A stretch of 64,000 bases of DNA, taken from contig CM057065.1 in assembly GCA_029945375.1 (NCBI GenBank), positions 1,364,001 to 1,428,000 on the forward strand, written 5' to 3'. The translations under genes and the position numbers were made by a program. Of the stretch, positions 1 through 64,000 are shown one piece after another; position 1 is the first letter of the stretch, and every line of letters starts with the position of its first letter. The notes under the pieces were generated by a model. That model saw only the letters and a list, made by a program, of their open reading frames with translations, did no database searches and had not been told where the DNA came from. This stretch comes from Agaricus subrufescens (lineage: Eukaryota > Basidiomycota > Agaricomycetes > Agaricales > Agaricaceae).

Positions 1-928
1 ACTAGTTGTTCTTTCTATTTTTTTTGTAGTGAAGATTTCGAGCTTGAGCAGCATGTACAAGTAATCTCCTTGTCAAGCGGGGCGTTGATTTGAAACTGCC
101 GCATTCGGATGGTCCCTGTTTGTATATAAGAATGTTGACTCGACAATGATGCATCCCCTACGCCTAACCTCTGCACTTCTTACCCGGACACTGAAGGGGC
201 TCCTTAGTATATGACGGGAATGTAGATCTGGGTCTTTAACATTCTTGTACAACCATGTTCGGCTCTGCGCGGCTACAAGATACAGAAAAAAAGGTCAATG
301 GGACTGCGGGGCAGCGTGTCGGACAATATTGATCGATCAATGACTCAGTGTTCGTAACAAGAATAAAGGGGTCAGTGACAAACTGTGCCTGATGCACGTA
401 AACATGCACTGCCCAGTCTCTCCGAATTGTTCGTAACCGCGTCACCCAGATTTCCTGCCCAACAGACGTAGATCTACCCTTTTAACACTTGTGGAAAGTA
501 GATAGGGCTCAAATGTGCGCAATCGTTCAGCAGTACACTTGGCCATGCTGTCACTTGAGGACGGTCACTCGTACGGCTCTGTGGTCACGGTCTGGCTCCA
601 TTTTTACTAAATGTGCTCGTTCGGGAACTGGTGCCGCGGTCCCTTGTCAGTGGAAAGCCGCATCACAAAATTGACACGAAGTTCTATGCTGCGGCACTAG
701 TCAAAGGTACTGCACCGACTTCAACCACCTGCTCCCGGCGTTCCTGGTATCAATCCCTGAGCCCCAAATCTGAATGCAGATCCGCGGACCGCCAAGCGTA
801 AAACTCAGTCCTATCACATGGGAGCTAGCTGCAAATGCACAAAACTTTCTTTTGCCGGTGAGGTAATCTGGCTGAGGTCTACTTGTACACTGGCGTTCAG
901 CACCTACGTGGTGTATGCCTATTTGGTC
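1..928. other. No convincing gene; unique left flank of duplication copy 1
   Basis: Only short overlapping open frames on both strands are present, none with a recognisable domain, a run of consistent introns or similarity to the other duplicated copy. A short stretch near 921-955 could be read as a P-loop-like GPPGCGET, but it has Glu where Lys is required and nothing follows it in frame. Homology to the second copy starts at about 929. Confidence 0.5.
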
Positions 929-1759
929 CTCCCGGATGTGGAGAAACACTATTCTTGAATGTTTACACTGCAGTTACGAGAAGTCCATCGCCCAGATAGC
1001 AAAATGACCCTGGGGCAAAAGAATCTCTGCCATACACTTTGTTCGCTATTGAAGAGAGGACGGGTTCTTCAACAGTGTGAGGTTAGTGACACAACCTCGA
1101 GGCTTCTTGACCAGAGTTTGTAGAGATTCAACCGAAGCAACGAGAGCAAGAAGAAAGGATAGAGACCGGCAAAATGGAGGAGCAGGGGTTTGAGACAAGA
1201 GGATGGAAGATCGAGACGACAGTTAGAAGACTGAGACGACTGGGTTTTCGGACGACGACTGAACAGCAGCGAGCAAGCAGGAGTGAATATTTGCCTATCC
1301 TACTACAGGTGTGTCCTTGAAATGCGAAGAATTTTAGTGTAGAGAGTCGAATGGTGAAAACCATCGACGACGGGAAAAAGGAACTGAAAATCCGTACCCA
1401 TATGTCCGATTGAATAGAGTTTAAAAATTTCCCTGTCCTCCTCCTTAAAGAAGAGAGGACTATCCCCCCCTCCATTCCCCAGCTACCAAAGTGCACGGCC
1501 GATGCAGTTGTCATGCATCGGAGAGACAAGTGCAAAGACGAGCAATCGCCGTTTTCCACTCAATTCTTGAAAAGGGCTGTGCTTGCAATGACTCGTCACT
1601 CGTAGATTAATTTTACCTTCAATTTTTGCGAGCTGTCGTGAGTGCAGGCCGCTCTGCGATAGTGTCAGTTGAGAGGGGGTGAGTGCGGGTGTTTGAGACA
1701 ATGGTGGTTGGGGTGATTGGCTGATCTTTACGCGTTTAGGAAGTAGTGAGCGTGCTGCA

Positions 1760-2127
1760 TCAGTGGACCAGGTCAGAGGTAATCCTCAGAAACCCAGGGG
1801 TAATCCCTCCAGTCTGGGCCATGAAAGATCTCGAGACCTTGAGAGGTGGAACATCAGAAAAGACAGAAGGTGTCTTAGGACAACTATCCCACCAGTAAAG
1901 TGATAGTGAGCGCCATGCTCGCCAAGGGGAACGAGGTGCCCGCAATGACAAACACAAACATCAAGGCACATTTCTGCTCATAGCAGGACTGGAATGCTTG
2001 TGCGTTCGATCGGATTACTGTTTCAACTAGATATCCAGGCGTGACTATGATAACCGGGGTCACATATACTTGTGCGATGTGCTCTTGTCTCGCACTTCCT
2101 TGACCCTTGGAGGCCAACAGAATCCAT
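1760..2127 (-). pseudogene. Relic of multi-pass membrane protein gene (copy 1)
   Basis: The minus-strand reading (SKGQGSARQEHIAQVY, then hydrophobic VIIVTPGYLVETVI) aligns with residues about 40-130 of the intact membrane protein encoded at 57939-56847. The N-terminal helix is missing. One extra base after the ATG at about 2127 disturbs the frame relative to the intact gene. The intron after 'TITLL' is preserved (GTGGGA..CAAG), but the second exon diverges after about ten codons and ends at a stop at 1760, so the remaining helices are gone. This is a truncated duplicate and not a functional gene. The same truncation is present at 48706-49073, so it predates the block duplication. Confidence 0.7.
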
Positions 2128-2434
2128 CAGTATTTTTTCTGCTACTAGCCGTGTCCTATATATGTTTTCGGTTCCTCCGCTAGTCCGAGGTGCTGCAGTG
2201 AGACAGCGTTATAGCCATCGCTCGCGGTTATAATTAGCACAAGCACAGCGATTGAGCGTGAGATGCCTCGTGCCCATTGCAGCTGCTCCTCTTTGCCACT
2301 CAACCTCGTTCGCACAAATCCCCGCACGAAATTCCAACTCAAAGAGGTCTGGCCCAAACGTTACACCTTCGCAATTGTCGCAGCTGTCCTCTTGACACAA
2401 CTTTTGTCCTCTGATTGTAACGCCCTCACTGGTC

Positions 2435-5400
2435 ATGAAGTGCACAATCACAATCCCCAAGTGGTGGAAACGAAAGCGTAGTGGCAACACGGTTGATCAG
2501 TCTGGGTCTGGGAGTTTCTCTACATCTTTACCGGAAATCTCAGGTATGCTTGTTGATATTCTTGCTTGGGAACACACTCGAAGCTCTTGGTCACCTCAGT
2601 TACTCCCCCACCCACCCAGCCTGCGCCCACCGCCATCATGCGCAATCAATCCATCTCCGAGGGTCACTTTTCATCTTTACAAAATGCGTGGGGTACGTTT
2701 CTGTGTATACTCGCATAAGAACACAGTCAGAGTTCATGACCGCCTCAGACCCTGTCACACCCGCCGAACCGACACCTATCGTACCCCACGAGTCCAGTGC
2801 CGAAAGTCATGTTTCGTCTTCACAGGATGTCCGAGGTGCGTTTTTGTGTGTATTTGTATGAGGATAGAGTCAGGATTCATGATCGCTCCAGGCCTTCTCT
2901 CACCCGCCCTGCCGACGTCTATCACCCGCGTGATCCATGAACCCAGTGCTGAAAATCGTGGTTCGTCTTCACGGGATACTCGAGGTGTGTCTTTGTATGT
3001 ATTTAAATGATGACAAGCGGGGCTCATGATCGTCGCAGCCCCGTCTAGTTCAAGCAACTTCTTCAATGCAGCTCATGGCTTTCAAGTCTACGGTGGCAAC
3101 TTCTATGGTGGTCCTGTCACGCAAATCCACGGAGAGGATAAAATACGCCGTAGTAAGAAACATCCTATCATTTCCTTAAGAAGCCAACTCATTCGCCTTA
3201 TCCTCAGTGATGGAGTTACTTTTAACACGTGTCATGGACGGTGCCGCATCAAACGATGCCTCCCGCAAGTATCGTCCCAATTGTCATCCCGGTACACGTG
3301 AAGCGATCCTCGGATGGCTCCTGGCTTGGTTCAAAGACCCCTCCCGCGCCGAATCCGTTTTTCTTCTTACTGGCCCAGCAGGCGTTGGTAAATCAGCCAT
3401 CATGCAGACCTACACGGAAACCGCGGGTCATCGCGTCATTTCTGTGTTTATTTCGCGACCAAATAAATGTAACGACCCGGACCGTGTCTTCACTACTATC
3501 GGATACCGACTTGCTGATGAAATCGAGGCATACCGCAACTATATCGTTGACCGTATTGCTACTAGCCCCGACATTCTCAACAAAGACATGCAGACTCAAT
3601 TCCAAGTCTTCATCGTCGAGCCATTTGTAGTCAGGAAAGTCGGAGCTGATGGGCCGCCCTCGGCTATATTGCTGGATGGGCTTGATGAGGTCGAGGGTAT
3701 AGACGCACAACGACAGATTATCCGACTCATTGGCACGTTTATCCACGAGCATCCGGATGCACCCCTTGCCTGGATCATTGCGAGTCGTCCAGAGTTCCAG
3801 ATAACCAACACGTTCAAGCAACCGCCAATGCAAGGGCGGTTCAAGTCATACACCATCTCCATCGACGACCCGGATTCTCTCCAAGATGTTGCACGCTTCT
3901 TGTATGCTGGCTTCAACGAAATACGACAGGAGTTCGACGGCCTCATCTCCCCGAAATGGCCTGAGGAAGCAAAGCTAGCGAAGCTTGTGACTGCTTCGTC
4001 TGGCCTCTTCATTTTTGCTCAAACTGCGCTTCGGTTCATCCGGGATCCTGAAAATCCTAACCCCGCTTCACGCCTCGATCTTGTCTTATCCGTCATTGAT
4101 CGTTCGAAGGATGTTCGTCGCGAGGAGCAGCCCTTCAAGAATCTCGACAACTTGTACACCGAGATTCTCTCAAGAATCCCAGAGGGAGTGCTACCCACAA
4201 CGAAACGCTTGCTGAGACTGGCGTTGGCATTCCGCAGTGACGGTTTTCTTGGACTCGATACTTGGTCGAAATCTCGTACACTGCGAGGCATGGCTCTGAT
4301 GCTCCAGGTCGATCCGGATGACGTCCATCCCGCTCTCATCAACTGTATTTCAACGCTGAAGATACCGGGTCGAGAGGAAGCACATAAGACGCCGTTGACA
4401 TTCCTACATGCTTCGTTTGCCGACTACTTAGTGGACGCGGAAAGATCGGGGAAGTTTTATATTGATGTTGATCGCATTGAGAGCGACGTGTTGCTGGGCT
4501 ATGTGAAGTTGTGGGATAGATATTCTGGCGGGGAATCAAGTACGTTTGAGTGTATGATCATCGTGTTTGAGGAATGCTTATACCGGCTTTCAGCCGGTGG
4601 TGCCAAATTTATCAGTGACGGAATGGCAGAACTCCCAGACAATGAAATTGAAGTGTTTACCACAGGTATTCTTCAGGAGATGGGCGAAACTTTACTAACC
4701 GGGATAGTGGAAAGGCATGAGCCTCAGCAAGTGCTTTCTTCACAATTGCATGAAAAGGACTTTGAGTGTTTCGATGCACTCCTAAATATCAACATGATCA
4801 GGCTTTGCGAACTCAGTGATGGCATGTGGACTGCCAACAATGGTGCTGGCATTGTATATAAATTTGTTAGGAGGGCATTCAAGAATTGGAAGGTAGTGTC
4901 TGAGTCAATATTAAACATAGGAATGTCTGACTATTGTTACAGGAATTTCCACATGAACTTGATAAAAGGGGGATGTTTCGAGAGGTCTACTATGAAGATA
5001 TGAATATTGACTTGAACAATAATGGAATTTATATGGTTAGATTAGTAAGTATATCAGTTGGTGATGTCTGGTCTGTCATTGACTATTTCTTTTCCACAAA
5101 TCTCATGGATCAGGGAGTAAGTACATGAGTTGGTGAAGTCTGGTCTGTCATTGACTATTTCTCTTCCACAAATCTCATGGATCAGCATGTAAGTACATGA
5201 GTTGGTGAAGTCTGGTCTGTCATTGACCATTTCTCTCCCACAAATCTTATGGATCAGCTTGTAAGTACATCAGATGGTGAAGTCTGGCCTGTCATTAACT
5301 ATTTCTCTTCCACAAATCTCATGGATCAGAAAGTAAGTACATGTACATCAGTTTGTGAAATCTGGTCTGTCATTGACTATTTCTCTTCCACAATTCTCAT

Positions 5401-6767
5401 GGATTAGTATGTAAGTACATGAGTTGGTGAAGTCTGGTCTGTCATTGACTATTTCCCTTCCACAAATCTCATGGATCAGCGAGTAAGTACATGAGTTGGT
5501 GAAGTCTGGTCTGTCATTGACTATTTCTCTTCCACAATTCTCATGGATCAGCATGTAAGTACATGAGTTGGTGAAGTCTGGTCTGTCATTGACTATTTCT
5601 CTTCCACAATCTCATGGATCAGCTTGTAAGTACATGAGTTGGTGAAGTCTGGTCTGTCATTGACTATTTCTCTTCCACAAATCTCATGTATCAGGGAGTA
5701 AGTACATCAGTTGGTGAAGTCTAGCCTGTCATTGACTACTTCTCTTCCACAAATCTCCTGGATCAGTTTGTAAGTACATGAGTTGGTGAAGTCTGGTCTG
5801 TCATTGACTACTTCTCTTCCACAAATCTCATGGATCAGGAAGTGAGTACATCAGTTGGTGAGGTCTGGTCTGTCATTGACTATTTCTCTTCCACAAATTT
5901 CATGGATCAGCGAGTAAGTACATCAGTTGGTGACATTTGGTCTGTCATTGACTATTTGCCTTCCACAAATCTCATGGATCAGGGAGTAAGTACATGAGTT
6001 GGCAAAGTCTGGCCTGGCATTGACTATTTGTCTTCCACAAATCTCATGGATCAGGGAGTAAGTACATAAGTTGGTGAAGTCTGGTCTGTCATTGACTATT
6101 TTTCTTCTGCAAATCTCATGGATCAGCGAGTAAGTACATTAGTTGGTGACATTTGGTTTGTCATTGACCATTTCTCTTCCACAAATCTCCTGGATCAGTT
6201 TGTAAGTACATCAGTTGGTGAAGTCTGGTCTGTCATTGACTATTTGTCTTCCACAAATCTCATGGATCAGCGAGTAAGTACATCAGTTGGTGAAGTCTGG
6301 TCTGTCATTGACTATTTCTCTTCCACAAATCTCATGGATCAGGTTGTAAGTACACCAGTTAATGAAGTCTGGTCTGTCATTGACTATTTCTCTTCCACAA
6401 ATCAGACACATCAACCTGTAAGTACATAAGTTGGTGAAATCTGGTCTGTCATTGAATATTTCTCTTCCACAAATTTGATGGATCAGCCTGTAAGTACATC
6501 AGTTCCTGATCTGTGGCCTGTACTTACTGTTTATCTTTCAAATAATCAGGAAGTAAGTAAATCAGTTCATGAAATGTCATTTGTTATTCATCATCATCTT
6601 CACTTCAGAAGGTTATTGATTATGCAACCAAAAACTTTCTACAAAGATCACCCAATCTACCAGTCCTCATATGTGGAACAGCTCCTGGTGGCCAAGTTGC
6701 TATGATTCCTGGAGATGCTGAGGGGGAAACATACTGTATTGTTCCTTACCAACAAAGAAGTACGTGA
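2435..6767 (+). CDS. NACHT-domain NLR-like protein with intron-like repeat array (copy 1)
   Basis: Predicted STAND NTPase of the fungal NLR class, a family linked to non-self recognition and programmed cell death; that role is inferred from the family. Proposed exons: 2435-2543, 2600-2692, 2749-2835, 2892-2984, 3039-3152, 3208-4892, 4943-5044, then a 72-bp repeat array, and the last exon 6609-6767 ending in TGA. All introns have GT..AG ends; the first four are phase 1. The start is chosen because the N-terminus (IPKW.KRKRS.NTVDQSG) is conserved in the second copy. Exon 5 carries the NFFNAAHGFQVYGGNFYGG block typical of agaric NLRs. Exon 6 has CHPGTR, Walker A (GPAGVGKS, about residue 220), Walker B (ILLDGLDE, about 318) and ASRPE. 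No WD40, TPR or ankyrin repeats follow; the array takes their place. The terminal exon encodes about 52 residues (VLICG.APGGQVAMIPGD). The ATPase part looks intact; whether the array is spliced is unknown. Confidence 0.75.
5045..6608 (+). repeat. Tandem array of about 22 intron-like 72-bp units inside NLR copy 1
   Basis: Each unit starts with GTAAGTA (one unit has GTGAGTA), contains a candidate branch site (CATTGACTA) followed by a pyrimidine-rich stretch, and ends with ATCAG, then three bases before the next GTAAGTA. I count 22 donors between 5045 and 6543. The final unit ends at the acceptor CTTCAG (6608) of the last coding exon. One junction is damaged (CATCAACCT at about 6413). Triplets between units include gga, cat, ctt, aaa, tat, cga, ttt, gaa, gtt and cct, all sense codons. 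Units here are more diverged than in the second copy. About half carry TCA and half TGA in the plus-strand frame at the same codon. Confidence 0.9.
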
Positions 6768-7407
6768 GGTAGAGGAAGTAAGTGCAGAGTCTTTTCCCTT
6801 TTCGCCCACTGATGAACACAAATTCTGTGTAGTCTGATACTGTCATATGCTACTCTTTCTTTGTTCTGTCTTTGTCTGATAAATGTACAACATATATTCA
6901 TGGTGCTTTTTGAGAGTCTCGTCATCCTTACCTATTATCAGGATCTAAGAGGACCACAAATTTTGGTGTCTCGCCCTCCCAACTCTCACATCAACAATGG
7001 TATATCCCCCCATATTATATTCTCATCCACTACGCTCGTTTCAATCGCCATACACCTCCGATAACACTTATCACCAAACTTCAGTATTCCCCGGATTAAT
7101 ATGTATTACTTCTACTTAACAATATACTAAACGAATGCGAATGCCAAAACAAGAAACACGCAAGCCCAAGTAACGAACATTAAGAAAAGCGAACCAAACG
7201 GATAAACGCATGTGTAGACAGCATCACCAAAACCTTGTACGCCTAAGTTCGACACCCGCAACAAACCTCCTCAACACAACGTTAACCGTCAGACTTGAAA
7301 AGCCACTACCAACGAACAACTCTACCCGCTGTGCAACATACATATCCGTAGCCTGCGCAGTGTACCTGGTCTCCCATCCCAAATCTAGATCTCGACTGGT
7401 CGAAAAT
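6768..7407. other. Intergenic, convergent NLR / O-FucT-like
   Basis: This is the 3' flank of the NLR gene, conserved in copy 2 (53601-54248). It holds only short frames without domain content. It probably contains the 3' ends of two converging transcripts; no clear processing signal was identified. Confidence 0.4.
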
Positions 7408-9031
7408 TCATCCCGGTCCTACACAAAGTACGTAGTCGAAATCTGTAAGTAAGCCGGAGTCGTTGTCGTTGTCGACGGCGGCGGCAGCGGGGGAGGATGC
7501 AGCAGTGGATAACGATTGGGGGGTGTCGAAGTGCAGGCCCTCTTTAAGTTCTTGCAGGGATTCGGTGTCGCCATTGGTCATGACGTAGATTTTCTTCAGC
7601 ATCTTTTTGATTTTTGATTTTGTTATTGATGACGTTTTTGTTTCTTCGAGTTTTAGCCTTTCGGAGTGCCACTCTCGCACCACCTTCACCATCTCTTTCT
7701 TACCATATCAATATCGATGAGACAGTTCTCTGTGTATCGCTTCTGAGCTCGTCCTTGGGTAAGACGTCTAAGAGGGTACTGTTCTCGGCGAAGAAACGGT
7801 CGGGGAGGGATGGGAGAGTGTTGTAGCCATGGTACGTCAAGTTCCATGACACAAGGTTGTCACAGTGTTAGATGAAATTGCCCCGGCGGAGGTGAATAGC
7901 AAGGAGCGGAAGGGGATCAGCTTTTGTGACCGACGGCGTGAGTGACAGGGTAAGTCCGCGCCCAGTCCAGCGTTGTAGTGCGAGGGAGAGTTGCGGTTTC
8001 GAGAAGTATATGACAATAGGGGTTGATTTTTCGTCTCTGAGGTGGAGGCAGTGAAGTGATACATGGTTTGCTGGAAGGCGTAATAGATCGGAGGCGACCA
8101 GGAAAAGTCCTTCAGGGAGGAGGTCTTCACTCTCGTCGGCATGATATCGTGCAACTGTGGAGTACCAAACAGCCTACGACAGAATTTAGGCGATATGCAA
8201 ATAGAGTCGACTAAGTAAGCAATAATTACCGGATGTCGAAGAACTGAGGCGTGTCTTTGTTGATTTCGACAGAACGATTGGGAATGCTGCGTAGTTTGTC
8301 GATGGTCATGGTCTGCAGTGCGCTAATCTTCAAGGGTGTTGTGCCTATGATGGCGGATGAATGAGAGATGTAAGGGCCTGGGCATATGTGTTAGTAATGG
8401 TACCGGGAGACAGCTCGAGGGTGGGTACGTACCATTGATGAGTTGGTGTACAGATGCTGAATGAGAGGGTCGGCGAGGCAGAGAGAGGAGTCCGGGAGGG
8501 AACATGTTTGCCGTTGAAGTCTGCATATTCTGCATCAAGCTTCCAGATGTAGTTGCCTGACCGGTGGCATTCAGCTGTTTGACTCGAGTTGTGGGCGGGG
8601 CGCGAAGAAACATGGACACTCACGTTCAATATGAGCCATAGGCAAGCGGGTCTTCCATGACACGGCATTTCCCCATACGGCACCGCATACTTGATCGGCG
8701 AAATATGCACACCCGGTACTCGAGCCTTCAGGGGAGTGTAGCGTTTCATTGTGCTGAGCAAAGGAGTTCTGGTAGGTGTTTTGGTTGTACAGCGACGGTA
8801 GGGAGAGCCCAAGATCGTAAGGCGACAGCGGAGGGGTTGCGCAAGGAATAGGGCGAGACGGACAGCCCGGGAGCAGGGCGGCCCGCACAGTGTGAGGAAC
8901 AGCGCAAATCTTCGGGGAAACGCGAGTGACGCGTTCCTGGGAAAATGCCAGGAGCCCCGCTTCTTCCCCCCACCACCGCCTCTGTCTATACATCCAATGG
9001 ACAGCAGTAAGTATCGAGGACAATGATGCAT
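7408..9031 (-). pseudogene. Decayed GDP-fucose protein O-fucosyltransferase-like gene (copy 1)
   Basis: Read on the minus strand, scattered frames match the agaric O-fucosyltransferase-like (CigA-type) family in order. The pieces are QHNETLHSPEG near 8745 followed by a GCAYFADQVCGAVWGNAVSW block; NRSVEINKDTPQFFDIRLFG near 8250; LAIHLRRGNF near 7890; YHGYNTLPSLPDRF near 7830; and IYVMTNGDTESLQELK near 7580. Members of this family act on glycan or protein acceptors in the secretory pathway. Here the copy is broken: the HLRRGD motif reads HLRRGN and is followed two codons later by TAA, and one A is missing after GACGAGCTCA near 7748, shifting the frame. Some introns (GTACGTAC..CCCAG, GTAATTATT..GTAG) can still be seen. 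The family call rests on motif recall and was not searched. Confidence 0.6.
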
Positions 9032-9470
9032 GAATCATGCCTGATCCCTCCTCGTGCTGCATAGTGTCGGAGGCATCTCCACCACACAAGTTCCCATGTC
9101 GCATCGACCATAGCACATACAGGTCAATCCCACCACAGTAACGCAAGGTAAGAAACCTTTTATTCCCATTTCCACGCCAGCCAGATGTCAACTGAATCCA
9201 CATGTCCCCAGTGTTGCTCTGGCCGGGTCAGAGAGAGCCCTCCTTCGATGGAACGTCGTCGCGTTGCCTTCTTCATTCTTCAGTACACGTACCACACTCA
9301 GCAAGCGAATTCTCGTGTATGCGCAGCTACCAGTCGTCAACATCGCCTATTCTGTTATCCGGCCTGGAACAATTGGCCGACTTTCTGTCATCTATGGTAA
9401 ACGACTGCCATATTCTCAGTCTCGATCTCAGTGCTTACTCTTTTATAGCAACTTCCATTGGCGTCTGGGG

Positions 9471-10470
9471 ATCTAGAACTTTGCAGTGACTCACCGGATT
9501 CAAGGCATCTTTTCCCCGGGCCACTGGGGTCGATGTGTCACGGCTTTGTTCTCCTGCCCTACTACTTTGAGGCCGCTCATGGCAACGGAGTCTGGACCCT
9601 CCCTTTGTCATTACAGAACTTCAGCATCCCTCACTATCACTACACGATCCAATCCTCTCAGCATCCTGGTCTCCTTCCAGATTTGATCCACCACCAATTA
9701 CCACCACTGGTGAGCTTCCCTTTTTTGAACTCGTAGATGTCTTATCTATAACTATCTCAACCTCTACAGGGCGACTTCCAGTTCAATGCGCTCCTCCGAT
9801 ACAGCCCCCTGTCACCAACTCTCTCTGCCTGACGTATCCTCACTTATCAATCATCAACACTGTGATTCCGAGTGTCTATCTCGAGCACGAATTAGAGGTC
9901 TGAAATAGAATTTGCTATACCACAGACAGGAGCCAGAGTATGTTCCAAACCCCCAAGGCTTTTCAATGTCGAGTGGGGCGTCTACCAACCATCATGAGAA
10001 CAATAGTGATCACGCATACCCCTTCTATGATGACAACGAACGTTAACCACTCAGACAATGGTAAGCAACATTCCCCGAACATCTACACTCCTCTGCTGAC
10101 TGTCATTCTGCAGCCACAAAGATGCCTCTCAAAGAAACAATACGCGGATCGGAATGTCGTTCTTCAGGGCGCGACCCTCCCACAAGATGTCGCACTGGAA
10201 CCCGAATGAATATCAAATAACGGTGTCTGACCACCATAAGCTCTGCACCGACATGAACAACCTGCGTTGGGTGCCCAAACGCCGTCAGGCTCCTCCAGAA
10301 GCCCACCGGTTTTTCCGTAAGTCATTGATCGACTACATGTTGAACTAAGAACGAGTGACGCTCTTTCTCGATCTCAGGGACATCGCTCCTCAAACCCAGA
10401 AGTGAACGTTCGTCTAAAGGTGCCCGGTACGTGACTCATTCATCCGAGACTTCCCCCAGCTGCACGAGGC
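9471..10470 (+). other. Unresolved possible exons of an unknown gene
   Basis: Two stretches look spliced. In the first, an open frame ending near 9710 is followed by GTGAGCTTCC..CTCTACAG. In the second, an intron-like segment GTAAGCAACA..TTCTGCAG lies at about 10062-10113. The encoded peptides are short and carry no recognisable domain. This sequence lies just outside the duplication and is not repeated elsewhere in the window. It may be a remnant of the gene that stood here before the block was copied. Confidence 0.2.
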
Positions 10471-11088
10471 GAGTAGCACCACTGATAAGTTTAATTTGAA
10501 AGGAACATGGACTTAGAACGTATCTTTGGCTTCGTCCTCTAAACATTCTTGTGCCACCTTATTGAACGATTGACCTTCCTGTATATAACAGCCTGATTAG
10601 ATATAGAATGAAGGGAGAAAAAGCGAAACATACTTGAATCCTCTGTAATGCCTCATTCACCTTGGAACCTTTCTCGCATAGGATATGACGAACGTTTACA
10701 ACTGTGACAGGTTTAAGGCCATTTTTGCTCCGTGATAATAGACCATAGACTGATCAGCTTGCTATGATAAAAGTAGAAAGGGCCGTTCGGTGGGACCTTG
10801 GATTTCGAACTACTTTTATCAGTTGAGCTGGAGCTGGATTTGTTTTTATGATTAATGAAGAGAATACACATGGAGATGGGGAGATTTCTGACCCATGGCC
10901 CGAGGATAACAGAACTATTGCAGGTTAAGCGCTGTGTGTTTGTCGGTGAGCGATGTGAAGCTGGGTGTTGGTGAGGCCATGTGTGTAGCGCAGTGTATGT
11001 CATGACTCACACCAATTTAGCCGTAGTTGAGGACTAAGTACTAAGCGATGGTCTGACAACCATTATCATCACTGTGAGACCCGGGATG
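10471..11088. other. Intergenic, nothing recognised
   Basis: AT-rich sequence with only short frames; no domain, repeat or splice pattern was recognised. Confidence 0.4.
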
Positions 11089-11455
11089 AGGGAAAACCCT
11101 GATCCTAGTTCAGAATTAGGGTTTTCCCTGATCTTTTGATAAGGGATATAAACTGAGGGCGTGCTGCCTCAGTAAAAGGCGTTGGTTTTTTACTTACATT
11201 AGTTAAGATAAATACTAAGGCTCGAGCGTTGAAGCTCGAGCGAATTTTTAAGAAAAAAAAAATTTTTTTTTTTGATCCGGCTGCGCCCCACTGTGAGTGA
11301 GGCGCAGCCGGACGCGCACAGCTCAAAACGCGACCACCCAGTGGTCGCGTTTTATCCAAGTCATTGATAAACAACTTGGATGGTCGACTACAATGTCGAC
11401 CGTCCAGCGCAGAGTGCGTGGATCAGCATGACAAACATCACGCGTGATCGCGTGC
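11089..11455. repeat. Cluster of perfect inverted repeats (hairpin ladder)
   Basis: At least six hairpins follow each other. AGGGAAAACCCT (11089-11100) pairs with 11118-11129. CCGGCTGCGCC (11277-11287) pairs with 11301-11311. AAAACGCGACCAC (11325-11337) pairs with 11341-11353 across a 3-base loop. ATCCAAGT (11354-11361) pairs with 11374-11381. GGTCGAC (11382-11388) pairs with 11395-11401. CACGCG pairs with CGCGTG near 11440-11455. A palindromic GCTCGAGC occurs twice near 11220-11240, and an A-run/T-run stem lies at about 11253-11273. The last hairpins abut one another without spacers. The cluster ends about a dozen bases before the Gypsy LTR. Confidence 0.8.
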
Positions 11456-11467
11456 GCTCATCACGGC

Positions 11468-11664
11468 TGTAGCGTCGTCACACCTTTCATCTCCTTTTGT
11501 CTATTGTTTATCTCTACTATCTTTAACAAACAAGGCTTTCGTATATAGACCCTACTCTAGGATCATGTATAGGCAGACTTTTTCTACAATCGATAGCATT
11601 CAACTGTCGATCCTCCGCCTGAATTAGTCTTACCGTGTAGCGTGACCTACTCGCTCCCGCTACA
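11468..11664 (+). repeat. 5' LTR of Gypsy element
   Basis: Aligns without gaps to 20626-20822. By eye there are three differences, each at a CpG that is retained here and changed in the 3' LTR: GTCGTC/GTTGTC, ACCGTG/ACCATG and CCCGCT/CCCACT. Confidence 0.92.
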
Positions 11665-11836
11665 TATTTTCAACAGCACCCCGCTATACAAAAACTTATC
11701 TCGGTTTCACTCCACTCTCAAAATTTCGGCAACAAGAACGACCCCGGTCTGATCAACCAGGTGTTTCTTTTGCTCTCTACAAAAAAAACTAAAACTTTTT
11801 AGCTCTCAAATCAAAACTTATCCTTCGACACCGGCC

Positions 11837-14800
11837 ATGTCAAGGTACAACCTACGCAGTCATACGAACAAGAACCCCAAGTCAGGGGATACAAAACGTG
11901 AGTCGCTCTCACAAAATACTGTTGACGAAAATTCTCCTTTACAGCCTCCGGGACTCCCCATCCCTAGTCACCTCGTACCTTTGTTGGTCGAGGAACCAGT
12001 ATTAAGACCCCCCGTATTAAGAGAGGACTCCATGCCTCACTTGGGAGATGAGATCGTGGAACCAGTCACTGTTCCGATCCCTCCCCAGGACGTGGAAGAG
12101 ATAGTCTCTCCATTGATGAAAAGACCTGAAATGGAAGGTGATGGCTCGGACGCGAGCATCGAAAATGAGGATCCTTCGAGTACTAGTCTACTGTCCGAGG
12201 AATACACTAACGTAATAAACTCGATGAGTACATTGTCTCTGAGTAATGAAGGGAATACAAAATCAGGCAGAAGCGAAAATTACTTCACAGCATTATATTC
12301 TATTAATCCCATAGAAGAAGAGAACTTGTCACAATGTAGCGACGACCACTGGAAAGAGAACAGCTCTACCATTGACAATGTCACAAATGAAAACTGGCAT
12401 ACTACAGAAAATAGGGAGAACAATGGTGATATGAACGATCTGGAAGCCAGTACTTCAAAGGACAAAGGAAAAAACGTAGATCCTATGAATTGGGGTAACG
12501 CAGACATTCCAGAAAATGAACTGGACATTAGAACTCAAGAACGAATACTCGAGGAAGCCAGGCGTATAATGATGTCAAGAAAAACAGCAAGGCCGAGGAT
12601 GACCTCCACCCCCAGGAACAACTATCCAATTCCAAAGAGAAACACCAGAATGGTAAGGGAACCAGTGAACTTAAATGTTCCCTCGCAGATGACAGCTGGC
12701 CAAAGTGCTGGGATAAGAAATTTTATTCGGAATAACTATGAGATGAATCGGGAAGGATCTCGGTCCGGAAATGTAACTGATAGTCACATTGGCAATGGAA
12801 TTTCAAGACCGATAGACCTGATCAACCCGAAAAGCTATCTTGGTGTAGCATTTGACGAACTCCGCCAACGATCTATTGGACCTGACAAAAGAAAACAATC
12901 GACTCATAAGTCCAAAAAGGCCAAGAAGAAAGGCAAACGTGATAAACGACACAAGTCAAAAAGCAAACAATCTCGAAAGAAATCGAGACATAGGAGTCAA
13001 GCTACCCTGATCTCGATTCCCTCTTCGGAGGTTCCCATAACCATGAACGCTCCTAGCGAACCCGATCACTCCCCGAGTTCATCCAGTAGTGAATCTAGTA
13101 GCAACACTGAGGACTCCTCCTCAACTTATAGTACCAGTGACAATAACTCTTCAGAAACTGAGTCTAGTAACTCTGACGACTCAGAATCCGATGCCCCTCA
13201 AAGAAGATCTCACACAACGAACTCCAGGTCCCTATTCAAACCTATTCCACCCGAAAAATATGATGGGTCTCCATCTACCCAAAAAATTTTCCAATTCATT
13301 AAGCAGACGGATGAATATCTCACAGATGGACATGCTCCACCAACTAGAGAAGTATCAATAGCTTCTAAATTCCTAACTGATAAAGCATACGACTTCTATC
13401 TCCTTAACGCCTCTCTTCAGCCCCAGCGATGGATGTGGCACCAATTTGCGGAAGCTCTCTTTAACCACTGTTTCCCTGCGGACTTCCACACCCGACAACA
13501 ATCGAAGCTGAACAATTTTAAGCAACATGACCATGCGGTCAAAGAATACACTAGCCACCTATACGAACTATTCATTGTCGTTGGGTTAGATGCGGAAAAT
13601 CCAAGTGACGAACGCATAATGGCCGATAAGTTCTGGCAGGGGCTCAGACCTGAAATTCAAGAACAATTGTGGTTGTCCAATCTAAACCCTGATGCAAGTT
13701 CATTAGATGACATTCGAATGACTGCAGAAAGAATCGAAATGGCTCAGTCGGTTGTCGCAACAAAATACTCAGGACGAGCTGGGTCCAGCAAATCTTCAGA
13801 TGCTTCTTGAGGCAAGCGACATAAACAGAAGAATTATGGGCATAACGAAGAGCTTCACTCAAATAAGTCCAACAACAATACCAACTTCAGGGAACATAAC
13901 AATGGTCACCACAAAGGCAGGTTCAAGAAACGAACAAACCAAACACCCCACATGAATAACGGATACAAGAAAAGGACTCACCGAAGCAAGTCCCCCACCT
14001 TCCGACGCAAGGATAATCACCACCGAAACAATAATAAAAAAGCGAATTGGATTCCACAAGAGGAATGGGATCGACGACGCCAAGAGGGCAAATGTTCTCG
14101 ATGTGGCAGCGGAGACCACATGACAAGACAATGCCCCGACGCGCAAACAGTCTCATCCTCGAGTAGAAATCCCCCTGGAATACAAGCTAACAACATTGAA
14201 GTATCAAGTGTTGATAAAGCAGAACAGCTACAGGCCTTAGCTGATACTACGGAATGTGCCAATGAAATTGAACTAGGTGCTTTGAGACTCGGCTCATTAA
14301 TTGAGGAAACCGAGGCAATAACTTCAATCTATGGCACATGTCTTGAAATAACAGATCGTGAACTGGAAAGCACACATAGTTCAGAAATAGAACAAGAATA
14401 TGATAGCATTCCTGACCTTCTGAGTATCTCCAACTCTAGTCTGGAAGACACCTCAATTGTAGATAATCTGAAAGCACCAGCAAAAATTCTAGACAAATGG
14501 GGGTGAGAAGTCGTAAGTAACAGAAACAGCAAAGCTCCTGTATCCTACAACAACAGAGGACTTCCCTGTCCAGTTTATTCGATCATGGATGACAACCTTG
14601 TTGCCCTACCACCTGATTCACTGGTGTTTGACATATTGCGTAACAGCTCAGAACCTATAGATTCCTGGGAACGAGTGAATGACTGGCTTCGGGATCAATT
14701 TCATAATGACGAACCCAAAGAAGACACAGACAACAACTTGAAACAGAAAATCTTCCGATTCATGGATGATGGGAAGGTCTACAATGGCAAATACCATATG

Positions 14801-17800
14801 AGTGCGCGGATACCTGAATTCATAGACTTTGAAAATGGGAAAATCGGACATGTAGCAAGAACCAAACTTGAACGAGTAGTCGTTGATTTTTTCCCTAGGA
14901 AATGGCATACGATATGGACAAGGGTCTTTGGGAGAAAACACCTACTACTGATAACTAGCCTGATTTGGGACTATACGTTGACAATTAAGATAGAACACGC
15001 GTTGAACTGGAAACCTTCTATAATCGCTCGATACCTCTGGCGTAAATTATGTCAAGCCGCACATGAAAGCAAAGTCCCAGACAGTATCCTGCAAATGATT
15101 GATGAACTATCACTGAAGCATGACTATGAGGATAACTACCTCACAAATGGTGAATTCATACTCAACTCAAAACGGGCTCTAGTGTGGGGAGGTTTTACGG
15201 ACCCCAGAGGAGAAGAATTTGAGGGATGCTATGAAGAGCGATTCAAATTAACACGTCACGGCAAATTGGTAGAAATTCTGGACTTACTGGATAACATTCA
15301 CGGCGCATTACCATACGAGTGGTTGCAACACCCACAATTCAACATAGTACAATGGTGGGTGAAGAACCTGTCACGAAAAAAGTCGAACAGCGCCAATAAG
15401 ATTCCTGAATTGGACTTATCTGACTGTTGGGACAACCTGGTGAATAGGTTCTCTGCGGACAGGGAAGATGATGATTATGACTTTGAATATAACGATTACA
15501 ATTACAACTCACCTGACTCTGAACATCACTCTGTGACAATTGAAGCGTTCGGGCAACAAGTGAAGGCCGGAACCTACTCAGCCCTACAAAGGAACTCTTC
15601 CAAGGTCAGGGACATGAGTCGACCAGTACCCAAACCACTGGTGATAGTAGTGAATCTGAACGGTCATCCCGCATGAGCTCTAGTTGACTCCGGATCCTTG
15701 AGTGACTTTGTGTCAGGAGCCCTGGTACAACAGCTCAACTTACTGAAAACGGAACTCGCCAAACCCCTTCAAGTCCAAATGGCAGCTCAGGGATCTAGGA
15801 CAAAGGTCAACTATGGAACGACTGTCCAGATGAGCTATCAAGGAATAAAAGAAGAACGGTACTTTGATGTAATGAACCTCCCAAACTATGACCTGATACT
15901 GGGAACGCCTTTCCTATATCAACATCGGGTAAGCTTAAGCCTTGAACCTCCAGCCATAGTGATTGGGAGTAAGGACTCCCAACCACTGAAAGGTCCTCGC
16001 ATTAGAATCCTAGAATCACGGGCAACCGATCTGTATGAAGAAAGCATACAGAAAGTGCGAAATGAATTAATTGAGTATGCAAAGCCACTATGCATAGACG
16101 CTATGGACACACCCCTACCACCCCTGCAGGAAATAAACCACGAAATACCACTCATCAATCCTTTGAAACGATACAGCTGGCGTCCTTCACGTTGTCCAGA
16201 TGCCCTATTGGGGCAGTGGCTGGACAAGAAGCAAAGGTATATTAAAAGTGGCAGGTGGCGACCTATGCTGGCCTCAAGTGCGGTACCTATGCTCCTGCTA
16301 CCAAAACCAAGGAAAGCCAGGGAGCCCCTGAAATTGAGAACAGTAGTTGACCTCAGAGAGAGAAACGCCAACACTAAGAAACTTTCCTCACCTTTGCCCG
16401 AAATCGACTCCATCTTGAGGAAAGTGGCTTTGGCAAAGTACCGAAGTTCGATTGACTTAACTGATGCATATGAACAAATACGCGTTCGTCCAGATCACGT
16501 CCCGCATACGGCAATGTCCACCCCTAATGGTACTATGGTCAGTGAAGTGATGCAGCAAGGAGACTGCAATGCTTCGGCAACTTTTCAAATGATCATGACA
16601 TACATATTTGCCCCCTATATTGGCGTGTTCCTGGAAGTCTACCTAGATGACATATTCATCTTTTCAGAGACACTTGTCCATCATGTCAAACATGTGAAAC
16701 TGGTGGTTGACCTGTTGAGCAAACACAAATTCTTTGTCAGTGAGAGAAAATTACATTTCTTGCAGAAAGAGATGCACATACTTGGTCGACTGTTGGTCAA
16801 TGATGGCATTCACATGGACCCGGACAAGGTGGATGCTCTCAGCCAATGGAAAACACCGACCAACAGGGACCTCTTATGAGGCTTTCTCGGTTCGGCTGGA
16901 TACTTGGCAGATGATATCGATCGAGTGCGGATCCCTATGGGCATCTTAAGCGAATTGACTGGGGACACAGTGCCCTTCCGCTGGGAATACACGCACCAAC
17001 GAGCCTTCGAAGACATAAAGGACAAGGCAATGTCCTGCAAAGATCATCATCGTCGCCCTCTTCAATATGGTCCTGATGTCCCTCCCATCTACGTGGTGAC
17101 TGATGGATGCGTAACTGGCATAGCTGGAGTTGTGAGCCAGGGGACGGACTGGAAGACGGCCGAAGTTGCTGCCTTCTATTATGCAAAATTAAATGCAGCG
17201 CAACAGAACTACCCAGTACATGAAATTGAAATGCTTGCAGGATTGGAAACCATGTTGCGGCATCGGGATATCTTACAGGGAGTTCACTTCCAGTGGCTGA
17301 CAGACCACAAGGGCCTCATCAACATATTCAAGCAGCGCGACCTGTCCCCGAGACAAGCAAGATGGTTAGAAAAGTTGTCGCAGTTTGATTTCAGAGTTGA
17401 ATACATACCTGGGACAGACAACATCCTGTCTGATGCACTATCTCGTATCTACTCCAATGAGAAAGCTGGCGCTGTGCGATCGCGCAGTGAGTACACTTAT
17501 CACGACATGATGGATGAGGACGGCCACGTACCTATAGAAATAACTCGACCAGTTCTAGTATCCACAGAAGCAAAAGCCTCACTCCTATCTTCTGGCAACG
17601 GTTCCATCTGAAGAATGACAGGTCCACGTCTGGAGGGTGGGAACTCGGGTGGCGCACGAGGTGATGCGCTGATGTTATCTACACTCAAAGTACGACGATC
17701 CAGTCGTCTGAATGGTTGGAAGGGATATTGTCATTTCCTTCTGCCAGAAGGAAAGGAGGGCGTGAGCAGAGAGAAAATAATGAAGCCACAAACGCATACA

Positions 17801-20506
17801 AAAGAGAGCTCACCATGGATACAGAAGTCTAATGATGAAACCAGGCTAACAATCAGAATACCAGCAAGAACAGTAGCAGGAACAATGAAAACTAATAGAC
17901 CAACCGCAGCAAATCCTATGCCCCCAAACGACAGTTCCCAGGAAGAACCCCCATGCGTAAATAGCCACACGCCCCTAAATACACCGACTATTAACTTAGT
18001 CAACATAAAAGGGATCGACGTCCAGAACACAGTCAAGGGAAACTACTCACTAGATGATGTTTTCAAAGTGGTAATCGAAAGACCGAAAGAACATAAGAAC
18101 TTCAAATTGAAGGAAGACCTACTATACATCAAACTAGAAAATGCAGAGCCCCTATGCATACTGGATATAACAATAGGATCCAGAAAATTACGAGAACTCC
18201 TAATATCAGAAGCTCATACATTGTTGGCTCATTTGGGACCCAGAAAGACTCTCATGTATCTGCGAGACCATGTATGGTGGAAAAACATTGCTAAAGACAC
18301 CACAGCATTCTGTGAAACTTGTGTCACTTGTAAGCGAAGCAAACCATCGAATCACAAACCCTATGGTCTATTGAATCCATTGAGGACACCTAGCCGACCT
18401 TGGGAAAGTATAGGAATTGATTTCGTTGGGCCACTACCTGAATCTCGAAATAGAAATGGTACCTTTGACACAATAACCACTGTAATAGATCGACTAACTG
18501 GAATGGTACATTTAATACCCAGCAAACAAACATTCCAGGCCCGAGATATCGCAGAACTACTATTCAGCGAAGTCTATCGACTCCACGGATTGCCCAAATC
18601 TATTATCAGCGACAGAGACTCTCTCTTCACAAGCACCTTCTGGAAACACTTTCACAAGTTAATTGGCACAAAATTAAGCATGTCAAGTGCCTATCATCCA
18701 GAATCTGATGGAGCAACTGAATGAGCCAACTGAACTATCAATCAAATGCTTAGACAATGTGTATCTAATGACCAAAAGGACTGGGTATCGAGATTACCAG
18801 CGGTTGAATTTGCCATTATTTCCTCGAGGTCAGAAGTCACTGGATTCGCTCCCTTTTTCTTAAACTACGGACACATGCCTTGTACATTCCTCTGTAACTC
18901 CGGCAGTAAGGACGAATATCCGGGTGTTTTGAAATTTGCCCAGAATTTGAAAATTGCTATAATGTCTGCACATGACAGCATAATCACTCATCGGGTCAAA
19001 CAAATTAGAACAGCCAATAGGAAGTGGTTACCTTCCCCCTTTGAGATAGGAGATCTAGTCTATGTATCTAGCAAGAATTTATCCATACCCAAAGGATTAG
19101 CCCAGAAATTCTTCCCGAAATTTGTAGGACCTTATCCAATCATCCAAAGTTTCAACAATGACTCTTTCTGTCTCGGCCTCTTGAGGAATCTAAAACAAAG
19201 AGGAATTCATGACATGTTTTATTCCTCCCTCTTACGAGTACACACTCCCAACAATGACAGACTCTTCCCTAATTGCTCTGACTCGGTATTATGGGAAACT
19301 GAAGACGCTGGCCAAGAATGGTCAGTCTCGCGTATCAAATCACATTCGGGTAAAGGAAAAAATGCTCTGTTTGAAGTGGAATGGAAATCTGGTGATGTCA
19401 CATGGTTGCCATACTACAAAGTGGATCATCTAACGACTTTGAAACAATATTTCGAAGCATGTGGTATTGAGGATATAGGCGAACTCAAGAACAGCACATC
19501 GGACCTTGTGCCTTCCGACAAACAAGTTACCCTCAGCTCGATTGAACTAGAAGAATTGCTTATAGAAGAAAACATTGACCATACCCCCTCCATCTTCTTT
19601 ACCGATCCTTTCGCTCTTTATTTTTCCTCAGCCACTCCTTTTCTTTCTACCTACCTTTTCATAATGCCCAAGGTTGACTGGCATCCCTCTCGCAGCCTTT
19701 TCAACACTCTCAAAACTCACTTCCCTTTCATCTACACCAACGAGCCCGCTCTGTGGACTATTTGGGACACTACCGATCCTGACTATGCAACCAAACCCCG
19801 GATCTACTGACACTTCTCTCCTGCACTCATGCGCTCCTACAACCAATTCGACTTCCACCTACATAGCAACAATCTTGACGGCATCAATGAACCCGTCAGT
19901 TATTCTTTGTTCACTCACATCTTCAACAACCACCAAAATACTCCCTTTGGCTACACCTACTGGGACCCCATATCTGCACAATGGGTCGTCCCTCCCAACT
20001 GTCGTAACATCTCCTATACAGATCTCGACCTCCTGGAATTCGCTCTTGCTGTCCCTCCTTTGAAAAACAACACTTTAATGGATATTGGCATCACTGATGG
20101 CAATGGGCACATGAAGGACGACATGGTTGTTAATCTGACTAGGGCAATCGTTAAGAATGCTCTACGCACCAACAACGACTCCCCGCCTCAACCAGGATAT
20201 GGGCCATCCAAACGAAGCTCCTTCCGTAGATCTAAGTTCGCTCCCTATGAGAAGAAACCTCATCGCTACTTTGGAGTCGAGGACTCCCTCTCCGAAGGAT
20301 TTGTTTCCACACCCAATTCACCTTCCCTTCATCCTCAGTCGAACATCTCTGCTGCAAATCCTACGAACTCTCCCATCAATAACAATGCTTCCAATCCTAT
20401 AATTCCACCCACGGATTCTGTCGTTGCCATTAATCCTACCAGATTAGCCCTCAACGGTACCGAAGTTGGTTCTACTCCCATGGAGGAAGAGTATATCGCG
20501 GTTTAA
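11837..20506 (+). pseudogene. Gypsy gag-pol polyprotein, one frame broken by eight TGA codons
   Basis: From ATG at 11837 to TAA at 20504-20506 one frame (2890 codons) runs without any frameshift. It is interrupted only by TGA at 13808, 14504, 15674, 16877, 17609, 18722, 18731 and 19808. Domains in order: a long acidic/Ser-rich N-terminus; retrotransposon Gag core (about 465-640); CX2CX4HX4C knuckle CSRCGSGDHMTRQC (about 752); protease ALVDSGSLSDF (about 1282), reached straight after the third TGA; RT with VYLDDIFIF (about 1602); RNase H with TDG and TDHKGL (about 1750-1870); integrase HHCC zinc finger and D,D,E core ending HPESDG (about 2125-2295); chromodomain-like segment (about 2490-2545); then an unassigned C-terminal extension of about 340 residues. 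Several TGAs sit where relatives have Arg (for example GATE-stop-AN-stop-TIN), so they are probably mutated CGA codons. Confidence 0.85.
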
Positions 20507-20625
20507 AATTTCACTTTGATTTCGTATCATTTTATAAAAACAACAGATTTTCACTTCTTTTCACATTCACTTATCTTTTGTTTTTCTACTGCCAAAAGCT
20601 CTCATGGAGAGCCTTGGAGGGCGTA

Positions 20626-20822
20626 TGTAGCGTTGTCACACCTTTCATCTCCTTTTGTCTATTGTTTATCTCTACTATCTTTAACAAACAAGGCTTTCGT
20701 ATATAGACCCTACTCTAGGATCATGTATAGGCAGACTTTTTCTACAATCGATAGCATTCAACTGTCGATCCTCCGCCTGAATTAGTCTTACCATGTAGCG
20801 TGACCTACTCGCTCCCACTACA
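20626..20822 (+). repeat. 3' LTR of Gypsy element
   Basis: 197 bp, TGTAG..CTACA, colinear with 11468-11664. Confidence 0.92.
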
Positions 20823-21654
20823 GCGGCCCTCCCCCTCCATCTCCCCCTACTCACCCCCGACCCCCTCGACCCCTCCATGAAGCACTTTTTGTACTATTAC
20901 GCCCCAAGAGGTTGCTGTGTGTGACAAAATGGCCAAAGATTCATCCCTTGTTGGAGGGAAAGGGAGTGGGCTCTCAGAGGCCTGGAGAGGGCTCTGAGAG
21001 ATTTTAGGAGGCCTTTGGGCCATTATCTGGAGGGGAGAGACGTAGAGTGGGTCCTCATGTGAGTACTGTGACCTTTTTAGCTGAAAAAAAACACTTATCT
21101 TGCATAGGGGAACATTTCACAGATCCAGGTGTGCAGGGGATGAACCTGCACACTGGACTGTCCGTGGTTTTTTCAGACAACATGCAGAACTTACTCTGCA
21201 TGTCTACGGCGGTGATTGTAGTTCCCGTCTTTTTATGAATGGGGGGAAATGGTCTTGACAAGGCCGGTGTCAATTCAAATTTCATGCCTATGCTTGGTGA
21301 GGGAACTGTCAACTTCAAGGCACAGAACTATGAAAGTGTAAGTTGTTTTTTGTTTTGTTTTCTTACTTTGTTTTCTTGCTTTCAATGTCATACCCCGCTT
21401 TCGATATCCCGACTGTAAAAAATAAAGGTAGTAACTTTTTGTATATTAATTGATCGTTGATCATGCACTTACATCTATTGAAATATTGAGTTCGTGATCT
21501 CACCTTCGTTGCCAACCTTATTCAACTTTCACTAATATAACGATACAACAATTAATCATTGCCGTTAATGGGGAGTTAAATAAAATAAGATATTAATAAA
21601 GATAAAACTATCAGGAGTGTTAGCACCAAAAAATATAGAAATATGCTTCATACC
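20823..21654. other. Intergenic with two perfect hairpins
   Basis: No supported gene. A C-rich stretch follows the Gypsy LTR. GTGTGCAGG (21129-21137) pairs with CCTGCACAC (21145-21153), and CATGCAGA (21181-21188) pairs with TCTGCATG (21195-21202). This may be the outer part of the neighbouring Tnp2 element, but no terminal inverted repeat was matched. Confidence 0.4.
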
Positions 21655-24600
21655 TATTCGTCCTGTGTACCCAAGATGCTGGATCTATCTATAATGCTCC
21701 ATCGATCTCTGTCCCTTATTTGTCCGACGGCGCATTGGACTGTACTGAGGTTGACCAGTTGGATAGTGCCAGTATCTTGGTAAGTGTACATATTGTTCTT
21801 TGCGGTGATCTTGACGGTTTCAACAACAGCATATATGACCATTGATGACAAATTGAGGCCTAGTGCGGGTATATTCGGTAGGTTGATAACAAGGACTCGC
21901 TTCAGCTGCCCAAAATATGACCGCTTCACAAAAAGTGACGGGCGGTTTGGATAACGCTCATACTTGTCAACCATTTGAATATACTATTCGGTTGGTTTAA
22001 TTTAGATCTCACAAAATAAGAGCACTTACTTTGATGAAGGAGGCATCGTGTGAGTCCTCACTTTGCCGAATCAAATCATGACCCGTCATTAACTCGTTCC
22101 CAGGCAGATGAGCTACCCTGCTGTAGTGAAGGACAGGTTTGTCAAGGCTAATGAGTGTTTTGACGGTAGATTTTGGCTTCTTGAATTGTGTCGCTAAAGC
22201 TGAAAAAAGTTTGTCACGGAGGTACATAGGTATCGGCTCATGTCGTCGTGGCAGAGAGAGCTTGTAAGATGGATCTAGAATGATGGGGTTCAGGATCTGT
22301 GTCTTGAGGATTATGATAATGTACATGAACTTGGTATTAGCTCTTTTATTGACAGCATCCCTTTCGCACCACACAGGCTCAGTTCTGAATAAAGGTTGTA
22401 CTTAAGTCGCACTTGATCAAGCTGGGCCATTGCAGTGACAAATGAGGCAATAGCTGCGTAAGGGTGTCAGCGACTCCGGATGGAGGGTAAGAGGGTATTA
22501 CAATGTCATTCCATCAGGAAAGCCCAATAAGTCCAAACAGGGCCTGCCACCCAAATACCCCAAGCAATATGGAGGAGAGCATGTATCGTTAGTGGACATG
22601 CAGAGAGACGGCGGGTGTTATGATTATGAACAATGTTTTCTTTTACGGAAATGATTACTTATGTAATCGTTTCAATTATGCCTTTCTATTCCTGTACTTA
22701 TATTTCGCTTCTTTGATTTTGATATTTCTGTACTGTCTTCTGTGCCTTGATTATGAATGAACTCTATATAAATAGTTAAGAAGTCTCATATATAGATAGA
22801 AGAACTTCTATCTAGATATCTTTAGTTTCATTTAAGCTTCTATCTCGGTCCCGAGCCATGCTTCCTGCCCTGAGGATCATTATTAGGGATAGAGCTTCTT
22901 AGGATCAAAGTTATTAATAGATAGAGTCATGTAGTATATAAGACGTCGACTTGGCCATGTAGAAACTCCCCAACGTTTCTACTTGGTTAGGTGGAGACTC
23001 GAATATAGAGCCTTTTCTCTAACTAAAGCCTAGAAGTGAATTAAGCCTTAATTGCTTTAATATCTTTGATATCGCTCTCTAGCTCTAGTTGCTTTGCGTA
23101 TTCGGGTTACTTTGAGATATTGATCATCGAAGAGGATCCTTTGTTACGCTTAGGTAATCTGAGCATTTCCTACGACGTAACGCCCTAGCTTAGGACTGGG
23201 CCGGGGTCACTATAACAGCGGGGATCCTGCAAATAATAGAATCTATAGCAGGGTGAGGAGATGCGAGAGATTGATATGTCTATCAAACTCACTTCTCATA
23301 GTCCTCAACCCAGGTCTGGAAGCCCATATCGATCACGTCCAGCATCTCTTCAGTAATCTCACACTCCATACACATTTTGAGTAGCTCGACGAGCTTCATG
23401 AAATGCTGATAGTATTTTCTTTGCTTGAACCTGTCCAACAGTAACGTTGGCGCAGTGAAAAGGGTCCAATTTGAATACATCTCCACTGTCATTTGGGATT
23501 GTTGCAGGGCTATGTTTGGCAGGGGCGCTCCAAACGACGATGGTATGTGTGGTTTACAAGCAGCCATATTAGATCCAATTTGTCTCCAAGCCTCTGGTGA
23601 GATGACGTAGCCTTGATCTCTGTGGTCAAGGTCTTTGAAGGAGCTGGTCCAGAATAAGATAAGATTGGGAATGAGATTTTCCCAGATAAGATGCATAAAG
23701 TCGAATGGAAATGATTCGGGGAATGATATCGAAGACAACAAGCTAAGGATTGGTATGCCTTTGATGCCGTATTGTTTGGCAAGCCGGTTAGACATGGCTT
23801 GAGTTGCAGCATCTTGTACCTCCTTTGCTTGAGCCATTAATTCATCATGCAATCGGAGAGGAAGTTGCGACGCGTTGAAGGATGAGGGATCAGAACCTGG
23901 AACTCGATCTTGTCGTAAAGGGACATAATAAGTATTAGAGGCGCTGCTGCAAACACCCGTTATTTTACATACCCGACATGGGCTGAGTCCATTAGCTCCC
24001 TTCATACACATGAGAAGTGCCATGGCAGGAATATCACCAAAGACCAAGATGAGGTAAGCATGGAGTAAGAAAAGGCTTTGGCTGACAGTGTTGTAAGATT
24101 TAACTCCAACCTCAAGTTGGATGAGTTCTTGAATGAGCGGCCAGAGAAAAGAGTCCATATCCCAGGGCTTTTTGGGGCCCGGGACGGTTCCAATGTTGAT
24201 ACAGTATTTTTTTTGAAAATGGATGGTGGGTGGGAGGTTATAATTGAAAAGGACTATAGGCCAACACATCTTATCTTGTCGTTTGAATGGCGCAAAGCCA
24301 TCGGTGGAAAGGCTGAGTGCAACATCATGGGGATCCGAGAAATAGAAAAAGGGCTGGTCATCGCAGCTGGTCAGGACAACCTTAGTCAGCAACAATCAGT
24401 AGTGAGACCTGTCGAAAACATCCATCGTCACTCCATCCTCATGTTCAAAGTAAGCCTGGTAACACATTTTGTTGGCAAATTCACGATTGGCGGACATCGC
24501 TCATAAGCAGTGAATCAGGGGAAGGTATTCAAAGACTTTATGCAGTTTATTTCGACCGTTGAACCATGTCTCCTTGCAATCAGGGCATTCTGTGAGGTCT

Positions 24601-24830
24601 TCGTACGGCCCAGTGAAACAGACACAGCTGTTTACGCAACAGCTGTATTGCTTTGTTTGAAAGTTGGATAGAAGCTCAATACAGCTCTTTGTCTTCTTGA
24701 GTGAATGATGGTACATCAGGAAAATGTTTTGATCCTTAGTATGACTTAGGACAAATTGACTTAATCCTGCCTTATTCAACATAGCATAAGACACATAAGG
24801 TACATTAAGTACATGTTTAAGGAAATTCAA
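21655..24830 (-). pseudogene. Tnp2-family (CACTA/EnSpm-type) transposase, interrupted
   Basis: Minus-strand pieces follow the agaric Tnp2 order. An N-terminal Cys-rich segment (CCVNSC..LTECPDCKETWFNGR) lies near 24600. The catalytic-region frame (24395-23289) has FYFSDPHDVALSLSTDGFAP, NYNLPP, KKPWDMDSFLWPL, GDIPAMALLM and LPFDFMHLIWENL-like blocks. After an intron (GTGAGTTTG..TTTGCAG, 23294-23230) comes a C-terminal region with HALLHIAWGI, GPVWTYWAF and HPYAAIASF (about 22600-22430), and a tail to 21655. The gene is dead: in-frame TGA codons occur at LIHCL-stop-AM, SHY-stop-LLL, AFLME-stop-HC and IRSR-stop-HPY, and a 602-bp solo LTR sits inside the exon just after the intron. Confidence 0.8.
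22616..23217 (+). mobile_element. Solo LTR inserted in the Tnp2 gene
   Basis: The segment starts TGTTATGATT and ends CACTATAACA, so its TGTTAT/ATAACA ends are inverted repeats. It is flanked on both sides by GCGGG (22611-22615 and 23218-23222), a perfect 5-bp target duplication. Removing it joins the Tnp2 reading DP with RRLSACPLTIHALLH. A TATA-like CTCTATATAAATAG lies near 22760. No internal gag or pol sequence is present, which fits LTR-LTR recombination. Family (Copia or Gypsy) cannot be told from the LTR alone. Confidence 0.85.
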
Positions 24831-25080
24831 CTTTGTTGTTTTCTACATTGTCCTAAGTCAGGCCATGGAGCATTAAGTCATTTCACATGGTCACTAAGTA
24901 ATGATTATATACATTAATAGGTAGAATAAGTAGCACTCATGACAATAAGTTGAACTTTCTTTGAATAAGTAATAGTAAATGTCATAAGTGTTTTTATAAG
25001 TCATGTACTAAGTATTATTGAAGTCTGAATTATCTAAAAGACTGCTGTTAGCATGTCAAAGTGTGGGCAATTCTACACTA
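24831..25080. repeat. AAGT-rich subterminal-type region between two transposase genes
   Basis: Many short repeats of the form (C/T)TAAGT or ATAAGT occur here, with CTTAG/CTTAAT on the Tnp2 side from about 24730. Such dispersed short motifs are common near the ends of CACTA-type elements, where transposase binds. No terminal CACTA inverted repeat could be paired by eye, so assignment to Tnp2 or Plavaka is open. Confidence 0.4.
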
Positions 25081-28000
25081 TCATTTTGCAATCTCAAATA
25101 CATGGTGATCAATGTATTTGTTAACATAAAATGTCCAAAAATTGTCAAGTGATGTCACAGATGAGGATCCTCGAGGAACTGTGAAACCATCTTCAAAGTA
25201 TGGGAGAAGATGAGCAGCTCGGTAAATTGAAGACAAAGGAATAATATGAAAGTCAGGATGAGCACCACAGAAACAAGGGTGGACTATCTACATCCCTGTG
25301 TCTTCATCAGGATGTGTCTTGATGTAACGGTACTTACGAATAAGAGCACATACATGCTCTTGGTCCTGGAAACTAAAGGAGAAGAAACAATGAACATGAG
25401 CAATGCTCAGCCCACTGCTAATTGTGTTGGCACCAGGGTGAGCTCTGATGAACACAGTATCAAAACGCCTAGGGCCCCCACGCCAGGAATCTACAGCCCG
25501 AATCCGCTCTGCTTTCATGCCATTGGGAGATCTGACATCACTTGGTGCATAAAAGTGAGCAACTACAGATGGAAATGTTGTGACTGGAAGAGACATGCAC
25601 TGGTCAAATGTGATGTTGCTATCACAGTTGCACAGATACAAATGAAGTAGTCGGTCAAACTTTTCATGCAAAAAGTTCATAGCAATTGATGTGAAAGGCA
25701 CTTTGGATGCTAGAGTATATATTAGAGATAATATACTGATTTAATATTGAGGAGGTACATACCAATTGTCCTCCTTGCAGGTACAATTCCATTTCTTCTT
25801 TTCTGTATTCCAACAGGCATTCCAAAGCTACTATTCTCTTCATTGTCACTATCACCCTCTCCTTGGCCACCAAATGACAAATTATTATCCTTTGGCTTGC
25901 CAAGATCTGGTATATAACAAGTGTGAGTGTTAGAGGAAAAAGTTTATTCATTGATTTAAACACACCTTGTGGAGACACATCAAGCATACCAAGCTTTTCA
26001 AAGTGAATTCGAGCTGCAGCTAGAGCATTAGACCGTTGATTCACTACAAGAATCTGATCAAGTGCTTTATGCCAATTAGACCTTTGGTATGGATCTTTGA
26101 CAGCTTCAATATGCATCGATTCAGTAATAGAAGAACAAAGCCCATTGGGAGCACCAAATGCTCAGATAAGAAAAAGATAGTGATCCATAGCATGCTGGCG
26201 AGGGGGTGTGGAGTTTTCTGGTCAAATACCAGATGTGACAAAAATGTCACGATACTTTCGGAAGTGGTCATGTGCATCCTGGAGATCCTTGAGATCATCT
26301 GAGTCAATTATTTCGTGACAAATGATATAAGTGAACTCAATAAATGCACAAAATGTATGAATGATTTCCATTGGAACATAGCCAGCAAGAGTGGCCAAAT
26401 ATATCTGTGAGTATATAAATGAGCTGAAATACCCTGGGATGAAGTTAGAGAAAGATATAAACCTTCATTAAGGCCTTTGAGTCATTTCCGGTCCACTGGT
26501 TAAATTCACGGCCAGTAGGGAAATTTCGAAGACCTGTGAAAGGTGGTGCAATCGAAATACTAGTGCCATGTCACACATAATAGAAAAGTAAGTTGTCAAT
26601 GGAGGTGCTTACCAATGGTCTATATCATCAAGGATTGTTTTTGCTTCTTGAGGTGAATCGGCATGGGCATAAATATATTTCTCTGTCCAGTCAATGAGGT
26701 GATCTTTGAAAGTGCCTTTTATAAGTTGATGAAGGATATCTGGTGACAGATTTTCATAGATAGAAGCTCGAGGGAAATATTCTGTGAAGGGTTGGTGATG
26801 TATAAGACACTGATTTGGTAATAAAAAAAAAAATAAGGTTTGCTTACAATAACGTCTCCAATGAGTCCATATTCTTCCCAGAGTGTCCCAAGCTCAAAAT
26901 ATTTAACAAGTGCAACTGTATGTTCTACAGTGCGAGGAATGGTAGGCTCGCCTGGAGGTACTTGAAGGCCTAATGATGGTAAGGCTAGACATCTGTTACT
27001 TATCTGAGTAAAGGTATAGATATACTTGAATGAATGTGTACATACCTAGTACACCAGTTTTGTACAATGCAAGCTAGTGCACACTGCTCAGGATAGTCTG
27101 CAATGTAAGGCCCTAAGCTGAAAATCGTCCTCCGAAAATGCCCATCCCCACATTTCACCACCCAAGGTCTAGTCATAGCTGGTTTAAGACTTGATAGGAT
27201 ATGTCGGAGTGATGAATGAAGGAGTTGGTGTTTGAACTTTCAAAATGCAGCTGTATTTCTGTATTGTGCCTCAGCTAATAATGTATTTGTTATCAAAAAG
27301 TTGAATAGAGTTAAATTAAATGACTCACTCTTGACATCGTGAAGGAAACCTATGAGTACAATTCCACCACGTTGAGTACGACGAGTGTTATTATGAATGT
27401 TCCCAATAGATAGATAAAGTGGCCAATATGAATTATTGCCAGTGCCTACTGAGACTGTGGTCTTATCACTTCCAAGAATTATCGGAACAAGCATAGCATC
27501 ATGAGTATGAGGATCCTGGCTTATCTCATCCTGAAGGAGTGCTGTGTTAGAGTTAATAGCAAATTACTAGAGGCTGAAAGGCTCACCGCTTGTCTCCATG
27601 CCCAGTCACCAGACATGAAATGTTGGAAATGATGCTTCAAATCAAAGTATTCATGGTAGGGTGAATAATCGAACTCTCCTGCGAAGTTGGGGTTTCCTAT
27701 GAGCTTCTCTACAACAGCAAGCAGATCACGGTAGTGAACCAGGTACTCAGCCTCCATCCAAGCTGGGCGAAGTTCAGGTTCAGGCTCTGGTATGTCAGGT
27801 CCACCTGTATATGTGATGGTGGCAGACTGCCGTGATACCTCACCATATGGGATGGCATCAATAGTAGCATAGAGGTCTTTGTGGTTGGTGAAAGGTGAAC
27901 TCCCATCTCTATCAGCCCAGAGGCGCATAAGCTCATTAATCTTTCCAGCCAACATCTCCTCACTCGAGTACAAGAATTCAGCAGTCTCGAACTGGTGTTT

Positions 28001-28948
28001 ATCTTTGAATGGGAACCAGTCTGTGCTCTGATGATCGATAGGCTCTGTTGGGGGAACACCAGGGGGCAACAATTCTCCACCTGCATCGCAAGGTGTACCT
28101 GTGTTCCAGTAAGTTGAGGTTGCGATCAACATAGCTATAAAAGAACATGACACACCTGTTAGAAATGGATGATGAACACATCTCAAGCAGGGCTCATCAT
28201 CGACTTCCAGAGTGTCAGATGACATGGCCACGACCTGAGAGGATTCCAAGGACAAATGATCATGGTCTTGTTTTGATTCAATAAAAATGATATCAAGATG
28301 TTACAATCATAGGGCGTACATTTGTTAATATTCTCATCGAGACCTGCACTAAACAACTCCAGTTGACCTTGATAACTTGGATGATTGTGGAAATCTTGAA
28401 CAAAGGGGGTAGCAGGAGCATCATCTTCTGCTACAGATAGCTGTTGAGACTGTTGAGTCCCAGCTGGTGAGGTGGCAGGCATCGTGTTTTGCATACATAA
28501 AGGCGACTGAGGGCTTTGTTCATGCTCCGATGTAGTATCTTCAGCTTGAAGATCCAGGCCCACAGAATCCAATCCATGAGCAGTATCAGAGTCAGTCTCG
28601 GCGTCGTCGCTATGTGCCTTGGAGCAGAAGTCAAATATAATGTTTATGAACACGATTGAGCAAATAAATTCTTACCGAAGTTGCGTAGTCATTGTCCAGG
28701 GCCTCACCACCAAGTACCGCGCTACAATCTGAGGATAGGAAAAAGTTTCAGCTGGTAGTGTTCTGGTAACTACTTGACTGTGGCATACCCGACCCAAGTT
28801 CCGGTGATGAGCTGAGGCTCCGAGTAGTGTGAGCAGCGTGCTTGTGCATAATGTGCTGCTTGAGACCCCGCTTGCTCTTGACCCATTTCCTGCAGTCGGC
28901 GAAAGGGCAGGAGATCGAAAAAGATTCGGGCTCATCATTCGGAGTCAT
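25081..28948 (-). pseudogene. Plavaka-type transposase with N-terminal C2H2 finger
   Basis: The minus strand reads in the order of agaric Plavaka transposases. A C2H2 finger (CPFADCRKWV..LKQHIMHKH, near 28900) is followed by acidic low-complexity exons (28653-28183). Next come DWFPFKDKHQFETAEFLY, NHKDLYATIDAIPYG, EFDYSPYHEYFD and FMSGDWAWRQA (28030-27590), and after an intron LVPIILGSDKTTVSVGTG and YLSIGNIHNNTRRTQRGG (27490-27330). The middle part includes the 'LFGAPNG-LCSSITESMHIEAVK' region near 26130, and the C-terminus (HFYAPSDV, AERIRAVDSWRGG, DEDTGM, SIYRAAHLLPYF) ends at a TGA at 25081-25083. In-frame stops are seen at SGI-stop-PEN and FLI-stop-AFG (both TGA) and DTGM-stop-IVHP (TAG for Trp). 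The start is uncertain: an ATG lies at 28948, with a possible upstream exon before TTAG at about 28990. Confidence 0.78.
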
Positions 28949-29277
28949 AGTCGTAAGCACAGAGGATGCAGGGGCAATGGGAGCCGTCACCTAATGAGGA
29001 TTAGTTAAAATAATGATTGCTAGTTCCAGCTCAAGCACCCCGGCAGCGTGACTTACTGAATTATGTGTAAGGTACGTGCCCCCAAGGCCCTGCCAATATT
29101 GGCAACAAAAAATTTGAACTTTAACATAACATGACCACAAGCTAATTCCTACTGCCATTACAACTCCCCTATCCCCAACATCGTCTTTAAAACCCAGCAT
29201 ATAGTTCTACTCAAGTAATGCTAGTGAGTGATTTATTGAGACGGTTGTGCAGATAGCTTACCGTTGCATCAGAAAAC
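28949..29277. promoter_or_regulatory. Divergent intergenic region between Plavaka gene and 29278 gene
   Basis: About 300 bp separate the divergent starts. A shared bidirectional promoter is possible but is an inference from spacing only. No clear TATA box was assigned. Confidence 0.3.
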
Positions 29278-32200
29278 ATGCCGATGACAACTCGCGAAGC
29301 AAACAAAACCAAGAGACCGGCGCTTGTGCTCCTTCAAGCAATGTCGCCGAAAAAGAATAAGCGTAAAGGGAAGACACAGAAAGCAAAAGAGTTCTCTGAG
29401 GAAGGCATAGCGCAAGTGTCCGAGATTGAAGTAAGGCAGGCCAAACTACACAGTGACGCGTCCAACGCAACCCCAGCAGGAGCTGCGCGTGCTGCCAGTA
29501 GAGTTGGAGCCAGAAATGCCAACAATAGCGGCAATGAAGGCACCTCAAAATCGCGAAAGAGGTCAGGAAAAATCTCGGTTCAAAGTACCAGCAACGATGT
29601 TAATAAAGGTATGACTTTCAAATCATACTAAGAACATACCTGTTGACCATGAGTTGAACTGTGGCAGGTGGTGACCTCGATATCGACAAAGCTTCTGATA
29701 GAGAACTTCAAGTTGAACCAATGAAGCATCATGATGTTGAAGCGACCACACAGGACAAGAAAAAAGGGAGAGCCCCGCGCGCAACCTTGAAGGTTCGGAA
29801 AGCTATTGCAGCCAAGAAACTAGAGCAAGTGGCTGCGAGTATCACTCCACTGGTAGCCAACAGCCCGGATGATACAGCGCCAGTGAGCTCAAAGTCTAAT
29901 GACGGCAACCGTCAGCGCACGGACTTGGTGATGAAACAAGCACATACCTATGACCCCATGGTTAGTTCAAGCTATTCGACGCCGTTAAAAAAGATACATG
30001 ACATGACGCACCACATTACAGGATCCAAACACCAAATCTATAAGGTCACCTTTAGCAAAGCGCACGCGACGTGGCAGCCACTTACAGAGTAATGTGAAAG
30101 CAAGTGCAATGCCAATGATTCCTGTTCCAAGACTCAACCTGAGAAGCCGAGGACAATGTGTTGAGGGAGGGATGACGGATAAATCTACAAGCCAAAGGCC
30201 CATCGCTAGCATCGGTACAATTGGGTTTACGAGAGGAGAAGTAGTGCCTACCTCACCTCTTCACGAAAAGTCGCCAGTAGATCCTTTTGATGACAACATG
30301 GGGGAAAGATCGTCCACTACCGGTTCTGAGTCTGAGGAAGAACACGCTACATATGTTGAACACGGTGTCAGGACCAAACGAGGGGTGCGCAGCGATAGTC
30401 CAGTTACAGGGATGAGAGGTCTTAAAGGGAGAGGGGTGGTGATGGATATCGATTCGGATGATGACGAACATGAAGGACTGAATCGCCAAAGCTCGGGATC
30501 TTCTGGCTCCGAGTATAATCCCAGCATGAAGCCTAGTAGTGTCAGTGGAATGGACTTCGAGGACAATACGGTCATGGCAGTTGGTGAGGGCACTGGCCTT
30601 GTAGAGACTGGGAGGTCTCCTCACGACTTGCCTGCCCTTCCCGCTAAATATCAATCCATCAAGCTCAGAGACCCGTGGCTTGGTGAGACATTCGATGACT
30701 ATAAAGAGTGGTGCATGGAGGACGCTGAGAGTGACTCTATATTATCATTGATGATCGAGCGAAAATTCTATGGAGACTTACTGGACTCAGTGGGGGATGG
30801 GAGCCAACCGCGTGAAGAGGAATACTTCTCATTGCAAGACAGAGACAAACACTATGAGGTTTTAAGTCCTCTGGAGAAGGTAAGTCCAAGCACTCCTCGA
30901 TCAATCGAAGGCGATAACTTACCATTGACCATGCCTACAGGTATCGAGAGAAAGCATATCAGCCGCTCAAAACGCTATGAAGAACTCCCATCTCAATGCT
31001 AAGGCACAAGGAAAGAAAAGGGTAGAGAACAGAGAGGAGAGAGAGGACATCGGAGTCAGAACCAGCTCGAAGGTGGGTGTTGCTGCGCATGAGCCTAAGG
31101 CGAGCGCACACATAAGTTCATCACCGCTGACTAAATCAAGTTCCCACCCGGCTCTACTAAGTTCCACCACGAAGTCCATGGCAGGCACGAACGCTCTTCT
31201 GCCACTTTTGCTGGAGGTGCTCGTACTCCTGATTGGCTTGATGACAGGAGGTCTGAGGTCAAACATTGGGATCATCATTCAAGGTAAGCTGTTAAACAAG
31301 TCACTCCCCTATCCTTTTACTAAGCGAATCAACTTCAACGCATCTCGTAATGACTCTGTAGCGACGATACAGAGTGTTATGATAGGTCTAAGGAGCCCGC
31401 TTCCCCTCCCCCTGTGGTAGATTATCACAAGGCTTCTATCTCTAAGGCAAAAGCGAAGGCAAAAGGAAAAGCGAAAGGCAAGGAGCACTCTGACTTATCA
31501 ACCTCGCGATCTACTGGCTTTGACAGCCGCAGCTTGACTGGTGAGCAACACAATGAAACTTTCAATGCAGTAAACGACCTTGGCGGGATATCCGACCGAG
31601 ACGAAGACCATGGTGAGGAATATCTACACGCGAAGAGCAGCCCTGTGAAGGACGGAAGGCGGCTGGATAACCAGGCGAGTAGAATTCAAATTGAAAGCTT
31701 CGAATTGTCTACTCATTAATTTCTTACCCGCAGTTTATTGTGCGTATTGATGACAGCCCTAAAGCTCAACGCGGCGGTAGCAAGAATGACACGAAGCGGC
31801 GATTGAAGAAAAATGAAGACGCGGTCGAAGCTGAATCCATTGGCCAGCTCACCTCCGATTCAAAGACCCGCGTTTGCGTCAAGAACAAACATCTTCCGAA
31901 TGAACTTACTCAACCTGTTGATATCTGGAAAACAATCGTATTGCCGACCTTCTTCAACTGGCTCGCAAGTCAAGATGATCCTTGGAACCAAAGTCAAAGC
32001 GCGATCGTCGATGCCTTAGAGACCATTTGTCGGGGTAGCGTCAGGAGCAGCTACACGCTCAAGCGGAATGGTGATGCAACTGGGGTGAAAAGTACAGAAT
32101 ATCAACGGGCGAGTCATATAGTGATATCGCCCGAATGTTCCTAATGCTCTTACTAGTTGGTACAAAAGATAAGTGACTGGAAATCAAAGCTTGGGTCGAC

Positions 32201-33500
32201 CGCAATTTGGGTGATCAACAAGGTATTCAAATGTAAGCCAGAAATATTCGGCGACTCGGATGAGAGTCGCGTCGCTTGGGCAGACTGGCATCAACTCGGA
32301 TGCCGTTTCCTGTTCGCAGACGTTGAAACAAGCGTGAGTCAATTAAGTTCAAGGGACATGTCATTATTGTAATGTCATTTTCCAGCCTCCGAAGGGTATG
32401 TTCCAAAGCGATGTATTCCTGCACGTACTTGGTGCGCATTTTGCTCTGTTTGCTACCGATGAAAAAGCCTGGGTGCCGGGTCTGACTCACGACTCGATCA
32501 ACCATGAGCCGTGGGGTGCAATCGCGATCACGGCAGCAGCGGTAAGTGTTCAGATTCCTCATGTTCTCTTTCCTCCTCACATTTGAGTCTTGTTAGGTCG
32601 AGCGCGCCATTGTTCTCTGGAGTGACTGCGACCTTACCATTGAAATAATGGATCGAGCTGCGAAGTCCAGAAGCCACGCGATCGAGTTTCCGAAGAAGAT
32701 GAACGCGAAAGGAATTGAGACTCAAGGCCACGCCTTGTTTGCAGAACCTAAATGGGGGCCGCGTACGCAGTACTACCTCCGAAACATCCAAGCAAAAGTC
32801 AAGAAAGGCACATGGAACTGGGCAGAGATCCATGGCCTTCTTGGGCCTCACATCAAGGCGTTACAGAAGCGTGAAAAGGCGAAGCCCAAGGTTCAGAAAC
32901 CTGTCAAAGAGGTTGTGGAGATTGATGATGACGACTTACTCCAAGACGCCGCTGACATGACTAGTGATAATCTTGGTTTTCAACCTGCCCCATTCAAGCC
33001 TTGGATATCGAAGGTTCATGTCAATTTTTTTGAGTATCTTGTCACGTCATTAATGTGAATTCGAGTCGGCACCTCAGTCCTCTGGTTCACGATCTTCTCA
33101 CCTCATTCAACAAGTCCCACCTCCCACCTCAAATCGTGATCTCGTGCAAGTTTTTCCATTGTTTCAAGTGTTATCTCAGCTCTCTCAACCCCCTCCTGCA
33201 TTCAGTCATGTTTCATCATCAAACTCCGGCCCCCATGTGAAGAGAATTCAACTAACGTCTACGAAAAGGGTTTTCGACATCAACCCCGTCGAGGTAGATG
33301 TTCGAATCTTTATATATTCAAATGTATACATGTACTAATACTAGCTCATTATCCTCTAGTCCAGCAAGTCCTGCACGATTTCACAAGATGCAAGCAGTAT
33401 ACCCGCAAGGCATGGTAGAAAAGCTCAAGGCCTTGTTCAAGTTTCGTCAACTAAACACTACCCCTCTCAGCCAGATGTGGGCCCGTCGCAATGCTGTTAA
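29278..33500 (+). CDS. Multi-exon gene of unknown function, lysine- and serine-rich, transposon neighbour
   Basis: Proposed first exon 29278-29608 (intron GTATGACTTT..GTGGCAG), second from 29668, then several exons to a last coding exon ending in TAA at 33498-33500. The N-terminus is basic (KKNKRKGKTQKAK, SKSRKRSGK: nuclear-signal-like). The middle is acidic and Ser-rich (TTGSESEEEHATY, DIDSDDDEHEG). A folded-looking C-terminal part reads GMFQSDVFLHVLGAHFALF, EPWGAIAITAAAVERAIVLW and KWGPRTQYYLRNI (about 32400-32800), then VVEIDDDDLL and a Pro/Ser/Gln tail. The PWGAIAITAAAVERA pattern is common in agaric repeat-associated proteins; a DUF6532-like domain is possible but unproven. The exon join near 30050-30094 is weak (donor GTCACC), so a frameshift is possible there. 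It lies head-to-head with the Plavaka gene and may belong to that element. Confidence 0.5.
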
Positions 33501-33759
33501 TTGTTTTACAGTAACTTTTACCTCTTTCATGTCCTTCTTATCTTTCTCGCCTCTCAACTGTTTAAGTGTCACCTTAAGTCCCAAATGTGCCATCTCATTC
33601 AACTTCTGCTCTGCTGGCACTTTATACCACTTTTTTTTTAAATAATTTTCAATTAGCTTTGAGACTCGAGTACTACTGTAGATCCACTATCACTGCTATT
33701 GATATGGCAGTGTAATATTATTTTATCATTCCACGATACACCTTATTTAAGGACTTAAG
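33501..33759. other. Short intergenic segment before Copia insertion
   Basis: AT-rich, without a supported frame. It ends in CCTTATTTAAGGACTTAAG; the last five bases are the left target duplication (TTAAG, 33755-33759) of the outer Copia element. Confidence 0.5.
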
Positions 33760-34125
33760 TGTTGACGAAATACCTCGAGTTATACGCTCGGTATGACGTG
33801 TATGAGCAACTACTGTGCACTATGCACTATGCCACACCTTTTCAATCGTTTTATGCATGTATACTGCGGACTCCTTCTGCGGACTCCTGTTTTACCTATA
33901 TGTTTCACATTACCCTTTACCACTATGAGGTTCTTTGTCGAGTATATAAACCCTATGTATATTCCATAGAATAACAGTTCAGTTTCCTCTCTCACTTCGC
34001 TCTACAAGCTCTCTCAGCTCTACAAGCTCTATCCTCTACCTTTATCCTCCTACTGCCTAGGAATTATAAGCAATGTGAGTCTATCCGATCTCCATGCTGC
34101 AGGTAGCAGCTCTGCTTTATCAACA
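33760..34125 (+). repeat. 5' LTR of outer Copia, with TATA box
   Basis: TGTTGA..TCAACA ends; TATATAAA at about 33943-33950 is a likely promoter core. It differs from the 3' LTR at several positions, including CpG changes near its start (GACGAAA/GACAAAA) and near 33847 (ATCGTT/ATTGTT). Confidence 0.9.
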
Positions 34126-36592
34126 GGTTATGGGCCCCGCAATCGCTCTCGCCTTTCCGGCTTGAGATACGATCTGTGGATCTATTTTAGATCTCGCTTC
34201 TCTGAAGCTTGAGTTCTATATTTATCCCAATCGCTCGCTGTTGAAACGAGTTGATAGCCTTTGTTGGATTCTATATATAACCTTAGATAGAGTTTGTCGT
34301 ACCCTAGATTACATTTACTGACTGCCGGGTTGCAGGGCCGCAAACGGAATCTCCATCAACGCTCTCCCCAAACTCACTGGTGTCGACAACTGGGACAGTT
34401 GGTCACGCCGTGTTAGGAACGTCCTCATCTTGATGAGGCACTCCGATACCACCCTTTCTGCGTGGGAAGTCTCCGGGTCAGACAAGGCCTTACCCAAGGT
34501 CCCTGAACCCAAGAGCGACAACGATGTTGACGGCCTTGATGCTCTTTTGAAAGAGACCAATGCCAGAGACGCTCTCTCCTTGCAGGCAACTGCAGTGATT
34601 GAGAGTGCTCTTCCCGATCATATGATCAGGGAAAGCTTCGCTGATGCTAAGGCCCTTTGGACCAAACTCAAAGAGACTTACGGGGTTCGTGGACCTTCCT
34701 TCGTTTATTCTAAACTGATGGAAGCCATGACATTCAAAGTTCCTGATATAGCCGATCCATCTGGATCCATCGCACATCTTCACGCAATCTTCTCTCAAAT
34801 CTCCGATGCGGGGGCTCCTATTCATGAGTCCCTTCAAGTGATGATGCTACTTAACGCATTGCCACCATGCCTTGAAGGCGTGACTTCAGTCATGCTGGCC
34901 TCTTCTAAGAAGGTCACTGATATGGAGTTTGATGCCGCACGAGATGCGATTATGGGTGCCTGGCGCAACCCTCATTCTACTGCTAATGCGGCCAAGTTTA
35001 GACAACAAGGCCAGCAGAAACCACAGTGGAACCGTAACAATGGTCAACCACAAGCTTCTGGGTCGAAGCCTCTGGCTCCCCAACAACAGAAGCAGCAGCA
35101 GCAGCAGAAGCCGGCCCAGCAGGGTCCTTCTGGCCAGAACAATGGCAATGAGAAGAAGCGCAAGCGCACACGAGGCCGAGGCAAAGGCAAGGGCAAGAAC
35201 CAAGGTGGTGTCGCCCAAATCAAGGAAGTGCCTGCAGATTACAATGCGGCATCCGCAATTGCCTTCCCCATGGTAGCCGAAGTACCGGCTCCTTCCACAC
35301 GCTCCCTGGTGGAGCGCATACGTCAAGGAAAGGTCAAGAACATGACGATGGGATCTACTCCTATCTCCGCTCCTTCCGGTGCGTTTTCTCCCGTTCTTAC
35401 CCCAGAGGAATATCAAACTGACGAAATCGTTTATCCTATCTTTTCACCTTCGGATTGCAATCATCATTTCAATTGTGGTCATCTCGCACACCCTTACTGC
35501 GATGGCCATAATTGTAATCATCTGAATCATTCCGATGACGATGAACTTTCCGACCACTCAACCGCATCTGACCAATTCTATAATTGGATTTGCGAATGGC
35601 GGAATGATATTCCACAATATTCGTCACCTACTCTGACCCCTGGAACTTCTGTCTCCGATCCCACAGATGACGGAACATGGCTACCTGGTACGGATGGATA
35701 TCCTGCCTGGACGATCCATGATCATTCCATACAGGAATCAGAATATGCCCATAATCAACGGGATCCCTCGGAACCCGTGGATTACGAAATGACTCCGGAA
35801 CTCCCTTCCGATGTCTATCGTGGCTGGGCATTTGATGAAACGCCACATGGCTGGTCACTGACTTCTGCAGATGTTGCACCTCCTGCCGTCCCGCACTGGT
35901 CTGTGACTACTTCGGAAATCTATCGGGCATATGAATCTGATGATGATGATAACCGCACAATCACATCTTCGGAAATTTGCAATGAACTCTATGGGGCTTG
36001 TGCGGATGACTTCATCCCTTATGATCAACGATCATTCGATTCCCGACGTGGCTATTTCCGGCGCCTGCATATCCCTTGCGCACCGGAATCATCATATGAT
36101 GGCGATGTTGATCTGGACCGGTATCGTCGAACCAATCGCTGGGTTCACGAATACCGGAAATATTCCTTGATGCATGAATGGGTTCATGTCTACCCCATGA
36201 AATGCGAACATCTGGTTACGCTTCGGTCCAACCCGGCACCGGATGTCTGGTCTATTGGAAAATACACCAATGGCCACGTCTTTTCATGGAACCCAAATGG
36301 TAAATACGTGGACATCACGAAAACCCTATTGGCCATGACAGTTGCTAGGATAACTGATCCTCGTCTTTGGACTGGCAGGGTCACGCCCTACCAAGAAGCC
36401 AAGCTGAAAGCCCTGCTTGCATGGGACAAACACTTGGGGGACGTAGTTCTCAACCTCCCGGAAAGCGTCAACATCATCGAAGAAGCATTCCCGGTGGAGG
36501 AAGAAACGGAATCCCCGATCGATCACACGATCAATGGCTTCGGGTCAATGGAAGTTGTGGAGCAAGGGCCTTCCCTTATCGATGAGAAGTAA
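34073..36592 (+). pseudogene. Outer Copia gag region, start codon apparently formed by splicing
   Basis: The gag frame is open from about 34337 (AANGISINALPKLTG.DNWDSW) but has no ATG in a suitable place until 34430, inside the conserved gag block. A GT..AG intron 34075-34335 (GTGAGTCTAT..GGTTGCAG) would join AT (34073-34074) to GGCCGCA and create ATG-GCC in frame. Residues about 1-200 resemble the Copia Gag (UBN2/DUF4219-like) domain; a basic Gln/Lys stretch (KKRKRTRGRGKGKGK) and a His/Cys-rich patch follow. The frame ends with TAA at 36590, while protease and the rest are in another frame, so at least one frameshift separates them. Confidence 0.65.
34126..34146 (+). promoter_or_regulatory. 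Primer binding site of outer Copia
   Basis: GGTTATGGGCCC immediately follows the LTR. This matches the site known from Copia elements that prime with an internal half of initiator tRNA-Met. The same 12 bases follow the LTR of the nested Copia (minus strand, about 46911-46922). Confidence 0.8.
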
Positions 36593-39500
36593 AAAACAAG
36601 ATGAAGACTTAATCTCTCTTGGAGATGAAGACTTAATCTCTCTTGGAGATGAAGACTTAATCTCTCTTGGAGATGAAGAAGACGAGTATGATGGCAACAT
36701 GGATACAAAGGAAGGGTCGTACACGCAAGTGTCCCCATCCTCTTCACATGCCTCTACTAATCACATGTTTCAGATCTTACATGAATCCCGAGTTGCAAGC
36801 ATGGGTCAATGCGCCCATTCGCCCCAAGGATCGACCGGACAAAAGTCAGTTGACGTACATTTGATGGATCGAGTGTTAGCTCTCTCTATGTATAATAGTC
36901 TGATTTGTAATATTTATGCGATGGAATCGAGTGCTAGAGGCACTCTTCTCGATGATCTGACTCCCTTGTGTGAATCTCTCTTCATAAGTTCGACTATCAA
37001 ACGCAGTCACTATGATGTTAAGTGGATGATTGATTCCGGTGCTTCAGCGCACTTTACTGGAAACCTATCGGACTTTGCTTCGATACAAATGGGTTTCTTC
37101 GGATTAGTGCACACTGCTTCTACTCCCCAAAATATCAAGGGTCGAGGAACAATCTTCATAGAACACTTAGTCATAGATCCTAAAACTGGTGCCGAGTCCA
37201 CTTTAGTGACGAAACTCTGGCCCGTTTTCTATATCAAAGGTACACATATGAGGCTCATCTCGGCCGGCCAATTATTGTGATCAGGCCTGAGATTAGAAGC
37301 CGATGCAAAATTACATACATTTCGAGATAAAGATAATCGCGCTGTTATGAGCGGTGTCTCTGGGCATTACCAAAATATCCCAGCGGTCCTTTCCAGGATT
37401 GTAAAGAAACACCCCAAAGAGTTTGCGAAAGCACTCCAGCCCGCTGATTATCAAACTTGGCATCGTCGATTAGGACATCCTTCTGATTTTGTACTGAATC
37501 AATTCTGTGAGGAAACTCAGGGAGTACCCAGAATTACGATTCCGAAATCTAAAGGGGTTTGCGATGGTTGTGTTAAGGGTAAATTAACCCAACAACAATT
37601 TCCACCATCTGAAAGCCGTGCTAAAAAGATTCTTGAACTGGTTCATTCCGACCTGTTCGAACTACCTGTATTATCATATCATCGCTATAAATGGATTATG
37701 ACTATAATGGACGACTACTCTGGTGTCGCTTTCATTGTCACACTATCCAAGAAAAGTGAAGCTCCAAATCAGATGAAAAACATCTTGACATTCTTGGCTA
37801 CATCTACTGGCCAGAAAGTCGTGCGACTACGCACTGATTGAGGAGGAGAATACACTAGCGGAGTTCTAAAAGAATATCTAGCCGCAAACGGAATTCAGCA
37901 TGAAATGTCGTCACCCCACGTTCACCAACAGAACAGTCACGCGGAACGACTTAATAGAACCTTGCATGAGAAATCACAAGCATTATGGTTGCAGGCATGC
38001 CTCCCGGATTCTTATTGGGAATTCTCTATGTCGTATGCGGTTTATATTTACAATCGCACTCCAATGCAACGGTTAAAGTGGAAAACACCATTCAAATTGT
38101 TCTTCGGAACCAAACCAAATTTGTCCTTAATCCGAGTATTTGGATGTGGTGCACACGTGTATTTACCAGATGAGATCCATCAGGATAAACTCTCTGCATG
38201 TTCCGAACTTATGTTATTCGTTGGCTATGATGGCACGAATTACAAGTTCATTAGACACACTAAAAATAACGCTGTGTTCATCGGCCCACATGCCATATTT
38301 GACGAATCATACTTTCCTAAATGTTTGTCATCTAAACCAAGTAACCTCGAAAAACAAATTGATGAGGAACTTTCCAGGGATTCATCCCCTGACGAAACAA
38401 GTGATGAAACTCCAGACTTACCTAGTCCTTCACATCCTCGTGACCCTCCACCGGGTCCTCCACCTGCTGCACCGCAGCAACCTCCTCATAATCCGCCTGA
38501 TCCTCTGGCATCACCACCGAGATCACCTCCTCCATCACCTGGTCCTTCCAGACCATGGCAAATTCCACAACAGGAAAAGCCACAATGGAATAGAGGAAAA
38601 AGGCGTGCAGAATCACCGCCTGATGAATCTGAAAGACCACCACTCCGACGATCGGAAAGAGAATCTCGAGTTCCTAACCGTCCGGATAATGTCTATGGCA
38701 ATAAACCGCCAGCTAAGATTCTTCGGGATTATGAGAAACAACCCTTCTTACCTAAAATGGATGAACAGATCAGAAATAGAGTTCCTTCTAGATCTGATCG
38801 TCAGAAAGCCAGACTTCCTAATGATGACGTCACTGAACGTCGCGAAGAAATTCGCCGACGATTTGACGAAGCCCAACAAAGGGCTGAAGATTGGGAAAAA
38901 GAACATGGCACTGAAATACCTCCCGTAAAATTCGGATCACGCCCTACTCCAAATCAGGAGGAGGATAACGACGATGACCGAATGGAGGATATTCAAGTTC
39001 TTCTCAGAGAAGGAGGAGTAAGGTTAAATAACTTTCTCTTCGAACTTGCAAACAAAATCCAAACACCAGTCCAATTCAAGGACTTATCACAATTGCCTGC
39101 GGCAACGCGCAAAAAATGGATTGATGCTTGTTTAGAAGAATTAAAAGCCTTACAACAAAGAGGTGTCTATGAATTAGTGGATCTCCCGAGAGGTCGTAGA
39201 ACCATTAAAAATAGATGGGTGTTTAATGAAAAGAGTGATGGTCGCCTTCGGGCTCGACTGGTTGCTAAAGGATTCTCTCAAGTTGAAGGAATCGACTATA
39301 ATGAATTATTCTCTCCAGTAGTCCACTAAAAAACTGCTCGTCTTCTTTTCGGTGTTGTTGCCATGGAAGATTGGGATATGTTCAGTGTTGACGTTAAAAC
39401 CGCCTATCTTTATGGCAAACTGGATGAAGAAATTTATATGTCGCAACCAGAAGGATTTAGAGTTCCTGGAAAGGAGAATAAAGTCTGGAAATTACGCCGT

Positions 39501-40604
39501 GCCCTATATGGCCTTAAACAGGCCGGACTTAGCTGGTGGAAAGAACTCACCGCTAGCATGACAGAAATCGGTTTTACCCAATGCAAGTCCGATGCAGGCA
39601 TATATTATTATCGACATCCAAAAACTCGCGAGTTAGTTATCGCTGTAGTTTATGTTGATGACGTAGCCTTCTTAGGCAAAAAGAATTCTAAGCTCCTCCA
39701 AGAGTTGAAGCTAAAGTTTTCTACCAAATGGGAATGTCGTGATCAAGGCGAAATGACTGAGTTCCTCGGGATGCAAATCTCTAGAGATAGACCTCATCGA
39801 AAAGTCTTTCTGCATCAGCAGAAGTACCTTCAAAAAGTACTCGATTGATTCGGAATCAAATATGGATCTGAAGAAACACCATTACCAAAAGGTTTTGTGT
39901 TTTCTACTTCCGACAAAATGCCTAAACCTGAATTCAGGCAAAAATACCAGCAATTAGTTGGATCCTTGATGTATCTTATGATCGGATCTCAACCAGACAT
40001 TGCATTTGCAGTTGTAAAATTATCGCAACAGATGGTAAAACCTAACAAGGAACATTATACCACTGGAATGCATTTGCTACGGTATCTTAACGGTACCAAA
40101 AATAGAGTTCTTGAGTTTGATGGTAACTCAAATTCTGGTATAATTGCTTATTCAGATTCTGATTGGGCATCTGATCCCGAAGACTGGAAATAAATCACCA
40201 GCAACTTTTGCACACTTGCTGATGGTCCAGTATCTTGGTTGAGTTGCAAACAAAAAACTGTCGCACTCTCATCGACGGAAGCTGAATATATGGCTCTCTC
40301 TGATTGTTTGCGACAACTTGTCTGGATGTCCCAACTTCTTACCAAAGTAGGTTTTGATATCGACACACCCCTTCTCTATGGAGATAATTTGGGAAGCCTA
40401 TTTTGGGCCACCTCAGAAGTCCAAGAAAAGCGACCTAAACATATTGATATTTGCTTTCACTATGTTCAGAATCTTCTTGAGGGAAAGTGGATCAAAATTG
40501 ACTGGATTGACGGTCAAGAAAATCTTGCTGACATTATGACCAAAAATCTTGAGAAAATCAAATTCAATATGTTCTGCCCTATGTTAGGATTGCGTGAACA
40601 GTAG
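36534..40604 (+). pseudogene. Outer Copia pol region (protease, integrase, RT, RNase H)
   Basis: One frame holds protease (WMIDSGASAHFT near 37025), integrase (HRRLGHPS, HSDLFELPVLSYH, LRTD-stop-GGEYTS, HVHQQNSHAERLNRT), a Pro-rich linker, RT (WVFNEKSDGR, VDVKTAYLYGKLDEEIYM, YVDDVAFLG) and RNase H (YSDSDWASDPEDWK, ALSSTEAEYMAL, THIDI-like tail). It is closed by TGA at 37278, 37839 and 39846 and TAA at 39327 and 40191. The TGA at 37839 replaces the Arg of the conserved DRGGE motif, so the integrase is dead. A 24-bp sequence is repeated three times at about 36605-36675, encoding GDEDLISL copies at the gag-pol boundary. Confidence 0.85.
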
Positions 40605-40620
40605 TCTACTCAAGGAGGAG

Positions 40621-40940
40621 TGTTGACAAAATACCTCGAGTTATACGCTCGATATGACGTGTATGAGCAACTACTGTGCACTATGCACTATGCCACACCT
40701 TTTTCAATTGTTTTATGCATGTTTACTGCGGACTCCTTCTGCGGACTCCTGTTTTACCTGTATGTTTCACAATACCCTTTACCACTATGAGGTTCTTTGT
40801 CGAGTATATAAACCCTATGTATATTCCATAGAATAACAGTTCAGTTTCCTCTCTCACTTCGCTCTACAAGCTCTCTCAGCTCTACAAGCTCTATCCTCTA
40901 CCTTTATCCTCCTACTGCCTAGGAATTATAAGCAATGTGA
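40621..40940 (+). repeat. 3' LTR of outer Copia, first part
   Basis: Begins TGTTGACAAAATACC after the polypurine tract and runs to GCAATGTGA, where the nested element is inserted. The last five bases, TGTGA (40936-40940), are the left copy of the nested element's target duplication. The remainder of this LTR is at 47391-47442. Confidence 0.9.
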
Positions 40941-41408
40941 TATTGAAGCAGCACCGTAGTGTGCACAGCGGTTAGGACAACAGACACGAACCTGTATAGG
41001 TGTGCCTGTGGGTTCTTGAGAGAGATATCAAGAGAGGAAGAATTTAGACGAAATATGAGATGGATTTCGAGCTGAGTTACATACAAGCATAATTGTACTT
41101 TATATACATACTGCATAGTCATAATCTAGATATCATAGTTACAGGACCTGTGTAGAACGAAGTAGATGTAATAAATTAGAGTAGGGAGTATATTCTCGAG
41201 TAGATGAACTGCTCGAGAATATTAAGCTGTATATGCGAGGAGATCTTGTAAGATCTCCTCGTAGCGTTCGTCTGTACTCCCGAAACTCTGTATAGAATAA
41301 CTACTACGAGTAGGGACTCTTCTGGTACCATGGACAGGTCCAGGAGTCGATGTAAGCTGAGATGTTTGAGCGGGTGTCCATGGAGGTTGGATAGATTAAG
41401 TCTCAACA
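40941..41408 (-). repeat. 3' LTR of nested Copia
   Basis: On the minus strand it runs TGTTGAGACT..GCTTCAATA, ending in TA instead of the usual CA; the other LTR has the same end. Confidence 0.9.
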
Positions 41409-41447
41409 CTCCCCCTCGCTACACGTAGTAGGATAATCAATATGCAT

Positions 41448-44400
41448 TTAATAGAACGCTATTCCTAATCTTTCTCGGAACTTGGTGAATTTGTCAAGGG
41501 CCAGCGCCTTGGTAAAGAGATCTGCAGGATTCTCATTACCGTCAACGTGGACAGCCTCGATGCTCCCATTTTCAACGCATTCACGGATATAGTGGAAGCG
41601 GACATCAATGTGTTTTGTCCGCCGTTCCTGAACAGGGTTCGATGCTAAGAAGATTGAACCCTGGTTGTCGCCGTAAATAGGAATGGATGGCAAATCAAAA
41701 CCAAGCTCTTGAAGAAGTGATTGAATCCAAATCACTTGTCGGCAGCAGTCCGACATAGCCATGTATTCGGCTTCAGTAGATGACAGAGCGACTGTCTTTT
41801 GTCTCCTGCTCAGCCAGGAGACGGGACCATTTGCCAAAGTGATTAAGTAACCCGTAGTGGATCTGCGCATAACGGGATCGGAAGCCCAGTCCGAGTCTGA
41901 GTATGCAGCCAATCCATCGTTGGATCCGCCATCGAAAACGAGCGTGTAGTCAGCCGTCTTAAGAAGATATCGACAAATGTACAGGGCCTTCTCTATGTGA
42001 TCACGAGTTGGCTCTGCGCTAAATTGCGACAATCTAATGACTGCGTATGCGATGTCTGGTCGTGTTCCCAGCATGATGTAGAGCAGTGACCCAATAATTT
42101 GTTGGAAATATCTGCGGGTTTCTTTGTCGGAGTGCGTAGGATTTGAGAGAGGTTTATAGCCAGCAGGTAGTGGCGTGTTTGTGGGTTTAGAGGAAATTTT
42201 AAAGCGCTCAAGGACTTTAGACAAATAGGTCCTCTGATCGAGATATAAAGTCTTTTTCTTTCGATCTCTCGATATCCTCATACCCAGGAATTCCTTTGCT
42301 TCTCCGAGGTCACGACACTCCCATCTTTTCATGAACTCATTCTTTTTTGTCATGAGGAGCTTGCGGTTATTTCCCATAAAGAGTGCGTCATCGACGTAGA
42401 CAATAACGACTACTATCGAGTCACCATTTTGATAAATAAAGACTCCTGCATCTGACGAAATTCGTCTAAATCCCAATGTCTTCATTGACGAGTTCATCTC
42501 TTTCCACCAGGCAAGACTAGCTTGCTTGAGACCATAGAGAGCTCGACGAAGTCTCCATACTAAGTTTTCCTTCCCGGGGGTTGCAAAGCCCTCAGGTTGT
42601 TCCATGTATATCTCTTCGTCTAACTTTCCGTATAGGAAGGCTGTTTTAACGTCAAGAGCTTCGAGGTCCCAGTCTTCAAGGGCAGCGAGTGAGAGCAGTA
42701 AGCGAACTGTCTCAAAACGTACTACCGGTGAAAACAGTTCATCGAAGTCGACACCTTCAACTTGTGAAAAGCCTTTGGCGACAAGACGTGCTCTTTTACG
42801 TCCGTCTGATTTAATGTTGAACACCCAGCGATTCTTGATCGCTTTTCTGTTTTTGGGTAGTGCAACGAGTTCATAGACTCCTCGGTCTCTTAATGCGTCA
42901 AGTTCTTCTTTGCAGGCAGCATTAATCCATTCGTTTCTCAAACGTTCTGGAAGGTTAAGAACCTCTTTAAAGTTTTGGGGTACGTATGGTTCCTCTACTT
43001 TGTAAGCAGCGGAAAGGAGGTAGTTTACAAATGATGCTCCCCCTTCCTGAACGAGTCTGACTACATCGTTGTCAGGTAGACTCGCCTCAGGATAATTCCC
43101 TTTAGCGCTGCCTAGGATGTTGACAGGTCTGTGGCGGTCACCATGAACATTCCCCAATCTCTCAGGAGGTCTGATGGTATGACGAGGGCGAAGAACGCGA
43201 GTGGGAGGAGTAGGAGACACTGGGTCATTTTCTCGCACATCGCGTTCGTCCCTTGTTGGTGCAAAGGAAGTCTTTCGAGGAAAAACTCTGTTGGGTTCCG
43301 GTTTGGCAGGAGGTGAGGTTTTACCAGGTGATCGCACACGACTTTGTTTAGGGGTTGAGGGTGGTGATGGGTTTTCATTCGCATCGCCTCCATCGTTTGT
43401 TGAAGGATTTGGTGGAGGCAGGGCGTCGAATGAGGGTGAGGGTGGTGAAGGATGATCTCCTAAGGAAGTCGGTGCGTCGCTTTCAACTCTGCCAAAACCT
43501 GGTCGTGGTTTATCTGATGATTTCGGGAACCACGTCTCGTCAAAAAGAGCTGTTGGTCCTACATAGATTGAATTGCCTTTCTGTATTCGCATGAACCGGT
43601 AAGCCTTAGATCCCGATTCGTAGCCGATGAAGATCATTAATTCAGAAGATGGCGCCAGTTTATTCTGGCGTTGATTTTGGGGAATGAATACATATGCCGC
43701 ACAGCCAAAGGTTCTCAAATATGAGACATCTGGTTTGTTCCCATGCCAGAGTTCAAAGGGTGTCTTCCAGTTTTTCCTGGAGAGTGGTGTGCGATTGTGA
43801 AGATGTGCAGCCGTATCAAGAGCGAATTCCCAGTATGATTCAGGGAGAAATGAGTCTAATCTCATGCATTGAGATTTTTCGCGCAAGGTTCGAATCATTC
43901 TCTCTGCCCGTCCATTTTGTTGATGAACGTCAGCGGCGCTAGTCTCATGGGTGATCCCATGTTGCTTAAGATAGTTTTCAAAAGCATTAGAGGTGAATTC
44001 TCCCCCTCGATCCGTGCGTAATCGTTTAATCAAGTAATCCGAGGAGTTCTCGACCATTGATTTGAATTTCTGGAATGCGTCAAGAGCTCCTGATTTCTCT
44101 CGCAGGAAAGCGATATGCACATAGGATGAAAAATCATCGTAAAATGTGGCAACCCATTTATAACAGTGATAAGATAAGGTGGGGAATTCCATTAAATCCG
44201 AATGAATTAATTCTAAGGGTCGTTTGGCCCTTTTGGCAGATTCAGGGAATGACTTTTGCGTCATTTTTCCTAATGCGCATCCTGAGCATATTCGGTTCTG
44301 ATGATCGTCCCGTAGATTTTCCGGCATACCCTTCACATGCTGAGGCGCATGTTTGAGGATTTTTATTGAGGGATGCCCAAATCTCTTATGCCAGGTTTGA

Positions 44401-46703
44401 GTTCGGTCATTCGAGATGTTTCCCACCATTCCTAACTCCTTTCCCCGAAGGATTTTCGATTCAAGAAAGTGTAGAGTTCCTTTGCCGTTGCCCCTAAGAG
44501 CGGAGAACACCGGGTTACCATTCATGTCAAACACTGTGGTACCCTTCGAGTTTGACATCAGCGTTAGTCCATCCTTGGTTAATTGTCCGGTAGACATCAG
44601 TCTCTGTGACGAGCCTGGCATGTGCATCACTGGCCAGAGTTGCGAGGTACGCGTTACACGCTGTCCACTTTGAGAGACTTCATGGCTAATGATTACTGTC
44701 CCCATCCCTACTATTTGTAGGGGGGCGTCTTTATTCGCTGTTTCAACAATGATCGGATTAGATAACTTTTCGTATTCAATGAAGTCATCATATCGGAATG
44801 TGAAGTGAGACGACGCTCCTGAGTCAAAGAGCCAATTGGCTTGATCACAGCTTTTATTTCTTTCGCATAAATGGCACATGTGATAATTTTCATCACCGTT
44901 TATTTGTGCTGGCATAGCCATTCTACTTAAGAAATTGGTACATAACTTTCGCATACAGTTTACATTTGGATGTCGGGAGAAATGACAGGGAGACAATAGT
45001 CTTCCTCTTCGTCGTAGTAAACTGGTCTGCGAGAGATTATGAGTACCGATGTCATATTTGTATGATGAGGGTACTTGCATATTGTATGCACCAGCTGCGA
45101 TCGTTTCGTCAGCTTCGTCGATCATATCAACAGTTATGAAGGCACCCGGGACATCCGGTTCAGAAATGAAGGATGGTTGTTCCAGTTCCCTGGTTACCAC
45201 TTCCTCAGAGTCGGTCGTCTCTTCTTCTGAATCATCCGTGTATTCTTCACCAGATTCAGAATTGTTCTCGGCATCACCATTCTCGTCGCCGATTATGACA
45301 TCATCGTCATTATTGGTCATGACAGTATGTACCTCATTGGTTTCACTATCTGGGAGAATTCCCTGATCGTTATATGCAGCATATTCGCTAGCATTCCCAA
45401 GAGTAAAGTTACTGTCTTCAATTCCTTCTGCAACTGGCTCATGACTACGGGTAGAGACCAGTGGAGACGATTGGCGACTAGGGGGTGTAGGCGATGAGAG
45501 TCTCCTAATCAGGGGCTCAGGAGACCTAGATGGGGTGGAACCCGGAGAAGTTGGAACAGGGAAGATTCGGTCGATTAATCTACCAAGTCCGAATGACTCA
45601 GTAGATGAGATAGACATGGACCGTTTCTTTTTGTGTTCCCGGTATGCTCGTAAGTTCCGGAGACGAGTTTCATGAGGAGTGAGCGAGGGATGATAATGAG
45701 ACGGAAGGTCGGCACTGGTGGACATAGGGAATAATGAATGAAGTGTGGCAGGTGAGGCAAACTCGACATCGGTAGATTGGACATTGTGTGAGTGATATTG
45801 GGATTGGTTTTGGTTATTATCATAGTGGTTGGAGTGATTAGAATGGTTGGAAGAGTTGGAATGGTTATGATAGTGAGTGTCCTTTCTACCTCGAGTGTTG
45901 CCACGTCCGCGATTAGATCCTCTGCCGCTGAATGAGCCCCTACCGCCTCTTCCACCAAACTGTTTCCCACCGCGAGGGTGAAAGTCCCGGTTCCTCGGAG
46001 CGAACTTTCCTTGGCCCTTCTGATTATTCCATGGTGGGTTATGATCCCCTTTGCGTTTAAGTCCTGAGATCCGAGAAACTGAAGCGGTCTGTGAAGAGGA
46101 ACGTCTAACGTATTCCTCTTTGATTGCAACCGCTACGTTGTCAAAGCTCAGATCCGAGGGCTTTGTGGTGGCAAGAATCGTTGAAGAAACTCCGTCCCAG
46201 TCAGCCGGCAATGCAGCAAGAAGGATCATAGCCTGCAGTTCCTTGGCAATGGTGTATTTAGCGTCTGCCGAAGTGAGACGACTAAATGATGCTCTCATGC
46301 CGTTGAGGTCAGGAGTGGGATCACGGTCACTTGCGATCCTCATCCTCATAATATTCTGGAACTCGGAATAGATTAAGGCAGTTCCAGGAGTGCCGTATGA
46401 GGTATGGAGTGCATCCCAAAGGGCTTTGCTCTTTATGTCGGTGGTGACGTGATGGAGAAGTGAGGAGTGCAGGCGCAAGGTAATGAAGCCGGCAGCCTGT
46501 TCGTCTTTGCCGCTCCAATCCGCAAGAGTATTCGCACCAGGAGAAGGTTCAGCAACGGATCCTGAGACGTATCCCCATAGATTGTGGGATTGCAGGTAGG
46601 CCTTCATCTTAATGCTCCATTCTGCGTAGTTAATCCCGGTGAGGTCAGGGATACTCGCTGAAACGCCGTTGTTTGTAGTGGCCATCTGTATAGGTGCGAG
46701 CAT
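41448..46703 (-). CDS. Copia gag-pol polyprotein, intact (1751 aa)
   Basis: Encodes the full set of Copia activities for cytoplasmic particle assembly, reverse transcription and integration. Domains by approximate residue: Gag (15-210, IPDLTGINYAEW..MKAYL); RGG-rich nucleic-acid-binding stretch (235-275) in place of an obvious zinc knuckle; His/Asn/Ser run (280-305); Ser/acidic linker; aspartic protease FDSGASSHFT (about 625); integrase HHCC starting WHKRFGHPS (about 771) and D,D,E core (HSDLMEF, TDRGGEF, GRAERM; about 834, 897, 934); Pro-rich linker; RT from NRWVFNIKSDGR (about 1294) with YVDDALFMG (about 1437); RNase H with YSDSDWASDP and ALSSTEAEYMAM (about 1604-1645). All catalytic residues I can check are present and there is no stop or frameshift. 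Translation may start at this ATG or at the second one five codons on, ATG-GCC, which directly follows an acceptor-like CCTATACAG. Confidence 0.95.
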   Translation of the reverse strand: MLAPIQMATTNNGVSASIPDLTGINYAEWSIKMKAYLQSHNLWGYVSGSVAEPSPGANTLADWSGKDEQAAGFITLRLHSSLLHHVTTDIKSKALWDALHTSYGTPGTALIYSEFQNIMRMRIASDRDPTPDLNGMRASFSRLTSADAKYTIAKELQAMILLAALPADWDGVSSTILATTKPSDLSFDNVAVAIKEEYVRRSSSQTASVSRISGLKRKGDHNPPWNNQKGQGKFAPRNRDFHPRGGKQFGGRGGRGSFSGRGSNRGRGNTRGRKDTHYHNHSNSSNHSNHSNHYDNNQNQSQYHSHNVQSTDVEFASPATLHSLFPMSTSADLPSHYHPSLTPHETRLRNLRAYREHKKKRSMSISSTESFGLGRLIDRIFPVPTSPGSTPSRSPEPLIRRLSSPTPPSRQSSPLVSTRSHEPVAEGIEDSNFTLGNASEYAAYNDQGILPDSETNEVHTVMTNNDDDVIIGDENGDAENNSESGEEYTDDSEEETTDSEEVVTRELEQPSFISEPDVPGAFITVDMIDEADETIAAGAYNMQVPSSYKYDIGTHNLSQTSLLRRRGRLLSPCHFSRHPNVNCMRKLCTNFLSRMAMPAQINGDENYHMCHLCERNKSCDQANWLFDSGASSHFTFRYDDFIEYEKLSNPIIVETANKDAPLQIVGMGTVIISHEVSQSGQRVTRTSQLWPVMHMPGSSQRLMSTGQLTKDGLTLMSNSKGTTVFDMNGNPVFSALRGNGKGTLHFLESKILRGKELGMVGNISNDRTQTWHKRFGHPSIKILKHAPQHVKGMPENLRDDHQNRICSGCALGKMTQKSFPESAKRAKRPLELIHSDLMEFPTLSYHCYKWVATFYDDFSSYVHIAFLREKSGALDAFQKFKSMVENSSDYLIKRLRTDRGGEFTSNAFENYLKQHGITHETSAADVHQQNGRAERMIRTLREKSQCMRLDSFLPESYWEFALDTAAHLHNRTPLSRKNWKTPFELWHGNKPDVSYLRTFGCAAYVFIPQNQRQNKLAPSSELMIFIGYESGSKAYRFMRIQKGNSIYVGPTALFDETWFPKSSDKPRPGFGRVESDAPTSLGDHPSPPSPSFDALPPPNPSTNDGGDANENPSPPSTPKQSRVRSPGKTSPPAKPEPNRVFPRKTSFAPTRDERDVRENDPVSPTPPTRVLRPRHTIRPPERLGNVHGDRHRPVNILGSAKGNYPEASLPDNDVVRLVQEGGASFVNYLLSAAYKVEEPYVPQNFKEVLNLPERLRNEWINAACKEELDALRDRGVYELVALPKNRKAIKNRWVFNIKSDGRKRARLVAKGFSQVEGVDFDELFSPVVRFETVRLLLSLAALEDWDLEALDVKTAFLYGKLDEEIYMEQPEGFATPGKENLVWRLRRALYGLKQASLAWWKEMNSSMKTLGFRRISSDAGVFIYQNGDSIVVVIVYVDDALFMGNNRKLLMTKKNEFMKRWECRDLGEAKEFLGMRISRDRKKKTLYLDQRTYLSKVLERFKISSKPTNTPLPAGYKPLSNPTHSDKETRRYFQQIIGSLLYIMLGTRPDIAYAVIRLSQFSAEPTRDHIEKALYICRYLLKTADYTLVFDGGSNDGLAAYSDSDWASDPVMRRSTTGYLITLANGPVSWLSRRQKTVALSSTEAEYMAMSDCCRQVIWIQSLLQELGFDLPSIPIYGDNQGSIFLASNPVQERRTKHIDVRFHYIRECVENGSIEAVHVDGNENPADLFTKALALDKFTKFRERLGIAFY

Positions 46704-46922
46704 CAGCTCTTTTGCTTTGTCTGTATTAAAAATAGAACAAAGCAGCGGAACGTCATGAGATTATATCAATCAGTTCCTGACAATTGAATTGTCGGATTTA
46801 CTGTGCGGATATCACACTTCCTTGAGAAGCGACAGGGTTAATGTTCATGAGATCAGCAATCTGATGTAAACCATCAGACCCTGGCTCAATGAGTCCTGTA
46901 CGACCGTTCGGGGCCCATAACC

Positions 46923-47390
46923 TATTGAAGCAGCACCGTAGTGTGCACAGCGGTTAGGACAACAGACACGAACCTGTATAGGTGTGCCTGTGGGTTCTTG
47001 AGAGAGATATCAAGAGAGGAAGAATTTAGACGAAATATGAGATGGATTTCGAGCTGAGTTACATACAAGCATAATTGTACTTTATATACATACTGCATAG
47101 TCATAATCTAGATATCATAGTTACAGGACCTGTGTAGAACGAAGTAGATGTAATAAATTAGAGTAGGGAGTATATTCTCGAGTAGATGAACTGCTCGAGA
47201 ATATTAAGCTGTATATGCGAGGAGATCTTGTAAGATCTCCTCGTAGCGTTCGTCTGTACTCCCGAAACTCTGTATAGAATAACTACTACGAGTAGGGACT
47301 CTTCTGGTACCATGGACAGGTCCAGGAGTCGATGTAAGCTGAGATGTTTGAGCGGGTGTCCATGGAGGTTGGATAGATTAAGTCTCAACA
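46923..47390 (-). repeat. 5' LTR of nested Copia
   Basis: Promoter-side LTR (minus strand) with TATATAAAG near 47080-47090. Identical by eye to 40941-41408. Confidence 0.9.
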
Positions 47391-47442
47391 TGTGAGTCTA
47401 TCCGATCTCCATGCTGCAGGTAGCAGCTCTGCTTTATCAACA
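47391..47442 (+). repeat. 3' LTR of outer Copia, second part
   Basis: TGTGAGTCTATCCG..TTTATCAACA continues the 3' LTR after the nested insertion and matches the last 52 bases of the 5' LTR. Confidence 0.9.
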
Positions 47443-47880
47443 TTAAGTACCTTAAGCCTGTCTTAAGACTGCTTATTGACTGCTTATTGAGCTGTCTTGG
47501 ACATCCTTATCACCCGACCTTAAGCCTGCCTTAAGACTGCTTATTGACTGCTTATTGAGCTGACTTGAACATCCTTATCACCCAACCTTGATCTGGACTT
47601 AGGTACCTTAAGACTGCCTTAGGCCAATTTTATGGAGTCATCTTGGACACCATTATACCTGAACTTATGAACAAGACTTATGCTTAACAGTATTAAGGCA
47701 AGCATAAGCCATGGTTAAGATTAGACCCTGGCTTATGCAACATTGCCTTATGGAAGCCTTAAACAATTGACTAAGTAGCGTAAGGCATGAATAAGGTGTA
47801 AAACATTTTCCTGATGCTTATACCCTTGTAAATACTAGCTAGCACATTTTCTATGCGTAAAACGGTGCGGGCCATATCAC
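47443..47880. repeat. TTAAG/CTTAT-rich region with a 68-bp tandem duplication
   Basis: CTTAAG, CTTAT and ATAAG motifs recur every 15-30 bases. Two adjacent copies of a roughly 68-bp unit (ACCTTAAGCCTG..TTATCACCC) occupy about 47451-47586. Such motif density resembles the subterminal region of a CACTA-type element or a non-autonomous derivative. The outer Copia inserted at its edge. No coding sequence was found. Confidence 0.5.
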
Positions 47881-48705
47881 CGGATGTGGGGAAACACTAT
47901 TCTTGAATGTTTACACCGCAGTTACGAGAAGTCCATCACCCAGATAGCAAAATGACCCTGGGGCAAAATAATCTCTGCCATACACTTTATTTGCTATTGA
48001 AGAGAGGACGGGTTCTTCAACAGTGTGAGGTTAATGACACAACCTCGAGGCTTCTTGACCAGAGTTTGTAGAGATTCAACCGAAGCAACGAGAGCAAGAG
48101 GAAAGGATGGAGACTGGCAAAGGGAGCAGGGGGTTGAGACAAGAGGATGGAAGACCGAGACGACAGTTAGAAGACTGAGACAACTGGGTTTTCGGACGAC
48201 GACTGAACAGCAGCGAGCAAGCAGGAGTGAATATTTGCCTATCCTACTACAGGTGTGTCCTTTATATGCGAAGAATTTTAGTGTAGAGAGTCGAGTGGTG
48301 AAAACCATCGACGACGGGAAAAAGGAACTGAAAATCCGTACCCATATGTCCGATTGGGAATAGAGTTTAGAAATTTCCCTGTCCTCCTCCTTAAAGAAGA
48401 GAGGGCCATCCCCCCCTCCATTCCCCAGCTACCAAGGTGCACGGCCGATGCAGTTGTCATGCATCGGAGAGACAAGTCCGAGGAGGAGCAATCGCCGTTT
48501 TCCACTCAATTCTTGAAAAGGGCTGCGCCTGCAATGACTCGTCGCTCGTAGATTAATTTCATCTTCAATTTTTGCGAGCTGTCTTGGGTGTAGGCCGCTC
48601 TGCGATAGTGCCAGTTGAGAGGGGGTGAGTGCGGGTGTTTGAGACGATGGTGGTTGGGGTGATTGGCTGATCTTTACGCGTTTAGGAAGTAGTGAGCGTG
48701 CTGCA

Positions 48706-49073
48706 TCAGTGAACCAGATCAGAGGTAATCCTCAGAAATCCAGGGGTAATCCCTCCAGTCTGGACCATGAAAGATCTCGAGACCTTGAGAGGTGGAACAT
48801 CAGAAAAGACAGAAGGTGTCTTAGGACAACTATCCCACCAGTAAAGTGATAGTGAGCGCCATGCTCGCCAAGGGGAACGAGGTGCCCGCAATGACAAACA
48901 CAAACATCAAGGCACATTTCTGCTCATAGCAGGACTGGAATGCTTGTGCGTTCGATCGGATTACTGTTTCAACTAGATATCCAGGCGTGACTATGATAAC
49001 CGGGGTCACATATACTTGTGCGATGTGCTCTTGTCTCGCACTTCCTTGACCCTTGGAGGCCAACAGAATCCAT
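48706..49073 (-). pseudogene. Relic of multi-pass membrane protein gene (copy 2)
   Basis: Nearly identical to the relic at 1760-2127, with the same missing N-terminus, disturbed start and truncated second exon. The intact relative is at 56847-57939. Confidence 0.7.
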
Positions 49074-49378
49074 CAGTATTTTTTCCTGCTACTAGCCGAG
49101 TCCTATATATGTTTTCGTTCCCTCCGCTAGTCCGAGGTGCTGCTGTGAGACAGCGTTATAGCCATCGCTCGCGGTTATAATTAGCACAAGCACAGCGATT
49201 GAGCGTGAGATGCCTCGTGCCCGTTGCAGCTGCTCTTCTTTGCCACTCAACCTTGTTCGCACAAATCCCCACTCACGAAACTCCAACTCAAAGAGGTGTG
49301 GTCCAAACGTTTCACCTTCGCAATTCTCGCAGCTGTCCTCTTGACACAAGTCCTCTGTTTATAGCACTCTCACCGGTT

Positions 49379-52300
49379 ATGAAGTTCAAAATCAAAATCC
49401 CCAAGTGGTTGAAACGCAAGCGTAGCAGCAACACGGTTGATCAGTCTGGGTTTGGGGGTTTCTCTGCATCTTTACCGGAAGTCTCAGGTATGCTTGTTGG
49501 TATTGTTGCATGGGAACGCACTCGAAGATCATGGTCGCCTCAGTTACTCCCCCACCCACCCAGCCTGCGCCCACCGCTATCATGCGCAATCAATCCATCT
49601 CCGAGGTTCCCTTTTCATCTTTACACAATGCATGGGGTACGTTTCTGTGTATACTCGTATAAGAACAGTCAGAGTTCATGACCGCCTCAGACCCTGTCAC
49701 ACCCGCCGAACCGACACCTATCGTACCCCACGAGTCCAGTGCCGAAAGTCATGTTTCGTCTTCACAGGATGTCCGAGGTGCGTTTTTGTGTGTATTTGTA
49801 TGAGGATAGAGTCAGGATTCATGATCGCTCCAGGCCTTCTCTCACCCGCCCTGCCGACGTCTATCACCCGCGTGATCCATGAACCCAGTGCTGAAAATCG
49901 TGGTTCGTCTTCACGGGATACTCGAGGTGTGTCTTTGTATGTATTTAAATGATGACAAGCGGGGCTCATGATCGTCGCAGCCCCGTCTAGTTCAAGCAAC
50001 TTCTTCAATGCAGCTCATGGCTTTCAAGTCTACGGTGGCAACTTCTATGGTGGTCCTGTCACGCAAATCCACGGAGAGGATAAAATACGCCGTAGTAAGA
50101 AACATCCTATCATTTCCTTAAGAAGCCAACTCATTCGCCTTATCCTCAGTGATGGAGTTACTTTTAACACATGTCATGGACGGTGCCGCATCAAACGATG
50201 CCTCCCGCAAGTATCGTCCCAATTGTCATCCCGGTACACGTGAAGCGATCCTCGGATGGCTCCTGGCTTGGTTCAAAGACCCCTCCCGCGCCGAATCTGT
50301 TTTTCTTCTTACTGGCCCAGCAGGCGTTGGTAAATCAGCCATCATGCAGACCTACACGGAAACCGCGGGTCATCGCGTCATTTCTGTGTTTATTTCGCGA
50401 CCAAATAAATGTAACGACCCGGACCGTGTCTTCACTACTATCGGATACCGACTTGCTGATGAAATCGAGGCATACCGCAACTATATCGTTGACCGTATTG
50501 CTACTAGCCCCGACATTCTCAACAAAGACATGCAGACTCAATTCCAAGTCTTCATCGTCGAGCCATTTGTAGTCAGGAAAGTCGGAGCTGATGGGCCGCC
50601 CTCGGCTATATTGCTGGATGGGCTTGATGAGGTCGAGGGTATAGACGCACAACGACAGATTATCCGACTCATTGGCACGTTTATCCACGAGCATCCGGAT
50701 GCACCCCTTGCCTGGATCATTGCGAGTCGTCCAGAGTTCCATATAACCAACTCGTTCAACCAACCACCAATGCAAGGGCGGTTCAAATCATACACCATCT
50801 CCATCGACGACCCTGATTCCCGCCAAGATGTTGCGCGCTTTTTGTATGACGGCTTCAACGACATACAACGGGACTTTGCTGACCTCATCCCCCCGACGTG
50901 GCCTGATGAAGAAAAGCTAGCGAAGCTTGTGGCTGCTTCATCTGGTCTCTTCATTTTCGCTCAAACTGCGCTTCGGTTCATCCAGGATCCCGATTACCCT
51001 AACCCTGCTTCACGCCTCGATCTTGTCTTATCCGTTATTGATCGTTCGAAGAATGCTCCTCGCGAAGAGCAGCCCTTCAAGAATCTCGACAACTTGTACA
51101 CCGAGATTCTCTCAAGAATCCCAGCGGGAGTGCTACCCACAACGAAACGCTTGCTGGGACTGGCGTTGGCATTCCGCAGTGACAGTTTTCTTGGACTCCG
51201 TACTAGGTCGAAATCTCGTACACTAAGAGGCATGGCTCTGATTCTCCAGCTCGATCCGGATAATGTCCGTCCCGCTCTCATCAACTGTATTTCAATGCTC
51301 AAGATACCGCGTCGAGAGGAAGCACATAAGACGCCGTTGACATTCCTACACGCTTCTTTTGCCGACTACCTGGTGGATGCGGAAAGATCGGGAAAGTTTT
51401 ATATTGATGTTGATCGCATTAAGAGCGACGTGTTACTGGGCTATGTCAAGTTATGGGATAGATATTCTGGCGGGGAATCAAGTACGTTCGAGTATACGAT
51501 CATTGTGTTTGAGGAATGCTTATACCGGCTTTCAGCAGGTGGTGCGAAATTTATCAGTGACGGAATGGCAAAACTCCCAGACAATGAAATTGCAGTGTTT
51601 ACCACAGGTATTCTTCAGGAGATGGGCGAAACACTACTAACCGGGATAGTGGAAAGGCATAAGACTCAGCAAGTGCTTTCTTCACAGTTGCATGAAAAGG
51701 ACGTTGAGTGTTTCGATGCGCTCCTAAATATCAACATGATCAGGCTTTGCAACCTCAGTGATGGCATGTGGACTGCCAACTATGGTGCTGGCATTGTATA
51801 TGAATTTGTTGCGGAGGCATTCAAGGCTTGGAAGGTAGTATCTGAGTCAATATTAAACATAGGAATGTCTGACTATTGTTACAGGATTTTCCAGACGAAC
51901 TTGGTAAAAGAGGAATGTTTCGAGAGGTCGAATATGGAGATATGAATATTGACTTGAACAATAATGGAATTTATATGGTTACACGAGTAAGTACATGAGT
52001 TGGTGAAGTCTGGTCTGTCATTGACTATTTCTCTTCCACAAATCTCATGGATCAGCGAGTAAGTACATGAGTTGGTGAAGTCCGCTCTGTCATTGACTAT
52101 TTCTCTTCCACAAATCCATGGATCAGCAAGTAAGTACATGAGTTGGTGAAGTCTGCTCTGTCATTGACTATTTCTCTTCCACAAATCTCATGGATCAGCG
52201 AGTAAGTACATGAGTTGGTGAAGTCCGCTCTGTCATTGACTATTTCTCTTCCACAAATCTCATGGATCAGCAAGTAAGTACATGAGTTGGTGAAGTCTGG

Positions 52301-53600
52301 TCTGTCATTGACTATTTCTCTTCCACAAATCTCATGGATCAGCGAGTAAGTACATGAGTTGGTGAAGTCTGCTCTGTCATTGACTATTTCTCTTCCACAA
52401 ATCTCATGGATCAGCTTGTAAGTACATGAGTTGGTGAAGTCTGGTCTGTCATTGACTATTTCTCTTCCACAAATCTCATGGATCAGTTTGTAAGTACATG
52501 AGTTGGTGAAGTCTGGTCTGTCATTGAATATTTCTCTTCCACAAATCTCATGGATCAGCAAGTAAGTACATGAGTTAGTGAAGTCTGGTCTGTCATTGAC
52601 TATTTCTCTTCCACAAATCTCATGGATCAGCGAGTAAGTACATGAGTTGGTGAAGTCCGCTCTGTCATTGACTATTTCTCTTCCACAAATCTCATGGATC
52701 AGCAAGTAAGTACATGAGTTGGTGAAGTCTGCTCTGTCATTGACTATTTCTCTTCCACAAATCTCATGGATCAGCGAGTAAGTACATGAGTTGGTGAAGT
52801 CTGGTCTGTCATTGACTATTTCTCTTCCACAAATCTCATGGATCAGGTTGTAAGTACATGAGTTGGTGAAGTCTGGTCTGTCATTGACTATTTCTCTTCC
52901 ACAAATCTCATGGATCAGGGAGTAAGTACATGAGTTGGTGAAGTCTGGTCTGTCATTGACTATTTCTCTTCCACAAATCTCATGGATCAGGGAGTAAGTA
53001 CATGAGTTGGTGAAGTCTGGTCTGTCATTGACTATTTCTCTTCCACAAATCTCATGGATCAGCAAGTAAGTACATGAGTTGGTGAAGTCTGGTCTGTCAT
53101 TGACTATTTCTCTTCCACAAATCTCATGGATCAGCGAGTAAGTACATGAGTTGGTGAAGTCTGGTCTGTCATTGACTTTTCTCTGCCACAAATCTCATGG
53201 AACAGGTTGTAAGTACATTAGTTCATGAAGTCTGGTCTGTCATTGACTATTTCTTTTCCACAAATTAGACACATCAGCCTGTAAGTACATAATTTGGTGA
53301 AGTCTGGTCTGTCATTGAATATTTCTCTTCCTTGAATTTGATGTCTGTGGTCTGTACTTACTATTTATCTTTCACATGATCAGGAAGTAAGTACATCAGT
53401 TCATGAAATGTAGTTTGTTATTCATCATCTTCTCTTGGCTTCACAAGGTTATTGATGATGAAACCAAACTGTTTCTACAACAATCACTGAATCTACGAGT
53501 TCTCATATGTGGAGCAACCCCTGGTGGCCAAGTTGCTCTTATTCCTGGAGATGGTCGGGGGCAGAAATACTGTATTGTTCCTTACCAACAAAGAACTTGA
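49379..53600 (+). CDS. NACHT-domain NLR-like protein with intron-like repeat array (copy 2)
   Basis: Same architecture as the 2435 gene. Proposed exons: 49379-49487, 49544-49636, 49691-49777, 49834-49926, 49981-50094, 50150-51834, 51885-51986, then the array, and the last exon 53448-53600. Exon lengths 1-5 and 7 equal those of copy 1. Walker A (GPAGVGKS), Walker B (ILLDGLDE) and ASRPE are intact. The final acceptor has changed from CTTCAG to CTTCAC, but AAG three bases on keeps the phase and costs one codon. The terminal exon (VLICG.TPGGQVALIPGD..YCIVPYQQRT) is conserved despite the array between, which argues it is translated. Downstream of ASRPE the protein differs from copy 1 at many positions (e.g. 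NSFNQPP for NTFKQPP); upstream, through the first half of the NACHT, it is nearly identical. Confidence 0.75.
51987..53447 (+). repeat. Tandem array of about 20 intron-like 72-bp units inside NLR copy 2
   Basis: Same unit as in copy 1 but far more uniform. Between 51987 and 53388 I count 20 GTAAGTA donors. Most units differ only in the triplet between ATCAG and GTAAGTA, which reads cga, caa, ctt, ttt, gtt, gga, cct or gaa. Nearly all units have TGA in the plus coding frame (GTA AGT ACA TGA), so read-through would stop in the first unit and splicing would be needed to reach the last exon. One unit near 53335 is fused by a deletion. The opposite strand is open for 364 codons as a by-product of the 72-bp period and the TGA/TCA choice. 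Confidence 0.9.
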
Positions 53601-54248
53601 AGTACATGAGGTAGAGGAAGTAAGTACACAATCTTTTCTCTCTTCCCCCACTGATCAACACAAATGGGATGTAGTCTGATACCGTCATATGCTACTGTTT
53701 CTTTGCTCCGTCTTTGTCTCATAAATGTACAACATATATCGATGGTGTCTTTTCAGAGTCTCGTCATCCTTACCCATTATTGGGAACTAAGAGGACCACA
53801 AATTTTGGCGTCTCGTCCTCCCAACTCTCACATCAACAATGGTATATCCCCCCATATTATATTCTCATCCACTACGCTCGTTTCAATCGCCATACACCTC
53901 CGATAACACTTATCACCAAACTTCAGTATTCCCCGAATTAATATGTATTACTTCTACTTAACGATATACTAAACGAATGCGAATACCAAAACGAGAAACA
54001 CACAAGCCCAAGTAACGAACATTAGAAGAAGCGAACCAAACGGATAAACGCATGTGTAGACAGCATCACCAAAACCTCGTACGCCTAGGTTCGACACCCG
54101 CGACAAACCTCCTCAACACAACGTTAGCCGTCAGACTTGAAAAGCCACTACCAACGAACAACTCTACCCACTGCGCAACATACATATCCATAGCCTGCGC
54201 AGTGTACCTGGTCTCCCATCCCAAATATAGATCCCGACCGGTCGAAAT
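53601..54248. other. Intergenic, convergent NLR / O-FucT-like (copy 2)
   Basis: Counterpart of 6768-7407; no supported coding sequence. Confidence 0.4.
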
Positions 54249-55834
54249 TTCATCCTAGTCCCACACAAGGTAAGTAGTCAAAATCTGTAAGTAAGCCGGA
54301 GTCGTTGTCGTTGTCGACGGCGGCGGCAGCGGGGGACGATGCGGCGGTGGATAACGATTGGGGGGTGTCGAAGTGCAGGCCCTCTTTAAGTTCTTGCAGG
54401 GATTCGGTGTCGCCATTGGTCATAATGTAGATTTTCCTCGACGTCTTTTTGATTTTTGATTTTGTTATTGGTGACGTTTTTGCTTCTACGAGTTTTAGCC
54501 TTTCGGAGCACCACTTTCACTACCCTCTGTCTTAACATATTGATATCGATGAGACAGTTCTCTGTGTATTGCTTCTTGAGCTCGTCCTTGGGTAAGACAT
54601 CTAAATAGATACTGTTCTTGGCAAAGAAACGGTCGGGGAGGGATGGGTGGGTGTTGTAGCCGTGGTATGTGGAGTTCCATGACGCAAGGTTGTCACAGTG
54701 TGCGACAAAATCGCTACAGCGGAGGTGAATAGCCAGAAGCGGAAGAGGATCAGCTTTTGTGACCGACGGCGTGGGTGACGGGTTAAGTCCGCGCCCAGTC
54801 CAGCGTTGTAGTGCGAGGGAGAGTTGCCGTTTCGAGAACTATGTGACAATAGGGGTTGATTTTTCGTCTCTGAGGTGGAGGCGGTGCAGTGATTAGTACA
54901 TGGTTTGCTGGAAGGCGTAATAGATCGGAGGCGACCAGGCAAAGTCCTTCAGGGAGGGGAGTTCACTATTGTCGGCATGATATCGTACACCTGTTGAGTA
55001 CCAAACAGCCTACGATAGAATTTAGGCGATATGCAAATAAAGTCGACAAAGTAAGCAATAATTACCGGATGTCAAAGAACTGAGGCGTGTCTTTGTTGAT
55101 TTCGACACAGCGATTGGGAATGCTGCGTAGTTTGTCGATGGTGTTGTGTCTATGATGGTGGATGAATGAAAGATGTAAGGGCCTGGGCATATGTGTTAGT
55201 AATGGTACCGGGAGACAGCTCGAGGGTGGGTATGTGCCATTGATGAATTGGTGTATGGACACCCGATGAGAGGGTTGGCGAGGGCAGAGAGAGGTGTTCG
55301 GGAGGGGATGCGTTTGCCGTTTGCATCACGCTTCTTAATGTTAGTTGTCGAACACGAACCTGACCGGTGGCATTCAGCTGTTTGACTCGAATTGTGGACG
55401 GAGCGCGAAGAGGCATGGACACTCACGTTCGATGTGAGCCATAGGCAAGCGGGTCTGTCATGACACGACATTTCCCCATACGGCACCGCATACTTGATCG
55501 GCGAAATATGCACACCCAGTACTCGAGCCTTCAGGGGAGTGTAGCGCTTCATTGTGCTGAGCAAAGGAGTCCTGGTAGGTGTTTTGGTTGTACAGCGACG
55601 GTAGGGAGAGCCCAAGATCGTAAGGCGACGGCGGAGGGGTTGCGCAAGGAATAGGGCGAGACGGACAGCCCGGGAGCAGGGCGGCCCGCACAGTGTGAGG
55701 AACAGCGCAAATCTTCGGGGAAACGCGAGTGACGCGTTCCTGGGAAAATGCCAGGAGCCCCGCTTCTTCCCCCCACCACCACCTCTGTCTATGCATCCAA
55801 CGGATAGTGGTAAGCATCGAGGACAATGGTGCAT
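54249..55834 (-). pseudogene. Decayed GDP-fucose protein O-fucosyltransferase-like gene (copy 2)
   Basis: Same ordered motifs as copy 1: a QHNEALHSPEG start; NRCVEINKDTPQFFDI near 55110; YHGYNTHPSLPDRF near 54660; LPKDELKKQYTENCLIDIN near 54570; IYIMTNGDTESLQELK near 54410. The adenine missing from copy 1 in the KDELKK segment is present here. However, the HLRRGD motif reads HLRCSDF, and further frame damage occurs after 'CLIDIN'. It is probably non-functional, by mutations different from those in copy 1. Confidence 0.6.
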
Positions 55835-56275
55835 GAATCACGCCTGATCCCTCCTCGTGCTGCATAGTGTCGGAGGCATCTCCACCACACAAGTTCCCAT
55901 GTCGCATCGACCATAGCACATACAGGTCAATCCCACCACAGTAACGCAAGGTAAGAAACCTTTTATTCCCATTTCCACGCCAGCCAGATGTCAACTGAAT
56001 CCACATGTCCCCAGTGTTGCTCTGACCTGGTCGGAGAGTCCCCTCCTTCGATGGAATGTCATCGCGTTGCCTTCTTCATTATTCAGTACACGTACCACAC
56101 TCAGCAAGCAAATTCTCGTGTATGCGTAGCTACCAGTCGTCAACATCGCCTATTCTGTTATCCGGCCTGGAACAATTGGCCGACTTTCTGTCATCTATGG
56201 TAAACAACCGCCATATTCAGTCTCGATCTTGGTGCTTACTCTTTTATAGCGACTTCCATTGGCGTCTAGTGATCT

Positions 56276-56470
56276 CCTGAAAAGGGCCGCGCCTACAATG
56301 ACTCGTTACCTGCAGATTAATCTCGTCTTCAAGTTTGCGAGCTGTCTTGGGTGTAGGCCGCTCTGCGATAGTGCCAGTTGAGAGGGGGTGAGTGCGGGTG
56401 TTTGGGATGATGGTGAGTGGGGTGATTGGTCGATCTTTGCGCGTAGGAAGCAGTGAGCGGGCTGGATAAG
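56276..56470. repeat. Third partial copy of the duplication-block start
   Basis: CCTGAAAAGGGC..GCGCCTACAATGACTCG and the following 190 bp align with about 1565-1755 and 48515-48700. It joins the right edge of duplication copy 2 directly and leads toward the intact membrane protein gene, so the block boundary here is a tandem junction. Confidence 0.8.
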
Positions 56471-56846
56471 AGCCTCGGCTACCACCGAAACGCGATCTGG
56501 TACAGTCCGAGAACCTTGTGGCTTGGATGTTCGGTGGTAGCCCCCGGGTCGCTGCTAAGTACAAAGCAATGGTCTTATTGTATATTACTGTGTTAAACAT
56601 CCTGATACAGAGATATAATAGCTTTATGGCCCAGAACTATCGAGCACAATCCATCTAGAAAAAATCTAAGGCGACACCCTATACTAATTATAAGTAGTAA
56701 ATTGATGCGACATAGGGCCTCTATCAATACAAATCCCAAGTGAGTGATCCCGAGAGACGTTCATACAATACACTCATTATTCACTACCCTGAGAGACGCT
56801 ATTTCTGAAATATCTGGTTTTCGAATGGTATCTGCTCGATTCCAGG
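56471..56846. other. Intergenic, 3' of membrane protein gene
   Basis: AT-rich sequence without a supported gene. It probably contains the 3' untranslated region of the minus-strand gene. Confidence 0.4.
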
Positions 56847-57939
56847 TTATTCAAAAGTAGCTCTTTCCACATCGATTTCCAATTGTTGTTCATCTCGCTG
56901 CCTAAATGCTCGGTCCATCGCAACTTGATAAACAATTAACACAGAGATAAATGCCTAGACAGAAATATAAATGCCTATACTCAATGAGTTAATACGGGGA
57001 ACTTACTTGGCAAGCCAAAACGAAGGGGAAGAAATTTGTTTTAAGTATGGGCAAGTAGAGATGGGCTACTGCGAGGATCGTAACAGGAGCGTTAATTGCC
57101 GACGATTCTAATAGAATACTGATCATGCAAGTGTGATGAAACGCCGTGAATTTTTGTCCGTGAAGGTGGATCAGCGTTTGCCTGTGGATGAACAGGAGGG
57201 TGACTATATAACCTGTTCCAAACAGGTTTAAAACCGCGTTACTTGTAATCGTAAGCGATTTGGTTATTGGAATCGAGCTCTTGCACCAGGAAAGGGTTTC
57301 ATATTCTCGGCATGCAGCAAATACTCCTATCGCAGAGGAACCTGCCCCTTCAATTTGATAATTTAGTCGAGGCAGATCGCTAGCCAGAGTGGCGTACCTA
57401 CGTTAATGCCCCAAAGAATCATAGGGATGATGTATAGCAATGCTTGCAATTTGTAATTGTTAGGTCCGAGAGCTCTCTGGACCATAAAACATCTCCAGAC
57501 CTTGAAAGGTAGAACATCAGAAAAGACAGAAGGTGTCTTAGAACAACTATCTAACCAGTAAACTGTTAGTGAGTGCCATGATCGCCAAAGGGAACGAGCT
57601 GTCCGCAATAGCAAACACATACATCAAAGTACTTTTCTGCTCATAGAAGGACTGCAATGCTTCTGCGTTCGATCGGATCAATACTTCAACTAGATATCCA
57701 GGCGTGATTATGATAACCAGGATCACATATACTTGTGCGATGCGCTTTTGTCTCGTGCTTCCTTGACCCTTAGAGGCCAGCAGAATCATGCACATGATCC
57801 CCAAGGTGATAAGTCCTCCCGAGAAAAGGGTTCCGAGGAAGGGCCCAATCGAGTTCACTAAATGCTCGTAGTGCAAAAGGCGAGCTTGATCCAGAGTCAT
57901 GGTATGCTCTATCGCGGTGGGAAATTGCAATATTGGCAC
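56847..57939 (-). CDS. Multi-pass (about seven-helix) integral membrane protein, intact
   Basis: Spliced minus-strand model: exons 57939-57556, 57500-57398, 57347-57007 and 56954-56847, with introns of 55, 50 and 52 bp, all GT..AG. It gives about 310 residues ending VERATFE-stop. Hydrophobic segments: FLGTLFSGGLITLGIMCMIL; VYVILVIIITPGYLVEVLI; LMYVFAIADSSFPLAIMAL; LLYIIPMILWGINVG; AVLNLFGTGYIVTLLFI; ISILLESSAINAPVTILAV; FFPFVLACQAFISVLIVY. The ILLESSAI helix and the VAMDRAF tail are typical of a large agaric family of seven-helix plasma-membrane-like proteins of unknown function. The start may be the ATG at 57939 or at 57900 (MTLDQARLL). This is the parent type of the two relics beside the NLR genes. 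Confidence 0.75.
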
Positions 57940-58566
57940 GCGGAATGTCAGGACTGTGTAAGAAAGGGCGAGGCGTCATTTCATGTGAGGGTTTGAGCCA
58001 TTTTAATAGTACGAGGCATTGACGCTATAGACAGAGAGAGGTCTGTTCAAAATGAAATTTTGGGGGCAGTCCAAGCCCGAAGGGAACAAGGACGTAATCT
58101 CAAACAGATCCGACTGCCTCTCGGCCACGGAATGATGACGAATGACAAATTCCTATCAATTTAGCATTTTGGAGTAAACTAGGGGAATTTTGCACCCAAG
58201 GAGACAATAATTTCGAACCACTGCATCCGAACAAGCCCTTGTTCTACACGCCCAACCCTCTGTTAGATCAACGAAACCCTTTTTAAATTGAGCTTGTCTT
58301 GATATGGCTAGGAGATGTCAAGGGGACCTGTCACTAATAAGAAATGGAAATTTGAAAATGACGGCTTCATTCATTTCTCGCAGACATGAGAAATAGATCA
58401 CGCTTTGGTTGTATTTGTGATAACCAAGCATTACTTACACATGAGACCTCGGAAGATATCATTGGGACATGATCGGGACGTAATTCTGCACGTCTTGTCC
58501 GTTTAGATGTTATATACATAGAGACGACCTAATTTAAAGGTAGATACAAACGAGATCATATATACT
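57940..58566. other. Intergenic, nothing recognised
   Basis: No domain-bearing frame on either strand. It presumably contains the promoter of the 57939 gene and the 3' end of the 58567 gene. Confidence 0.4.
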
Positions 58567-61500
58567 TCATGAACCTTTTGAATGCTTCTCCTTGCTGGTA
58601 CGCACAATTGCTGCCAATGTCGAGTGTATAGTGTCTCGATCTTTGAAGAACTTTACCGGAATGGTCAAATCTCTTGGGAGGGTGTACCGGAGGAGATGAG
58701 GGTTGTGGAGAGAGTGAGTATTGATTATGAAGGCCGTGTAATGCCCTGGAGGTGAAACGCTATCTCGCTTGACTTGTTGAACGTTAAAATCAAATTGAAC
58801 ATCCTTTGTAGATGATTGTAAGATATATAGCCAGTTATTTTTGAAAATGAAACACCATACCTTTGGATGTATCACATCTACGATGTTGCCTTGTCTAAGA
58901 ACTGGCATATTGAGTATTATATCCTTGCTTGACTCAACAGTAAATCGTTCTACAAGAACCAGACTATGCCCCTGTGTTGAGGAGGGGCAGATAATCCTAT
59001 TTATCTGGCCAGCATGAACTTGAGGTAACGCCTTGGATACCACCCATGTTAGTCAGAACTTCGGAGACAAGAATTATATGCACTGAGGAAGATTCCCGGA
59101 TCTTATAGAAGATCCAGAAACCTGTTTTACACTTGTCAAGAGACTGACTAACAACTTCTCGGCCGTCAAACCAGGCATTCTTGAGTTCACTGCACTGTGT
59201 TGTATATTGTGCTATAGAAGCGCATAGGTTGATCGACAAGGTGACGTTGCTCAATACAGAGCTAACAGTGAAGAGTGTGTGGCTGACTTTAGGACACGGC
59301 ATCGTTTGGCCTGGTAAAATTGATTGATTAGCTGCCTGTGTTTTTGCGCGTCATCATACCGCTGATAAGGGGGGCAATGTTCGCCTTAATACCCAAGAAA
59401 TGTCGAAGATTTGAGTCTTCCACCAGTGATTTACGCACTGATGGTCCAGCTTGAGTATATGTTTCACCCGATTTCCACCAACCACCGCTAGCGACATGTT
59501 TGAACCGCTCCATGTCAGCAAGTGTGCTTGCGATATCTCGACTGGGAGCCTGATGGTTAGATAAAACGCTACACAGCCGGAAAATGGAGTTCCAGCATTC
59601 AAACACTTCTGTAGCATAAAGGATCGGAGGGCCAAAGCGACAGATATCTTTCTCGAGGTGAAGAAGGACATGAAGCTTATACTTGTAAGTTATTTGTGCA
59701 GGGTCATATTGTCCCCAACTGTCAAGGACGTTGTTAACACAAACTTGAAGATCGGCCTATGATTTATATCATTTGTATATTATATCACAGCTCATATCAC
59801 TCAAGTACTCACGATGTACTGGTCCATATTGTGTATTTCAGGAAACCACAGTAAAGCTCCAAGCTCCCCAGTCGCACACCAGAGTTTTAACAACTTGGTA
59901 AACCGATCCTGGCCTCTTGAAGCGTAGTCTTGAAAGAGGTCCGGAGTGATATGGAAGACGGTGAGCTGTTGTAAGACACAGAAATGCCTACCAACCAGGG
60001 AGTTCTTGTATTGAACGATGTACTGTGCGCAAATTGAAGCTATTGTCAAGCCAGCGAGATTTGAAGTTTGGAGACGGTGGGCAAACTCATCTTCATCTTT
60101 TTTCTTCCATAGACGGGATGTTTCATACCAAAGATACTTATCGACACCGAGTAATATCGTATGAAGGATTTCACAAGGTGTGTCAGTATGAGGATCTATT
60201 CCTTTAATTCCTAGGAGGGCATTGAAGTGGTCACCGGGGTGAAGCTGCAGTCGAGATGCTTGATAGATTTTAGTTTTGGTCATCAGAAAACAAAAGAAAA
60301 AGTCTTACGAGAGTCCAGTGGAAGTGCTACATATCGATCAGAAGGTTGTGTAAGTAACCAGCGGAATAAGCTGTCTTGGATATCAGCTTTGATGTCTTTG
60401 ATTATCTTGTTACGCTCGTCTTTTCGAAGTTGAGTGTTGAGAATCGGGTCACGTGAAGCCAGTGATGTGATCCGATCATAGATTTGTGAGCGAGCCATAG
60501 GAACCAGTTTTTCAACCCAGTATGTGGTTGTCCTATCCTTTACGCCGCTTTCAGTCTGTAATCGGTTTACAGCATCTTGAACTCCAGAGCACGCTGCTTC
60601 CAAAATCTCTTTGATCTTTTGAATCGTAGAGGCGCTTGTCCGGTAATTTGGTATCTGATAAAGAGATGAGTCTACCAAGTCCACATCGAAATCGCGAACT
60701 ATACTTGATATAGAGCCTTATAGCCTTCATCAGACGCTCTATAAGCCTGTGTACCACCTGACATATCTGCTCGACACCAGTAGCGTGATTGGGATCCTGA
60801 GTTACATGCGAGTTCAGCTTGCTGCGGATTATCCGCTGCAAAAAGGTGGCCAAAGACTTTGAACACGATATCTTCATTCAGAAGGCAGTCATAGGCTTCG
60901 TGCCAAGTACAGGAATCTCTAATATCGTCGGTGAGTAAGACCAGCAGCTTGCGAACAATTATCTTACAAATCGCCAGCTAACGCGTCTAGCTGTTCCGTT
61001 CCAAAAGCGTTGGGCGATGTTGAACAAAAGCGAACAAAATATTCCTGCATAAGTTGCTTGTGGGGTATACTGACGTTTGCTAGATATATATTCATATGCG
61101 TGTTATACTGCTTGCTGCGGTTACCTGATACATCATCAACCCAAGGCATCACTCGAATGCAAAACGCTGGACGTCCTTTAGCTATAGATCGGACTGGATG
61201 AGGCATGACAATCGTGTCTTCTCCTATAAGACGACGGTGAGTATGTTAAATGAGCTCAAATATACTATAACTTTACCGCTTCGCAGGTTCAAATTGCCCA
61301 AAGTGGCTGTCAAATCCATGAAATTCCGAAACAACTCTTCACAGGGTATGAGGATTGGTGAACGATCGACAATGGAGAATGATTCAATCCCGTCAAAAAC
61401 CACATTGTAACCCTCCAGATGCTCTCGACTCTTCACTATTACCCATCTGAGTGGCATAACAAACCGTTGGTCTTTTAGTTGGGCCACTTCATTCACATAG

Positions 61501-62754
61501 AAATGGCGATAAGGTGACGTAGACCAAGCGGCCCACATTGGTGTAAGTTGATCGTGGTGAAGCTCTTTCACCCATTTGTCTGCTTGCCAGCTTTCGCTAA
61601 CGACATTGGTGATTTCAGGATAAAGATGTATATGCGGCCGCACCCAGGGATTAGCCCAGTCCTAAGGTACAGCTCAATATTTTCGCAACACCGCGGTAAC
61701 ACTTCACTCACTAATTTCAATAGGTCAACAGGATGATTCATATAAAACTGATGACCTAGGGCCGAAACGTGTCGCCGAGACTCCAAGACTTTTGATGTCA
61801 TCCTGGCTTGCTTTTTTCGTAGCGCTTTAAATGATGGTACGTTTAAAGCACCACATTTCTTCATTACCCAAATAACTAACTTGAGCTGATCATCCGACAA
61901 GCGTAACCGTGGCAGGTTATCCAAGAAATCAAGGTAGAACATCTGCGCGCTTTTCAGTCCACGCATATCAATCCTACAAGAACACTCACTGCCTTAGAGC
62001 CATAGGGATACCAATTGGGATCTTCACCTTCATCATCCTCTCCACCATCCTCTCTGTCCTCGTCTCCTTGGTCAAGCTTTCCGGTACATGGGATTGTGAG
62101 GTCATCAGGTTCATCCTCCGCAAATATCATATCTGGAAAGCTATTATCAACATCGGCTAACTGCCTGCGAATATCTGGCAGAATCTTATCGCCATCCAAT
62201 TTCTCAACTGTGACATCCACTTCAGTTCCATCGTCATTCCACCAATGACTGTCAAACTCGTTGGCCAGATTAAACATTCGGCTTGTTGGTTCGGTGGGTC
62301 CCATATTATCTCGGGTCATAAAAATATCCATCGCTGAAAGTTCAACTGGTCCAGTCAGTTGCGGAGCCATATAGTCAGATTCTTTGTCTGGCTGATCTGG
62401 ATGTGTCGATGTCGCTACTGCGCACTCCGCCATTGCCTTTGAGTGGGCTTGACCTCTTCGATGATTACTGATGGATACTTTTTCTAGTAAAACAACTTTT
62501 ACTGCTCTTTCTGAGCAAGGTATGCACTTCATACGATTAGACCCCATTGGATCAGGGATGAAAACTAGATTGGTGTGAGACAAATTCGGTGAGTCTGTTT
62601 TTTCGCATACCGTCTGTTTCCATACTTTGCCGCCCTCTTCCTCGTCGATCTCCCATGATTTTGCAGACTGATGAGAAGCGTTGACCACTTTGACCCTTGA
62701 AATCCTTTTCTGTATCTCTCGTATGTCTCCATTCCACGTCTTACCAAGGTACAT
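58567..62754 (-). CDS. Large agaric-expanded protein, probably transposon-borne
   Basis: I recognise the family by sequence pattern but know no established name. A multi-exon reading from 62754 contains a CX2C..HX5H finger-like segment (CIPC..NHRRGQAH) and acidic linkers. Then come FYLDFLDNLPRLRLSDDQ, DWANPWVRPHIHLYPEI, PWVDDVSGNRSKQYNTHMN, QEYFVRFCSTSPNA, the signature DTPCEILHTILLGVDKYLW (near 60180), IVQYKNSLVGRHF, PEIHNMDQYI, FECWNSIFRLCSVLSNHQAP, and a C-terminus with NTHSLHNPHLLRYTLPRDL. Frame changes coincide with ordinary introns, e.g. GTGAGTGAAG..TACCTTAG near 61700 and GTATAGTTCG..TTATCAG near 60690, so I see no clear break. The family occurs in high copy in agaric genomes; a transposase-like role is an inference. 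Confidence 0.6.
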
Positions 62755-62989
62755 TTTAATTTTATTTAACGTAACTCATATCTGACTGAAATGACATCTT
62801 GCCACTATCTCGAAAGCCTTGCATGTATATGCCTCCAGATGTAAAACTGAGTGCTTCGGACATTTTTGTCTTAAAACAGAAAGTTGAAAGCCTCATCGCT
62901 GCACGTGCGTTGAAAAAAATTCTTAAAATGCTTTCTTCGAAGTCGGTAAAGTCCCCACTTCCATTTCTCTCTGTGTCACTCATTTAAAC
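62755..62989. promoter_or_regulatory. Divergent intergenic region
   Basis: About 235 bp separate the divergent genes at 62754 (minus) and 62990 (plus). A bidirectional promoter is plausible from the spacing only. Confidence 0.3.
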
Positions 62990-64000
62990 ATGGTCGAGAT
63001 GTCCGACATCCCTGACCATTTTGCAGTCTCTCCCTCTTCTCGTCCCAGTCCTTCAGCTTTGGTGGTGACACCTGGCATTGGTTTTGAGGTCAGTCCTTTG
63101 GCTTCGCCGTCACTGATGGTCTCTGGGCATAGCGCTCCACCATCAAACTTTCCCACCCCCGCTCATAGCCGTGTTGGTACTCCTATGGCTGGTGAAGCAA
63201 CTTTTGCCCCACCTCCCCTTGTTCGCAAACGCCCAGGTGAGGATCTGACTCAGTTTGCGGCACAAGTTGGGCAGGCTGCCAAGTTTCCCAAGACATTGTT
63301 TGACAAGTTAACGAATTTTTCAAAGGTGACTATATTCATTATGAGGTGCATTTTCTCATTTCTTTTGATTATAGCTTTCTTCGGGTGAACGTGAAGTTCA
63401 GCTATATGCTGAACTCCTGAAGATTTCGAATTATGAGGAAGAAAATAAGGAGATTCGAGATATGACAAAATACATCATACCAAAGACAATGATGGTAAGC
63501 TATCCGTTATCTTATATGACCCATAGACTTACTTTTGTGAAGTCACTCATTGGGACGTTCACCTTTCGTGCACTCTTGAACCCCTCTCGAGCAAATTACC
63601 TCGATACTTGAGGTAACCATGGGCCTGATCAGGATGTGATGGTAAGTTATTATTTGTCGACTTTAATTTTTCTTCATTTTTTTTTTAGGTCATGCTCCTT
63701 GGTGACTCACGCTCAGGCTACACTTCTACCATTGCTGCTGATCCCAACAAATTTCCTGTGATCCGGGCTTATATCTGTAACAAGCTGAATCAACGTCGTT
63801 ATATGCTCAAAAAATCGGTGAAGTAACATCTTTGTTTATCAAATATAATAACTCAAAACAAAAATAGATTGTTCAATCAATGACCTCTCCCTTCCTCGAC
63901 ATCATCAGTCTGACACAGCAAGTCATCAGTCTCAATGTTGGTGCTGCAGTTGGGCTCTCTGTTCAACTGTGCACACGCATGGCATTCTTGGTAAGCAATT
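62990..64000 (+). CDS. Partner gene of unknown function, runs off the window
   Basis: Exon 1 runs from ATG 62990 to about 63326 and encodes a Pro/Ser-rich N-terminus (PSSRPSPSALVVTPG, PTPAHSRVGTPMAGE) ending in KTLFDKLTNFSK. After an intron GTGACTATAT..GATTATAG, the next exon reads LSSGEREVQLYAELLKI, and further exons read VMLLGDSRSGYTSTI and ITS-like SPFLDIISLTQQV before GTAAGCAATT at the window end. The 'EREVQL.AELL' helix is shared by many agaric proteins found beside repetitive elements. No catalytic motif is visible in the part present. Confidence 0.5.

Follow-up and report, generated by a model that had tools for sequence, protein, structure and literature searches.

Candidate strings of one-codon exons with hypervariable codons in NACHT-type receptor genes of Agaricus subrufescens

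The closest described counterparts of the locus analysed here are the NACHT-ANK (nank) genes of truffles (Tuber), for which 3-bp microexons are cited from Iotti et al. 2012 in the available excerpts of PMC3689799, PMC4986451 and PMC10197012. Going by these excerpts, the truffle genes and the Agaricus arrays described below have in common a fungal NACHT-type NLR, tens of 3-bp exons, seen here at the sequence level, and an expanded gene family. The Tuber genes are found in an ascomycete, are of the ankyrin type and are reported to be alternatively spliced, whereas the present host is a mushroom, one of the genes (gene 1) has no ankyrin Pfam match and hypervariable codons are set on near-identical introns. 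An initial annotation of the locus knew of no described NLR with such an array, a statement overtaken by the truffle reports. Strings of 3-bp exons in NACHT genes were thus already known, hypervariable codons on near-identical introns would constitute an added form, and the arrays, taken together with the truffle case, suggest that NACHT receptors contain strings of codon-sized exons in ascomycetes as well as basidiomycetes.

The arrays also resemble the high-internal-conservation (HIC) repeats of Podospora HNWD genes (PMC12222747), which the available text describes as near-identical tandem repeats with few hypervariable sites and variable repeat number in a NACHT receptor. However, the HNWD repeat encodes protein (WD40, 126 bp), within which the hypervariable sites lie, whereas in Agaricus the repeat is the putative intron and one codon would be left per unit; highly identical repeats with hypervariable codons are found here, but they do not code for a protein repeat, given the stops in retained frames. 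Schistosoma micro-exon genes resemble the arrays in their numerous tiny exons, most of a length divisible by three, but according to the available part of PMC10526429 these are larger (15 bp in the majority, 6-81 or 3-81 bp overall) and introns span 0.1-5 kbp. Aphid bicycle genes likewise have many tiny exons of one phase, and their fast evolution is stated in the text available (PMC9168663); tandem identical introns are described in neither text. Single 1-nt and 3-nt microexons are known from Ncam and Drosophila TnT (PMC8042270) and from plant APC11 and VPS55 (PMC8831610); in the accessible sections spliceosomal inclusion of 1-3 nt exons is shown, but for isolated exons rather than strings. 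P450 genes of the basidiomycete Phanerochaete chrysosporium combine small introns with small exons, as here, but their shortest exon is 6 bp (2 aa), small exons are scattered and the excerpt of PMC1184071 describes no tandem array. A literature search of titles and abstract beginnings returned no basidiomycete string of codon-sized exons.

The window, a 64,000-nt stretch of the A. subrufescens genome, contains two genes of this kind, with the following features:

2435..3152 (2435-2543, 2600-2692, 2749-2835, 2892-2984, 3039-3152), + strand: gene 1, five short 5' exons with introns; open joined frame, splice sites picked by eye
3208..4892, + strand: gene 1, large exon coding for the NACHT/NPHP3_N P-loop NTPase region (PF24883, E 3.5e-12; NACHT PF05729 under cut-off)
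4943..5044, + strand: gene 1 pre-array exon, ending in phase 0; 20 genome matches at E <= 10
5045..6608, + strand: gene 1 array, 22 intron-like units with 21 three-base spacers; spacer codons in order: G H L K Y R H L G F E R G G R F R V P P E
6406..6417, + strand: gene 1, possible 12-nt exon (THQP), suggested by a CAA acceptor
6609..6767, + strand: gene 1 terminal exon with stop; 26 genome matches at E <= 10
49379..50094, + strand: gene 2, five short 5' exons with introns; open joined frame
50150..51834, + strand: gene 2, large NACHT-type exon, assigned from the joined frame (the Pfam search covered gene 1 only)
51885..51986, + strand: gene 2 pre-array exon, phase 0
51987..53447, + strand: gene 2 array, 20 intron-like units with 19 three-base spacers; spacer codons in order: R Q R Q R L F Q R Q R V G G Q R V P E; final acceptor AAG
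53448..53600, + strand: gene 2 terminal exon with stop

Tandem Repeats Finder detected a period of 72 in both arrays (20.2 copies at 5044-6504 and 18.8 copies at 51984-53331), and splitting array 1 at the donor GT[AG]AGT yielded 69-nt bodies and 3-nt spacers. Together with a genome-wide excess over a control pattern, this confirms the string of 69-nt introns and 3-nt spacers first noticed in gene 1, the limits of which (4943-5044, 5045-6608 and 6609-6767 for pre-array exon, array and terminal exon) are retained; its extent is larger than initially described, with arrays at 22 of 27 host-genome places examined. Every array junction is in phase 0 in both window genes, in agreement with the proposed one-codon exons with phase-0 flanks on both sides, and the joined frames are open through all putative micro-exons, giving 834 aa for gene 1 and 830 aa for gene 2. 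Among the first 21 introns of array 1, the lengths deviating from 69 nt are 75, 68 and 60 nt. The suggestion that retained units would also preserve phase 0 is correct for a 69-nt intron but does not extend to the arrays as a whole: 1/21 introns in copy 1 and 3/19 in copy 2 have lengths that are not multiples of three, and retention would introduce an in-frame stop in 12/21 and 19/19 introns, respectively. One acceptor in array 1, beside the CCT spacer, reads CAA instead of CAG; use of the nearest AG would replace the 3-nt CCT exon with a 12-nt exon and keep the frame.

Gene 1 belongs to the P-loop NTPases of the STAND class based on its NPHP3_N match, which lies above the Pfam cut-off, while the NACHT match (7.3e-4) lies below it. 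WD40, ANK and TPR repeats gave no Pfam match in gene 1 at E <= 1. The initial view that the array stands in place of C-terminal repeats is only partly right, as the array is located within a C-terminal domain that is also present in Agaricus homologues. Based on a homologue model, the C-terminus is a short alpha/beta domain. A fold search with an Agaricus homologue returned 8bob_C (title "negative regulation of the maltose system"), presumably MalT, as top match, and the other matches listed were mostly ORC/Cdc6 and other AAA+ proteins, with plant NRC2 at ranks 6 and 7 and CED-4 at rank 14, so that NLRs are not set apart by this search alone. Homologues were taken from a whole-protein search in which the 7994 candidates with most words in common were scored; region 640-834 compared separately with the protein collection gave 337 candidates, none at E <= 10.

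Across the 44.65-Mb genome, the pattern GTAAGT-N48-76-AG-NNN-GTAAGT occurs 360 times as compared with 31 times for the reversed control, far above chance. Setting the spacer to 4, 2 or 6 nt gave 14, 9 and 8 occurrences, with their own controls being higher (46, 78 and 38). A GTATGT variant had 38 matches, about half of them from one unrelated minisatellite, and one 26-base pattern had 0 exact matches in viral contigs. The spacer is exactly 3 nt long at 376/384 internal junctions with a recognisable donor (copies counted); the other 8 are misfits, with the frame broken, for example, in L034 (8 nt) and L056 (2 nt). Intron lengths of 54-103 nt account for 370/391 donor-to-donor distances, the remainder being fused units, terminal exons and artefacts. 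A second array family has mostly 68-nt introns, giving a 71-nt unit. Paralogues carry 4 to 31 fitting codons, and some look damaged, with L031 lacking a terminal-exon match and L055 being largely degenerate.

While intron bodies are nearly identical, variation within the unit peaks in the spacers, a feature that the initial annotation did not notice. Among unit pairs identical at the other 69 bases, 87/105 differ in the spacer, while each other window tested gave 0-8 of 18-26. Spacer codon positions 1 and 2 are among the three most variable of the 72 positions in 10/10 arrays examined, their pooled diversity is 0.65 and 0.75 as compared with a body mean of 0.08, and in 10/10 arrays spacers carry 5.6 to 19.4 times as many variant cells per site as bodies; units within one array are related, so binomial values on units are not true probabilities. 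Of 278 non-redundant spacers, 238 end in T and one ends in C, so silent exchange between T and C is scarce, in contrast to the frequent replacement changes. All 20 amino acids are present and stops number 0/278, although with about 2 expected from base counts (hand calculation) this alone is not significant. In a junction-centred profile search, with junction sets that contain near-copies in both families, AG and GT were both intact at 197/200 junctions of the 72-nt family and 157/162 of the approximately 71-nt family, while body dinucleotides were intact at a mean of 85% (at most 98%) and 67% (at most 91%), respectively. The contrast with the splice sites is therefore carried by the latter family, and splice sites are conserved even in arrays whose bodies have drifted.

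We propose, with a probability of roughly 0.8, that the arrays represent working spliceosomal introns parted by one-codon exons in NACHT-type receptor genes, so that the C-terminal domain would contain a peptide particular to each gene. Introns would be spliced out successively, probably from the 5' end, with each removal adding one codon to the upstream exon, which would then abut the next strong donor. If all codons are included, gene 1 would gain up to 21 residues and gene 2 up to 19, forming a peptide within the alpha/beta domain, in a segment predicted to be a beta-hairpin in an Agaricus homologue, where it may take part in recognition. As conserved tandem repeats, the introns could mediate unit duplication, deletion and exchange between paralogues, with the codon as the variable site. 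The arrays thus look like a means of equipping every gene copy with a short peptide of its own; if so, introns would serve as recombining repeat and single codons as variable sites in one gene, and a receptor could change both residues and peptide length without protein repeats. They would also offer a natural test of how the spliceosome copes with twenty 3-nt exons in a row, and their residues are probably missed by standard annotation. A more far-reaching version, which we consider doubtful, is a combinatorial generator in which some twenty paralogues, each including its approximately 20 phase-neutral one-codon exons stochastically, give very many sensor peptides per genome, a somatic repertoire built by splicing whose codon set is renewed by germline unequal exchange of intron-codon units.

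Alternatively, each array may leave as one long intron from first donor to last acceptor, with the spacers absent from the protein. This would require no recognition of 3-nt exons and would preserve phase 0, but it explains neither the hypervariable spacers nor the retention of internal AG and GT in diverged arrays. The distance between the REV and SP blocks is 46 (gene 1) and 43 (gene 2) residues with the array and 25 and 24 without it, while 15/17 Agaricus bisporus proteins matching the pattern have 42-50; both window genes would thus reach the linker length of Agaricus homologues if array codons are counted, and end-to-end skipping offers no reason for a linker about 20 residues short. Since array size varies from 4 to 31 codons, this agreement in length holds for the window genes without extending to every paralogue. 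In the complete array of L033, skipping gave a closer Agaricus alignment than inclusion (27.4 vs 24.9, with 0.94 of shuffles as good), and the array peptides of 4 genes aligned to the Agaricus segment no better than their own shuffles (fraction as good 0.41, 0.60, 0.71 and 0.10). Overall, we consider skipping improbable.

A neutral minisatellite grown within an intron, its splice-like motifs copied along, would account for the tandem growth, block duplication and homogenised intron bodies evident in the arrays and for the damaged copies. Such copying should homogenise spacers like bodies, contrary to the excess of spacer variants in every array examined, and would not maintain splice sites once bodies diverge. 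Moreover, L051 and L052 differ at 37/995 body bases but 0/45 spacer bases. We consider this origin highly improbable. The L051/L052 pair also argues against the view that spacer variety stems from targeted mutation and not from selection on the encoded residue, as does a duplicated 5-unit block in L036 with 17 body differences and none in 15 spacer bases. Other copy pairs are mixed (2/51 spacer bases changed in L038/L039, 7/51 in L060/L061). The restriction of variation to 3 bases in otherwise identical pairs would suit such a process, but we know of no targeted spacer-mutation machinery in fungi and consider this explanation highly improbable as well. Translation of the repeat as a 24-residue unit, sense or antisense, is rejected despite 72 being divisible by three and a 364-aa minus-strand ORF in array 2 (52097-53191), since stops occur in every one of six frames in 9/9 arrays tested (minimum 5 in L033, forward, and 7 in array 2, reverse) and in retained introns, and the 71-nt unit of the second family cannot hold a frame. 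Insertion of introns into a pre-existing exon was likewise rejected, as an ordinary exon would hardly show such a preponderance of third-place T.

The two NACHT-type genes of the window lie within a segmental duplication, and each carries a tandem array of intron-like units between a pre-array exon and a terminal exon (array 1, 5045-6608; array 2, 51987-53447).

About 1400-9200 and about 48300-56000: copies of the duplication, with both NLR genes inside
2435-6767, + strand: gene 1, NACHT-type; predicted exons join into an open frame
49379-53600, + strand: gene 2, NACHT-type; predicted exons join into an open frame
52097-53191, - strand: antisense open reading frame of 364 aa through array 2

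From the pre-array to the terminal exon, 22 introns and 21 three-base exons are predicted for gene 1, and 20 introns and 19 three-base exons for gene 2. Array 1 donors are GTAAGT (GTGAGT once) and its acceptors CAG (TAG and CAA once each); array 2 acceptors are CAG, but AAG at the last intron. All array junctions of both genes are in phase 0, and once all predicted exons are joined the proteins comprise 834 (gene 1) and 830 residues (gene 2) with no stop. NPHP3_N scores above its Pfam cut-off in gene 1, the NACHT model itself below its own. Comparison of the two genes gave dN 0.062 and dS 0.174 for the later NACHT exon, and dN 0.175 and dS 0.160 for the terminal exon, few sites being available. 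Identity between the duplication copies lies between 84.6% (terminal exon) and 99.0% (first part of the NACHT exon), and such unevenness suggests local gene conversion. The antisense frame was rejected as a candidate: stops interrupt every frame in other arrays, and the two weak matches of this frame to Pfam models seem spurious.

Searches of the host genome (44.65 Mb, 44 contigs) yielded 210 occurrences of the array unit and, at E ≤ 10, 26 terminal-exon and 20 pre-array-exon matches. An array is present at 22 of 27 examined places, namely the 26 terminal-exon matches and locus L031, an array without such a match; it is absent at L058, L063, L064, L065 and L066. Arrays contain 4 to 31 fitting codons, the 22 including L055, which is largely degenerate, and L044, with 4 fitting codons only. 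Two intron families can be distinguished, one with 72-nt units (contigs C6, C8 and C9) and one with units of about 71 nt (C1, C4, C13 and C25). A phase-0 open pre-array exon was tabulated by script in 19 of the 22 loci; that of L033, whose first intron has a GTATGT donor that the script read through, was then read directly, that of L062 was seen by eye, and those of L032 and L056 were not recovered. The terminal exon is in frame in 20 of 22 loci, gene 1 being counted from its joined frame; for L031 and L055 the script returned no such exon. At L031 (C8:1401000-1410999) an array of 13 spacers runs into unrelated sequence, and at L055/L069 (C4:about 622000-624000) an initially regular array passes into irregular decaying repeats, reflecting either decay or assembly error. 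The arrays of L036 (C6:2398000) and L037 (C6:1841500), about 556 kb apart, are identical across 1647 bases and represent either a very recent duplication or an assembly duplicate.

Junction-centred cuts of the arrays were searched with a profile able to pick up damaged copies as well. AG and GT are both intact at 197 of 200 junctions in the 72-nt family, hardly exceeding the best body dinucleotide (98%), and at 157 of 162 junctions in the family of about 71 nt, where body dinucleotides are intact in 67% on average and 91% at most. A CTNAY motif, its A at 97-98%, is among the best-conserved interior columns of the latter family; the unit sets behind one of the two underlying analyses had been selected by splice sites, which restricts their use to interior columns. 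Spacers, the one-codon putative exons between intron bodies, are exactly 3 nt long at 376 of 384 junctions with a recognisable donor. Donor-to-donor distances (n = 391) correspond to introns of 66-70 nt in 336 cases and 54-103 nt in 370, the remainder being fused units, terminal exon or artefacts. Genome-wide, 360 pattern matches have a 3-nt spacer; spacers of 2, 4 and 6 nt gave 9, 14 and 8.

Variation is concentrated in the spacers. Ten arrays of the 72-nt family were used, with 155 units measuring exactly 72 nt (L037, L038 and L044 excluded). Diversity at the three spacer bases is 0.653, 0.749 and 0.272 versus a body mean of 0.081, and in every array the first two bases are among the three most variable of the 72 positions. 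Some body positions are polymorphic too (highest 0.579, position 11). With totals over the arrays of 80, 90 and 15 variant cells against 5.8 per body site, the first two bases are about 14-15 times and the third, which varies only in arrays 1 and 2, L035 and a single L036 unit, about 2.6 times as variable as a body site. Of 105 within-array unit pairs identical outside the spacer, 87 differ in it; the same test on the other 23 windows found 0 to 8 of 18 to 26 pairs differing. The 278 non-redundant spacers comprise 28 codons for all 20 amino acids and no stops, with T as last base in 238, A in 32, G in 7 and C in 1. Tandem copying of one intron-plus-NNT unit, followed by replacement changes kept by selection, would fit this pattern.

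Related arrays were also compared. In L036, a duplicated five-unit block shows 3, 4, 5, 4 and 1 body differences with spacers unchanged, and L061 and L062 have a run of six micro-exons in common whose bodies differ at 0-3 bases, one body of unequal length excepted. In recent copies, changes in spacer and body bases number 0/45 and 37/995 for L051/L052, 2/51 and 15/1313 for L038/L039, and 7/51 and 26/1142 for L060/L061, with no differences of either kind for L036/L037. The two window genes differ from each other at 22 of 54 spacer bases and 77 of 1342 body bases, aligned in a register that may be untrue. Unit exchange together with selected point changes therefore seems to be the main source of peptide turnover, rather than constant hypermutation.

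At least 866 homologues were found at E ≤ 0.001 (7994 scored). Among the 120 matches listed, identity reaches 72% for metagenome proteins and 47% for those of Agaricus bisporus, which suggests a host probably related to the Agaricaceae; the C-terminal domain is common to many Agaricus proteins. The REV-like and SP blocks, which flank the linker that would hold the array peptide, were located by a pattern that matched 17 of these 120 proteins, all from A. bisporus; the blocks are 42-50 residues apart in 15 of them and 24 and 32 in the other two. In gene 1 this distance is 46 residues with the array and 25 without it; in gene 2 it is 43 and 24. A BLASTP alignment of gene 1 with the homologue P0011 spans the array segment (E 3e-9, database of the 120 listed homologues), and including the array improved the alignment score in 4 of 4 genes, L033 gaining little. 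Predicted inclusion is nevertheless supported by length, not sequence, and for some genes only, because the array peptides of the four genes resemble the Agaricus segment no better than shuffles do, inclusion of the complete L033 array reduced the score, and arrays range so widely in codon number. In the predicted structure of Agaricus P0034 (mean pLDDT 81.8), the array-equivalent segment lies between a strand (613-617) and a helix (657-673) and contains two strands (634-639 and 648-652). Judged by its position when the proteins are compared without gaps, the gene 1 array would encode this two-strand hairpin and the beginning of the helix.

At this length fungal introns are probably recognised as such, and an exon of 3 nt could hardly hold the machinery of both adjoining introns simultaneously, a point made for microexons generally in one plant study (PMC8831610). 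This makes stepwise removal likely, in which every step sets one further codon beside a strong donor. Omission of a codon would cost one residue and keep the frame, which leaves room for full inclusion as well as for mixtures; homologue linker length would favour full inclusion in the window genes, the truffle precedent alternative inclusion.

That precedent overturns the initial annotation's claim that no NLR with such an array had been described: in the passages citing them, the NACHT-ANK genes of Tuber melanosporum have codon-sized, 3-bp microexons (PMC3689799, PMC4986451, PMC10197012). The abstract of a 2024 Trichoderma paper calls functional microexons previously undescribed in filamentous fungi, although Iotti et al. 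is among its references. For basidiomycetes, the literature excerpts consulted hold only scattered cases in Phanerochaete P450 genes, with microexons of 2-10 residues (PMC1184071). Codon-sized exons are thus already known; the present arrays differ in phylum and receptor type, and their clear contrast of homogenised introns with hypervariable codons may be a further difference from the truffle genes.

The window also contains mobile elements:

11837-39329: mobile-element pieces, as follows
11837-13810: gag-like frame, below Pfam cut-off
17615-18724: integrase frame
23289-24395, - strand: tnp2 transposase
34430-36592 and 37905-39329: copia gag and RT pieces
41448-46703, - strand: Copia-type LTR retrotransposon, single open frame of 1751 aa

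The 300-bp direct repeats of the last element (40941-41240 and 46923-47222) are 100% identical, so its insertion is probably young. A 34-bp minisatellite, GTATGTTGTGAGCAGTAGAATTCTACTGCAGTGG, unrelated to the arrays, occurs at several sites on host-genome contigs C3, C4, C8, C10 and C36.
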